A stretch of DNA of 47,839 nucleotides, from contig JAJDAG010000082.1 of NCBI GenBank assembly GCA_029262005.1, forward strand, positions 1 to 47,839. Direction: 5' to 3'. Numbering within the stretch: position 1 is the stretch's first letter; each line of letters starts with the position of its first letter. The DNA is from Candidatus Zhuqueibacterota bacterium (GTDB lineage Bacteria > Zhuqueibacterota > Zhuqueibacteria > Oceanimicrobiales > Oceanimicrobiaceae). Below, one piece after another: positions 1 to 47,839 of this stretch. Under the pieces are notes generated by a model that was given only the letters and a program-made list of their open reading frames with translations, searched no databases and was not told the DNA's origin. Made by a program: the position numbers and the translations under genes.

Positions 1-767
1 CACTGAGAGTGCACCCGCACCAAGGTCGGTTCGCCTGTCGTCACATCGCCTTTAACCAAAGCGATGTGGTCTTGGCTATCAATTTCGCTCGCATACATAT
101 GCAATGTGAACTCGCCAAATTCCGTAGGCAAAGGTGTTGAAACTATGCGCCTGACAAGTTTTTCATTCCGCCTGCGATATTCAATCAAATCTTTGATCGT
201 TACAATTGTTAAACCGAATTCATCAGCCATTTGTTTTAATCTGGGCACCCTCGCCATTGAACCGTCCTCATCCATGATTTCGCATAGCACCCCTGCAGGG
301 TATAACCCAGCCAATCTCGCAAAATCCACCGCTGCTTCTGTGTGGCCAGCCCTTACCAGCACTCCCCCATCACGTGCACGCAAAGGAAAAATGTGGCCTG
401 GTCGCGCAAGATCTGCAGGCTGCGTCTCAAGATCGATCATAGACTTAATCGTAACAGATCTGTCGAAGGCTGAAATTCCGGTTGTGGTATTTTTTTTTGC
501 GTCAACAGAAACAGTAAAAAAAGTTTTCAGCTTGTCAGTATTGTTGGAGACCATCATTTGCAGATCGAGTTCATCGAGGCGCTCTCCTTTCATTGGCACA
601 CAAATCAGGCCACGGCCGTGCTTTGCAAGAAAGTTGACTTTTTCAGGGGTCACCATTTCCGCGGCCATGATAAAATCCCCCTCGTTTTCACGATCCTCGT
701 CATCTACTACAATGAGAATTTCACCTTGACGGTATTTCTCGATTGCATCGTCAATCTTATCGAACAT
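1..767 (-). CDS. ribBA: Bifunctional RibBA (DHBP synthase / GTP cyclohydrolase II), 3' end outside window
   Basis: The N-terminal domain makes 3,4-dihydroxy-2-butanone 4-phosphate from ribulose 5-phosphate for riboflavin synthesis. Reading from the ATG at 767 leftward gives 255 codons without a stop. The acidic DHBP-synthase motif DDEDRENEGD lies at residues 22-31 and a GHTEAAVD motif follows around residue 150. The last visible residues, VRVHSQ, resemble the opening of the GTP cyclohydrolase II domain (VRVHSEC in typical members), so the protein is most likely a RibB-RibA fusion rather than RibB alone. An AGAGGG Shine-Dalgarno sits four bases before the ATG. The gene starts 14 bp after the ribE stop, so it is the third gene of the ribD-ribE-ribBA operon. 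The RibA half cannot be seen. Confidence 0.93.
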   Translation of the reverse strand, partial: MFDKIDDAIEKYRQGEILIVVDDEDRENEGDFIMAAEMVTPEKVNFLAKHGRGLICVPMKGERLDELDLQMMVSNNTDKLKTFFTVSVDAKKNTTTGISAFDRSVTIKSMIDLETQPADLARPGHIFPLRARDGGVLVRAGHTEAAVDFARLAGLYPAGVLCEIMDEDGSMARVPRLKQMADEFGLTIVTIKDLIEYRRRNEKLVRRIVSTPLPTEFGEFTLHMYASEIDSQDHIALVKGDVTTGEPTLVRVHSQ

Positions 768-781
768 GCTTGCCCTCTATC

Positions 782-1417
782 TTAAAATCCAACTTGTTTG
801 AGCCATGCTGCGGTTAGAGGTTTCCCTCCCGGCGAGTGCAGCATCCTCTCTACATATTTCCCGATCAGGTCAACTTCTATGTTCACCGCATCGCCAATCT
901 TCAATCTCCCTAGCGTGGTCTTGGCTAAAGTGTGTGGAATTAATGCTATGGTAACTTCATCATTTTGCAACCTGGCAACAGTAAGACTCACCCCATCTAC
1001 CGCAATTGAGCCTTCGGCAATGACATATTTCTGCTTTTCAGCAGGGAGTTTAATGGTCAAAAGTTGGCCTGCATCTTGAGCGCGAAGTGCGGCTACCCTG
1101 CCAGTGCAATCAACATGTCCCTGAACGATGTGGCCGCCAAGTCGGTCAGTCGGTAGCAGGCAACGCTCAAGATTAACCATGCCGCCGCTGCGAAAATCAC
1201 CCAGCGTACTTTTTCGCAAAGTCTCGTCAACCGCATCCACTTCAAACCCGGAGGCAGCAACAAGCACGACCGTAAGACAAACACCATTTACAGCAACGCT
1301 GTCATCGATCTGGAGGCCTTCCAGTATTAAGTCTGCAGTAACAGAAAGTCGCACAGCAGAACCGCTGTGACGAACCTCACGAATTTTGCCAATTTCTTCA
1401 ATTAATCCGGTAAACAT
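782..1417 (-). CDS. ribE: Riboflavin synthase, alpha chain
   Basis: Catalyses dismutation of two 6,7-dimethyl-8-ribityllumazines to riboflavin, the last step of the pathway. The 211-residue length is normal for the family. The protein starts with the characteristic MFTGLIEEIG and has two lumazine-binding halves: the first carries NGVCLTV and the second GHIVQGHVDCTG and DGVSLTVA. Eleven bases separate it from the ribD stop and 14 from ribBA, so the three genes are probably one transcript. No clear Shine-Dalgarno precedes the ATG at 1417, which suggests translational coupling to ribD. The symbol ribC is used for the same enzyme in some species. Confidence 0.95.
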   Translation of the reverse strand: MFTGLIEEIGKIREVRHSGSAVRLSVTADLILEGLQIDDSVAVNGVCLTVVLVAASGFEVDAVDETLRKSTLGDFRSGGMVNLERCLLPTDRLGGHIVQGHVDCTGRVAALRAQDAGQLLTIKLPAEKQKYVIAEGSIAVDGVSLTVARLQNDEVTIALIPHTLAKTTLGRLKIGDAVNIEVDLIGKYVERMLHSPGGKPLTAAWLKQVGF

Positions 1418-1428
1418 TTGTAGAATTA

Positions 1429-2589
1429 TCAGTTAAGGGTGGTTCTCTGTTGATTGTTGACTTGGAGGCAATTCAGGTTGATTGGCTTTTCGACATCCGC
1501 TGAAATCAAAATGTCCGTCCCCACCTTTCTGCAACTCATATTCTTAAACATGATACTTTCATTTAGACTATTGATTCCAAGTTCACGCATGGCAGTTAGA
1601 CCGCTGCCAAGTACTTTTCCTGCGAGAAAAAGTTCCAGTCGATCAACCAAACGTTCTCTCAAAAAACTACTGAATATGCCGCTACCGCCTTCAATCAAGA
1701 TAGAAACTATGCCTGCATCACCCAATTTTTGACAGAGTTCTTTTAGGTTGAGGCCCCCGTGTTTGCTGCGCGAAATTTGCCAGACGTCAGCACCTTTGTT
1801 TTTAATTTCAACCGCGCGCCGGGTGTCACAACTTTTTGCAGTTGCAATGATAGTTTTGTGCACAAGATCATCGTTGAGGATTTTGGCCTGTAATGGAATT
1901 CGTAATTTGCTGTCCACAATCACGCGAGCAGGGCTCGGGCCACGGATATGTCTGACATTAAGTTGTGGGTCATCACTGAGTACGGTTCCGATACCGGCTA
2001 AAATCGCATCGTGTTTGCTGCGCATTCGATGCGTTTTAACTTGGGCCGCGTCTCCGGTTATCCACTTTGAGCCACCGTCTGCGGCGGCGATTTTTCCATC
2101 AAGTGTCTGAGCAATCTTTAAAGTAACAAATGGCACTCCAGTGGTAACGTGTTTAAAGAACGCCTGATTCAGCTCATTGCAAGCTTCTATCAACACGCCA
2201 GCCTTTACCAGCAACCCTTTTTCTTGCAAAAACTGAACACCACGGCCATTGACGGCAGGATTCGGATCGCGTGAACCAAATACAACTTTTTCTATGCCTG
2301 CATCAACAATCTTTTGCACGCAAGGTGGTTGCTTTCCGTGATGCGAACACGGTTCAAGATTTACATAAAGGGTGCTACCGGCCAGATCTTCGCGGGCAGA
2401 ATTAATGCAATCTACTTCTGCATGCACCTCGCCAAAGCGTCGGTGGTAACCTCTGGCGATTATTTCTCCGTTTTTCACGATGATTGCCCCCACCATTGGA
2501 TTGGGATTCACCTTTCCCCGCCCCTTCTGTGCGAGGCGCAATGTCTGTTTAATTAAATCCTCATCTGTCACAGGGAAAATACCGTCCAA
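1429..2589 (-). CDS. ribD: Bifunctional diaminohydroxyphosphoribosylaminopyrimidine deaminase / reductase RibD
   Basis: Carries out the second and third steps of riboflavin synthesis from the GTP branch. The N-terminal deaminase domain (to about residue 145) shows NPNPMVGA, the zinc ligand motif HAEVDCI and PCSHHGKQPPC. The C-terminal reductase domain (about 150-365) has the LKIAQTLDGKIA and SKWITG motifs, and ILIEGGSGIFSSF further on. At 386 residues it is slightly longer than usual. The start is uncertain: the longest frame begins at a TTG (2589), and a GTG six codons in would match the usual RibD N-terminus better. It is first in the riboflavin operon, with a sigma70-like promoter at 2645-2674. 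No FMN riboswitch was seen upstream. Confidence 0.93.
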   Translation of the reverse strand: MDGIFPVTDEDLIKQTLRLAQKGRGKVNPNPMVGAIIVKNGEIIARGYHRRFGEVHAEVDCINSAREDLAGSTLYVNLEPCSHHGKQPPCVQKIVDAGIEKVVFGSRDPNPAVNGRGVQFLQEKGLLVKAGVLIEACNELNQAFFKHVTTGVPFVTLKIAQTLDGKIAAADGGSKWITGDAAQVKTHRMRSKHDAILAGIGTVLSDDPQLNVRHIRGPSPARVIVDSKLRIPLQAKILNDDLVHKTIIATAKSCDTRRAVEIKNKGADVWQISRSKHGGLNLKELCQKLGDAGIVSILIEGGSGIFSSFLRERLVDRLELFLAGKVLGSGLTAMRELGINSLNESIMFKNMSCRKVGTDILISADVEKPINLNCLQVNNQQRTTLN

Positions 2590-2644
2590 ACTATCTGTTA
2601 TTTATAAATTTCCAGCAGGCAAATTATTAAAAAAAAGTGCAAAT

Positions 2645-2674
2645 AATATAGAAATAAAATCCTCCAAAAGTCAA
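2645..2674 (-). promoter_or_regulatory. Sigma70-type promoter of the riboflavin operon
   Basis: On the minus strand TTGACT (2669-2674) is followed after 18 bases by TATATT (2645-2650). The predicted start of transcription, near 2638, leaves a leader of about 50 nt before ribD. The assignment is by consensus match only. Confidence 0.55.
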
Positions 2675-2781
2675 GGTGTTTTTGGGTTGAACACCGCAGT
2701 TATTTGCGTGGCAACGCAAGTCAATAACACTATCTATTGTGTCGCTCTTATAAAAAAGATACCAGATATAGTAAATTCTTC

Positions 2782-2810
2782 TTGACATGTGATATTTTAT
2801 GTGCTATATT
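2782..2810 (+). promoter_or_regulatory. Consensus sigma70-type promoter of nrdJ
   Basis: TTGACA (2782-2787) and TATATT (2805-2810) are separated by exactly 17 bases. It points toward nrdJ, whose ATG is 72 bp downstream of the -10 box, and is divergent from the riboflavin promoter. No B12 riboswitch signature was recognised in the roughly 65-nt leader. Confidence 0.75.
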
Positions 2811-2881
2811 CAACCCGGTTTAAAAGCAAGAAACGAACATTGCAACCAATCACCATATCACGCACCAAAAAGGAGCATTCC

Positions 2882-5302
2882 ATGGAAACCAAGTCGAACT
2901 TGGCAGGCAGGATCAGGAATGGGGAGAACGCTCGACAAGGAGGCCCCTCCTCGGACAGTGGCAAGAACAGTCATTTAAAAATCGATTCATTAACAGCAAA
3001 AATCACGAGCGAATTTGGCGACGTCTTTTCAAAGGATACCATAGAAAGAGCAAGTGAGGCCGAAAAATATTACCAGGACAACCAGTTAGCAGTGGATGTC
3101 TTGAGGACAAAATATCTGGCTCCCGGAGAGACAGGACCACTGCATATCTGGCACCGCATTGCAACGGCTATCGCATCAGTTGAAAACGATCAGGAGCACT
3201 GGTACCATGAATTTTTTCGCATACTTTTCGAGTTTAAATTTCTCCCGGGCGGGCGGGTTATGCATGGGGCAGGCAGGGACGACGCCAAAAGGCGCCCAAC
3301 CCTTTCTAACTGTTATGTAATCCCAATTGAGGAAGACAGTCTGGATGGCATTTATCGATGCCTGCACCAAAGCGCTATGGTTTATCGCACCGGCGGCGGG
3401 GTTGGCACGGACCTTTCGGTTTTGCGACCCTGTGGTGCCTCAGTTAATGCCACAGTAGACAAATCTCCTGGCGCCACGGCCTTCATGAATCTACTCAGCG
3501 AAAGCACAAACACCGTTTCACAAGCCGGTCGGCGCGGTGCTTTGATGTTGACAATGCGTGTTGACCATCCTGATATCGAACGTTTTATTACCATAAAAAA
3601 CGACTCTAAACGGGAAAAGGTTAAATATGCCAATATCAGTGTATTGATTACACACGAATTTATGGATGCCGTCCTCAATGATCAGGATTTTGAGCTACGC
3701 TACCCATGTATACCGGAACAACAGAAGGAGCTTGAGCCAACCGTTTACAATACCGTGCGCGCCAGGGAGCTTTGGGATAAAATCATCCAAAACGCACACG
3801 CTTCAGCAGAACCGGGCATTATCTTCTGGGACACAATGCGGGACTACCATAATGTCGAATATGTTAATCCGCTTTCCAGCACCAACCCTTGTGGCGAGCA
3901 GCCTCTGGCGCCCTTCACGGCTTGCAATCTGGGAAATTTGCACCTGGCAAAATTTGTCGATAAAAACGGGCAATTTGACTTTGACGATCTCGCTGCAGTC
4001 ACGCGTGTGGCTACCAGATTTATGGATAATGTCATTGATTACAATATGAGCGGCCACGCTTTCGACAGAATCAGGGAAGCAGTTGGTTCTGACCGGCGTG
4101 TTGGCGTCGGCATTACCGGTCTCGCAGATGCAATGATAAAAATGCGCATCCGATATGAGTCGACTGACGGCTTAAAGGTCACAGAAAAAATCATGCGCAC
4201 CATCCGTGATGCAGCTTACGAAACCTCCGTTGAACTTGCGCAGGAAAAAGGCGCTTTTCCTCTGTTCGAATGGAAGGGTTTCAAAGAGAGTAAGTTTTTA
4301 CAATCACTGCCAAAGCGCATTCAGGACAAAATCAAAGCACACGGCATTCGAAACGCAACGGTCTTAACCGTACCTCCGGTTGGCACCGGCTCGATTGTCG
4401 CCGAAACCAGCTCTGGCATTGAACCGATTTTCTGCACCAGTTACACCAGGCGCGTTAAAAACACGGACGGTGAATCGTTCAGCGAATATCGAGTCTACCA
4501 CCCACTCATCCGTGAGTTGTTTGGTGGGGATGAAGATTTGCCGGAATACGTTGTGACATCGCATGAAATCGATCCATTCTTCAGAGTGAAATTGCAGGGC
4601 GTTATTCAGCGGTTTGTTGACACGAGCCTGTCATCGACTGTTAATCTGGCAGAAGAAACAACCCGGGAAACAGTTGCAGATATTTACATTTCAGCTTATA
4701 AAGCCGCGCTCAAAGGCATTACTGTTTACCGTGAAGGCAGTCGCGAGGGTATTCTGCAAACGGACAAGTATTCCCGGACCAAAGCAGATGATCACGGCTT
4801 TCACCCAAGAACCAGGCCTAAAATCACACACGGCATCACCGACCGTATCCGGACGGGCGAAGGCAATCTTTACGTTACCATTAATGAAGATGCCGATGGT
4901 ATCTGCGAGATATTTTCAACCATTGGCAAGGCCGGCGGAAATGCAGCAGCGCAAACTGAGGCAATTAGTCGGCTGATTTCACTGGCTTTACGCTCGCACA
5001 TCGACCCGCGGGAAATCATTACAGAGTTAAAAGGCATTTCCGGGCCGGTACCGGTGTGGGAGGATGGCGTTCTCATTCTTTCAGCGCCGGATGCAATCGG
5101 CAAGGCACTGGAAAGATATCTCATTAGCAAGGGGGAAATCGATTCGCCGGTGCAGGAAAAAATTCAATCCACAGCAGGCCAGGAAGACGTAAATAACAAC
5201 TCCTCCATGAATGAATTAACCGACTGTCCTGAATGTGGCAGCACAGTTGCACACGAATCCGGGTGCCTGATGTGTTACAATTGTGGCTGGTCAAGGTGTT
5301 AA
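2882..5302 (+). CDS. nrdJ: Adenosylcobalamin-dependent ribonucleoside-diphosphate reductase (class II)
   Basis: Reduces ribonucleotides to deoxyribonucleotides using a radical generated from coenzyme B12, so it works with or without oxygen. The 806-residue protein has the ten-stranded-barrel features: a redox Cys in LSNCYV (Cys144), the radical-site loop NPCGEQPL near residue 337 with its Asn/Cys/Glu triad, the partner Cys in TACNLGNL, and VPPVGTGSI followed by SSGIEPIF. The C-terminus is a Cys-rich zinc-ribbon-like tail with CPECG and CYNCGWSRC, as in NrdJ proteins. The ATG at 2882 is chosen because AGGAG (2871-2875) lies six bases upstream; an open frame extends back to 2789 but overlaps the promoter. 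Monocistronic, closed by a strong hairpin at 5346. Confidence 0.96.
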   Translation: METKSNLAGRIRNGENARQGGPSSDSGKNSHLKIDSLTAKITSEFGDVFSKDTIERASEAEKYYQDNQLAVDVLRTKYLAPGETGPLHIWHRIATAIASVENDQEHWYHEFFRILFEFKFLPGGRVMHGAGRDDAKRRPTLSNCYVIPIEEDSLDGIYRCLHQSAMVYRTGGGVGTDLSVLRPCGASVNATVDKSPGATAFMNLLSESTNTVSQAGRRGALMLTMRVDHPDIERFITIKNDSKREKVKYANISVLITHEFMDAVLNDQDFELRYPCIPEQQKELEPTVYNTVRARELWDKIIQNAHASAEPGIIFWDTMRDYHNVEYVNPLSSTNPCGEQPLAPFTACNLGNLHLAKFVDKNGQFDFDDLAAVTRVATRFMDNVIDYNMSGHAFDRIREAVGSDRRVGVGITGLADAMIKMRIRYESTDGLKVTEKIMRTIRDAAYETSVELAQEKGAFPLFEWKGFKESKFLQSLPKRIQDKIKAHGIRNATVLTVPPVGTGSIVAETSSGIEPIFCTSYTRRVKNTDGESFSEYRVYHPLIRELFGGDEDLPEYVVTSHEIDPFFRVKLQGVIQRFVDTSLSSTVNLAEETTRETVADIYISAYKAALKGITVYREGSREGILQTDKYSRTKADDHGFHPRTRPKITHGITDRIRTGEGNLYVTINEDADGICEIFSTIGKAGGNAAAQTEAISRLISLALRSHIDPREIITELKGISGPVPVWEDGVLILSAPDAIGKALERYLISKGEIDSPVQEKIQSTAGQEDVNNNSSMNELTDCPECGSTVAHESGCLMCYNCGWSRC

Positions 5303-5345
5303 ACAGAGAGTTTTACCACTCAAACACGGTGCGGTGCAAAGTGAC

Positions 5346-5375
5346 AAAAAGGGCGTCTGTAAAGACGCCCTTTTT
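5346..5375. terminator. Bidirectional rho-independent terminator
   Basis: AAAAA, then the perfect 8-bp stem GGGCGTCT/AGACGCCC with a GTAA loop, then TTTTT. The flanking A and T runs make it usable from both sides: for nrdJ (stop 44 bp upstream) and for the secreted protein on the minus strand, whose stop is about 190 bp away. Confidence 0.9.
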
Positions 5376-5563
5376 GTTTTGGCTATCCGTAGACCTTTTT
5401 TGCCCTGGCAATTTCAAAAACCCCCGTTGCCCTCTGGGTAAAAATACGAATCCAAGCACTTTGAAAGTGACAAATCACTCGGCAATGGATTGCAAAGTTT
5501 CTTCCTTGCCCAGACTCAGCTGCGGAACCCGGCGGCAGTTGGCTTCCTGCTGGAAAATTTTTC

Positions 5564-8500
5564 TCATCGTAACAATAGCATTTTGCCAACCTGGCTAAAA
5601 TTGCCCGCATTTAGTTGATAGATATAAACCCCACTCGCAACACTTTGCTCCTGATCATCCAAGGTATCCCATATCACTAAGTGGCTGCCTGGTTGTTGTA
5701 CTTCGTCTACCAGTGTCCGTACACGCCGGCCAAGAATATCGAAAACATATAGCCGCACAAATGTGCCTTGCGGAATCTGATAGCTGATTTCGGTACCAGG
5801 GTTAAATGGATTTGGGTAGTTTTGATGCAACAAAAACGTACCAAGTTCGCTACCGGCAGTCAATCCGTAAATATCGGTTACTATTGTTGCCTGGCTCGTC
5901 TCAAATGGAATCACACTTCCCATCGGGTCATTCGCCTGAATATTTTGCAGCATTAGCTGCGTGCTATCCTGTCCTGCAACTGCGCTGCTTGACATGTGCG
6001 CCAGAATCCTCGTAACCAGGCCAGAGCCGTTAACCCCACCTTGGCCTGCTTTGCGGGAAATCCCAAGGCTTGCCGTGCTGTTTGCGTTATCAATACTCGG
6101 GAGGAAAAGGAAATCATCACCCAGCAAATTGACAGCACCAGCTTCGACTGACAAAAGCTCGATGAACGTGTTCGGCGACCAAGTCAGCTCAAAGGCAAGC
6201 CCGAACAGATTGTTCACATCATTGGCAAACACATCGATAAAGAAGTCCTCGCCCGGGTTGGCCTCTCCTGTAACAATGAAATTCAAACTCTCAGCGCTTA
6301 CCTTATCGATTTGACTGGAATAATCTGTCGACAGTTGCGCTGAAGTGTCCATTGCCTTTGCCATAAAAGAACGTTTTTTTAGAGAAACAGTATTTGAATG
6401 AGTCTGGTTCCAGTTAAGGCCGATAGGCAAGACATCCGCTTGATCAACACGACCATTCCCATTCGCATCAGCATATGTTGCGGCTAGTGTCCCCCAAGGC
6501 GCAACAGCCTGACCAACCCAGAAGCTTGAGGCATTGGGCCGTGCTGATCCTGTTAAATTCCAATAGAGACCTATTGGCAACACGTCGACCTGGTTTACTA
6601 AACCATCATTGTTTGTATCCCCTGGCCAGACCAAAATTCCCGTAATTTCGGTTGTTGCATCACCCGGAGTTAAACTAATAGATTGACCTGATGGCGTATT
6701 CGCAACAACATCACTCAGCGAAAACAACACTTGTGTTCCTGATGGTGTGGTAGTTTTTGAAACAAATTTAATGCGTGCAATAACGCCTGAGCCGCTAACC
6801 CCACCTTGGCCAGCTTTACGGCTAACACCAATACTGACTTTGGTCGAGGCCTCATCTACATTAGAGGAAAAAACGACATCATTTCCGATGAACGGGCCTG
6901 GAATTACCGAATTTGAAGTTGGAAGCACTACATCAATATATTGTGTGTTCGAATAGATGAGTTGAAAACTTAGTCCAAACAAGTTCTGAACCGAATTCAC
7001 AGCAATATCAACCCAAAATTCAGTGCCACTTGTCTGTTGTGAAGCAACTACAGGCAGAATATCAGCGCTAACAGATTTTTCTACAACTGTCAAAAATTGA
7101 TTTACAGAGATATTGTTGAGTATTTGCTGGATTCCGCTTGGCCAATTAATCTCAATTTGGTCGATTTGCGTAGCGTCGCCGAGGCCAAAGTGCGCACTCA
7201 AGCTGTTCTGACCTGCATATCCCCCACCACTTTGTCCTGAGATATGGCGTACCTGCGTTGAGGTGTTTCCGGAAATTATAGTCGTGAGCTTTACAACAGC
7301 CCCAATACCAGATTTATTCGAACTGGTTCCAATACATTTTATATTTACCCAATTGTTGTTATTTCCGTTATTTTCATATAGAAAATCGGCCTCCTTTTGG
7401 TTCACAACGAAAAGGTCCAAATCACCATCTTTGTCGTAGTCATTCCAGGTACACCCATAGGAAGTCCCGCCATCAGTCACAACGCGTTCATTCACGACTT
7501 TGGCAAATGTTGAATTACCCTTATTTTCAAAAAGTAAATTATTTTGACCCTTGTTGGCGACAACAAGGTCAAGGTCACCATCATTGTCGTAATCCCCCCA
7601 ACTACTCCCGAACGACATCTTGCCGTCGCTCACAATTGCTCCAGAAGTAACTTTTGCAAACGTTCCATTGCCATTATTGCGGTAAAGAAAATTGTCATCA
7701 GGGTCATTAGTCACAAAAAGGTCAAAATAACCGTCATTATCGTAATCCCCCCAACTGCCTCCGAAAGAGGCGCCCAAATCATTTACTATGGCGCCAGTGG
7801 TTGTTTGGGTGAAAGTACCGTTGCCGTTATTGTGATACAAGGCATTGTTTTCTTTCCAGTTTGTCACAAAAACATCCAGACTACCATCATTGTCATAATC
7901 ACACCAACTAACATGAGTTGAAACAGCACCATCAGTAGTCAGGACTGAATTTTGGATTTTTAAAAAAGCGCCGTTGCCATTATTTCTAAACAAAGAATTG
8001 TTCTCACCATCGGTATTGGCAATAAAGAGATCAACATATCCATCCGCATCGTAATCGCCCCACGAGGCACCGCGTGAGTCGCCCACTGCAGTGACCACAG
8101 GATTTGAAGATATTTTTGTGAAAGTTCCATTGCCGTTATTTTGATAAAGGAAGTTACTTCGCTTTTTGTTGGCTACGAACATATCTACAAATCCATCGTT
8201 ATTGTAGTCTGCCCACGAACAGCCAAAAGATTCGTCAGTGTCTGTGACAATACGACCCGAAGTTACTCTGGCGAACGAACCATCACCATTGTTCAAGTAC
8301 AAATAATTCCTCTGAGTAAATACACGATCCGTAATAAAGAGATCATCGTCCGCATCATTGTCGATGTCTGCCCAGGCACAACCCGCTGAACTGCGCGAGT
8401 CATTTACAATAGACCCAGATAAAATACGCGTAAATATTGTAGAAGTGCCTCCTGCTCCAATGAGGTGAATACCGTGAATACTAGTCAGACCGAAATCGTC

Positions 8501-10357
8501 AGTAGCTCTAATAAGATACTCCACCCCAAAGCTAGTCATTGCGTTGCCGGGGATAACACCCATATATCGGTTTGAACCTGTGGTTGTCATGACTTGCTTG
8601 CTAAAAAGAAGCGTGCCAACTTGACGATACCAAAGCTCTACACCTGTGATAGTATTGGTGTTATCCGTCGCGGTTGCATTAATAGTAATTGACTGACCAA
8701 TGCTTCCTTGTGCTATGGGTGTGTGGCTGATAACCGGGGGTTGATTTGGTAGAACTGCGATTTGATACGGAAGATTAGCTGGGTCAACAGTAGGGGCCGA
8801 TGAAGTGACCTGTCCATCTGTTGCGGTGATATAATAGTCGATGCCTGGCGTCTGTACCCCGGACGCGGGGATAAAAGCCTGATAAATATTGTTTCCGATA
8901 TTTGTCATCACCAGTGATGCATAGGTGTTATTGCCTGTGACACGATAATAGAGTCTGGCGTTTTGTACAAACGGTGCAGCAGCATCAGTAATTGCTGCTT
9001 CGATCTTTAAAGTGGTTCCAGCGAGCTGTGCGCTCCCGCTTAAATCAATAGTGGGCTGAGTTCTTACTATCAATGGCGCCGCGCCTGGCGTATAATAACC
9101 AATTACCTGTGTAGATTGACTGAATGCGCCGATTGAAATACGTACCTCGCGTTGAACGCCATTCAAGGCCGAATTACTCGTACGATAGCTTACCACATAA
9201 GTGTTGCCAATGAGCCCCTGCAATACATCAAGTATGTCGCGATACGGGCCTACCACATCAAAGAGAAAGCCGCCTGTTGCCTGGCGAATACTGCCTGTTG
9301 AGCAATAATGGGACAAAGAGCTGCCAAAACTGCAATCTACAGCAGTATGAACCGTGATGCTGTTCGCCTGACAAGTATTAACTGTTTGGCTAAGATTACC
9401 ACCGTCGCTATCTTCGTCTGTTATTAACAAAAAGTGCCTCTGACTACCAGGACGAAAACTATATAAAGTTGCGGCTTGAAATACCGCATCGATCCCCGGC
9501 TCAAAACCACCATCAAACGTCATCTGGTTCAACAGAGTCTTGAAAAAATTTATGTCCCCGGTTAAGATGGCATTGTTGGTCAATATGGGTTGACCACCGC
9601 CTGCAGTTTGGCCGAAGCGTACCAAACCCAGACGCACATCGATCTGCCTGGCAGCCAAGCTATCAACAAAGTCCCTGACGTTATCTTTGACTTGCTGCTG
9701 TTCATCTTGCATACTCCCACTATTATCAATAAGAAAGACAAAATCCAGAATTCGTACTCCGCCGCCGCTACCAGGAGGTGTAACATCAAAAAAGTCGGTT
9801 TGCAGCACGCCGTCCTCAAAGACAGTGAAGTTGTTCTTTTTTAAACCACCAACAGGTTGGCCTCCTGTATCGACGGAAACATGCGAAAAAATGAAAGGAA
9901 AATTATTACTATCAAGTGAGTTAAGAATGGCTCCAAGCGTTGGTACACGACTTGACTTCCCTCGCTGGGAGAATGCTTGTAAGTGCTCCGCAGACGTGGT
10001 TCTATCGCTGTAAAACATTTCCGTACTCGACCGAGCCACTACTTCCCAGCTTTCATCTACGGCTTCAACGTAAATTGAATAATCTCTGCCTGGTTGAATA
10101 CCTTCCAAAATAGTCGTTGTTACATTGTCTCTTTTTATGGACAGCTTGACCCCTGTTGATAAATCCGTATAATGCAAATGGAACTCTGTAAATTTCTTAT
10201 CAGGGTACCAGCTCACCTCAAGGCTATTTTGGGCATCACCGAAGTACTGAACGCTGATATCAAATATTTGTAATTCAGTGGTTGCTTTTTGGGCAACTAC
10301 GATTTGGGTTGCTAACAAAACGAAAGCAGTCAACAGGTAACTATTGATCCTTAACAT
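5564..10357 (-). CDS. Giant secreted VWA / FG-GAP / UnbV / cohesin / dockerin protein with type IX secretion tail
   Basis: A 1597-residue exported protein of unknown role. After a signal peptide (1-22) come a fibronectin-III-like segment (about 30-115) and a von Willebrand A domain with the MIDAS motif DNSGS (about 200-390). Then follow two Ig-like segments and seven FG-GAP/VCBS-like repeats containing W-x-D-Y-x-x-D-G-x-x-D-L, next to an ASPIC/UnbV-like segment (STQVRHISGQSGGG). Behind these is a cohesin-like domain, then a dockerin with two calcium loops (GDTNNDGLVNQVDVLPIG and ADANGNGRVDQADVLPIG), then a second cohesin-like domain. The last 90 residues are a FlgD-like/T9SS sorting domain with NYPNPFNP. 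AAGGAGG precedes the ATG. It stands alone, with no neighbour that explains its substrate; adhesion or surface assembly is inference. Confidence 0.85.
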   Translation of the reverse strand: MLRINSYLLTAFVLLATQIVVAQKATTELQIFDISVQYFGDAQNSLEVSWYPDKKFTEFHLHYTDLSTGVKLSIKRDNVTTTILEGIQPGRDYSIYVEAVDESWEVVARSSTEMFYSDRTTSAEHLQAFSQRGKSSRVPTLGAILNSLDSNNFPFIFSHVSVDTGGQPVGGLKKNNFTVFEDGVLQTDFFDVTPPGSGGGVRILDFVFLIDNSGSMQDEQQQVKDNVRDFVDSLAARQIDVRLGLVRFGQTAGGGQPILTNNAILTGDINFFKTLLNQMTFDGGFEPGIDAVFQAATLYSFRPGSQRHFLLITDEDSDGGNLSQTVNTCQANSITVHTAVDCSFGSSLSHYCSTGSIRQATGGFLFDVVGPYRDILDVLQGLIGNTYVVSYRTSNSALNGVQREVRISIGAFSQSTQVIGYYTPGAAPLIVRTQPTIDLSGSAQLAGTTLKIEAAITDAAAPFVQNARLYYRVTGNNTYASLVMTNIGNNIYQAFIPASGVQTPGIDYYITATDGQVTSSAPTVDPANLPYQIAVLPNQPPVISHTPIAQGSIGQSITINATATDNTNTITGVELWYRQVGTLLFSKQVMTTTGSNRYMGVIPGNAMTSFGVEYLIRATDDFGLTSIHGIHLIGAGGTSTIFTRILSGSIVNDSRSSAGCAWADIDNDADDDLFITDRVFTQRNYLYLNNGDGSFARVTSGRIVTDTDESFGCSWADYNNDGFVDMFVANKKRSNFLYQNNGNGTFTKISSNPVVTAVGDSRGASWGDYDADGYVDLFIANTDGENNSLFRNNGNGAFLKIQNSVLTTDGAVSTHVSWCDYDNDGSLDVFVTNWKENNALYHNNGNGTFTQTTTGAIVNDLGASFGGSWGDYDNDGYFDLFVTNDPDDNFLYRNNGNGTFAKVTSGAIVSDGKMSFGSSWGDYDNDGDLDLVVANKGQNNLLFENKGNSTFAKVVNERVVTDGGTSYGCTWNDYDKDGDLDLFVVNQKEADFLYENNGNNNNWVNIKCIGTSSNKSGIGAVVKLTTIISGNTSTQVRHISGQSGGGYAGQNSLSAHFGLGDATQIDQIEINWPSGIQQILNNISVNQFLTVVEKSVSADILPVVASQQTSGTEFWVDIAVNSVQNLFGLSFQLIYSNTQYIDVVLPTSNSVIPGPFIGNDVVFSSNVDEASTKVSIGVSRKAGQGGVSGSGVIARIKFVSKTTTPSGTQVLFSLSDVVANTPSGQSISLTPGDATTEITGILVWPGDTNNDGLVNQVDVLPIGLYWNLTGSARPNASSFWVGQAVAPWGTLAATYADANGNGRVDQADVLPIGLNWNQTHSNTVSLKKRSFMAKAMDTSAQLSTDYSSQIDKVSAESLNFIVTGEANPGEDFFIDVFANDVNNLFGLAFELTWSPNTFIELLSVEAGAVNLLGDDFLFLPSIDNANSTASLGISRKAGQGGVNGSGLVTRILAHMSSSAVAGQDSTQLMLQNIQANDPMGSVIPFETSQATIVTDIYGLTAGSELGTFLLHQNYPNPFNPGTEISYQIPQGTFVRLYVFDILGRRVRTLVDEVQQPGSHLVIWDTLDDQEQSVASGVYIYQLNAGNFSQVGKMLLLR
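7380..8420 (-). repeat. Seven imperfect coding repeats (FG-GAP units)
   Basis: Units of roughly 140-165 bp recur inside the giant secreted protein. Each codes for a segment like SWGDYDNDGxxDLFVxN followed by NNGNGTF; they are most easily seen on the plus strand as recurring 'cgtaatccccccaact'-like words. These are protein-domain repeats, not CRISPR or satellite DNA. They could support unequal recombination and copy-number change. Confidence 0.85.
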
Positions 10358-10904
10358 TGCATCCTCCTTATTGAGAAATTAGTTGACAAAGCAATATCTT
10401 TTCTGTAAAACCCCCGATTCTGTGTTAAGAACCGGTTTGAGTTGGAAACGGTTCACCTCTTGGGTGAACACTTCTGAGGCCATTATTTTACTTAACACCG
10501 AATCCGGAAAAATATGATTGCTATGCTAAACAACTGAAAAGCCAAAGGTTGCTGCATTTCGCCTATCCAGTTCGTACAAACGAACTTAGCACAGTCGAAA
10601 CACATATACTCGTAGACACTGGGAAAAAGGAGGTTAATCAGAAATGGGATTCTTTATCGGAGACATGAGTCAAATTTGGGAGCAGACTCACCGGGCATTG
10701 AATTCAATCAGAAGCTGCGTATTGCCCTCACGCAGAGAATCAGTATAGGCAAACCTCCTACTCGGTAACACAATAAGCAAATAATGTCGCAGAAATGCAA
10801 CTAAAAAATAAATTGTTCCAGCTCGCTAAATAATTCGCTGCTTAATTGTGGTTGAGGCCATCGTCAGAAGAATTGAGAGCCCAGCACATACGCAAAATCC
10901 CCCA
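10358..10904. other. 546-bp intergenic region with small dyad and possible small ORF
   Basis: Lies between the start of the giant secreted protein and the stop of the amidotransferase. It contains a 7-bp dyad GTTCACC-TCTTG-GGTGAAC (10451-10469), about 95 bp upstream of the secreted protein's ATG, which could be an operator. It also holds the small ORF at 10644-10748. No larger ORF, RNA gene or mobile element was recognised. Confidence 0.5.
10644..10748 (+). CDS. Possible 34-residue small protein
   Basis: A short plus-strand frame, beginning MGFFIGDMSQIWEQ and ending RRESV, follows a strong Shine-Dalgarno (AAGGAGG at 10627-10633, ten bases before the ATG). The RBS half AGGAGGTT (10628-10635) is exactly complementary to AACCTCCT (10752-10759) just after the stop, so the transcript could fold back over its own ribosome site. 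The peptide has no family I recognise, no membrane segment and no signal peptide. No clear promoter was seen. The evidence is the RBS and context only, and the frame may be chance. Confidence 0.25.
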   Translation: MGFFIGDMSQIWEQTHRALNSIRSCVLPSRRESV

Positions 10905-11762
10905 TCAACAAGAAATGGCTTTGGTCGCAACTCGCAAAGTTTCATCGACTGAGATAATATGGTTTACCGGCACTTCGTGCCAATCCTCTTGAAAATCTGT
11001 TAGTTTTTCGGAAACCACGAGTACCGCATGCTCAGACGGATCCGTTTTCACCATGTGGCAGACGCCATCCAAACACTCATAGCGACTGCCGGAGGAATGG
11101 TAAAGCGTGTTGGCTTCAACCTCAGGCGATGAAACATATCTACTTGCCACCAGAAATTTGCCATTTGTCAAAGCGATATTTAACAGTGACGGCTCATCCA
11201 CCCCCTGCTCGAAAGAAATTTCCTGTACCTCTGCGATGGTTGTTTCCAATGCGGAAACGACATCCTGGCAATCCGGCTCAATCGTCTGCCGCTGCAGGTT
11301 ATTCAGGAACAACGCAAAGAAATGTTCGGAATCTGTTTCCCCGGTAAGGCTGGCGTAAATCTCGTCGGAAAGACGGTGGCGCAGTGCACGTTTAATTCTG
11401 GCAAACCCACCGATTTCGCCGTTGTGCATAAACATGAGGTTACCATAATTGAACGGATGGCAATTAACCGCAGTGACGCCGCCGCTGCTCGCCGCACGAA
11501 CGTGAGCGAAGATACAATCAGAACGAATTTTCGGAGCAAGATGACGCAGGTTCCTGTTGTTCCAGGCCGGTCGGACCGAGACAAATACTGCAGGCAATGG
11601 ATCAATATCCTGCTGATACCAACCGATGCCAAAACCGTCTCCATTTAACGGTTCCTCTCTTTCCTGCGCCTTATAGCTTTGATGAATCAAAGAGTTTTTC
11701 GGCTTATACAGCAAATCGTCCATGACAATAGGCGAGCCAATATATGCGAGAAATCGACACAT
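10905..11762 (-). CDS. Class II glutamine amidotransferase (YafJ/EgtC-like)
   Basis: Ntn-type glutamine amidotransferase domain protein, 285 residues. It begins MCRFLAYIGSP, so removal of Met exposes the nucleophilic Cys2. Family motifs follow: NGDGFGIGWY (about residues 40-49), HVRAASSGG (about 87-95) and NCHPFNYGNLMFMHNGEIGGF (asparagine and glycine of the oxyanion hole). Such proteins hydrolyse gamma-glutamyl bonds; EgtC does so in ergothioneine synthesis, YafJ is uncharacterised. No egtB/egtD neighbour is present, so the substrate is open. AGGAGG lies seven bases upstream of the ATG and a promoter match at 11803-11831. It appears monocistronic. A glutamate-cysteine-ligase-like gene occurs 25 kb away, too far to claim a link. 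Confidence 0.85.
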   Translation of the reverse strand: MCRFLAYIGSPIVMDDLLYKPKNSLIHQSYKAQEREEPLNGDGFGIGWYQQDIDPLPAVFVSVRPAWNNRNLRHLAPKIRSDCIFAHVRAASSGGVTAVNCHPFNYGNLMFMHNGEIGGFARIKRALRHRLSDEIYASLTGETDSEHFFALFLNNLQRQTIEPDCQDVVSALETTIAEVQEISFEQGVDEPSLLNIALTNGKFLVASRYVSSPEVEANTLYHSSGSRYECLDGVCHMVKTDPSEHAVLVVSEKLTDFQEDWHEVPVNHIISVDETLRVATKAISC

Positions 11763-11802
11763 TTTTTCCTCCTGAAAATGAGTTATCTAAACATGAGCAA
11801 TA

Positions 11803-11831
11803 AAGATAAGCAGAACATAAACGGAAATCAA
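11803..11831 (-). promoter_or_regulatory. Sigma70-type promoter of the amidotransferase
   Basis: On the minus strand TTGATT (11826-11831), 17 bases, TATCTT (11803-11808); the -10 box lies about 40 bp upstream of the ATG at 11762. Consensus match only. Confidence 0.5.
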
Positions 11832-11882
11832 GAAACTTGAGGATCAAGAATAGAGAGATAGATGCCGGAGGTTAAAACACGA

Positions 11883-11919
11883 GCAGCGCGTGATGCTCGA
11901 AAAAGCACCCACGCGCTGC
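11883..11919 (-). terminator. Hairpin terminator of the Rieske/cytochrome b operon
   Basis: A perfect 10-bp stem GCAGCGCGTG/CACGCGCTGC encloses an inner TGCT/AGCA stem. It is followed on the minus strand by TCGTGTTTTAACC. It lies 25 bp beyond the tetrahaem cytochrome stop. Confidence 0.7.
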
Positions 11920-11943
11920 CTCTGCTCAAACAAGACAATCGAA

Positions 11944-12510
11944 CTACTTTTTGGGAATTGGATGGGCGATCTTCGCAAGCTGCTTTTTGTAATCAAAAGC
12001 CTTAAATGTCGGACTCTTTTTGTTGTGACATTTAGCGCAGGTTTCCTCACCCACCTTGACCAGCCCATACTTGGCGCCATCAATCTCACCAGCAGTGATG
12101 CCCTTCATGATTTTCTTCTTTTTGTACAGTGAACCGGGACCGTGGCAGGCTTCGCAACTAACGCCTTCTTCCAATTTGAGCTTGGGACCTTTTAGGCTAG
12201 CATCAACACCATAGGCGACAACATGACATTGAAGGCATTTGCCGGATGTGGCTGGATCGTCAACGCCATTTTCCTTGCCAATCTTTTTGGCATCATCCGT
12301 CTGTAAAGTAGCATACGCATTCGCATGCGGGCTCTTTTTCCAGATTTTGAACTGAGCACCACTCTTGGCACTCAAGTGGCAGGTTTTACAAGTCTTAACA
12401 CCACCATACTTCGCATCAACTTTGCCCTGAGGATGCGGCGCTGGTCGTGTCATTGCTGCTACAAAGCAAACCAGCGTGCTCAAGAGCAATAATGTATATA
12501 ATTTCTTCAT
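11944..12510 (-). CDS. Periplasmic tetrahaem cytochrome c (c554-like)
   Basis: A small exported electron carrier of 188 residues with four CxxCH haem sites: CKTCH, CLQCH, CEACH (followed by GPGS) and CAKCH. The CxxCHGPGS pattern and haem spacing recall the cytochrome c554 family. The N-terminus MKKLYTLLLLSTLVCFVAA is a signal peptide. The start is placed at 12510, where AAAGGAG lies eight bases upstream, rather than six codons earlier. It is last in the operon, 47 bp after the nonahaem gene and just before a hairpin terminator. It may take electrons from the Rieske/cyt b complex to periplasmic acceptors; that role is inferred from position. Confidence 0.88.
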   Translation of the reverse strand: MKKLYTLLLLSTLVCFVAAMTRPAPHPQGKVDAKYGGVKTCKTCHLSAKSGAQFKIWKKSPHANAYATLQTDDAKKIGKENGVDDPATSGKCLQCHVVAYGVDASLKGPKLKLEEGVSCEACHGPGSLYKKKKIMKGITAGEIDGAKYGLVKVGEETCAKCHNKKSPTFKAFDYKKQLAKIAHPIPKK

Positions 12511-12557
12511 CCTAATAACTCCTTTCATGAATATAACGGGTTAATGAAAAACTGACA

Positions 12558-13829
12558 CTATCTAAGCGGATGTTTTATATCTATCTCCTTAATCTTCAAG
12601 TAAAGGCCAACCGCCAAAATCAACAAGAAGACAAGCGATACGGCCAATCCCTTCCTGCGAAATTGCACTTCAGAAAGTGCGTTCGTTCCGGCAAGCAAAG
12701 CCGCATCAGCCAGCGTCACGCCTTCATTGGTGACATTAACTATATTATCAAGGTCCAGGCTATGAATCTGAGTACGGGCTTTTACCAGAGCATCATCGGC
12801 ATCATTGAGTTGATAAAGCGCATCGCTTACCTCCATACCCGCCCTCTCTGCCAATGCAACAAGACTGTCAGCGGTAGACATTTTGCTCTTTAGAAACTCA
12901 ATTTGATTGCGCATTGCTATGGCTGTGGCATAGCCCTTTGAATCCTCTTCATGGCATTCAATGCAAATACTGTTCTCGCCAACGCCAAGCATTTCATCGC
13001 TCGGATGCTGAATATCATGATAATCGTGACAGGTTTCGCACTCAGGGAAATCGTTCTCCTCATAAGCAACACGGTGCGGGCTTTTGAAAAATAATTCACT
13101 ATTGTTTAAGTGGCACTGCCCACAGATAAACGCAATTGACGGCGCTCCAGGCGGCGCGGCACCGTGATTGCCGTGACAGTCGTTGCACGCAGGCGCCCCC
13201 AAATCTCCTCTGTCAAGAAGCGCAACACCATGAACACTTTTGGTGTAAGATGTCAGTTGATTAATTGGAATATCATAATCTGCCATGTATTCAGCATCCG
13301 CGTGACAACGGCCGCAGGTTGATGGGACATTGGTCGGATAAATCAATGAAAGCGCATCATTTGAAGCACGAATACCGTGCACACCATGGCAGTCCACACA
13401 AGTCGCTACCTTCTCGTCACCGTTTATCAAACGCTTTCCGTGAATGCTTGTTTTGTATCGCTCCAACTGATTGGAAGCGACGCGCGGATTGAATTTGCGC
13501 ATGTAAGCCGTGTTGCTATGACACCGAGCACAGAAAGTCGGGATATCTTTGCGAGATGGCACGCCGATATATCCCTTATCCGGATCCATAGCCGCATCCA
13601 TGTCTCCATCTAATCCTGCCTTTGGATCGCCGCCGTGACAGTCGGCACATGAAAGTCCGTTCTGCGCGTGGACGTCGTTGCGCATTCCCTCCACAGGGAC
13701 TGCAAGCTCCTCTCCTTCTTCAAGGTGGCAGGAGACGCAGCTATTGACTTCACCGGTTTGCGCACTCAAAGCAGGCGCCATGGCCAACCAAAATGTCAAC
13801 ATCAAAAAAGCTGCTGTATTGCTTTGCAT
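12558..13829 (-). CDS. Membrane-anchored nonahaem cytochrome c of a Rieske/cytochrome b complex
   Basis: A 423-residue exported cytochrome with nine CxxCH sites between about residues 30 and 300: CVSCH, CADCH, CARCH, CVDCH, CGRCH, CNDCH, CGQCH, CETCH, CIECH. It has a signal peptide (1-23) and one C-terminal membrane helix (LAVSLVFLLILAVGLYL) followed by a short basic tail. Between haem 9 and the anchor is a haem-free helical stretch of about 90 residues. It starts 24 bp after cytochrome b and is followed by the tetrahaem cytochrome. The position and C-terminal anchor suggest it replaces cytochrome c1 as the c-type subunit of the complex. The repeated CxDCHGxHG pattern is of the cytochrome c3/NrfB type. 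Confidence 0.88.
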   Translation of the reverse strand: MQSNTAAFLMLTFWLAMAPALSAQTGEVNSCVSCHLEEGEELAVPVEGMRNDVHAQNGLSCADCHGGDPKAGLDGDMDAAMDPDKGYIGVPSRKDIPTFCARCHSNTAYMRKFNPRVASNQLERYKTSIHGKRLINGDEKVATCVDCHGVHGIRASNDALSLIYPTNVPSTCGRCHADAEYMADYDIPINQLTSYTKSVHGVALLDRGDLGAPACNDCHGNHGAAPPGAPSIAFICGQCHLNNSELFFKSPHRVAYEENDFPECETCHDYHDIQHPSDEMLGVGENSICIECHEEDSKGYATAIAMRNQIEFLKSKMSTADSLVALAERAGMEVSDALYQLNDADDALVKARTQIHSLDLDNIVNVTNEGVTLADAALLAGTNALSEVQFRRKGLAVSLVFLLILAVGLYLKIKEIDIKHPLR

Positions 13830-13853
13830 AAATGTATCCTCAAAAAGGTCGAG

Positions 13854-14987
13854 TTAAAAGGTCTGTGGCAGCAAGTACGCAACAAGCGTCATCGCAATCA
13901 TGTAGATCAGGACGACGATTCCAGCGATGGTAAAGAGTTTGCTCGATTTTCCTAAACGGGCATTTTTGTCCAGAAAAGGGACCGCAACCAGAAGCCCGCC
14001 GCCGACGCCAAATGCGAGGATACCCAGCAATTCTCCATCTATGAAAAGCACCTTCGCAGGAATATATTTAAGTGTCTGAAACATGAAAACAAAAAACCAC
14101 TCGGGCTTAATACCCGAGGGTGCAGGTGCAAACGGGTCTGCTTTGACACCCAATTCCCAAGGGAAAATAGCCGCTGCAGCAATAAGCACTGCAAGCGCCA
14201 CTATCCAGCCTAGCAAATCCCGCAAAAGAAAATTCGGGAAAAAGGGCATGGCTTTCAGTTTGGTGTCATTTCGCTCAAACTGAGGCGGTACACTCATTCC
14301 CTGCTTTTGTACAAATAAGAGATGGGCCATCAATAGTATAGTGCAAATCATTGGAAGCACTGCCACATGAAAGCCGAACAGGCGAGTCAATGTTGCACCG
14401 GTTACATCTTCACCACCACGTAAGAATTTCAAAAAAAAGTCACCAACGAAGGGCACAACAGCGACGATTTCAGTTCCCACTTTGGTAGCAAAATAGGCCA
14501 ACTCATTCCATGGCAGCAAGTAGCCCGAAAAACCAAAGCCGAGGGATAAAAATAATAGCAGCACGCCGCTAACCCATGTAAGCTCTCTGGGTCGGCGGTA
14601 TGCCTTCATAAAGAAAACACTAAACATGTGCACAAATGCCGCCCCAATCATTAGATTTGCAGACCAACTGTGCAACGAACGGATGAGCCAACCAAACTTG
14701 ACTTCAGTCATGATAAACTGCACACTCTCAAACGCTGCCTCGGCAGTTGGCCGGTAATACAGCAACAGCATAATGCCGGTAACAACCTGAATAATGAAAA
14801 AGAAGAGTGTGATTCCACCCAGGTAGTACCAAATACTATGACGGTGCTGGGGCACTTCCTTTTTTTTGATAAGATACCCAAGTGCGGAAAAGTCGTAGCG
14901 GTCTTTCAACCACAATTTCAGCTTGCTTTCGCCAGCCTCATTCACTCCAGCTTGGGCTCTTTGGGGTTCTTGTGTAACTTCAGCCAT
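13854..14987 (-). CDS. Cytochrome b (fused b6/subunit IV type)
   Basis: Quinol-oxidising membrane subunit of a bc/b6f-type complex, 377 residues with about eight membrane helices. Haem b ligands are His106/His120 (14 apart) and His207/His222 (15 apart); the wider second spacing is typical of b6-type proteins. The ef-loop quinol site reads PEWFF instead of the usual PEWY. The b6 part and the subunit-IV-like part are one polypeptide, as in mitochondrial-type cytochrome b. It lies 77 bp after the Rieske gene and 24 bp before the nonahaem cytochrome, forming a four-gene operon. No cytochrome c1 or f gene is present. Confidence 0.93.
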
Positions 14988-15064
14988 ATTAATCCTTCCT
15001 CAACAAGTCCAGAAACCTCTCCGGTTCAACTTTATCCGGTTATGAAAACTGCATAACTGCCGTT

Positions 15065-15553
15065 TCAAACTCTACTCACAACAATATCATCCCCGCTGAT
15101 ATCAACATCGTAAACTTCAAGAGGTCGTGGCGGCGGACCGATTATGTTTTTTCCAGTCAAATCAAAATGGCCGTTGTGGCAGGCACACCAGACGTGTTTA
15201 AAATCCTCGCGGTATTGAACTGTGCACTCCAGATGCGTGCAAACAGCAGAAAACGCTTTATATTCGCCCTGCTCATTGTGTACCAGCATTCCTGGCTTTG
15301 AGCCAAACTTGAAAACTTTTCCAGAATTTCGTGGCAGTTCTCCCACTTTTGCTGCAACCACACTATTCTGCACTGCTTCCTGAATTTTAGGTGGAATCAT
15401 AAAATTGAAAAGTGGTACAACTATTGACCCTAAAGTGGTTAACAACCCACCACCTAAAATAAAATTCACAAAACGCCGACGCGGCATCGCGTCAACCGAT
15501 TGTGAAGTGTCTGATGTCTTTGTAGGTTCCGGCTTTTGTGCCTCAGAACTCAT
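15065..15553 (-). CDS. Rieske [2Fe-2S] iron-sulfur protein
   Basis: The high-potential iron-sulfur subunit of a quinol:cytochrome c oxidoreductase, 162 residues. Cluster ligands are Cys105 and His107 in CTHLEC and Cys123 and His126 in CACHNGHF; Cys110 and Cys125 can form the stabilising disulfide. The N-terminus has a twin-arginine-like MPRRRF before a membrane helix (about 29-52), consistent with a Tat-inserted anchor. It is first in the operon with cytochrome b and two multihaem cytochromes. AGAGGG lies before the ATG and a TATAAT box about 25 bp upstream, though no good -35 box accompanies it. Confidence 0.94.
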   Translation of the reverse strand: MSSEAQKPEPTKTSDTSQSVDAMPRRRFVNFILGGGLLTTLGSIVVPLFNFMIPPKIQEAVQNSVVAAKVGELPRNSGKVFKFGSKPGMLVHNEQGEYKAFSAVCTHLECTVQYREDFKHVWCACHNGHFDLTGKNIIGPPPRPLEVYDVDISGDDIVVSRV

Positions 15554-15766
15554 GGGTACCCTCTTGCTTTATTATAATTTCACTGAATGTATTATCCCGA
15601 TCACAGGGCACTTTACATTTTTCTCGCATGCTCACAGCACTGTTTTGTGCCACTAATAAAGCCAACTTGAAAGACTCTCAGTTTCTAACGTCACACTTAG
15701 GCTGTACAGACGTACGAGGCATATGAAAACATGACTGAAAAAAATGCCTTTTGATTTGATTCCTGA

Positions 15767-15786
15767 GTTAGATGACATCATCTAAC
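15767..15786. promoter_or_regulatory. 20-bp perfect palindromic operator candidate
   Basis: GTTAGATGA-CA-TCATCTAAC has 9-bp arms around a 2-bp centre. It lies about 215 bp upstream of the Rieske start, in non-coding DNA. The form suits a dimeric regulator; the regulator is unknown. Confidence 0.45.
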
Positions 15787-15868
15787 CGATCATTGCGAAC
15801 CCGTATTTAGCAATATTTGTTTGTTATAGTGCCGAGTTCACAATGACAGTCTGCCACAAAGAAGCTGA

Positions 15869-15906
15869 TTCAGGAAGAAAACAATGTGGCGTGTCCTCTT
15901 CCTGAA
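15869..15906 (-). terminator. Hairpin downstream of the alginate-export-like porin
   Basis: A perfect 10-bp stem TTCAGGAAGA/TCTTCCTGAA with an 18-nt loop lies 15 bp past the porin stop. The T tract on the minus strand is poor, so termination is likely but not certain. Confidence 0.5.
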
Positions 15907-15921
15907 CAGACAATAAGAATC

Positions 15922-17190
15922 CTAGAAATTAAACAATACTGACGAATGAGACCAGAATCCCAAATCCTCAGTTCCAAAGGCTGATTTCATCAAATCGCCG
16001 GGGATAAAAAAGGATAGCCCTGCAGTCCAGGTAAAGTTCTTTCTGAACTTGTAATTCCCTACAAGATCAATTTCCTGTCCAAAGGCATTGTCGCCATTGC
16101 CGGCATCTTCCGCCGATAAAAAGTTGTGAAAATGGGCACCAATGCCCCACTTGGCTGATGGCTTCAGTTGCACTTTGACCATCATGTCCTTCAGCCCAAG
16201 TCCTCCCGATTGGGCCGGTACATTGATAAAATAATCCATGTAGCCATAAAACTTGTGATTTGTCGCGAACAGTGTGTTAAAGGAATTTACTTTGTTATCC
16301 GTCAGATCCTCACCGGACAGATAATCATAACCGAGTGTAAAGGCCGGCTTCAAATTAGAATTTGCAAGTGCGTAAGTAACTGCGCCTGTTAGCATAAAAG
16401 CGCTGATATCAGCACCCCGTGTCTTGCCACCCTGAAACGCGAGTTCGGCTTTATAGCTCAGGCTATTTTTCTTGCCGCGCAAGTAGGTGCCAAGTGTGGC
16501 TTGCTCAAGCGTATTCTCACCACCTATGTCGGTTCCATCAATCTGGGCCAGAAGGTAGAAATCTGCCTGAAAGCTCTCCGAACCGCTGTACATGCCGTAC
16601 AGTCCACCGAAATCAACATCATTTTCATCTGAGCGATCACCCGCAAGATTCCCTGGTGTGGCAACACCAGCAGGTGTACTTCTTTCCATAAGGCGAGCGC
16701 TGAACGCATCTAACTTAAATTTATCCGTGAAATTAATAGTGGCCACACCGCCGTCAAACGACCGCCCGACATTGTGCCAACCCACAGCCCCAATCACGCG
16801 CTGATCGCCGTAACTCAGTTCCATGCGGCCTAATTTAATGTCCAATTTGTTGAACAAAAAATGGTTCACCTTGACATAAGCCTGATGTAAATCCAAATTA
16901 GCACGGCTCGCGAGCGTATTTGTTTCTTGCCCGTAAACCCGTGAGTCCTGTATCTGAACAAATGCCGTTACATCCTCTGAGGGCGTCATAAGCACGCCGA
17001 ACCTTGTACGCAAATAGGTGTAAGAATTAAAATCGGTGTCATTGTTGAAATCTCGTTGACTGACCTCAGAGCGTTCACGAATCTGGGCTTTGTAAGTAAT
17101 TTTCCCATTCTCCTGTGCCAAAATAAATTGAGGCATGGTCACCAAACCAAATAGCAAAATAGCTACTGCTCTTTGTAGTACTCTTTTCAT
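15922..17190 (-). CDS. Outer-membrane beta-barrel, alginate-export-like porin
   Basis: A 422-residue outer-membrane protein with a signal peptide (about 1-25). The body is a run of amphipathic beta strands with aromatic girdles, ending in a terminal Phe (SHSSVLFNF) as expected for barrel assembly. The stretch LRTRFGVLMTPSEDVTAFVQIQDSR and the later GRMELSYGDQRVIG and WHNVGRSFDG resemble the alginate-export porin family, a group with broad, mostly unproven substrates. The start is placed at 17190, where AGAGAGG is close upstream; a longer frame starts ten codons earlier. It is separated from the HAO-family gene by a strong terminator, so a link by transcription would need read-through or its own promoter. 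Confidence 0.8.
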   Translation of the reverse strand: MKRVLQRAVAILLFGLVTMPQFILAQENGKITYKAQIRERSEVSQRDFNNDTDFNSYTYLRTRFGVLMTPSEDVTAFVQIQDSRVYGQETNTLASRANLDLHQAYVKVNHFLFNKLDIKLGRMELSYGDQRVIGAVGWHNVGRSFDGGVATINFTDKFKLDAFSARLMERSTPAGVATPGNLAGDRSDENDVDFGGLYGMYSGSESFQADFYLLAQIDGTDIGGENTLEQATLGTYLRGKKNSLSYKAELAFQGGKTRGADISAFMLTGAVTYALANSNLKPAFTLGYDYLSGEDLTDNKVNSFNTLFATNHKFYGYMDYFINVPAQSGGLGLKDMMVKVQLKPSAKWGIGAHFHNFLSAEDAGNGDNAFGQEIDLVGNYKFRKNFTWTAGLSFFIPGDLMKSAFGTEDLGFWSHSSVLFNF

Positions 17191-17220
17191 TCTTTTCCTC
17201 TCTCTCGTTTTTTTGATCAA

Positions 17221-17273
17221 AAAATAAGCTGTCGCACAACCTTAATTATATTGGTTGTTTGACAGCTTATTTT
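17221..17273 (-). terminator. Strong hairpin terminator of the HAO-family gene
   Basis: Perfect 13-bp arms AAAATAAGCTGTC/GACAGCTTATTTT with an inner CAACC/GGTTG stem, 16 bp past the stop at 17289. On the minus strand it ends in a run of T. Confidence 0.85.
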
Positions 17274-17288
17274 ACAGTTAATTCTGCT

Positions 17289-18749
17289 CTAGTTGCCGTA
17301 CCGTTTATTAAATTCATCCTGAGCCTTGCGTCTTTTTTCTTTTTCCTCAGGACTCAAATTGCCAGTGTACCATGCATGCTCAGGCCGCGCGAGCAATTCA
17401 TCAATGGCCTTTTGCAATATCTTGGCGCCTTTTACTTTCTCAGCATCACCGGATTCCATATTCTTATGCGCAACCTCCTTCAACTCGGGGATGAACTTGG
17501 TGTACCAATGTTTAGCAACTTCATAAAGACCATGCCAGTGGGTGTAATCAGGCGCCATCATCGCGGCACCGTGCCTGGCTCGGCGCCCTTCATGATGCCA
17601 AATTTCCCACCAGGTCCATTCAACATCTTCATCAAACTTGGTTTTGGAAATCAAGTTATTGCCGTAAAGGATTTTCATAAAATTCATGCCGGGCTTTGCA
17701 AACTTGCTATTGTACAGATTGATCACACCGTCGTATTGCTCATAGAAATTATCGACGTAACTGGGCGTATGGCAAACAGTGCACACCTGCTGCATATTTT
17801 CGCGGCGTGTTTCCCAACTGACCTTAGCCATCTTGGTCAATCCGAGTTTTGCATCGGAAATTTCAGGTCGCACCGAGGCGGGCGGACGATTGTTCCAACT
17901 TATTCTCATCCCTACATCGTGCGTTACCGGAACCAGATCTCCGTCAGTTGTGCGCACCGCAGACATGTGGCAAGTTGCACAAGTCGGAGCGGCTGTGTAA
18001 TCTTCACCCAATACCCATTTGGCGCTTTCAATATTCAGATCATCCTCATGGGCGGCAAAAGCGATCCCGTGCTTTGACTCCTCGTAAACTTCCTTTTGTG
18101 GATGATCAGGACCCAGGTGGCACTTTCCACAGTTTTCCGGCCGGCGTGCTTGCGCAGCACTGAATGCATGTCGCTGATGGCAGGCCGTACAGGAGCCTTG
18201 TGATCCGTCCGGATTAATACGGCCGATACCGGAGTTTGGCCAGCCGGTTGGCTTCAACGAACCGTCTTTATTCACTTCGACAACGCCGCCGTGGCACTGT
18301 TTACAGCCACTGACCGTCAAGGCGGAACCCCCATAGAAATTTTTGTCGCCCTCGACAATGTCAGCCAGAAAATTATCCAAGGAACCCAGAATCAAAGCCG
18401 CTTTTGCGTGATGGCTTTCATCAAATTCCTTTACTTCTTTCGAGTGGCATTTGGCGCAGTCCTTTGGAGAAACAATAATGCTGATGAAACGGCCATTGTG
18501 TTCAAACGCATCCTTCTCGCCCTCATTTGCCTGGTGGCATTCAAAACAACTGACATTGGCTCTGTAGTGCTTCGAAGTGCCCCATTCCTGATAAATCCCA
18601 GGTGTCTCATCAGAGTGACATTCCAGACACTCCTTACTTGCTTCTGTTAGCTCGGCCGGGATAACTGTTTGAGCATTTGCAACAAAAGCTCCCGCCTGCA
18701 ATAAAACAAGTGCCAAAATTATGAATAGCGGTAACTTAAACTTGTGCAT
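17289..18749 (-). CDS. Octahaem cytochrome c of the hydroxylamine oxidoreductase family (paralog 1)
   Basis: A periplasmic enzyme of 486 residues with a signal peptide (1-26) and eight CxxCH sites at residues 41, 68, 98, 149, 187, 207, 257 and 323. The segment from haem 5 to haem 6 (CTACHQRHAFSAAQ, then CGKCHLGPDHPQ) is the signature of the HAO family. Near the C-terminus, RRARHGAAMMAPDYTHWHG carries Tyr402 where, by recall, HAO has the tyrosine that cross-links the catalytic P460 haem (haem 4). That would favour hydroxylamine or hydrazine oxidation, whereas reductive family members lack it. This needs an alignment. GAGGAGG precedes the ATG. It is monocistronic, with a strong terminator behind it and 427 bp of non-coding DNA before it. 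Confidence 0.88.
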   Translation of the reverse strand: MHKFKLPLFIILALVLLQAGAFVANAQTVIPAELTEASKECLECHSDETPGIYQEWGTSKHYRANVSCFECHQANEGEKDAFEHNGRFISIIVSPKDCAKCHSKEVKEFDESHHAKAALILGSLDNFLADIVEGDKNFYGGSALTVSGCKQCHGGVVEVNKDGSLKPTGWPNSGIGRINPDGSQGSCTACHQRHAFSAAQARRPENCGKCHLGPDHPQKEVYEESKHGIAFAAHEDDLNIESAKWVLGEDYTAAPTCATCHMSAVRTTDGDLVPVTHDVGMRISWNNRPPASVRPEISDAKLGLTKMAKVSWETRRENMQQVCTVCHTPSYVDNFYEQYDGVINLYNSKFAKPGMNFMKILYGNNLISKTKFDEDVEWTWWEIWHHEGRRARHGAAMMAPDYTHWHGLYEVAKHWYTKFIPELKEVAHKNMESGDAEKVKGAKILQKAIDELLARPEHAWYTGNLSPEEKEKRRKAQDEFNKRYGN

Positions 18750-19176
18750 ACTTCTTCCTCCTCATAAGTGAAATAGTGCAGTGGTTTTAATTGGTGTTTA
18801 GCCGCGAAATAGCATCTTTGCCATTTCAGATAAGTACTCACGCTCCAGACAGCCATCACTCTGGACAAACATACCGAAACTTGAAATTTTCGGTTAATCA
18901 CTAATTTTTATTCGAGCCGCATTTTTTGCAATATTAAATTTAGCACGACAAATATTAGACCAATATGAAATGCAATTAAAAAGAACTGTTTTTATGAAAC
19001 TTACAGATTTTTTATGATTACATAAGTGTCTTGTTGCTCTCAAGTATGGGAATCCAATGCACTTTTATTTCTCAAGAGTAAAAATCCAGCCGGGGGAAAA
19101 ACGAATTACATTCGCCCCAATAGAATTGATGTCCATGTCGTTCACGCGCTGGAAATGCAGGTTGTTTCCCTTAATC
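18750..19176. other. 427-bp intergenic region
   Basis: AT-rich between about 18890 and 19030. No convincing promoter pair, ORF, RNA gene or hairpin was recognised. It must hold the promoter of the HAO-family gene and the end of the conduit operon. Confidence 0.4.
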
Positions 19177-20385
19177 TCACTCCTTCAACTCGTGGCAATA
19201 GCTTCCACAGAACCCAGTCGGTGACTGCTCTGAATTAACATGGCATGAATAACACAGGGCGCTGTCATCTTCATGAAAACTTGAACTATCGCCAAATCGA
19301 TTGGCAAAACCTGGGTCATGTGTTTGTGGATTTGTGCCTTGAACATTGTCAAAATCAGTGTGGCAAAGAAGGCAAGCAGGGTCGTCCCCCTCGGTGCTGT
19401 GACAAGCCGCGCAACTTTCAATATCCCTTTTGGCTAGCTCTGCATGACGGCCACCGCCGGTACCAACAACTCCGGCAACAGCACCCCAATCAGAGCCTCC
19501 GTGCCAGCCTGGCTTGCCTGCAACATCCACACCTTCCGCCTCATGACAGGTCTGGCAGAAATTTACTGATTCGTGACAGACAGAGCACTCCTGCGCTCTC
19601 CCCTGTGCCTCAATTGGATGCGTGAACCTGAAATTGAGTCCATGGACGCGTGCAAGCCGCAATCCTTTTGTTCCGGAAGAAGGGGCAAAAGGCGCTTGTT
19701 TGTCTTGACTTAAACCTTGTGCAGCGGTAAAGGAAGTGCTTAACAATACGCCCCCTTCATGGCATTCGGAGCAGTCATTTTGTGAGTGGCACATGGCACA
19801 TTGCTCATCTTCAATTCTGGCAATGTTCTTGTGCGCTACGATAAAATCCGCCGTGTGATCGTTTGGCCGGAGATTGAGTGTGCTCGTGTGACAAACAACA
19901 CATTCCAGACTGGCCTGCTGGTTGTTGTGACATTCTGAGCAAGCGTCCATTGATGCACGACTTTCAGCGTTTGCTAAATCCACTTCACTCAGATTTGTGT
20001 GACAGGATTTGCAATCTACTTTCAGTTCTGTTACATGGAATTTGTGGCTATAATTGACAGACGCTGGTGCCAACTCAAACGTTGTCCAGCTTTCCTCGTC
20101 GCCTGGATGACACACTTCGCATTCCTCTTCATCTTCAACATCATGACAGTTTGCACAATCATCCATACCAGGCAAAAGATTGTCACTGCTCACTTGACTT
20201 TCCGATGCTTTCGCGTGACAATCAGTGCAAGATGCCTCAGCCTCGGCTTGATGAAACTTGTGCGAAAAAATAATGACTTCCTTGCGGTTCTGCAGCTTTG
20301 TCTCAGACTGCACAAGCACCGCTCCCAAACCAAAAAATGAAACTCCGAAAATCAACAACCACTGTTTTGCTGTTATGTTATTCAT
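19177..20385 (-). CDS. 14-haem periplasmic cytochrome c
   Basis: A 402-residue electron carrier with 13 CxxCH sites and a final CGSYCH (CX3CH) only four residues from the C-terminus, giving 14 potential c haems. Distal His pairs such as SHKFH recur, as in cytochrome c7/c3 wires. The N-terminus (residues 7-25 hydrophobic) is a signal or uncleaved anchor. It starts nine bp after the beta-barrel gene; its Shine-Dalgarno AGGAAGG overlaps the barrel's stop, so the two are translationally coupled. That coupling and its haem number fit a conduit cytochrome partnered with the barrel. It is the last gene of the operon starting at 25907. I know no characterised homolog. Confidence 0.85.
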   Translation of the reverse strand: MNNITAKQWLLIFGVSFFGLGAVLVQSETKLQNRKEVIIFSHKFHQAEAEASCTDCHAKASESQVSSDNLLPGMDDCANCHDVEDEEECEVCHPGDEESWTTFELAPASVNYSHKFHVTELKVDCKSCHTNLSEVDLANAESRASMDACSECHNNQQASLECVVCHTSTLNLRPNDHTADFIVAHKNIARIEDEQCAMCHSQNDCSECHEGGVLLSTSFTAAQGLSQDKQAPFAPSSGTKGLRLARVHGLNFRFTHPIEAQGRAQECSVCHESVNFCQTCHEAEGVDVAGKPGWHGGSDWGAVAGVVGTGGGRHAELAKRDIESCAACHSTEGDDPACLLCHTDFDNVQGTNPQTHDPGFANRFGDSSSFHEDDSALCYSCHVNSEQSPTGFCGSYCHELKE

Positions 20386-20394
20386 AAGCTTGGT

Positions 20395-21666
20395 CTACCT
20401 TCCTGATTTGAAGAACCAGTAATTGGCTTTAATAAACAATCGAAAATCGTTGCGTAAGAATCGGTTGCGAACCCCATGTCCCATGAAATCTATTGAAAGA
20501 TGTTTTCCTTGTCTGTAATTAAAACCCACACTTCCGGTCAAAGAAGTATTCTTGTCGGATTTTTCATCAAACAGGCTGTAACGCGAAAAACCGCTACTGG
20601 CGAGCAGGGACAGTTTTTGTGTAAGTGGATAATTGAAGGCGACATGCAGCCCGTTGTTTAAGCCACCGTACCCGCTTCTGTAATTGTACCCCAGAAAGCC
20701 ATGTTTATATCTAATGCCAGCTCCGAAACGGATGGTTTTATCTCCTTCATATTTTTGCAGACCCAAATTTCCGTTGACAAACCAACTTTGTTTAATGTTG
20801 TAGCTGGCTCGCAGTCCAACGTGCTGGCTGGTGTTTTGCGTAAACACTGAAAAGAGCGAATTGGCTTCAAGCAAAGGGGCACGATGCACAAATTCACCCG
20901 TTAAATCGATTTTTTTTGACACAGACAGGCGCAGCTCAACCTGGCCCCTTCTGACACGCTGCTGCTCAATATCAAAATCGAGTCTGCCATAAGTACTAAA
21001 TTTGCTTGAAAAACTACGAAAAATATCCAGACCGGCAAGACGTTGCTCAAGGCTTTCAAAAGAAACAACCCGATTAGTATACCGACCGGGCTGAGAATAA
21101 GCAACAGGCCGGCGATTTCTTTGCACAAAACTAAGGAGAATTTTACTGCCGAACAGTTTGTCCGTGCTCACTCTCATACCAAACGAATGACCAGCATCCC
21201 AGTCCGCTATTTTAACTTTGTTTACAAATGGAACCAGGGTACCGACAAAGCCACCGACCTTCAAATATTTGCCGGCCTGAAGCTGAATGTCCAGACCATC
21301 AATGGTGCCATAAGCCACGCCTGAGTAAATGCGCTGCCTGCCAAGTCTAACTCTGCGAAGCACGCCTTTTCTCTCTCGCCACTGCGCGTAGGTGTTATAA
21401 AGTCTTGGAATAAGATCGTCATCCGCTTTTTGCGCAATGTCCTGCGATGCCTGGCCGTAGAAGTGAAACGACAGCCTGTTCGATGCCAGTTGCCCAACCG
21501 TGATACGGGCCGTCTGGTAGACCCGAAGATGATTCTCAGAAATGCTATCCGATGTGGACCGCTCCCACGAATAAAACGAGGTTGAAAGCCGGGCACTCAG
21601 TGACTGGCCAAAACCCGGTGCAGTTAAAGCCAGTGCCAAGGGAACCCACAATAGTTTTTTTAACAT
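20395..21666 (-). CDS. Outer-membrane beta-barrel, candidate porin of a porin-cytochrome conduit
   Basis: A 423-residue protein with a signal peptide (MLKKLLWVPLALALTAPGFG) followed by alternating amphipathic strands typical of a barrel (for example LSFHFYGQASQDI, KLSLLASSGFSRYSL, LSIDFMGHGVRN), ending near a terminal aromatic strand. The length is close to that of the Geobacter conduit porins and much shorter than MtrB. No CxxC motif of the MtrB type was seen. It lies between the NapC-type gene (77 bp) and the 14-haem gene (9 bp). The role as an electron-conduit sheath is inferred from context; an ordinary porin is the alternative. AGAGGGG precedes the ATG. Confidence 0.75.
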   Translation of the reverse strand: MLKKLLWVPLALALTAPGFGQSLSARLSTSFYSWERSTSDSISENHLRVYQTARITVGQLASNRLSFHFYGQASQDIAQKADDDLIPRLYNTYAQWRERKGVLRRVRLGRQRIYSGVAYGTIDGLDIQLQAGKYLKVGGFVGTLVPFVNKVKIADWDAGHSFGMRVSTDKLFGSKILLSFVQRNRRPVAYSQPGRYTNRVVSFESLEQRLAGLDIFRSFSSKFSTYGRLDFDIEQQRVRRGQVELRLSVSKKIDLTGEFVHRAPLLEANSLFSVFTQNTSQHVGLRASYNIKQSWFVNGNLGLQKYEGDKTIRFGAGIRYKHGFLGYNYRSGYGGLNNGLHVAFNYPLTQKLSLLASSGFSRYSLFDEKSDKNTSLTGSVGFNYRQGKHLSIDFMGHGVRNRFLRNDFRLFIKANYWFFKSGR

Positions 21667-21743
21667 GTTACCCCTCTAAATAGTGTTCACTCCCATTGCC
21701 TGCCTGAACAGAGATTCCAAGTCTGTAATTCTGAAAAAACCGT

Positions 21744-23252
21744 TTACTGCAATTGTGAAGTTCCATCGTGACATTCGCTGCAGGCCGACTCTTTCCAGGC
21801 TTCGTCGATGTCAACGGGATGTTTGAATTCGAGGCCACCGGGTGCAATCATTTCCCCTTGTTCACCATTGCCTTGAGAAAGAATGATGTGGCACGTACTG
21901 CAATCATTAGAAATCGTTTCGCCATCCTCAGTTATAAATGCGCCGTTGTGGCAGCGATAACATCCCGGGCTGGTGAAATGGCCGATGTTATCTGGGTAAA
22001 CATCCCAGCGTACCTTCATCTTGGGGAAAAAATTCTGGCTGTAGATTTTCTGAACACCCGCAATCAGACTGTCAATATCTGTTTTTCTTTCTGCAATAAC
22101 GTCCGGGTATTCCTCTTCGTAAGCGCTCCGAATCGTGCCGGCAATCGCTGTCAGTGCGGAGTCCTTGGTTGTAAATTCGCCAATCAAAGCCTCAATGCCA
22201 ATTCGCTTGGCACTGGGTAAGGATTTGTCAATCCACCCAGCCGTTAATGCACGATTCATCGCCTTGCTAGGCGTTTGGTAAATATGAGTAGGCCGGTTAT
22301 GGCAGTCGATGCAATCCATTCTGCGTTTGGCATATTTGCCCATATCTTCCGGCTCAATGGGATTCTCTTCATTAATATATTCACGGACTTTGCCTTCATG
22401 ATCTTTGATGCGGACCCAGCCAATTTCCTGCCTGCGTTCATCAGTGGCAATATAGTCTATTTCATTGGCAATATTCATGTGCCAGTGAATTCCCTCGGCA
22501 ATCCCAATATTCTTGCTACCTCCTCCGGTCTTGATTAGAAGACGGATCGGCCAGTGACTGTTCTCTTCATCTACCATATAGTGGTCATAGATTTTTTCGA
22601 GAGAACCGTGAAATTTGTCCGGCCAATGGCACTGTTCGCATGTTTCACGGGCCGGTCGTAAATTTTCAATAGGGGTAGGTATTGGCCGTGGGAACAGGTC
22701 AAAACTGGCGGCATAAACCTGGTATGCACCTGAGAGTTTAGACCTCACATACCAATCCGCCCCATGCCCGACATGGCACTCGGCACAGGTCACGCGCGCA
22801 TGCGGAGAATGTTGGTAAGCCACAAATTCCGGCTCCATCACAGTGTGACAAACCTGGCCACAAAAAGTGACTGATTCGGTAAATTCATAAGCTTTGTAAC
22901 TGCCAATAGCCGTGGCAAGCAAAAAAACTATCGTCACGGAAGAAAAAACCATGGTAGCACGCCGGTGCGAAGCTTTGCCAAGATCGACATAAAAAGATCT
23001 CGGTTGTATCTCCCCAAGGTCCGACGCCCAACGTCGTCGTTCCAGAATCATACCAATTGGAATCAAAACCAGCCCAAGTACAAGCATGGCCGGCAGGATA
23101 ATAAATGCAATAATGCCGGTATAAGGTGCCGGGTCTCCCATTATTACGTCAAAAATTACAATTGCCAGAATGACCACAAAATTAACAATCGCGGCAACAG
23201 CCCCAAACATGCTTATTGGGTTATAAACAGAACTTGGTAGTTTTTTAAGCAC
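21744..23252 (-). CDS. NapC/NirT-type inner-membrane heptahaem cytochrome c (quinol dehydrogenase)
   Basis: A 502-residue membrane cytochrome likely to pass electrons from the quinol pool to periplasmic carriers. Three membrane helices (about 17-37, 46-70, 100-118) precede a periplasmic part. The first haem site is the unusual CGQVCH (131-136) followed by TVMEP, matching the NapC/NrfH-type first haem with a nearby Met. CAECH, CEQCH, CIDCH, CYRCH, CSTCH and CSECH follow, seven in all. NapC itself has one helix and four haems, so this is an extended version. The start is a GTG at 23252 with GGAGG five bases upstream. It is third in a five-gene operon. Confidence 0.86.
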   Translation of the reverse strand: MLKKLPSSVYNPISMFGAVAAIVNFVVILAIVIFDVIMGDPAPYTGIIAFIILPAMLVLGLVLIPIGMILERRRWASDLGEIQPRSFYVDLGKASHRRATMVFSSVTIVFLLATAIGSYKAYEFTESVTFCGQVCHTVMEPEFVAYQHSPHARVTCAECHVGHGADWYVRSKLSGAYQVYAASFDLFPRPIPTPIENLRPARETCEQCHWPDKFHGSLEKIYDHYMVDEENSHWPIRLLIKTGGGSKNIGIAEGIHWHMNIANEIDYIATDERRQEIGWVRIKDHEGKVREYINEENPIEPEDMGKYAKRRMDCIDCHNRPTHIYQTPSKAMNRALTAGWIDKSLPSAKRIGIEALIGEFTTKDSALTAIAGTIRSAYEEEYPDVIAERKTDIDSLIAGVQKIYSQNFFPKMKVRWDVYPDNIGHFTSPGCYRCHNGAFITEDGETISNDCSTCHIILSQGNGEQGEMIAPGGLEFKHPVDIDEAWKESACSECHDGTSQLQ

Positions 23253-23279
23253 TCGTTCCTCCGATATGCGTGCGGAAAA

Positions 23280-24995
23280 TCAATTTTCAGTCGCGGCAGT
23301 CACAGTTGTATTTTTTCGATGCCGCGCGTAAAGCAATGACAATCCAAGCAAAACAGATCCCACTGCCAGAAACAATATGATACGCAAACCTGCGTTTAAT
23401 TGAGCCATATCAATTAGAAAAACCCGAAAAAGTACCGCCAGTATGGTACCGAAAGCCATCCACCGATACTTCACTTTCTTGAGTAGCAAACTCATCCCGA
23501 AAAAGAACAGCGTTGCCACGAGCCACAAAAGACTGACATAAGGCGCCGGCACCGCGTGAGAACAGCCGTACAGAATAATGACAAAAGCTGAAGCAAGATA
23601 CGCACTGCGAATTTTCTCTGTTCTAAGTTCCAGGCGCTGCTGCTGCCAATTCAGTAATCTGGCGCTGATTAGCGCGACTATCGCATAACTTAAATTTACA
23701 AAATTATTCGATTCAAAAAACTGCAAATAGGCCAGAAAAATACCAAGATAAATAAAGCTGTTTACAACAACAAGTAGCCTGGACCTGAACCAAACTGCGT
23801 TTGAAACAACCAGCAAACTTTGCCAGCCCAACCAAATAAAATACTCCGGCGCATCAAACTGCAAAAAGATGGCCACACTCAAGCCGAAATAACCAAAGCA
23901 AGCATTTATTGAGGACGCGTATTTACTTTGATTTCTGCCCCAATTCAACATGGAAAAAACGAGAAGAAATCCTGCAAGCACGACATAAACAATAGCCAGA
24001 TGTGGCTTATGGAACATGAAACCTGCAAGTGACGCCAGCACGGACATACCTGTCGCATTTACGAAAGTCAGGGACAGTTCAAACATCTCCGATCGGTTGT
24101 TTTCCTTTGCAAACAGCGTTGGAAGCGCGAACAAAGCTCCGTAAACAAACAGGTAAATCAAACTATTTTGATGCTCTGACGCTATCTGCAACGGTCTGCC
24201 AAGCAGTGGATTGTTGAGCATCCAAAGCAGGTGAGTTACATAAACCAGAATCATGCAAACAATAAACGATTTCTGCCAGGAAAATCTGAACAATGCAAAG
24301 GCGCCGGCTGCCGCAGTCAACACCAGCATGAGCTGACAATAGTGGCTGGACTCGCTGATCAAGCCGGTCGCGCAACACAAAAAAAATGTCAATCCGGTGA
24401 GCAGCTCGCTCCCACGTTTTAACGACAACAGGTAAAACGCCACCAACAAACCGGTGAGTGCAATCAGTGCAATCGTTTGGTTGGTCAAAACCGGCGTGCT
24501 GTTCAAAAAATGCAAGCGAAGTGTGACAAAATAACAAAGAACAAGACCACCGCCAAACAATAGCCTCGACAGGTGCTGTAACGTTACACGCCAAATTCTT
24601 GATAACGCGAAAACACCCGCCACCAACAAATAGGCGACCAAAGTCGTCACAGCAGGCGGAACGGAAGCAAATGGGTAGCTGACGAGGAATGCGACCCCCA
24701 AAAGCAGAACGAGCGTCCCGACCCGTGCCAGCCAGAATTCGCCGATTTTAGACTCCAAAGAGGCTGCTGCGCCGGTCGAGGGCGTTTCAGCTAAAGTGTC
24801 GGAGATGCGGTTGGGTTCGCTAACAGTCCGGACGGACTCCCGCATCGATATGTCGAGGTGATTTTCGAGAAACAAAACCCGCTTCTCCAGCATCTCGATT
24901 TTGCGCTGAAGTGTATTCGGCTCGGGTTGTTGACTTTTAATTGATTCGTCCATTGCACCAGAAATAGAATCTATGACTTCGGTGGTCACAGGCAT
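23280..24995 (-). CDS. DUF2339-like polytopic membrane protein
   Basis: A 571-residue integral membrane protein. Residues 1-85 are soluble and include a short predicted coiled coil (LQRKIEMLEKRVLFLENHL); the rest is about 14-16 hydrophobic helices. The junction LESKIGEFWLARVGTLVLLLGVAF matches the start of DUF2339 family proteins (pattern W-L-x-R-[IV]-G-x-L-x-L-L-L-G-V-A-F), whose function is unknown. It lies 42 bp after the seven-haem lipoprotein and 27 bp before the NapC-type gene, so it is inside the conduit operon. It has no haem motif. A role in assembly of the conduit is possible but not shown by sequence. No clear Shine-Dalgarno was seen. Confidence 0.75.
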   Translation of the reverse strand: MPVTTEVIDSISGAMDESIKSQQPEPNTLQRKIEMLEKRVLFLENHLDISMRESVRTVSEPNRISDTLAETPSTGAAASLESKIGEFWLARVGTLVLLLGVAFLVSYPFASVPPAVTTLVAYLLVAGVFALSRIWRVTLQHLSRLLFGGGLVLCYFVTLRLHFLNSTPVLTNQTIALIALTGLLVAFYLLSLKRGSELLTGLTFFLCCATGLISESSHYCQLMLVLTAAAGAFALFRFSWQKSFIVCMILVYVTHLLWMLNNPLLGRPLQIASEHQNSLIYLFVYGALFALPTLFAKENNRSEMFELSLTFVNATGMSVLASLAGFMFHKPHLAIVYVVLAGFLLVFSMLNWGRNQSKYASSINACFGYFGLSVAIFLQFDAPEYFIWLGWQSLLVVSNAVWFRSRLLVVVNSFIYLGIFLAYLQFFESNNFVNLSYAIVALISARLLNWQQQRLELRTEKIRSAYLASAFVIILYGCSHAVPAPYVSLLWLVATLFFFGMSLLLKKVKYRWMAFGTILAVLFRVFLIDMAQLNAGLRIILFLAVGSVLLGLSLLYARHRKNTTVTAATEN

Positions 24996-25037
24996 TGCGA
25001 CAACCGTTTTCCCGCTTGATACAAAGAAAATTACAAA

Positions 25038-25907
25038 TTAAAACATCGGGGATTCCTGACCGAAAACATTGATGTTGCCATTAACATGCTTCGATTTGTC
25101 AATAATGACCCCGGCAGCATCGATAACCGAGCCATGACAATTGGCGCATTGATTGAGTTCGGCAGCAGCATGCCCGACCGGGGGCAAATTATGGCAACTA
25201 CCGCAAACTACAGTCGATGGTTCAGTCCAGATCGGTGTTGCATTATTGCCCCTGATTTCATCCTCGGTATAAATGAAGCTTCTGCTGGACTGATCCTTCG
25301 CTAAGCTCCAATTTCCATGACAATATGAATTGGAACAAGAGACTGAGCCTTCATCCCAAACCGGATTCGCAGCATCGGTCAGTGCAAGTTCGCTGAATGT
25401 GACTTCAGCCGGTAAGTCAGAATCGGCATGACCGGCGCTGGAAAAGCTGGTTGGAACCACGTGACAACTTGAACACGCGTTGCCATCAGTGAAAGTAGCG
25501 CCGCTCAGATGGGTTGTGTGTGCTCCCACGCCCTGAATGTTGACAGCCGTGTTTCCGTCCAGATCGCGCGGAGGTGCCCCGGTTAAATTATCACCGCCAC
25601 CGTGACAGACAATACAGTCTTCAGGCGTAGTTGCATGGCAAGTTAAACAAGATGTGCCTGAAGCGCCGCCATCATATTGTTCACCATGGCAGGCTTGACA
25701 CTGCGCAAGATTCCATTGTGTATTCCTGATGAACTTGCCATGAAAATCCTGCGAAGTTTTTGTGAGCCAGCCGGTAGCGTGAAATGACTTTGATACAATA
25801 GGAATGTCGTCGTGCAGGTCGCTGCATGCGTGAAACATCCAACCAGTCAACACACAACAGCAAAGGAAAAAACAAGTTTTCAAAGTACCTTCTTTGTGAA
25901 TCCTCAT
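25038..25907 (-). CDS. Heptahaem cytochrome c lipoprotein (CxxxxCH/CxxCH type)
   Basis: A 289-residue probable outer-membrane cytochrome. From the ATG at 25907 (GGAG four bases upstream) the N-terminus MRIHKEGTLKTCFFLCCCVLTGW ends in a lipobox-like FHAC, placing the lipidated Cys at residue 28. A longer frame to 25976 would bury the signal. Haem sites are CQACH, CLTCH, CIVCH, CSSCH, CSNSYCH (CX4CH), CGSCH and CANCH. The mixture of CxxxxCH and CxxCH with CHNLPPVGHA is the pattern of the Geobacter-type CxxxxCH/CxxCH family, often found at the cell surface. It is the first gene of the five-gene conduit operon. Orientation of the lipoprotein (outside or periplasmic) cannot be read from sequence. 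Confidence 0.8.
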   Translation of the reverse strand: MRIHKEGTLKTCFFLCCCVLTGWMFHACSDLHDDIPIVSKSFHATGWLTKTSQDFHGKFIRNTQWNLAQCQACHGEQYDGGASGTSCLTCHATTPEDCIVCHGGGDNLTGAPPRDLDGNTAVNIQGVGAHTTHLSGATFTDGNACSSCHVVPTSFSSAGHADSDLPAEVTFSELALTDAANPVWDEGSVSCSNSYCHGNWSLAKDQSSRSFIYTEDEIRGNNATPIWTEPSTVVCGSCHNLPPVGHAAAELNQCANCHGSVIDAAGVIIDKSKHVNGNINVFGQESPMF

Positions 25908-26038
25908 GTGCTCCAAGTCTCTTTGAGTTTCTGTTGTGCGAGCAAGGCGTTTTACCAAAAACGACCCCATACCCACTTTAATCTGTTAGAGTGTCACAGC
26001 CAAACATGGTAAGGCAATTGTGTAACATTCATTCCTGC

Positions 26039-26068
26039 AATAGTACGTTTATGTTCTCAGAAGATCAA
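26039..26068 (-). promoter_or_regulatory. Possible sigma70 promoter of the conduit operon
   Basis: On the minus strand TTGATC (26063-26068), 18 bases, ACTATT (26039-26044), in the gap before the lipoprotein gene. The -10 box is poor, so this is tentative. Confidence 0.3.
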
Positions 26069-26177
26069 GTATTGTTTATACAAATTTCAACTTTCTATGA
26101 CTGCCCAAATCAGCATAAAGGCCTTGCAAAATGCCACTTTCCAGGTCCTCGCTGCCTCCGGCTGAAATGTATGTAAA

Positions 26178-27419
26178 TTACTCCGAACTGTGCTTCGCGC
26201 GCAGCTCCTCAGCCATCGTGCTTATTTCCGAAAGATCCCGGGTCATTTCGCTCCAGCCATACCAGAGTGCATAATCCGGATTGGCGTGAAATGTACCCTG
26301 AAACGCACGCATTCGGTGTTTCAGGTGCATGACAAATAGTTGTTGTTCTATTGGCGTTGGTGCGTCATGGAAAGTAAGCAAATCAGGAAAAGGATAGGCA
26401 TAGTTAACCGGTTTTTCCAAAATGCCATCGGCATACAAACCAGCGATAATTCGAATCGCTTTTGCCAAAAGATGGTCCACTTCCTTGATCATATCATCGC
26501 CCTTTTGCAACTCTGCCCTGGCAAAATTATCTGAGTGACAATCACTGCACACCTTTAACATTTTATCGCGCTCTCTCTGCCAGTCTTCCTGCGTTAGGCG
26601 CGCGACATCTGCGGCTTTTACCACGTCTAGCCGGGCCGTTGGATTGCCGGAAGGGTCTAGTACGCCTAGCGCCTGCAAAATAGTCACTTGGTCAGCCTTC
26701 CATTGTTCGTCTTCAGGTAAAGGCAGCCGCACTGCCAGGAACCCCCATGCTGTTCTCACTTCATGATTGCCGTCCTGCATGTGGCAAGTTTGACAGGTTG
26801 GTGCAGCCGTTCCAGGTGGCAAAGTGCCATTTTGTTTTAATAGAGCACGTACACCGTGCTTGGAGGAAGAGTACATTTCCCATTGCGGGTGGTCAAAGCC
26901 CATGTGGCAAGTTTGGCAGGCCTGGGGTTGTCTGGCCTCAACCACTGAAAAAGTGTGGCGCGTGTGGCAGGCATCGCAGGAAGCCATGCCAAAACCCGCA
27001 CCTTCTTCCTTAAGTTCCTTAATATCATCAATAGATTTTAATCCCACTTTATGACAACCGCCACAGCCTTTCATACCCTTTGTTAAAGACATGGGTAACC
27101 AGTGGGTCGTCGGCATGGCTGACATGGCAGCCCAGGCAAGAGAATGCTTGCCCTTTTTGAATTGAGCTACTTGATCTTCGTGGCAGTCGTTGCAGGTTTC
27201 AGGGGTTGGAATTTCCACTTTGCTTACATCTTCGGCAGACATGTGACCATCGCCGTGGCAAACATCGCAACCGACTTCATTCTCGCTGTGCTTGCTCAAC
27301 TGCCAATCCGAAACAATGTTCGGCGTGATCTTTTTGTGGCACTCGACGCATTCCTGCGCCGAACTGGTACTCACAATAAAAAAAATCAAAAGCGCAACAA
27401 GAGCTATTACTGATTTCAT
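26178..27419 (-). CDS. Octahaem cytochrome c of the hydroxylamine oxidoreductase family (paralog 2)
   Basis: A 413-residue exported protein (signal peptide 1-21) with eight CxxCH sites at residues 24, 51, 76, 119, 148, 168, 209 and 291. The haem 5-6 block, CDACHTRHTFSVVEARQPQACQ then CHMGFDHPQ, shares the HAO-family pattern with the protein at 17289, but the two differ elsewhere. Near the C-terminus it has RAFQGTFHANPDYALWYGW with Tyr383, aligned by eye with PDYTHWHG of paralog 1. It is about 70 residues shorter than paralog 1. Whether it oxidises hydroxylamine, reduces nitrite or is only a carrier cannot be decided. GGAGG precedes the ATG. It is flanked by a terminator upstream (27463-27505) and the conduit operon downstream. 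Confidence 0.85.
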   Translation of the reverse strand: MKSVIALVALLIFFIVSTSSAQECVECHKKITPNIVSDWQLSKHSENEVGCDVCHGDGHMSAEDVSKVEIPTPETCNDCHEDQVAQFKKGKHSLAWAAMSAMPTTHWLPMSLTKGMKGCGGCHKVGLKSIDDIKELKEEGAGFGMASCDACHTRHTFSVVEARQPQACQTCHMGFDHPQWEMYSSSKHGVRALLKQNGTLPPGTAAPTCQTCHMQDGNHEVRTAWGFLAVRLPLPEDEQWKADQVTILQALGVLDPSGNPTARLDVVKAADVARLTQEDWQRERDKMLKVCSDCHSDNFARAELQKGDDMIKEVDHLLAKAIRIIAGLYADGILEKPVNYAYPFPDLLTFHDAPTPIEQQLFVMHLKHRMRAFQGTFHANPDYALWYGWSEMTRDLSEISTMAEELRAKHSSE

Positions 27420-27462
27420 TTAATTCCTCCGCCTTCTGTATTGATATGTGCGGTTAAAATGA

Positions 27463-27505
27463 AAAGACAGCAGGTTAGCGAGTTGACTGCCGACCTGCTG
27501 TCTTT
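27463..27505 (-). terminator. Hairpin terminator of the first T9SS cytochrome gene
   Basis: Perfect 13-bp arms AAAGACAGCAGGT/ACCTGCTGTCTTT with a 17-nt loop, 36 bp past the stop. On the minus strand TTTTCATTTT follows. Confidence 0.85.
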
Positions 27506-27541
27506 ATCAAGAATCACAATAAATAAAATCTTTTGAACTAC

Positions 27542-30500
27542 TTATTTGATGAGGATCAGTTTTTTGGTTGCCGCAAAGCCATTCACTTCCAGACGGTAAA
27601 AATACAGGCCACTGGCCAGGTTGGAGCCGTTAAAGATTATTCTTTGGCTCCCTGCTGGCATGACCTTGTCCAGTATGGTTGCGACTTCCTTACCAATAAC
27701 ATTGTACACCTTCAAAACTACCTGCCCTTGTTTAGCGACATTAAATTCGATATTTGTGCTCGGATTGAAGGGGTTCGGATAGTTCTGAGACAATGAGTAC
27801 TCCTCGGGAATGGTAACCAGATCGCGGCTGTCTACACCAGTAATCGAAGGGATACTCAAAGTATTGAGTACATTTCCTGAAGTCCAGTGCGAACTGCCAC
27901 CACCATTATCTATCAGAGCCACACCAAATTTGAATGTACCGACGGTAAACTGAGCATCATCGTCGTTGCCGGTATTCAAAGCACGCTTGATTTCCGTGTA
28001 CCAGACACCATCCTTCCAGATAGCTGCCTGCGTTACGTCAGCACGGCTATCCAGTGGAACTCTCAAAATGCGTTCCGGTACGACTGCACTGAAACCGGCA
28101 TAGACCGCCCAGGCGTTCGTCAAATCACCGGCAGCCATCGTTGCCACTTCCAGTGCTTCACCGTTGTCAATTTCCGCCTGACGCAGAATCATGGCGTCAA
28201 TGTAATCAGCGGGATTGGTTTCGATGTATTTGGGTGCATTTTTGTCAGCATTACGGTTATGCGAGTAAGTGCTGCCACCGGCGTCGCCATGACGACCGCC
28301 ATCACCGCTATCCGTAAAGTCACCAACATATTTATCATCGACGTACCCAACAAGTGAGACTTCACCGGCTGTAACTTCATGCGAAGCAGGATCAATAGTA
28401 AGAACTCCAGCCTGATTGGCGCTTACTGTTCCAAGGGAACGCGCTGCTTTCATGTGCCACATATCTGCCTTCTGACCCGTTGGCAAGTAAGCATCATCGG
28501 CATTGGTGGTATGGTCATTACCGGCATTTGTGTTAGCAATATCCGTGTGGCATTTGTTCATGCAACCTCTGGCATCCCAGTCTTCTTCCGGAATGCTGAT
28601 ATTCCACAACATGCCCAGGCGGTCTTCATTTTGTCCCGAACTTTTCGCCCAGGCAGAGCCATCAAAGCTCCAGGAGCCACCACGGGTCATACTGAGGGTC
28701 GCGTCATCCCATTTGGCGAGAAAATAAATATCCGTCAGCGTTACGGCAGCTTTCATAGAGACCATTCTGCCATTGGCCAGCGGAATATCTTTAGTCCAGT
28801 CAATACCGGCCCAATCGGTGGTGTCACCATCCATTGTGAAAGCAGAGGTCACTTCGGGCGCTTCAACTGTCTTGCCCTCGCCGCCCAATTGCCTGAACCA
28901 CTGGTTGTCATACCAGTAAAGTAACTCTTCCGCCAGATCAACATCTGTCTGCTCAGACCAGTCAGTTAAATTATCAGAAGCAACATCAACACCAAAGTTA
29001 GGCATAGATTCCTTGATGTGACAGCTTACCGCACAAGCATTAGGCATTGCCATGTCCAACGTCTTTTTGGGGGAAAGAGCTTCAAAAGTATGGGCATGAA
29101 TATCATAAGCAACTGCAGATTTGATGATCTTTGGATTATGACATTTGGAACAACGACTGGCACCTGTGCCTGTTGGATCGTACTTATGGTTTGTATGTTT
29201 ACTTACAACCGCTGCAATAGCATCAACATTAGTCGTATAGTCTGCTACCCATTCAATTGGAATATCCGTAAAATCTCCATGCGTAGCATGACAGGCTAAA
29301 CAGAGGGTGTTGTTATCATTCTCAGTAGCAATCGTAATCTCTGCGCCAGTCGAATCTTCGCTCACCCTCGCGGTTCTCATATGATGTTTCTCTGAGTTGT
29401 GAACATCGTGACAATCATAACATGTAACGTCACGCCAAGGCATCAAAAGGTCACCTTTGCCACTTACATTAAAATCAAAAAATTGTTGATGGTGCTTTTT
29501 GGATGAACCGTCCGGCCAGTCACCACCCCCATCTGAGTAAAGGCTAGCCACCAAATCCCCGAGTGACCAGGAGGTAAAATTGTCATCGTCGTAAGGAAAG
29601 CTGAAAGTATTATTAGGCAAGCTTTTACCACGAGAGTGGCACATGCCGCACATGTTGGCAGCTTCTAGCGTGGTCATGTCGGTAGCAGGGTTGATGATCT
29701 TTGTTTTGTCTGTGGTCATGGCGTGTTCGCTACCCGGTCCGTGACATGTTTCACAGCCGTTATTAAGTTGCTCTTTGACACCATCACCATCTAAATCAAA
29801 AATGTTATTGTTGGTATAACTGGTGATAGTCGTTGGGTCAATTGCACCACCACTCATTGTCCACTCACCGTTTGCATCTTTTGGGTTTATCACCATTCCG
29901 GTTGTGTGACAGCCCGAACAGCCTTTGGTGAAGCTTCTGCTGTTTGTGGCAATGTCAGATAAAGCGGAAGCCGACGTAAATACAGGAACGTTGCTCGGCG
30001 TGCCGTTATCATGTACCCAGTAGTCGTCCGGGTGATACAGAACATACTCATGCGTTTTTTCATTATATTGAATTGGAGAAATATACATGTCAGCGGATTC
30101 TGCGCCAGTTGAATCAGGAATCCGCATCGCGTAACGTTGTTTGTACAGACCACTACCACCATAGGTCAAGTAAACGCGAGAAGTCACTTCACCGATTGTA
30201 ATGGTATAACCATCGTTCGCACTGTAAGCCAGAATGGGTGCATTTGGCTTAAACGGATCAAAAGCACTGCTGATGTCATTAAAGTTCAAGCCATCGTGAA
30301 AATCGTCGACACCGTTTGAATCGTAATCGTTAACGACTCCAAAAAGATCTTGCATTGTTTTTGAATCGTCCGTTACATCAGAGTACCCGTTGGCGTGCAT
30401 GGACGTCCGCCACCCGGTCATATCACCCAGACTTGGGTTACTGTGGCACTGCAAACATTTTTCCGGGCCAACATAAGTGCTTTGGGCAGAAAGGCCCGGC

Positions 30501-30562
30501 ACCATCATGAACATGCTGAATAGTATCAGCCCGGTCAGTAATGTGTAGCATTTTTGTAACAT
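27542..30562 (-). CDS. T9SS-exported nonahaem cytochrome c with ethylbenzene-dehydrogenase-like domain
   Basis: A 1006-residue secreted cytochrome. The start at 30562 is set by AAGGAGG six bases upstream and a signal peptide ending in GLSAQS. Seven CxxCH sites (CLQCH, CSGCH, CETCH with GPGSEH, CGMCH, CYDCH, CLACH, CSKCH) lie in the first half, then CAVSCH and CMNKCH, both CX3CH. Around residues 560-850 is a segment beginning FTMDGDTTDWAGIDW that resembles the haem-binding EB_dh domain, with CMNKCH inside it. The C-terminus is a NYPNPFNPSTNIEF sorting domain, so the protein is probably released or surface-bound through type IX secretion. It follows an intact receiver gene by 37 bp. Partial similarity to the cytochrome at 31608 indicates duplication. 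Confidence 0.86.
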   Translation of the reverse strand: MLQKCYTLLTGLILFSMFMMVPGLSAQSTYVGPEKCLQCHSNPSLGDMTGWRTSMHANGYSDVTDDSKTMQDLFGVVNDYDSNGVDDFHDGLNFNDISSAFDPFKPNAPILAYSANDGYTITIGEVTSRVYLTYGGSGLYKQRYAMRIPDSTGAESADMYISPIQYNEKTHEYVLYHPDDYWVHDNGTPSNVPVFTSASALSDIATNSRSFTKGCSGCHTTGMVINPKDANGEWTMSGGAIDPTTITSYTNNNIFDLDGDGVKEQLNNGCETCHGPGSEHAMTTDKTKIINPATDMTTLEAANMCGMCHSRGKSLPNNTFSFPYDDDNFTSWSLGDLVASLYSDGGGDWPDGSSKKHHQQFFDFNVSGKGDLLMPWRDVTCYDCHDVHNSEKHHMRTARVSEDSTGAEITIATENDNNTLCLACHATHGDFTDIPIEWVADYTTNVDAIAAVVSKHTNHKYDPTGTGASRCSKCHNPKIIKSAVAYDIHAHTFEALSPKKTLDMAMPNACAVSCHIKESMPNFGVDVASDNLTDWSEQTDVDLAEELLYWYDNQWFRQLGGEGKTVEAPEVTSAFTMDGDTTDWAGIDWTKDIPLANGRMVSMKAAVTLTDIYFLAKWDDATLSMTRGGSWSFDGSAWAKSSGQNEDRLGMLWNISIPEEDWDARGCMNKCHTDIANTNAGNDHTTNADDAYLPTGQKADMWHMKAARSLGTVSANQAGVLTIDPASHEVTAGEVSLVGYVDDKYVGDFTDSGDGGRHGDAGGSTYSHNRNADKNAPKYIETNPADYIDAMILRQAEIDNGEALEVATMAAGDLTNAWAVYAGFSAVVPERILRVPLDSRADVTQAAIWKDGVWYTEIKRALNTGNDDDAQFTVGTFKFGVALIDNGGGSSHWTSGNVLNTLSIPSITGVDSRDLVTIPEEYSLSQNYPNPFNPSTNIEFNVAKQGQVVLKVYNVIGKEVATILDKVMPAGSQRIIFNGSNLASGLYFYRLEVNGFAATKKLILIK

Positions 30563-30599
30563 AAGAAACCTCCTTGAAAGTGAACAGCAAGTAATACAG

Positions 30600-30959
30600 T
30601 TAATTGAGTTTATGAAATAGCACATCGTTTAGTGCCGCGAAATTAAGGGGTTTTACAGCATAATAAACCACACCCTCTTGTAGAAGTTGTCCACCTAGCT
30701 TTTTCGAAGGCTCAGAGGAGAGGACAACAACTGAAATTTTTGGCCGAATTCGCCGTAAGATTTTTACTGTTTTTAATCCGATATCGTTTAAGACCTCAAA
30801 ATCATAAATAACCACCTGGAAATCTTGCTCTAGAACTTCGAGAAGTAAATCCAACTCATCATTGACAATCGCCGGTGTGATGCCTGTTTCGCTCATTTGC
30901 TCCAAAATCTGCTCGCAGCAAATGTCGTCACGACAGGATAATAAAATATTTCCTTCCAC
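30600..30959 (-). CDS. Stand-alone receiver-domain protein (copy A)
   Basis: A 119-residue protein with the fold signature of a CheY-like receiver and no output domain. Acidic residues are Asp11/Asp12, the likely phosphorylation site is Asp53 in VVIYDFEV, the switch position is Ser81/Ser82, and Lys103 lies in AVKPL. The first strand NILLSC is unusual because the acidic pair comes two residues later than in CheY. The start is GTG at 30959 (GGAG nine bases upstream); an in-frame TAG lies 17 codons further upstream. It is 37 bp ahead of the T9SS nonahaem cytochrome and presumably cotranscribed. Copy B at 34523 is frameshifted. No histidine kinase is in the window. Confidence 0.8.
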   Translation of the reverse strand: MEGNILLSCRDDICCEQILEQMSETGITPAIVNDELDLLLEVLEQDFQVVIYDFEVLNDIGLKTVKILRRIRPKISVVVLSSEPSKKLGGQLLQEGVVYYAVKPLNFAALNDVLFHKLN

Positions 30960-31350
30960 TCCTTGCTTCTCCGCTGACCTGATGTCATTATTGACTTCGG
31001 TGATCGTCTATTCAATATTCGTACCAAAAAGTCTCAAAAACAACAGTACTAAAGTAGTTGCACTAAGTTTATAATAATTATATACTTAAATTGAGTAGTC
31101 TAAAATGGTACTTTGCAGTTTTACCTAAATGCATCAGCAGGAATGTGATCGACTTGTCGCAGTATTTAAGTCGTATTCAAATATTGACTTGTTTTTTTTA
31201 AACTTAAGTCAATTGAGGCACCAACACCCCAACTGCGACATGCATGCCCCATTTTTCCGGGAATGGATCTATCTTGAGGTCTATCTAGAAAAAAGCTGTC
31301 CGTAAAGAGCAGAAATATTTAAATAATTGTGTTCAAGCGAAATGGGCTGT
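30600..31350 (-). repeat. Segmental duplication, copy A (receiver plus upstream DNA)
   Basis: This segment aligns with 34523-35310 through the receiver gene and about 390 bp of non-coding DNA upstream. Two blocks are nearly unchanged: 31012-31040 (TCAATATTCGTACCAAAAA, one mismatch, TCTCAAAAA) and 31187-31206 (ACTTGTTTTTTTTAAACTTA). The downstream cytochrome genes are also related, so the whole repeat unit is about 3.8 kb in direct tandem orientation. Confidence 0.85.
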
Positions 31351-31607
31351 TTGTCAAAGTCCCGGGAGTTCGTGCAATATGCTAACCTGAATAATTCACA
31401 GCACCCTTGTCATTCTGGAGGAATCTTGTAATTTACAGCAGTTTACCAAGTTAACAAGACTCCCCCTGAGTGACAATCCGGTGCATGACATTTGATTCTT
31501 AAATCGTAAATTTAGGAACTAACCAGGCTAAACAATCTCGCAAAAAAAAACGCGCAGGAAGGATAACCTTCCTGCGCGCCGAAAGATACGGTAAAGGATG
31601 CTGCTTT
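30960..31607. other. 648-bp intergenic region, mostly duplicated DNA
   Basis: The first 390 bp are the duplicated upstream region of receiver copy A. The rest (31351-31550) shows no ORF or RNA gene I can support. The terminator of the second T9SS cytochrome is at 31551-31578. Confidence 0.6.
31551..31578 (-). terminator. Strong rho-independent terminator of the second T9SS cytochrome gene
   Basis: A perfect 12-bp GC-rich stem CGCGCAGGAAGG/CCTTCCTGCGCG with an ATAA loop (TTAT on the minus strand). On the minus strand nine T residues follow. It lies 29 bp past the stop. Confidence 0.93.
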
Positions 31608-34328
31608 TTATTTCATCACGATCATTTTTCGTACAGCAGCAAAACCATTTATCTGTAGTCTGTAGAAATAGATTCCAGAGGTTAGTTCGCTTGCACTAAG
31701 CGTGATCTGGTGGAATCCCGCTTCTAACCGTCCATCCATTACTTCCATTGCAACTTCGCCCAAAGCGTTGTACACGGTCAAAGTCACATGACCGGGTTGC
31801 TTCAAACCAAACTGTATGTTGGTCGTTGGATTAAACGGGTTTGGATAATTTTGTGCCAGCGAGTACGCTTCAGGAATAACACCCGGGAAGTTACCTTCGA
31901 CGGAAGTCACCATCAGGCTGAACTCACTAGAGAAGGCGCTTTCATTGCCGGAGAAATCATGTGCAGACAGGCGATAGTAGTATTTCGTTCCGATAGCCAC
32001 GCCTGCATCAACATAAGATGCATCTGTGATTTTGGCTATTGGTTCGGTGCCAGTGGGATCGAAACCAACCGTTGTACTGCGGTAGAGGGTAAAGTAGTTA
32101 AAGTCGCTATCAACCGAGTCATCCCAGGTCAGATCGATTCCAGCCGTGGTTTCCTGTCCAGCCAGGTTGGTGGGAGCCATGGGCATCAGATTGTCAATCG
32201 AGTAGCCGCTCAGCGGTAAAGTCACAGCATAAATAGCAGTGACATTGGTGTGACCGGAAACTTTGAATGTTGACAATTTCAGCCCGGCAGCGGTTGAATC
32301 AAATAATGTAGGCACAATTGCGCTATATTCCGCCATTGCAGATGCAGGTACAGAACCAGCAAAATCCCATAAATCGCCTTCAAGATCAAGGCGGCTGCCG
32401 GTCTCCAGTTTTGCAATGTCCTCAGAATTTACGTTCAGTGTGTTCAGCGTGCCTTTTCTACTGGCAGCACCACCTTCAACCTTGCGCCACACCGCATAGT
32501 TGCGAACAGGATTGTTGCTTATACCGTCGCCGCCGAAACGAGTCCAGGTAACACGAACTTGTTTACCCTGGTCGTTTGGAACATCCATAACTGATGTAAC
32601 ATCGCCTTCGGCCAATACACCGTAAGTTAAGGCTGCTTCCGACAATTTCATTAAACCCATGGCAAAACGGAAGTTATGCGCACCGTGGGAACCATCATCA
32701 TGTATGTAATGATAGTTGAATAATGCATTCAATTGAATGCGTGAGTAATTACCATCAGGATCATCCTGAACATCCGGGTCGCCGAGTGGAGGCAGCAAGA
32801 GTGCAACTTTTGCAAGCTGACCATCCAATTCATCCTGATAGCCCTCAATGGTGCCGTCGCCATCGTAATCTTCTGTTACAACGATATCGTTGTACTCTTC
32901 AAGCTCGCCATGACAGCGAACACAAGCAGCAACGTTTTCAATAACAACGCTGTCAACTACTGTGTTCATTGCCCAGGTATGATCGCCAATTAGATCACGT
33001 CCGGGTTCGCCGGCAGCCGGTGTGGCAAACATATGACAATCTACACAGGCATTTTCCAAGGCATCTTTGTGAGTAGAATTGGGTACTATCATGCCCCAGG
33101 TAATTACATTGGCGCCAAACAGCATATCAGCCTGGTTGCTGTGATGCGGACCAAAGTGCCTGTGCGGATCCTGGGCATAAGTGATCGCTTCACGACGTCC
33201 GATATGGCAGTTCATACAAAGTTTGCCTTTGCCGCCTTTAGTGATTACACTTCCGTCGCCCAGAGTCACATTGTCCTGATCGCGGATCTGATGTTCACCA
33301 TTTTCGCCTGAGTGTGGATCGTGGCAGACGGCGCAGCTAATATTCTGATTACCAGTCTTTTTATCCAGATCGCTGGCAGGATCAATTTTTGCGATAAACC
33401 CCCAGCCGCTGTGACAAGGTGCACACGATGAACTCGTGCCACGAGCGAAAGAGGTGCCGATAGCATGACCGGAACTCTTCCACATTGTGTTTCTGCGATG
33501 GTAATGACCATCTTCATGACATCTGCCGCACGTACCAGCTTCAAGTGAAATATCAATCTTAGTTTTGTCGGCTAAGTGCAAACTACCGGGACCGTGGCAA
33601 TTTTCACATTGGATATTTGACTTTGTTGCAAGCGGTGCAAAATTAGTTGTAATGTCAGCCCAGTTTCCGACAAAAAGTGAATCCGGGAAGGTCCAGCCCA
33701 AATCAGCCTGAACGTCATCAAAACCACCGTTAACTGCTGTTGTATCCCAGCCAACAGTATGACAATCTATACAACTTTCATTATAGTGCGAGCTCTTCAA
33801 ACCATCAATGGCCTCTTCAAACATGGTTGCATGGCCTGTCTCCATCCAGGATGTCGTATTGCTGACATGGCAGAGACCGCATTGACCATCCGGATAACTT
33901 ACGGGAGTAGCCCCACCTACCGTGCCAACGCCTACATACTCTGCAGCCGTTATCACAATACTGGTTGTTGCGTTTCCTGTAGCAGTGGCTATCTCTAATT
34001 GAATGGTGTAAAGCCCAACACTGTCAGGACGAAAAGTTGTTCGGGCTTTGTCCGTACTGTCGAGCACAACCGTCGAACCTGTAGGTTGGCTGGTAATTGA
34101 CCAGGTGTAAGCTGTAACCTCTTCGTCACCCGATCCCATTAAATAAACAAGTTCCCCATTTCCTACAACCTTCAGTCCGGTTGAAGGCGGCGTGGTTCTG
34201 CCGGCAACTTCCAGCTCCCAGGGGCTCCAATGTTCCACATCAATGGTTGCTGCTGGTTGTGCGAGGACAAAAGACGTCATCCACAGGACCAGGCAGCTGC
34301 TGGCGAAAAGTAGCTTTGAAAGTTTCAT
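31608..34328 (-). CDS. T9SS-exported nonahaem cytochrome c with FN3-like domain
   Basis: A 906-residue secreted cytochrome. The start at 34328 has GGAGG six bases upstream and a signal peptide ending in FVLAQP. Residues about 30-130 form a PKD/Ig-like domain. Nine CxxCH sites follow: CGLCH, CIDCH, CENCH (GPGSLH), CGRCH, CAPCH, CAVCH, CMNCH, CVDCH and CVRCH. A fibronectin-III-like segment (DLTWDDSVDSDFNYFTLYRS) precedes the C-terminal sorting domain with NYPNPFNPTTNIQF. The first half resembles the cytochrome at 27542, especially the CxxCHGPGSxH and following CGxCH region, but the EB_dh-like part is absent. It is probably surface exposed and could be a terminal or intercellular electron carrier. 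The receiver gene before it is broken. Confidence 0.87.
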   Translation of the reverse strand: MKLSKLLFASSCLVLWMTSFVLAQPAATIDVEHWSPWELEVAGRTTPPSTGLKVVGNGELVYLMGSGDEEVTAYTWSITSQPTGSTVVLDSTDKARTTFRPDSVGLYTIQLEIATATGNATTSIVITAAEYVGVGTVGGATPVSYPDGQCGLCHVSNTTSWMETGHATMFEEAIDGLKSSHYNESCIDCHTVGWDTTAVNGGFDDVQADLGWTFPDSLFVGNWADITTNFAPLATKSNIQCENCHGPGSLHLADKTKIDISLEAGTCGRCHEDGHYHRRNTMWKSSGHAIGTSFARGTSSSCAPCHSGWGFIAKIDPASDLDKKTGNQNISCAVCHDPHSGENGEHQIRDQDNVTLGDGSVITKGGKGKLCMNCHIGRREAITYAQDPHRHFGPHHSNQADMLFGANVITWGMIVPNSTHKDALENACVDCHMFATPAAGEPGRDLIGDHTWAMNTVVDSVVIENVAACVRCHGELEEYNDIVVTEDYDGDGTIEGYQDELDGQLAKVALLLPPLGDPDVQDDPDGNYSRIQLNALFNYHYIHDDGSHGAHNFRFAMGLMKLSEAALTYGVLAEGDVTSVMDVPNDQGKQVRVTWTRFGGDGISNNPVRNYAVWRKVEGGAASRKGTLNTLNVNSEDIAKLETGSRLDLEGDLWDFAGSVPASAMAEYSAIVPTLFDSTAAGLKLSTFKVSGHTNVTAIYAVTLPLSGYSIDNLMPMAPTNLAGQETTAGIDLTWDDSVDSDFNYFTLYRSTTVGFDPTGTEPIAKITDASYVDAGVAIGTKYYYRLSAHDFSGNESAFSSEFSLMVTSVEGNFPGVIPEAYSLAQNYPNPFNPTTNIQFGLKQPGHVTLTVYNALGEVAMEVMDGRLEAGFHQITLSASELTSGIYFYRLQINGFAAVRKMIVMK

Positions 34329-34522
34329 AAAAAACCTCCACATTGATTAAAAAGGTATTAGAAATGGCAGACCAAACAATTTGTTCAGCCACCTTTAAGA
34401 CTTATTTTGTTGAACAATTTGTCTTGAATGACTCTAATTCCACCCTGAGCACAGATGCCCTAAACCCAAAAAAATGCAGACAACGCTTAGTCGTAATATG
34501 ATATAAATAACGCATGGGGTCC

Positions 34523-34905
34523 CTAAATATATGGTTTGGTTGATTGCTTTCTTAAAACGTTCTGAACAACCTCCAATATTGCCTCAGGATTGATAGGTTT
34601 GACAGCATAATATGTCACACCCTCTTGTAGCAGTTGTCCACCCAGTTTCCTTGAGGGATCCGAAGACAACACAACAACTGAAGTTTTTGGCCGGATTCGT
34701 CGCAAAATTTTTACTGTTTTTGAACCGACATCATTTAAATCTCAAGATCATAAATAACAACCTGAAAATCTTGCTGCAGAACTTCAAGCAGTAAATCCAT
34801 CTCATTATTGACAATAGTAGGTGTAATGCCTGCTTCGCTCAATTGAACGAAAAGCTGACTGCGGTAAATGTCGTCACGGCAAGATAATAAGATTTTGCCT
34901 TTCAC
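34523..34905 (-). pseudogene. Frameshifted receiver-domain gene (copy B)
   Basis: A paralog of the receiver at 30600. From the GTG at 34905 it reads VKGKILLSCRDD to VVIYDLEI and stops at TAA. The rest of the domain, including IRPKTSVVVLSSDPSRKL and YYAVKPINPEA, continues in another frame from about 34737. Comparison with copy A shows one base missing near 34739. The phospho-acceptor Asp is before the break, and the switch Ser and Lys are after it. Both halves have kept receiver-like sequence, so the lesion is recent, a sequencing error, or a functional frameshift. It lies upstream of the second T9SS cytochrome, with a gap of about 195 bp that includes a 10-bp direct repeat AACAATTTGT (34375 and 34413). 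Confidence 0.75.
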
Positions 34906-35310
34906 CTCTTGCTTCTCCGCTGACCTGAGGTCACTTTTGACACCAACAGGCTTACACTCAATATTCGTACCAAAAACTCTCAAAAAACCACAACACTTCT
35001 GTAATGCCCTAAGCTTCAAACAATTAAATACTTAAACTAAATAATCCCAAAATGGTAATCTGCAGTTACACGCAAATACAGCAGCAGGAGTGTGATCGAC
35101 TGATCTCACTACCGGATTCGTACCAGCATAGTCACTTGTTTTTTTTAAACTTAGACGAATAGAGACTCCGACACCCCAATTGTGTCATGCATGTCCCGAT
35201 TTATCCAGGAATTGGCCTTTCCTGTAGCAAAAAAAGCTGTCTGAAAAAGAACAGCAGCCTCACCAATAGTTGTTTTCAAGCAAAATGGGTTGCTTGGCCA
35301 GGTAAGCACA
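34523..35310 (-). repeat. Segmental duplication, copy B (receiver plus upstream DNA)
   Basis: The partner of 30600-31350. The conserved blocks are at 34958-34986 and 35134-35153. Shorter shared words include GTGATCGACT, CATGCATG and AAAAAGCTGTC. Similarity fades after about 35310. Confidence 0.85.
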
Positions 35311-35423
35311 CTATACTTCTATATTGAAGTGCACCTAAAGCTAAATAGGAGTAAGAAAGGGAGCAAAAACGTTCATACTGAGGAAATTTGTCACAGCAAA
35401 AGATAGAAATTGTGAGGCCACTT
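34906..35423. other. Intergenic region upstream of receiver copy B
   Basis: About 400 bp is the duplicated non-coding segment; 35311-35423 is unique and holds no ORF I can support. The open frame continues upstream of the GTG to 35019, but copy A has a stop there, so the extension is probably not translated. Confidence 0.5.
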
Positions 35424-36827
35424 TTAAGGCTGCACTTTCATGCCATGCGCATCAATTTTGTAGCGTTTAATAAGCCTGTGAAAGGTTCGACGATCGATAC
35501 CACTGTGAGCAGCAGCCTTTGAAATATTCCCGTTATGCTGTACTAAAATTTTGGTAATGTATTCTTTCTCAAAATTGGCCACAAGCCCTTCTTTGGCTTC
35601 TTTAAACGGTTGGCCGATTTCCACAGAAAGCGCATTGTTTTGAGTGCAGGTAAGTGCTTCAGGCAAGTCATCTGGTTGAATCCACTCACCTGTTGTCAGG
35701 GTCACCGCACGCTCGATAACGTTTTCCAGTTCCCGAACATTGCCTGGCCAGTGATATTTTTCGAGGCAAGCAAGACCTTCTTCGGAAACACCCTTTAAGT
35801 TCTTTGGGGTTAATTTCGAGTATTTTGCAATAAAATGTTCACATAAAAAAGGGATATCGATAATGCGCTGACGCAACGGTGGTAAAGCAATGGTGATGAC
35901 ATTGAGTCTATAATATAAGTCCTGCCTAAGACTACCGCTTTCTGTGGCAGACTCAAGGCTCTGGTTAGAGGCTGAAATGATTCGCACGTCCAGATCGATT
36001 AGCTCGGTTCCACCGACCCTGCGAATATTTCTCTCTTGCAGCATCCTTAATAATTTGACCTGTAATGGTAACCTCAACTCACAAATTTCATCTAAAAAGA
36101 AAGTACCGCCATCGGCAAATTCAAGCAACCCGGGTTTTCGACGATGGGCACCAGTAAACGCACCCTTCTCATAACCAAACAACTCACTCTCAAACAGATG
36201 TTCCGGGAAGGCCCCACAATTGACCGGCACGAACGGTTTGGACTTGCGCAGACTATTGGCGTGAACGCTCCGTGCAACCAGCTCCTTACCAGTGCCACTT
36301 TCACCGATTATTGTGACATTGGTATCTGATTGGGCAACGCGGGATATCATTTTGAAAACTTGCTGCATAGCAAGACTGGTACCGATTAGATTATCGAAAC
36401 CGTTTTTTTCGATCAACTGCTCCCCAAGCTCACGGTTTTCTTTCAATAAGTCCCGATGTCGAAGCGACTTTTCCACAACAACCCGCAATCGGGCAGCCTT
36501 GAATGGCTTTTCGATAAAATCAAAAGCGCCTTGCCGCATGGCTTCTACTGCGGTCTCAACGTTGCCGTAGGCACTAAAAATAACAAACGGCGTTTCAGGT
36601 GAAACATCTCGTGCTGCCCTGAGAAGGTCGAGTCCATCTTTTTTGGGCATGGACAGATCACTGATTATCAAGTCATACTCACCTGTACTGATTTCTGCTT
36701 CTGCCCGCACACTGTCATTTATTGTCACAACATCAATGTGCCCGTTATTACGCAATAGCTTGGCGCAACTCTCCAGAATTGCTTTGTCGTCATCAACGAT
36801 CAGAATCTTTGTTTTCAACACGCTCAT
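35424..36827 (-). CDS. Sigma54-dependent NtrC-family response regulator
   Basis: A 467-residue transcription activator. The N-terminal receiver has the acidic triplet in ILIVDDD and phospho-acceptor Asp57 in IISDLSMP. The AAA+ domain has Walker A GESGTGKE, the sigma54-contacting loop GAFTGA, and a Walker B-like FFLDEI. The C-terminal Fis-type helix-turn-helix reads NISKAAAHSGIDRRTFHRLIKRY. The start is set at the ATG at 36827, six bases after AAGAG; another ATG lies two codons earlier. It sits directly upstream of the tandem receiver/cytochrome units, so these are the natural candidates for control, but no convincing shared sigma54 promoter was found. No cognate kinase is in the window. Confidence 0.95.
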   Translation of the reverse strand: MSVLKTKILIVDDDKAILESCAKLLRNNGHIDVVTINDSVRAEAEISTGEYDLIISDLSMPKKDGLDLLRAARDVSPETPFVIFSAYGNVETAVEAMRQGAFDFIEKPFKAARLRVVVEKSLRHRDLLKENRELGEQLIEKNGFDNLIGTSLAMQQVFKMISRVAQSDTNVTIIGESGTGKELVARSVHANSLRKSKPFVPVNCGAFPEHLFESELFGYEKGAFTGAHRRKPGLLEFADGGTFFLDEICELRLPLQVKLLRMLQERNIRRVGGTELIDLDVRIISASNQSLESATESGSLRQDLYYRLNVITIALPPLRQRIIDIPFLCEHFIAKYSKLTPKNLKGVSEEGLACLEKYHWPGNVRELENVIERAVTLTTGEWIQPDDLPEALTCTQNNALSVEIGQPFKEAKEGLVANFEKEYITKILVQHNGNISKAAAHSGIDRRTFHRLIKRYKIDAHGMKVQP

Positions 36828-36833
36828 TGTCAT

Positions 36834-37236
36834 CTCTTGGAATTTGACACTTTATGGACTGCCGTTTGAAAGATACAGTTTTACCTTGGTTGCAAACACT
36901 GCTACCTCATTTTTATAACAGTATTTTTAGGCATAACTCATTAGAGCCTGTGTGCGGCCGGCCGCGCCGGACAGATAATCCATGCGTCACCAGAGCAAGG
37001 CTTATGCCAACAATCAATACCAGAGCAGACACTAAATATCAATCACTTAGCACAATCAGCCGATAGAAAATGTAACCCGGACTATTAAACATGAGGAATT
37101 TGCAAAATCAATTCTTATTCTCAGGAAATAGTCTATTAACAAAAAATTTCCTACAGGCCGCAAAATACAGTGTGTAACTCAACGCGCGATCAGCAAAATT
37201 TATCAAACCGCAAAATCATGACGCTCTGACCACTAC
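36834..37236. other. 400-bp intergenic region with a GC-rich palindrome
   Basis: Between the NtrC-type gene and the stop of the GCS2/CBS gene. The only notable element is the 12-bp perfect palindrome GCGGCCGGCCGC at 36954-36965, out of keeping with the AT-rich surroundings. No ORF, RNA or clear promoter was recognised. Confidence 0.5.
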
Positions 37237-39159
37237 CTACTCTTTTTTTTTCTGATGTTGTGCCGTTGCTTCCAGAAATTCAGCCGCCAAAGTCAAAAAA
37301 TCACGCTCGGTAACAATGCCCACCAGTTGCTCTTCATAAACGATCGGCAGACAGGAGGCGCCTTCAGAGCGCATAAGCTCAATGGCATTTTGCGTTGGTG
37401 TGGAGGGCTGAACCGTTGGCATGTCCGTTTGCATGATGGTACTGACCGGAGTCAAGGAATGGTCAAGGTTCAATTTGCCCTCACGTATCAAGTTTACCAG
37501 GGAACGATAATTGACCATGCCCACAAGTCGGTTATTATTGTCCTCAACCGGTATGTGGCGAATATGGCGCCAATGCATTACATTCAGGACAAGATCGATT
37601 GAGTCCTCCGGATTAACCGTAAACAAATCCGTGGTCATAATTTGTTCGATCTTGACAAAATGCTTGCTTGGGTCTGCCTTCCCGGCCAATTTCCACTTGT
37701 GAACCGGCTTCCCACCCTTTTCTCTATCTGATGCTGCCTGCGCAATTGAAAGCAGGCATTTGTCCAGGCTTTCAGTGCGCTTTAATTCAGAAAAAGAACT
37801 GAGCATCCACTGTGCCCCGGTGCGGCCGCTACTTACCCGTTCTTCAATGATGTCAAGGTAGCGAGTGATGTCCGCTGAATCCAAACCAGCCGCCTGCAAC
37901 CCTTCTCTGGACATTGGCAACAATTGCTTCAAAATAAGGTCCTGGGCCGGAATTGTCTCGTGATTTGGCCAGACAAATTGCGCCTTCAACCCGCCTCGAG
38001 CTGCAGCATAGAAGTTCGCCTTCACATCATCAAAGTCAAGTTCCCTCGTGATGTCAGGATAAGCTTTTGTCATGCCTTTGATAAGCCCTAACCAAAAAGC
38101 CGCATTAGCCACTTCATCAATAATCGTTGGGCCGGAAGGGAACAGTCGATTTTCAATTCTCAGGTGAGGCTTGCCATTTGTTATTCCATAGCACGGGCGT
38201 GTCCATCGATAAATCGTGCCGTTGTGAAGTTGCAATGCTTTTAACCCGGGCGCCTTACCATCTGCAACCATTTGCAACGCATCTTCCTCATACACTTCAT
38301 GCGCAAACAAAACTCTGAAGCGGGCAATATCTTCCTGAAATATTTCCAGAATGGATTCTTTCACCCAGCAGTTGCCAAAAGTAACTCTGGCAGGGTTGTG
38401 ACGAATATGGCGCGGGGAGCTACGCGTATCCGTTGACTGCTGAAATACCGCAATTCGTGTTTCATTCCAGAGCCGTTTGCCAAACAAAAGGGGTGAATTG
38501 ACCGCAGCGGCCAACACCGGGCCGGCAACTGCCTGGGCAATGTTGTAGTACCTGGCAAAATTTTCAGCGCTGACCTGGAAATGAACCTGGAAACTAGTGT
38601 TGCACGCCTCAAGCATCACAGAGTCATGTTTGAGATAAAGCTCATCAATGCCGCGGAGAAAAATGCTGTACTTGTTTCCCCGCAAGCGATTCATTGCTTC
38701 ATTCAGCGCATGATACCGCGGCTTTGGTGTCATATTTTCCAGGCCTAAATCTTGTTTCCGCAATGTTGGCAAAATCCCTGAAAGGAAAATATCTGCGCCA
38801 TGTTTCCGGGCAACATTGCGCACCTTTTTAATATGTTTGTGCAGTTGTGTCTCCAGCACCTGAAGGCAATTGTCTGCGAACATGAGTGGAGCAAGATTAA
38901 ACTCTATATTAAATCGACCCAGCTCAGTAGTAAAATTTGGGTCTTTCAGATCTTCCAGAATGGGCATGCATTTCGGGCAAGGCCGGTAATCTGAATTGAT
39001 CAGAACAAGCTCTTGCTCAGCGCCCATTCGACTCACGCCGGACTCAATCATGCCGGTTTCCAGCATACATTCCAATGCCTTTACATCATTCAACAAGCAC
39101 CTCTCAAAAACGCGAATTTGTTCTGAGTCGGATGTGCTCTTAACTTTCTGCTCTCCCAT
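37237..39159 (-). CDS. Glutamate-cysteine-ligase-like (GCS2) protein fused to a CBS pair
   Basis: A 640-residue cytoplasmic protein. Residues about 30-420 resemble the GCS2 carboxylate-amine ligase family: MGAEQELVLI near residue 45, LGRFNIEFNLAP, ACNTSFQVHFQVS and a central RIENRLFPSGPT motif. The C-terminal part (about 510-630) has two CBS domains (IMTTDLFTVNPEDS...HIRHIPVED and IMQTDMPTVQPSTP...SCLPIVYE), which usually bind adenine nucleotides and regulate activity. The family makes gamma-glutamyl bonds, but whether cysteine is the substrate cannot be told. It lies 95 bp after the TPR lipoprotein gene. GAGGA lies just before the ATG. A thiol-related role would fit the neighbouring sulfur operon, but that is inference. 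Confidence 0.82.
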   Translation of the reverse strand: MGEQKVKSTSDSEQIRVFERCLLNDVKALECMLETGMIESGVSRMGAEQELVLINSDYRPCPKCMPILEDLKDPNFTTELGRFNIEFNLAPLMFADNCLQVLETQLHKHIKKVRNVARKHGADIFLSGILPTLRKQDLGLENMTPKPRYHALNEAMNRLRGNKYSIFLRGIDELYLKHDSVMLEACNTSFQVHFQVSAENFARYYNIAQAVAGPVLAAAVNSPLLFGKRLWNETRIAVFQQSTDTRSSPRHIRHNPARVTFGNCWVKESILEIFQEDIARFRVLFAHEVYEEDALQMVADGKAPGLKALQLHNGTIYRWTRPCYGITNGKPHLRIENRLFPSGPTIIDEVANAAFWLGLIKGMTKAYPDITRELDFDDVKANFYAAARGGLKAQFVWPNHETIPAQDLILKQLLPMSREGLQAAGLDSADITRYLDIIEERVSSGRTGAQWMLSSFSELKRTESLDKCLLSIAQAASDREKGGKPVHKWKLAGKADPSKHFVKIEQIMTTDLFTVNPEDSIDLVLNVMHWRHIRHIPVEDNNNRLVGMVNYRSLVNLIREGKLNLDHSLTPVSTIMQTDMPTVQPSTPTQNAIELMRSEGASCLPIVYEEQLVGIVTERDFLTLAAEFLEATAQHQKKKE

Positions 39160-39254
39160 TGTCCTCGCCTGCGTAGTGAGTCTTTATGTTTGTCTGAAAA
39201 AAACTGTCGTGAGCCGGCATCTCTTTCAATGCTTGACCTGTTTTCAGTTAAGCA

Positions 39255-40328
39255 CTAATTTAAGCCAATTTCATAAAGTAAATCAAGGATTTCTTTCTCG
39301 TCCGGATTGTCTTGCAGAAGTTTGTGCAAAATGCCGGTCGCTTCTGAAAAATGCTTTAGCTGAACGAGAATCTCTGCTTTAAACAAAAGCGCATCGTAAT
39401 AGGTGGCGTCAAGTGCGATGGCGCGATTGCAGAATTGCAGGCCGGCTTGAAGATCACCAGTTTTCCCATAACAGTGACCAAGGTAGGCCAATGCACTGCT
39501 CTTTTCTCCCCCACTCGGGTTCACATCGCTCCTTCTTAGCCAAACATGATTTGATTTTTCAAAATAAGGAATCGCAGCAGTAAACTGCAATTGATGTGTT
39601 AAAGCAAGTCCAGTGTTAAAATACGCCTGATACATTTCAGTATCCGCCTCAGTTGCTTTTTTGAAGAAAATTGCCTTCTTTTTCCAGTCAGAGGTGTGCC
39701 TGGCGATTTCAAAGTACTTATTGGTGCGCATGTCACCAGGGCCGACACCACCAATTACTTCACCGCCGGCATTGAAAAGGCTGTTGCCGTCATTTTCATA
39801 CTTGCCTTCGGTCAGATCGAGCTCAGCCAGTTGATTGCGAACATACAACAATTCAACATCCCTGATTTCGATGGACAATGCCTGCTCGTAAGCAAACCGT
39901 GATTCAACCAGGCGGTCATTTTGACCATAAATTTTTCCAAGACGTATCCATGCATCAGCGGTCGTCTGGCTATTGCGGGTGCTGTCCAATTTAATAACTG
40001 ACTTCAGGGTATGAATCTCCTTATCAACTAAACCCTTGTCATCATAAGCAGAGGCTAGATAAATTTTTGTTACTGCGGAGCGTGGAGCAATTAGCTGTGC
40101 CCTTTCCAAGATTGGAATCGCTTCGGTTGTAAATCCTCGCTCCAGAAGAACTACCCCGATTTCATGGAACGTTTGGGGGCGTTTGCTTCGGTGGCTAGTT
40201 TGCAGCTCGGTTGCATTATCAAAGCAACCTGACAGTGAACTTGTTGCGCCGGCCAACAAAGCACTGAATATCAAAGCGACAGCAAAATAGGCGCGTTTGA
40301 ATATAGTTTTTCCTGAAAAAAAGCGCAA
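39255..40328 (-). CDS. TPR-repeat lipoprotein
   Basis: A 357-residue probable lipoprotein: hydrophobic signal at about 11-30 and lipobox LSGC with Cys35. It is followed by tetratricopeptide-type helical pairs, for example AIPILERAQLIAPRSAVTKIYLASAY, AWIRLGKIYGQNDRL and AYLGHCYGKTGDL. Such proteins scaffold protein complexes at the membrane. The start appears to be TTG at 40328 with AGGA eight bases upstream; there is no nearby in-frame ATG. It lies between the rhodanese gene (208 bp upstream) and the GCS2/CBS gene (95 bp downstream). An ASPIC-like context with the large T9SS proteins is not evident. Partners are unknown. Confidence 0.78.
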   Translation of the reverse strand: MRFFSGKTIFKRAYFAVALIFSALLAGATSSLSGCFDNATELQTSHRSKRPQTFHEIGVVLLERGFTTEAIPILERAQLIAPRSAVTKIYLASAYDDKGLVDKEIHTLKSVIKLDSTRNSQTTADAWIRLGKIYGQNDRLVESRFAYEQALSIEIRDVELLYVRNQLAELDLTEGKYENDGNSLFNAGGEVIGGVGPGDMRTNKYFEIARHTSDWKKKAIFFKKATEADTEMYQAYFNTGLALTHQLQFTAAIPYFEKSNHVWLRRSDVNPSGGEKSSALAYLGHCYGKTGDLQAGLQFCNRAIALDATYYDALLFKAEILVQLKHFSEATGILHKLLQDNPDEKEILDLLYEIGLN

Positions 40329-40536
40329 GTCACAATCCTGGAATGATTCGCTTTAAATGACTCAAACATGCCCAATCTTATCGAAAAATCTGCAAAGCGC
40401 GAAAATACATACGGATCCTGGCCTTACAATCTGTAACCAACAGAATGCCGACACAGACATTTAGGGCCTGTAGAAGCTTTGTTTCTCCCACCGAGATGAC
40501 AGCAAAATAGCGTTTCCTGCCGTACACCAAATTTAG

Positions 40537-41166
40537 TTAGCAACCCTCCTCAGCACTTTTTTTCTTCTTAAATTTGATTTTGGGCTTGGGTTTGACTGGC
40601 GATTTTTCTCCTGACTGATTTATACCAAGACCCTCTTTAAAGTAACCCGAAGCGGCTTTGCGAAATTGATATTGGAGGATTTCGGAGTCTGCCACCAGAT
40701 CGCCTGGCGCTTCGGGATTGAGGATTGCCTTGGCCCAGTAGTTTAGCCCACCCATCAGCACGTAACTATCAACCCCTTTCTGTTTTAGAAGAATCCAGGC
40801 CTGAGCCGCATCTGTACTGGCATTTGAGTATAAAATAGTTGTTAAGTCATGCGGCAGTTGCTCCAGAGATTCCTCGTCAAACAATTTGGCCAAAGGAATA
40901 TTGCTGGCGCCGGGAATATGGTATTCGTGAAACTGTACGGACGAACGGAGATCAATAATGTTCAAGTCTGCTTTCTTGTCAATAATCCAGGCAGATAGCT
41001 CCTCTGCAGTTGCGTAGAGACTGCGGCTGGTAATGGCTGCGGCCAACTCTTTTGTCGACAAGATTTCACTTTTTCGTAAACCGGCAGGAGAAATGGCCAG
41101 CAAACCACCCAGTAACAATAAAATAGCAACCGCAAATTTGCGGTCAAAAAGCGCTTTCCAATTCAT
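40537..41166 (-). CDS. Membrane-anchored rhodanese-like protein without catalytic Cys
   Basis: A 209-residue protein with an N-terminal membrane helix (11-27) and one rhodanese-like domain (about 50-150), seen in IIDLRSSVQFHEYHIPGASNIP and YVLMGGLNYW. Where rhodaneses have the active-site Cys loop (C-x-x-G-x-R), this one reads SNASTDAAQ (114-122), with no Cys. The C-terminus is a Lys-rich tail (KPKPKIKFKKKKS) ending EEGC, so its only Cys is the last residue, 209. It is the last gene after the two YeeE/YedE genes (151 bp), in a sulfur context. A sulfur-carrier role using the terminal Cys is possible. AAGGAA lies eight bases before the ATG. Confidence 0.83.
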   Translation of the reverse strand: MNWKALFDRKFAVAILLLLGGLLAISPAGLRKSEILSTKELAAAITSRSLYATAEELSAWIIDKKADLNIIDLRSSVQFHEYHIPGASNIPLAKLFDEESLEQLPHDLTTILYSNASTDAAQAWILLKQKGVDSYVLMGGLNYWAKAILNPEAPGDLVADSEILQYQFRKAASGYFKEGLGINQSGEKSPVKPKPKIKFKKKKSAEEGC

Positions 41167-41317
41167 ATTATAGTTTCCTTATTTGAAAAAATGACTTCTT
41201 AAACCACGGGTCAAGCATGATTTATTGTAACTATTCGCCTCCTGGCTCTTAATTTTTGAGAATTTAAGCTGCAAGTTTTGTTTTGCTTAACATATTTTGT
41301 TGACGTGTTTCCAGTGA

Positions 41318-41980
41318 TTAAGCCTGAACCGTCTTAAATGTCCTGGTTGCATCAGGCTCGCGTGTAGTCTCGTTTTCAGGCACTGCCTCTTGCTCTTTTT
41401 CAGCATACTTTTTCTCAATGATTTCAGCCCCCCAAAACATGCCGAGTGCCATCAGAATAACAAGAAAAGCGACCGTGCCGGGACTGAAACCAAGCCACTG
41501 CATCAGGGTGGCATCGCCAATAAAACCACTGGTGGAAAAATCCTGAAAAAGTGGAAAAAGCTCGCCAAAAACAAGCATGCCAAACAGGGCGCCAAAAATA
41601 TATACAAACCCATCTATTTTGCCAATGGCGCTGGCAACCAGGGAAGTGCCCGGACAGTAGCCACCAATGACAAAACCAATACCCATTACGACACCGCCGG
41701 CAACTTGCGGAGCCAGGTAGGTGGGATTCAAATAGATAAGAGAAATATCTAAAATGTCCGTCAAATTCAAATAAAGAATGCCAACCATGGCCGTGACGAT
41801 GGCTGTAAACATCACCTTAAGGACCGTCATGTCCCTGAAATAGAATTGCATGGCGAGCTTGCGTGAACTGCTGAAGCCTGCCCGCTCAAGGGTAAACCCA
41901 AAGAGAATGCCAAGTACAAATGCAACCACCAGACTTACTTCAGCACCAAAAAGACCATATTTATATAAAGGTGCAAACAT
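41318..41980 (-). CDS. YeeE/YedE family sulfur transporter, half 1
   Basis: A 220-residue membrane protein with about five to six helices. The family's Cys-containing motif is seen as GGYCPGTSLVASAIGKIDG (about residues 104-122). YeeE/YedE (TsuA-like) proteins import thiosulfate or other sulfur species through a line of Cys residues. Here the usual fused transporter is split in two adjacent genes, this one starting 17 bp after the other half. AAAGGAG lies seven bases before the ATG. Its neighbours (rhodanese, Psr-like reductase) support sulfur as substrate. Confidence 0.85.
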   Translation of the reverse strand: MFAPLYKYGLFGAEVSLVVAFVLGILFGFTLERAGFSSSRKLAMQFYFRDMTVLKVMFTAIVTAMVGILYLNLTDILDISLIYLNPTYLAPQVAGGVVMGIGFVIGGYCPGTSLVASAIGKIDGFVYIFGALFGMLVFGELFPLFQDFSTSGFIGDATLMQWLGFSPGTVAFLVILMALGMFWGAEIIEKKYAEKEQEAVPENETTREPDATRTFKTVQA

Positions 41981-41997
41981 GTTTTTTCTCCTTTAAA

Positions 41998-42516
41998 CTA
42001 TATCCATTGTTTTTTGACGAAATAGGCCACTGCATACCCCGCAGCGAACATCGTAAACATAAACGCCCAGCTACCGAGCGCCAACGTTGCGCCACCGGAT
42101 AATGCCTGCCCGCTCGTGCATCCTTTGGCGAGACGCGCACCAAATCCCATAAGTCCGCCCCCTGCAAACGCAAACAACAATCTACCGGTTGTGGAGATGT
42201 TCGGCCCCTTATCCGTCTTCCACTTGAGGCGGCCCGCAAGCAGGCCTGAGAGCAGTCCGCCAACGACAACACCGATGACTTCAAACACAAGCCAGTTGTT
42301 GAGTGGATTTTGTTCGCCACCGGCATATTTGGCAAAATAAACATTGCCATCAACATGCTCAGGACTCACAGTATCCACAGCGTATGTAACAACGCGCATC
42401 ATAGCGCCGGAAGCACCCAAACCTCTTCCCATTACAAAAAAGGTTGCCAGCAAAACCAGGCCAAGCACAAATCCGGCAACGTACGGGGACCAGTATTTTT
42501 CCTGTTTATCGCTCAT
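41998..42516 (-). CDS. YeeE/YedE family sulfur transporter, half 2
   Basis: A 172-residue membrane protein with about four helices and the family motif GFGARLAKGCTSGQALSGG (about 130-148), whose Cys is the presumed thiol relay. Together with the next gene it would form a complete YeeE-type channel. It begins 71 bp after the NrfD/PsrC gene, with TTGGAG six bases upstream of the ATG. Confidence 0.87.
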   Translation of the reverse strand: MSDKQEKYWSPYVAGFVLGLVLLATFFVMGRGLGASGAMMRVVTYAVDTVSPEHVDGNVYFAKYAGGEQNPLNNWLVFEVIGVVVGGLLSGLLAGRLKWKTDKGPNISTTGRLLFAFAGGGLMGFGARLAKGCTSGQALSGGATLALGSWAFMFTMFAAGYAVAYFVKKQWI

Positions 42517-42587
42517 TATTCACTCCAATTTTATAGTAAAACAGTTCATGATGGTAAAACCATCTAACGCATTTTATTCTTAAAAAC

Positions 42588-43529
42588 TTAAAGCCCCCAT
42601 TGACTGAACTGACCGGCTTCCACAATTATATAACGCAGTACAAATCCACCGGCCAGCACCAGAAGTGCGGGTATCTTGCTGACCCCAACTTTACCCCGTA
42701 TTTCGAGAAGCTCAAGGAGAGCAGGCAACATCAAACCAAGCCCAACTACAAAGATCCAGAAAAAAGCTGTGTAAGGTCCGCCAAGAAATAATTCGGCCGC
42801 TTTGATGTGAATTTCTGTTGACGCCAGCAACCCCATGAACATGTGGATAATGAGAAAAATCTCGGTACCAATGGCCATTACATCCACTCTGCCAATAATA
42901 TGTTTTTCTGCTTTATTTTTTGAGAGGAGCAGGTTTAGGGCCAGTCCGGTTGAAAGGCCGGACGCGAGAAACAAGGGCCCCATTATGGCCGTGTTCCAGA
43001 TTGGGCGTGCGTTAAATGCGCTTAACAAGATGCCGGTGTACATACCTAGAATAACGGAATAAAGAATGAGAATCCATGCGATGGGACGCGCATAAGTCTG
43101 TGCCATTAACACGAATCGTTTCAGCCATTGGAAAGGCCAGCGCCAATTCGGGAAAACATCGGTCACGTGAATTGCGGCCCAAAGAAGACTCAAGGGAAAC
43201 ACCACACCAATTGTCCATGATCCCCAGGACATGGGTGATTCCAGGCGGATGTTGGTGTAAAATCTGAAAACATGCAGTTTGTATTCTAAATCCAAAAACA
43301 AGACAAAAAGGCCAATGCCGAGAATGAAGGGCGCCAACAACGGTGTAACCCGAACTACGGTGGGCATTTCATCGCTTTTGCCACGTAAAAAGTACAATGC
43401 TGAAAAAAACAGAATTCCTGCGACCAATCCACCCAGATAAAGGTAGACTGGAATCTCCCAGCCCCAGATACTCAGGTTGGGATCTATGTGCGCCATGTTT
43501 CTGCCACTGGTTATTGTTAGCTCTTGCAT
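42588..43529 (-). CDS. NrfD/PsrC-type membrane subunit
   Basis: A 313-residue quinone-interacting membrane subunit with eight to nine helices. WGWEIPVYLYLGGLVAGILF near the N-terminus, the PMSWGSWTIG motif, and ARPIWNTAIMGPLFLASGLSTGLA are typical NrfD/PsrC segments. It anchors a periplasmic molybdoenzyme and ferredoxin and exchanges electrons with the quinone pool. The gene is third in the Psr-like set, 57 bp after the ferredoxin subunit. GGAGCGG precedes the ATG. Confidence 0.9.
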   Translation of the reverse strand: MQELTITSGRNMAHIDPNLSIWGWEIPVYLYLGGLVAGILFFSALYFLRGKSDEMPTVVRVTPLLAPFILGIGLFVLFLDLEYKLHVFRFYTNIRLESPMSWGSWTIGVVFPLSLLWAAIHVTDVFPNWRWPFQWLKRFVLMAQTYARPIAWILILYSVILGMYTGILLSAFNARPIWNTAIMGPLFLASGLSTGLALNLLLSKNKAEKHIIGRVDVMAIGTEIFLIIHMFMGLLASTEIHIKAAELFLGGPYTAFFWIFVVGLGLMLPALLELLEIRGKVGVSKIPALLVLAGGFVLRYIIVEAGQFSQWGL

Positions 43530-43586
43530 CTTCCGCTCCTAAAATTCGATCATGGTTATTCGAGAAATGTCAATTGCCGTCTGTAG

Positions 43587-44123
43587 TTATGTAAGGTAGT
43601 ATATTTTTGGTTTTGTGCCTGCCTCCGGAAACAATGCATGATTGGGACGAGCTTTCAGTAGCTTGCTCACTTCACTGTCCGGATCATCCAGGTCACCGAA
43701 AAACATACATTTGGTGGGACAGACAGACACACATGCCGGATTCAGCCCTTCTTTGACCCGGTGTATGCAGAAAGTACATTTATCAACAAAACCTTCCGGA
43801 TGAACAAAGCGTGCATCATAAGGACAGGACGCAATACATGCTTTGCAGCCAGTGCACTCATCGCGCTCTACGATGACAATGCCGCCTACGGCAATCGTGC
43901 TTGCTCCGGTTGGGCAGCAGCGAACACACGGTGCATTTTCACAGTGATTACAACGTTCGCTGCGAATCTCCATTTGCAGATCCGGGTAACCTCCCCGCAC
44001 ATCCTGCACAATCCAATCGCGGCAAAAACCATCCGCCACATTATTTTCTGTTTTGCAGGCAACAACGCAGTCCGCGCAACCGACGCAGCGCCTGGTATCG
44101 ATCACCATTGCATAGCGAGCCAT
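43587..44123 (-). CDS. PsrB/NrfC-type ferredoxin subunit with four [4Fe-4S] clusters
   Basis: A 178-residue electron-transfer subunit with four Cys groups: CVGCADCVVAC, CNHCENAPCVRCC, CTGCKACIASC, and CTFC with CVSVCPTKC. These give four cubane clusters in the usual pairing for dimethyl sulfoxide/polysulfide reductase-type B subunits. It has no signal peptide and would be exported with the Tat-dependent catalytic subunit. The gene follows the molybdoenzyme by 33 bp. CGGAG lies seven bases before the ATG. Confidence 0.93.
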   Translation of the reverse strand: MARYAMVIDTRRCVGCADCVVACKTENNVADGFCRDWIVQDVRGGYPDLQMEIRSERCNHCENAPCVRCCPTGASTIAVGGIVIVERDECTGCKACIASCPYDARFVHPEGFVDKCTFCIHRVKEGLNPACVSVCPTKCMFFGDLDDPDSEVSKLLKARPNHALFPEAGTKPKIYYLT

Positions 44124-44156
44124 ACTTTATCTCCGTTTCCTTATAAATCTGTTTAA

Positions 44157-46400
44157 TTAAACTGCTTGTACAACTTTCTCAAAAGTCACAAAATTTACCC
44201 GCATGCCAGTGCCGCCCATGATCGGATCTATTTTGACCTTTGTAATAAGCTGTGCATCATCCGCTCCGCGCAGAAAAGCTTTGCGCAAGCGTTTGTCCTG
44301 ATGCCCGAACCCGTGCACAACGTAAACACAGTCATGCCGGATTCGCTCAGTCACTTTGGCCTTTATTTTGTTGGTTTTTGCCCCATCCTGATTGGCTAAA
44401 ATAATGTATTCACCATTACGAATACCGTTAAGCTCAGCGACCTTTGTATTGATCCAAACTTCATTTTCAGCCATGGTTTCCGTTAGAATTGGGTTGTTGG
44501 TGGTACGGCCAAAAGTGTGGGTCGGCGCCCGGCCGTAAAGCAAGCGATAATACCCGTCAGGGGGCTCCTCGTGGGCCGTGTATTGCGGCACCGGGTCAAA
44601 TCCATAAGAGGCCAGAACATCTGAATAAAGCTCAATCTTGCCGCTTGGCGTATCAAATTCCGGCTGTACACCATCTTCAAAATACAGCGGCTGGCGCTGC
44701 GGCAGCTCAACGACGCCTTTTTCTTTTAATTCCGCCAAACTGAGGCCGGCTCCTTTGAGCCGTGTCTCCAGATAGTCTTCAAGAGTTTCCCAGGGGAAAT
44801 ATTTCTCCAACCCCATTTTTAAACCGAGCTCGCGTGCAATCCACCAGCCCGGCCTGGAATTGTATTTCGTTTTGAAGGCGGGTGCACGCAACGCAACCGT
44901 GGGCACGCGTCCCGGCGAAACGCGTAAATCATCGTAACGTTCCAGGTACGAGCACTCCGGCAGCACAACATCAGCCCAGCCAGTGATTTCAGCAGGCATA
45001 AGGTCAATGGCCACAAGCAGATCGAGATTTTGCATGGCCGCGATGGTCTTTTTCGGCTGCGGTAAGGTCATCAATAAATTCGTGCCATAAACCAGCCAGC
45101 CTTTAAACGAACAGTCGCGTTCCGGCGATGGCAAAGTCGCATCACAAATACCGCTGGCTAAAGCCAGATTTGCAAGCGGATATTTGCCGGGAAACGCATC
45201 TCTCCAACTTCGTTTTGCTGCTGGATAAGCAGGATATTTGTACTTCGGCACTGCGGCTTTGTTGGGGTAGTAAAAACCTCCTCTTCGGCCCCAACTACCA
45301 AGCAATGCATTGAGAATAGCGCCTGCCCGCACTCTTTGCGTGTCATCGCCGTACCAGGTCACATGCCGGCCCGGATGCACCAGAGTCGCTGGTTTTTGCC
45401 AGCCCATTTCCCGGGCAGTCTCGCGAATGATGTGAGGCTTAATCGTAGTTATGGGATACGCCCATTCCGGCGTGTATTTTTTTACCGATTGCCTGAGTTC
45501 GTCAAACCCGTAGGTATTGTTTTTGACGTATTCCTGATCAAATAATTGCTCTTCAATAATCACATGAATCCAGGCGAGCATGAGGGCTAAATCAGTTGCA
45601 GGTCGAATCGGCAACCAGTATTTTGACTTGCTCGCCGCCACTGAGTAGCGTGGGTCAACCGTGATCACCGTACCGCCATTTCCCACCATGTCAGCGAATT
45701 CCTGCACCTGCGTATTGTGCATGTTTTCCCCAAGATGGCTGCCGATAAGCACCAGACATTTTGAGTTACGAATGTCCGTTCGTTCAGGGGAGTAAACGCC
45801 TTCGCCAAAAGTCAGCATGTACGCTTCTTCTCGCGGGCCACGGCACTGCGCGTAAGAAGGCGCTGCAATGTTGTTTGAGCCGTAAGCGCGTAACAAATGC
45901 TTGAAGTACGAGCCACCGGAGCCATGCGTGAATAGCGCAACACACTCAGGCCCGTGCTCCTCGGCTATCTTTTTCATCTTGATGGCAATGAAGTCAAGCG
46001 CTTCATCCCAAGTGGCTTCTCGAAAGGTTTGTTTGCCGCGAACGCCGGTACGAATAAGGGGTGTTCGCAAACGATCTGCATCCAGGTACGCCCCCAGGCC
46101 ACCGGTTCCACGCGGACACAGTCGGCCGTTGCAGCTCGGATCATGTTCGTTTCCGGTTATTTTCCACGGCTGACCATCGATAGTATGAACCCAGCCGGCG
46201 CACTTCCAGAAACAGATCTCACACACTGTTGGAGAAAGGGCGAGGCTTCCATTTGCCGCACCAGTCAAGCCAAGTTGCACCGCTTGCTCCTCCATCAGCA
46301 TATTGGCACATGAATTCATCAAACCACCACCCAGGGCCAGACCGCCAAGCCCAAGGCCGCCTATTTTGATAAACTCTCTTCTTGATAATGATTTTGCCAT
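44157..46400 (-). CDS. PsrA/PhsA-type molybdopterin oxidoreductase
   Basis: The catalytic subunit of a Psr/Phs-type complex, 747 residues. A Tat signal (SRREFIK, residues 6-12) leads to the periplasm. A [4Fe-4S] cluster is bound by Cys60, Cys63, Cys67 and Cys95. The probable Mo ligand is Cys186 in PSYAQCRGPREEAY, as in polysulfide and thiosulfate reductases. The dinucleotide-binding part includes LVLIGSHLGENMHNTQVQEF, and the C-terminal domain has RAPTHTFGRTTNNPIL. The length is near that of PsrA (about 760). Polysulfide, thiosulfate and tetrathionate are all possible substrates. It is first of a run with the ferredoxin, NrfD subunit, transporter halves and rhodanese. AAAGGA lies seven bases before the ATG. 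Confidence 0.9.
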   Translation of the reverse strand: MAKSLSRREFIKIGGLGLGGLALGGGLMNSCANMLMEEQAVQLGLTGAANGSLALSPTVCEICFWKCAGWVHTIDGQPWKITGNEHDPSCNGRLCPRGTGGLGAYLDADRLRTPLIRTGVRGKQTFREATWDEALDFIAIKMKKIAEEHGPECVALFTHGSGGSYFKHLLRAYGSNNIAAPSYAQCRGPREEAYMLTFGEGVYSPERTDIRNSKCLVLIGSHLGENMHNTQVQEFADMVGNGGTVITVDPRYSVAASKSKYWLPIRPATDLALMLAWIHVIIEEQLFDQEYVKNNTYGFDELRQSVKKYTPEWAYPITTIKPHIIRETAREMGWQKPATLVHPGRHVTWYGDDTQRVRAGAILNALLGSWGRRGGFYYPNKAAVPKYKYPAYPAAKRSWRDAFPGKYPLANLALASGICDATLPSPERDCSFKGWLVYGTNLLMTLPQPKKTIAAMQNLDLLVAIDLMPAEITGWADVVLPECSYLERYDDLRVSPGRVPTVALRAPAFKTKYNSRPGWWIARELGLKMGLEKYFPWETLEDYLETRLKGAGLSLAELKEKGVVELPQRQPLYFEDGVQPEFDTPSGKIELYSDVLASYGFDPVPQYTAHEEPPDGYYRLLYGRAPTHTFGRTTNNPILTETMAENEVWINTKVAELNGIRNGEYIILANQDGAKTNKIKAKVTERIRHDCVYVVHGFGHQDKRLRKAFLRGADDAQLITKVKIDPIMGGTGMRVNFVTFEKVVQAV

Positions 46401-46442
46401 TTGAAATTCCTTTGGTTTTACTTTTTACAGTTACAATGCCTC

Positions 46443-46472
46443 AGCGTTGAGATAAAAATCTTGCGAAACGCT
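46443..46472. promoter_or_regulatory. Nested inverted repeat upstream of the molybdoenzyme gene
   Basis: AGCGTT (46443-46448) pairs with AACGCT (46467-46472), enclosing AGAT-AAAA-ATCT. It lies about 45 bp upstream of the molybdoenzyme ATG, between the two genes. It could be an operator or leader hairpin; no sequence evidence decides which. Confidence 0.35.
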
Positions 46473-46544
46473 CCCAAATTGTGTGAAAGGCGAATGCGCT
46501 TAGAAAGAATAAATGATTCGTCATCGCTATCTAGCCGCAACACC

Positions 46545-46991
46545 CTAAACCTGTCTGCCCTGACTTTGATGAAGCAGCAGCTTAATATTCGTGCAATTAA
46601 TGGCTGCCTGGTACACTGTGCAGGCACGGCAATTTTCGGTCGTGCAGTTTCCGGCTAGCTGGGCTTTATCCATCCAGCAAGGCCGTTCGCCGGTTAAATA
46701 TGCTGGACAATTCTCCCTCTCATCCGGTGTGCAAGGCTTCATTGCCCAGCATGGTATGAGCGCCAAAAGCCTGCGAATTCCTTCTATATTCAGACCTTTT
46801 ACCTTAATAAGCTGCCGGATGCAGCGCAGCCACTGCACATCTGCCTCATTGTACACCCTTTGGCCTGAAGCCGTTTTCTCAGCAAGGAAAATCCCTTCAC
46901 GTTCGTACATGCGGATGGTTTCAACGGCAATGTTCAGCTGTCTTGCCACTTCACCAATTTTCAGCCACTTTTTTGTTTCTGCAACCGCCAA
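46545..46991 (-). CDS. MerR-family regulator with Cys-rich effector domain
   Basis: A 148-residue DNA-binding regulator. Residues 8-76 are the MerR winged helix: WLKIGEVARQLNIAVETIRMYEREG and then INxAD-like YNEADVQWLRCI. The C-terminal half is full of cysteines (CWAMKPC, ENCPAY, RPCWMD, GNCTTENCRACTVY, INC), suggesting binding of metal, an iron-sulfur cluster or reactive sulfur. The start is a TTG (46991), with AAGGGAG seven bases upstream. It lies 144 bp before the Psr-like genes on the same strand and is the obvious candidate regulator. A 33-bp near-perfect dyad (47015-47047) just upstream may be its own operator. Confidence 0.88.
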   Translation of the reverse strand: MAVAETKKWLKIGEVARQLNIAVETIRMYEREGIFLAEKTASGQRVYNEADVQWLRCIRQLIKVKGLNIEGIRRLLALIPCWAMKPCTPDERENCPAYLTGERPCWMDKAQLAGNCTTENCRACTVYQAAINCTNIKLLLHQSQGRQV

Positions 46992-47014
46992 AATACGCTC
47001 CCTTCAATATTAAG

Positions 47015-47047
47015 CTGTATTACAAATCTCTGTAGTTTGAAATACAG
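47015..47047. promoter_or_regulatory. MerR-type operator candidate (33-bp dyad)
   Basis: CTGTATT-A-CAAA / TTTG-A-AATACAG arms of 12 bases with one central mismatch surround nine bases. It lies 24 bp upstream of the MerR TTG start. The symmetrical layout is normal for a MerR dimer site, though no good -35/-10 pair spans it. Confidence 0.5.
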
Positions 47048-47449
47048 GTTTTCAAAGAGCATGCCAAGTGTCGGTTCATAAATCCGTCTTGAAAATTATG
47101 AAGTTACAAGAAGCCTGAAATTAAAGGGAGCATATTATCTCTTAATTGCAATAAAAAGTGAGGGTGATTTCTCATTCTCAATAAATTCAGGCAACAATTT
47201 AGCTGTTTACCTTTTTGGCAATCGCTGCCGGCCTTGAACTGCCATAAAGCGCTAAGCTTTTGCCGGAAAACGCCAAGCTCGTCGTCATGCCGAACCAGCT
47301 CTCCCGGGAGATGAAATTGGAGCAGAGCAATTATCGAAAATAATAAGGCCAATTTGCTGACGTTAAAACATGGATCTGTATTGCGCAGCGAAAAAAACGC
47401 GTCTGCACACGTCACATTTTGCTGCACTTAGTCACTGCACTTTTTTCTT

Positions 47450-47478
47450 TTGACTTTGCGAATCTACTGTTTTATATT
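47450..47478 (+). promoter_or_regulatory. Sigma70-type promoter of the right-edge gene
   Basis: TTGACT (47450-47455), 17 bases, TATATT (47473-47478). The -10 box is 107 bp before the ATG at 47586. It has the same form as the nrdJ promoter. Confidence 0.65.
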
Positions 47479-47585
47479 ACCGGAACATATTTCCCACACC
47501 CCATTTCTCTAATTCCCAGCGTTCGCGCTATTGCCAAGATGGCAGGAGAAACAAATTATTGCTCAACCGATAAGGCAGGAATTAA

Positions 47586-47839
47586 ATGATGAATATGACT
47601 CTTTTAAAAATGCGATTAATATTTACAGTTTCAATTCTGCTCTTATCAAATCAGCTTTACGCTCAAGGTTCTTCCGCCCGAGATATTGTCGGTCTTGGAG
47701 TTCAAATCAGTTATCCGTTTTCCGGATTTAGTGTTATGGTTAATCCTAACGAAAACATGTCTGTCCAGGGAATTATCGATCTGCTTGACGGTTTCAGTTC
47801 ATATAGTGGTAGATTTCTTTTTCGATTTACTGACGACAA
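47586..47839 (+). CDS. Exported protein of unknown function, 3' end outside window
   Basis: Only the first 84 codons are visible. The N-terminus (MMNMTLLKMRLIFTVSILLLS, then NQLYAQ) is a signal peptide with cleavage after YAQ or LYA. The following stretch (SSARDIVGLGVQISYPFSG, FSVMVNPNENMSVQG, GRFLFRF) alternates polar and hydrophobic residues, as in outer-membrane beta-barrel proteins. No family was recognised. AGGA lies five bases before the first ATG; a second ATG follows immediately. It is divergent from the MerR gene. Confidence 0.7.
   Translation, partial: MMNMTLLKMRLIFTVSILLLSNQLYAQGSSARDIVGLGVQISYPFSGFSVMVNPNENMSVQGIIDLLDGFSSYSGRFLFRFTDD

Follow-up and report, generated by a model that had tools for sequence, protein, structure and literature searches.

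Genes and features of the locus

The window, a stretch of 47,839 nucleotides, covers one contig in full, from a genome of 5.77 Mb. In a scan of named genomes, its nearest relatives were MAGs of candidate division KSB1; the scan was run with the cytochrome gene cyt2, the alignment of the receivers being too variable for that use. The genes considered here are transcribed from the minus strand in the order NtrC-type activator, rec2, cyt2, rec1 and cyt1, followed by more multihaem cytochromes (Table 1). The activator combines a receiver, a sigma-54 AAA+ domain and a Fis helix-turn-helix, and its gene lies directly upstream of the rec2-cyt2 unit. The genome holds rpoN and 33 activator domains, one of which adjoins the receiver-cytochrome units; no histidine kinase gene adjoins the activator within the window.

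Table 1. Coordinates of the activator, receivers, cytochromes and associated elements in the window.
Feature	Position	Strand	Remarks
NtrC-type response regulator	35424..36833	-	Pfam Sigma54_activat 1e-68, Response_reg 6e-27, HTH_8
Duplicated block, upstream copy	34577..35303	-	Non-coding DNA and most of rec2
Sigma-54 -24/-12 type site TGGTACGAATATTGAG	34957..34972	-	67 nt before rec2 start; score 12.0, shuffle p 0.02
rec2, stand-alone receiver, interrupted	34523..34905	-	Two frames needed; 1-bp deletion near 34740
cyt2, 9-CXXCH cytochrome	31608..34328	-	T9SS type A sorting tail
Intrinsic terminator after cyt2	31549..31580	-	14-pair stem, run of T
Duplicated block, downstream copy	30630..31360	-	Non-coding DNA and most of rec1
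Sigma-54 -24/-12 type site TGGTACGAATATTGAA	31011..31026	-	67 nt before rec1 start; score 13.4, 0/200 shuffles as high
rec1, intact stand-alone receiver	30600..30959	-	Pfam Response_reg 7e-9; predicted receiver fold
cyt1, cytochrome with 7 CXXCH and 2 CX3CH	27542..30562	-	EB_dh domain, T9SS tail
Hairpin and T run after cyt1, probable terminator	27466..27502	-	Read from sequence; loop too long for terminator scan

The rec1 product passes the curated cut-off of Response_reg PF00072 (36.4 bits versus 30.2), and its predicted structure is an alpha/beta receiver fold (pLDDT 88.6) with a TM score of 0.86 to CheY-like structures. The GTG start of the receivers is supported by a GGAG located 9 nt upstream in both copies. 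The preliminary description had listed two stand-alone receiver genes; both were located, but rec2 is frameshifted and only one is intact as assembled. Codon constraint in rec2 is similar on either side of the frameshift (dN/dS 0.28 before and 0.21 after), so the break is either recent or an assembly error. The receivers are under purifying selection, with dN/dS values of 0.23 and 0.11.

In cyt1, the two CX3CH motifs added to its seven CXXCH make nine haems possible, not certain, while the N-terminal region of cyt2 is PKD-like. The T9SS type A sorting domain (TIGR04183) scores 38.6 and 41.4 bits in the two cytochromes, against a cut-off of 23, and the genome carries sprA, the gene of the T9SS translocon. 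With sorting domain and translocon both in place, the two proteins are predicted cargo of the type A pathway.

Promoter-like sites and transcription units

Both receiver genes are preceded by a sigma-54 type site of the form TGGTACG-N4-TTGA, at the same distance from the GTG start and among the best conserved stretches of the duplicated block. The weight matrix was set by us from the published consensus, and its scores are relative only. On this scale, the best score within 140 nt of the receiver was at least 11.5 in 56% of 25 related loci and in 6% of 168 other genes of the same loci (p 3e-7, the loci being related and not independent). Most receivers standing before cytochromes have such a promoter ahead of them; in several members of the family no good site is found close to the start, among them the 18-haem locus of G003 and some exopolysaccharide loci. 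Sigma-70 promoters were no commoner than in shuffled sequences and were rejected as the promoters of these units. A search by eye found no convincing enhancer dyad shared with the related genome OFTM177.

Since a strong terminator follows cyt2, and a hairpin with a run of T follows cyt1, each receiver seems to be transcribed with its cytochrome as a separate unit, rec1-cyt1 being set apart by the terminator after cyt2.

Extent and history of the duplication

The copies at 30630-31360 and 34577-35303 are 75.7% identical over 736 aligned columns (E 3e-150). What was copied is this block of about 730 bp only, comprising regulatory DNA and the receiver gene. A whole-genome search returned no third copy, which rules out a dispersed repeat. 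The conserved upstream DNA gave zero Rfam matches up to E 0.5, and a known structured RNA was rejected as its identity on that basis.

The locus had been described as two head-to-tail units of about 3.8 kb, each a duplicate of the other. The order of upstream DNA, receiver and T9SS-tailed multihaem cytochrome stands, but the cytochromes are not part of the duplication. Profile-profile alignment of the cyt1 and cyt2 families matched only in the 89-residue T9SS tail, to which BLASTP adds a weak match of 164 residues at 29% identity centred on the CXXCH motifs; duplication of the whole unit was therefore rejected. Rather than the diverged duplicates that had been proposed, cyt1 and cyt2 represent two old families with separate sets of orthologues and only the T9SS tail in common, a result close to the one named in the preliminary description as refuting it, namely that the receiver block alone was copied. 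The cyt2 orthologues are 52-73% identical within the family, and lower-identity ones are found in many phyla. The cyt1 orthologues of G003 and G005 are 58-72% identical to cyt1 outside the EB_dh region, which they lack, so this domain was either gained in the present lineage or lost in those two.

The history of the block can be read from OFTM177 (G005), which has the same order of receiver, cyt2, receiver and cyt1, with both receivers intact. There the two blocks share 74.5% identity, whereas the non-coding DNA of the block is 46-52% identical between OFTM177 and this genome, against a shuffled floor of 44-49%. Likewise, the receivers are 84% and 73% identical within the genomes and 37-45% identical between positional counterparts, and trees that force positional pairing of the receivers were rejected. 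Both cytochromes are 72-73% identical between the two genomes. Because dS within the receiver pairs (0.69 and 0.83) is lower than that of the cyt2 orthologues (1.42), the block copies are younger than the split of the genomes. Copies that are more alike within than between genomes, despite a common gene order, are the pattern of concerted evolution. In a third genome, G003, the cyt1 and cyt2 receivers are on separate contigs and are not alike.

These comparisons indicate that the blocks are homogenised or re-duplicated within each genome. The pattern is most simply explained by gene conversion between tandem copies, and independent re-duplication would leave the same pattern. The earlier view that the receiver and upstream DNA had stayed closer than the cytochromes thus holds for the identity of the copies, but not for a cause in slow evolution. 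One could also regard the block as an ordinary recent tandem duplication of promoter and receiver that is already decaying and has no special function, given the frameshift in rec2 and the youth of the copies relative to the split. We consider this very unlikely, in view of the two intact receivers in the same order in OFTM177, the codon constraint in both genomes, the conserved promoter site, and the presence of a receiver in the same place before single cytochromes of other genomes.

An altered phosphorylation pocket

The rec1 pocket retains the phospho-acceptor aspartate (D53), and its acidic pair is replaced by Cys9-Arg10. To place this in its family, 25 KSB1 family receivers were aligned in CheY numbering. 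The phospho-acceptor Asp is present in all 25, and K109 is conserved in 21, the Lys being lost in G010 and G033. The D12 position is acidic in none (it is T, C or S, and once F), the D13 position is acidic in five, and 22 have Asp at position 14; this alignment is least secure in the beta1-alpha1 loop, where a shift of one residue would turn the position-14 Asp into an acidic ligand. Among same-family members linked to cytochromes, the first Mg2+-site acid has become Cys in 8/10. A canonical phosphorylatable receiver combines an acidic pair, the phospho-Asp, a Thr/Ser and a Lys; with its Cys-Arg pair, and with D12 retained nowhere in the family, rec1 falls outside that class. The altered pocket makes ordinary phosphotransfer by this receiver doubtful.

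The same residues bear on a second reading of the locus, in which the module is the same but the receiver serves as a phosphate sink or relay that takes phosphoryl groups from the pathway's kinase or passes them on, as do MrrA and LovR of Caulobacter (PMC5964349). The invariant phospho-Asp and the common Lys would suit such a role, as would four distant cytochrome loci where the receiver in this position has an acidic pair. It nevertheless seems rather unlikely, considering the loss of the first Mg2+-site acid throughout the family, the scarcity of the second, the missing Lys in two genomes, and the lack of an adjoining kinase gene in the window. Spo0F, DivK, MrrA and LovR resemble rec1 as single receiver domains that keep the phospho-Asp and have no output domain, and the predicted fold of rec1 matches the DivK and Spo0F structures; they differ in keeping a working acidic pocket (PMC5964349), whereas the present family has lost triad-1 in all 25 members compared and is linked to sigma-54 operons.

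Aspartate-less receivers (ALRs) such as RitR, HP1043 and FrzS also have an altered acidic triad, a likeness extended here by the frequent occurrence of a basic residue (R or K) at triad-2 (8/25). ALRs have lost the phospho-Asp and mostly keep triad-1, in about 65% (PMC4395418). The present family, with its phospho-Asp invariant and triad-1 always lost, falls outside the ALRs and is their mirror image.

Recurrence in related genomes

The suggestion that a receiver is devoted to these exported cytochromes gained support, and over a wider range than had been proposed, since the arrangement recurs before cyt2 and cyt1 in relatives. In the same family, a receiver lies directly upstream of cyt2 in 5/5 scored genes, the window's own one being the frameshifted copy, and of cyt1 in 3/4. 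Placements in these relatives are before cyt2 in G002, G003, G004 and G005, before cyt1 in G003 and G005, before an 18-haem gene in G003, and before a Rieske/cytochrome b operon in G002. The search for receiver-cytochrome pairs that had been advised thus found them frequent within the family, but across the KSB1 phylum a receiver is directly upstream of only 8/21 scored cyt2 genes and of a minority of cyt1 genes. With 13 of the 21 scored cyt2 genes standing without it, the receiver is dispensable for the cytochrome. Three of the receiver-less cyt2 genes (L162, L163 and L167, in G052, G027 and G045) are themselves preceded, at about 180-205 nt, by strong sigma-54-like sites, so control by sigma-54 may predate the pairing with a receiver.

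Elsewhere in the class, the receiver family precedes cyt1 (G033) and heads FeS/NrfD/cytochrome operons with or without hydrogenase (G010, G034 and G031). It is also found before exopolysaccharide operons (L034, L037 and L201) and, judged from the starts of the proteins, with a sigma-54 type activator on one side and a probable Tad/Flp pilus operon on the other (L199:6965-9003; G038). Two loci of Ignavibacteriae carry a receiver before cyt2, with the same altered pocket in L048 and a canonical one in L054. In four distant loci (G015, G022, G031 and G035), a different receiver that has kept its acidic residues occupies the same position, and a sigma-54-like site lies some 50 nt ahead of it. Position seems to matter more than receiver subtype.

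In most loci with sufficient flanking sequence, an activator AAA+ domain is encoded some 1-2 kb ahead of the receiver, and in one Ignavibacteriae locus, too, a related receiver comes after a sigma-54 activator. Since genomes of 4-7 Mb contain 24-46 sigma-54 activator genes each, an activator this close would be expected by chance in a few per cent of cases. This constant place beside a transcription activator fits regulation better than another reading, that the receiver acts on the product as a localisation or assembly partner of the downstream envelope machinery, in the manner of PorX for the T9SS and of the receiver-like domains of some pilus and gliding proteins. The downstream operons do code mostly for surface or exported machinery, and the structural matches of rec1 include PorX and a pilus-assembly receiver; on the other hand, receiver folds match everything at similar scores in this structure search, and the family also heads NrfD/hydrogenase operons. 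We judge a role of this kind improbable.

A proposed leader receiver in sigma-54 operons

The best explanation of the locus, and in our view a fairly probable one, is a sigma-54 module led by a receiver that exerts operon-specific feedback on the activator. The part that can be read from the DNA, namely the gene order, the promoter-like sites, the family residues, the recurrence and the self-similarity of the tandem block, makes the leader-receiver module itself very likely. Each exported cytochrome would be the second gene of its own sigma-54 unit, the first being the stand-alone receiver, and the adjacent NtrC-type activator would most likely use the duplicated upstream DNA to switch on the two units. 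The receiver would then be produced only while its operon is expressed, and could in turn influence the signalling pathway that turned the operon on. Negative feedback is the likeliest form of this, with the receiver either binding the receiver domain of the activator or vying for the activator's kinase; ordinary phosphotransfer is less probable. This feedback role is tentative, the best of several guesses. Gene conversion or recent re-duplication, by keeping the blocks alike, would hold both cytochromes under one control.

A bolder version may be conceived, in which these proteins form a distinct receiver class that keeps the phospho-Asp, has replaced the first Mg2+-site acid and is the first product of sigma-54 operons; by redox or phosphoryl sensing it would throttle its own activator, and gene conversion would keep tandem copies alike so that the exported cytochromes share one set point. 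We regard this as a long shot.

Familiar NtrC-type control resembles the locus in that an activator with receiver, AAA+ and Fis domains sits beside -24/-12 promoters of the operons that it presumably controls; it differs in that the controlled operon here opens with a gene for a stand-alone receiver whose pocket is altered. We know of no characterised NtrC system with such a leader receiver gene. Among open-licence papers, a literature search found neither such a system nor a description of the arrangement of activator, sigma-54 site and leader receiver. The two cytochromes share type A sorting tails above cut-off, and a genome with sprA, with other multihaem cytochromes exported by the T9SS, and differ from them in belonging to two separate families, one with an added EB_dh domain, each behind a receiver.

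How exported electron-transfer cytochromes are controlled is little known beyond the Geobacter and Shewanella models. If the proposed module is real, the succession of activator, sigma-54 site, leader receiver and operon would provide a genomic marker for regulated surface-electron-transfer or surface-polymer operons in uncultured phyla, and a receiver family with the ALR pocket reversed would help to ask what the phospho-Asp does without the usual Mg2+ ligand. For a regulatory block to evolve in concert ahead of unrelated genes would itself be unusual.

Other features of the window

Upstream of the activator, positions 37237-39159 encode a glutamate-cysteine ligase-like domain fused to two CBS domains. 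Positions 40537-46400 hold a probable thiosulfate/polysulfide respiration operon, with a molybdopterin oxidoreductase (nearest to the thiosulfate reductase PhsA), an Fe4S4 protein, NrfD, two YeeE/YedE-type sulphur transport proteins and a rhodanese. A large electron-transfer cluster at 11944-25976 comprises Rieske, cytochrome b, NapC/NirT-type and several multihaem cytochromes, together with two outer-membrane barrel-like proteins, one of the Alginate_exp family, and could be a trans-envelope conduit. Lastly, a 34-bp near-perfect inverted repeat at 5344-5377, between converging ribonucleotide reductase and FG-GAP/VWA genes, is probably a two-way terminator.
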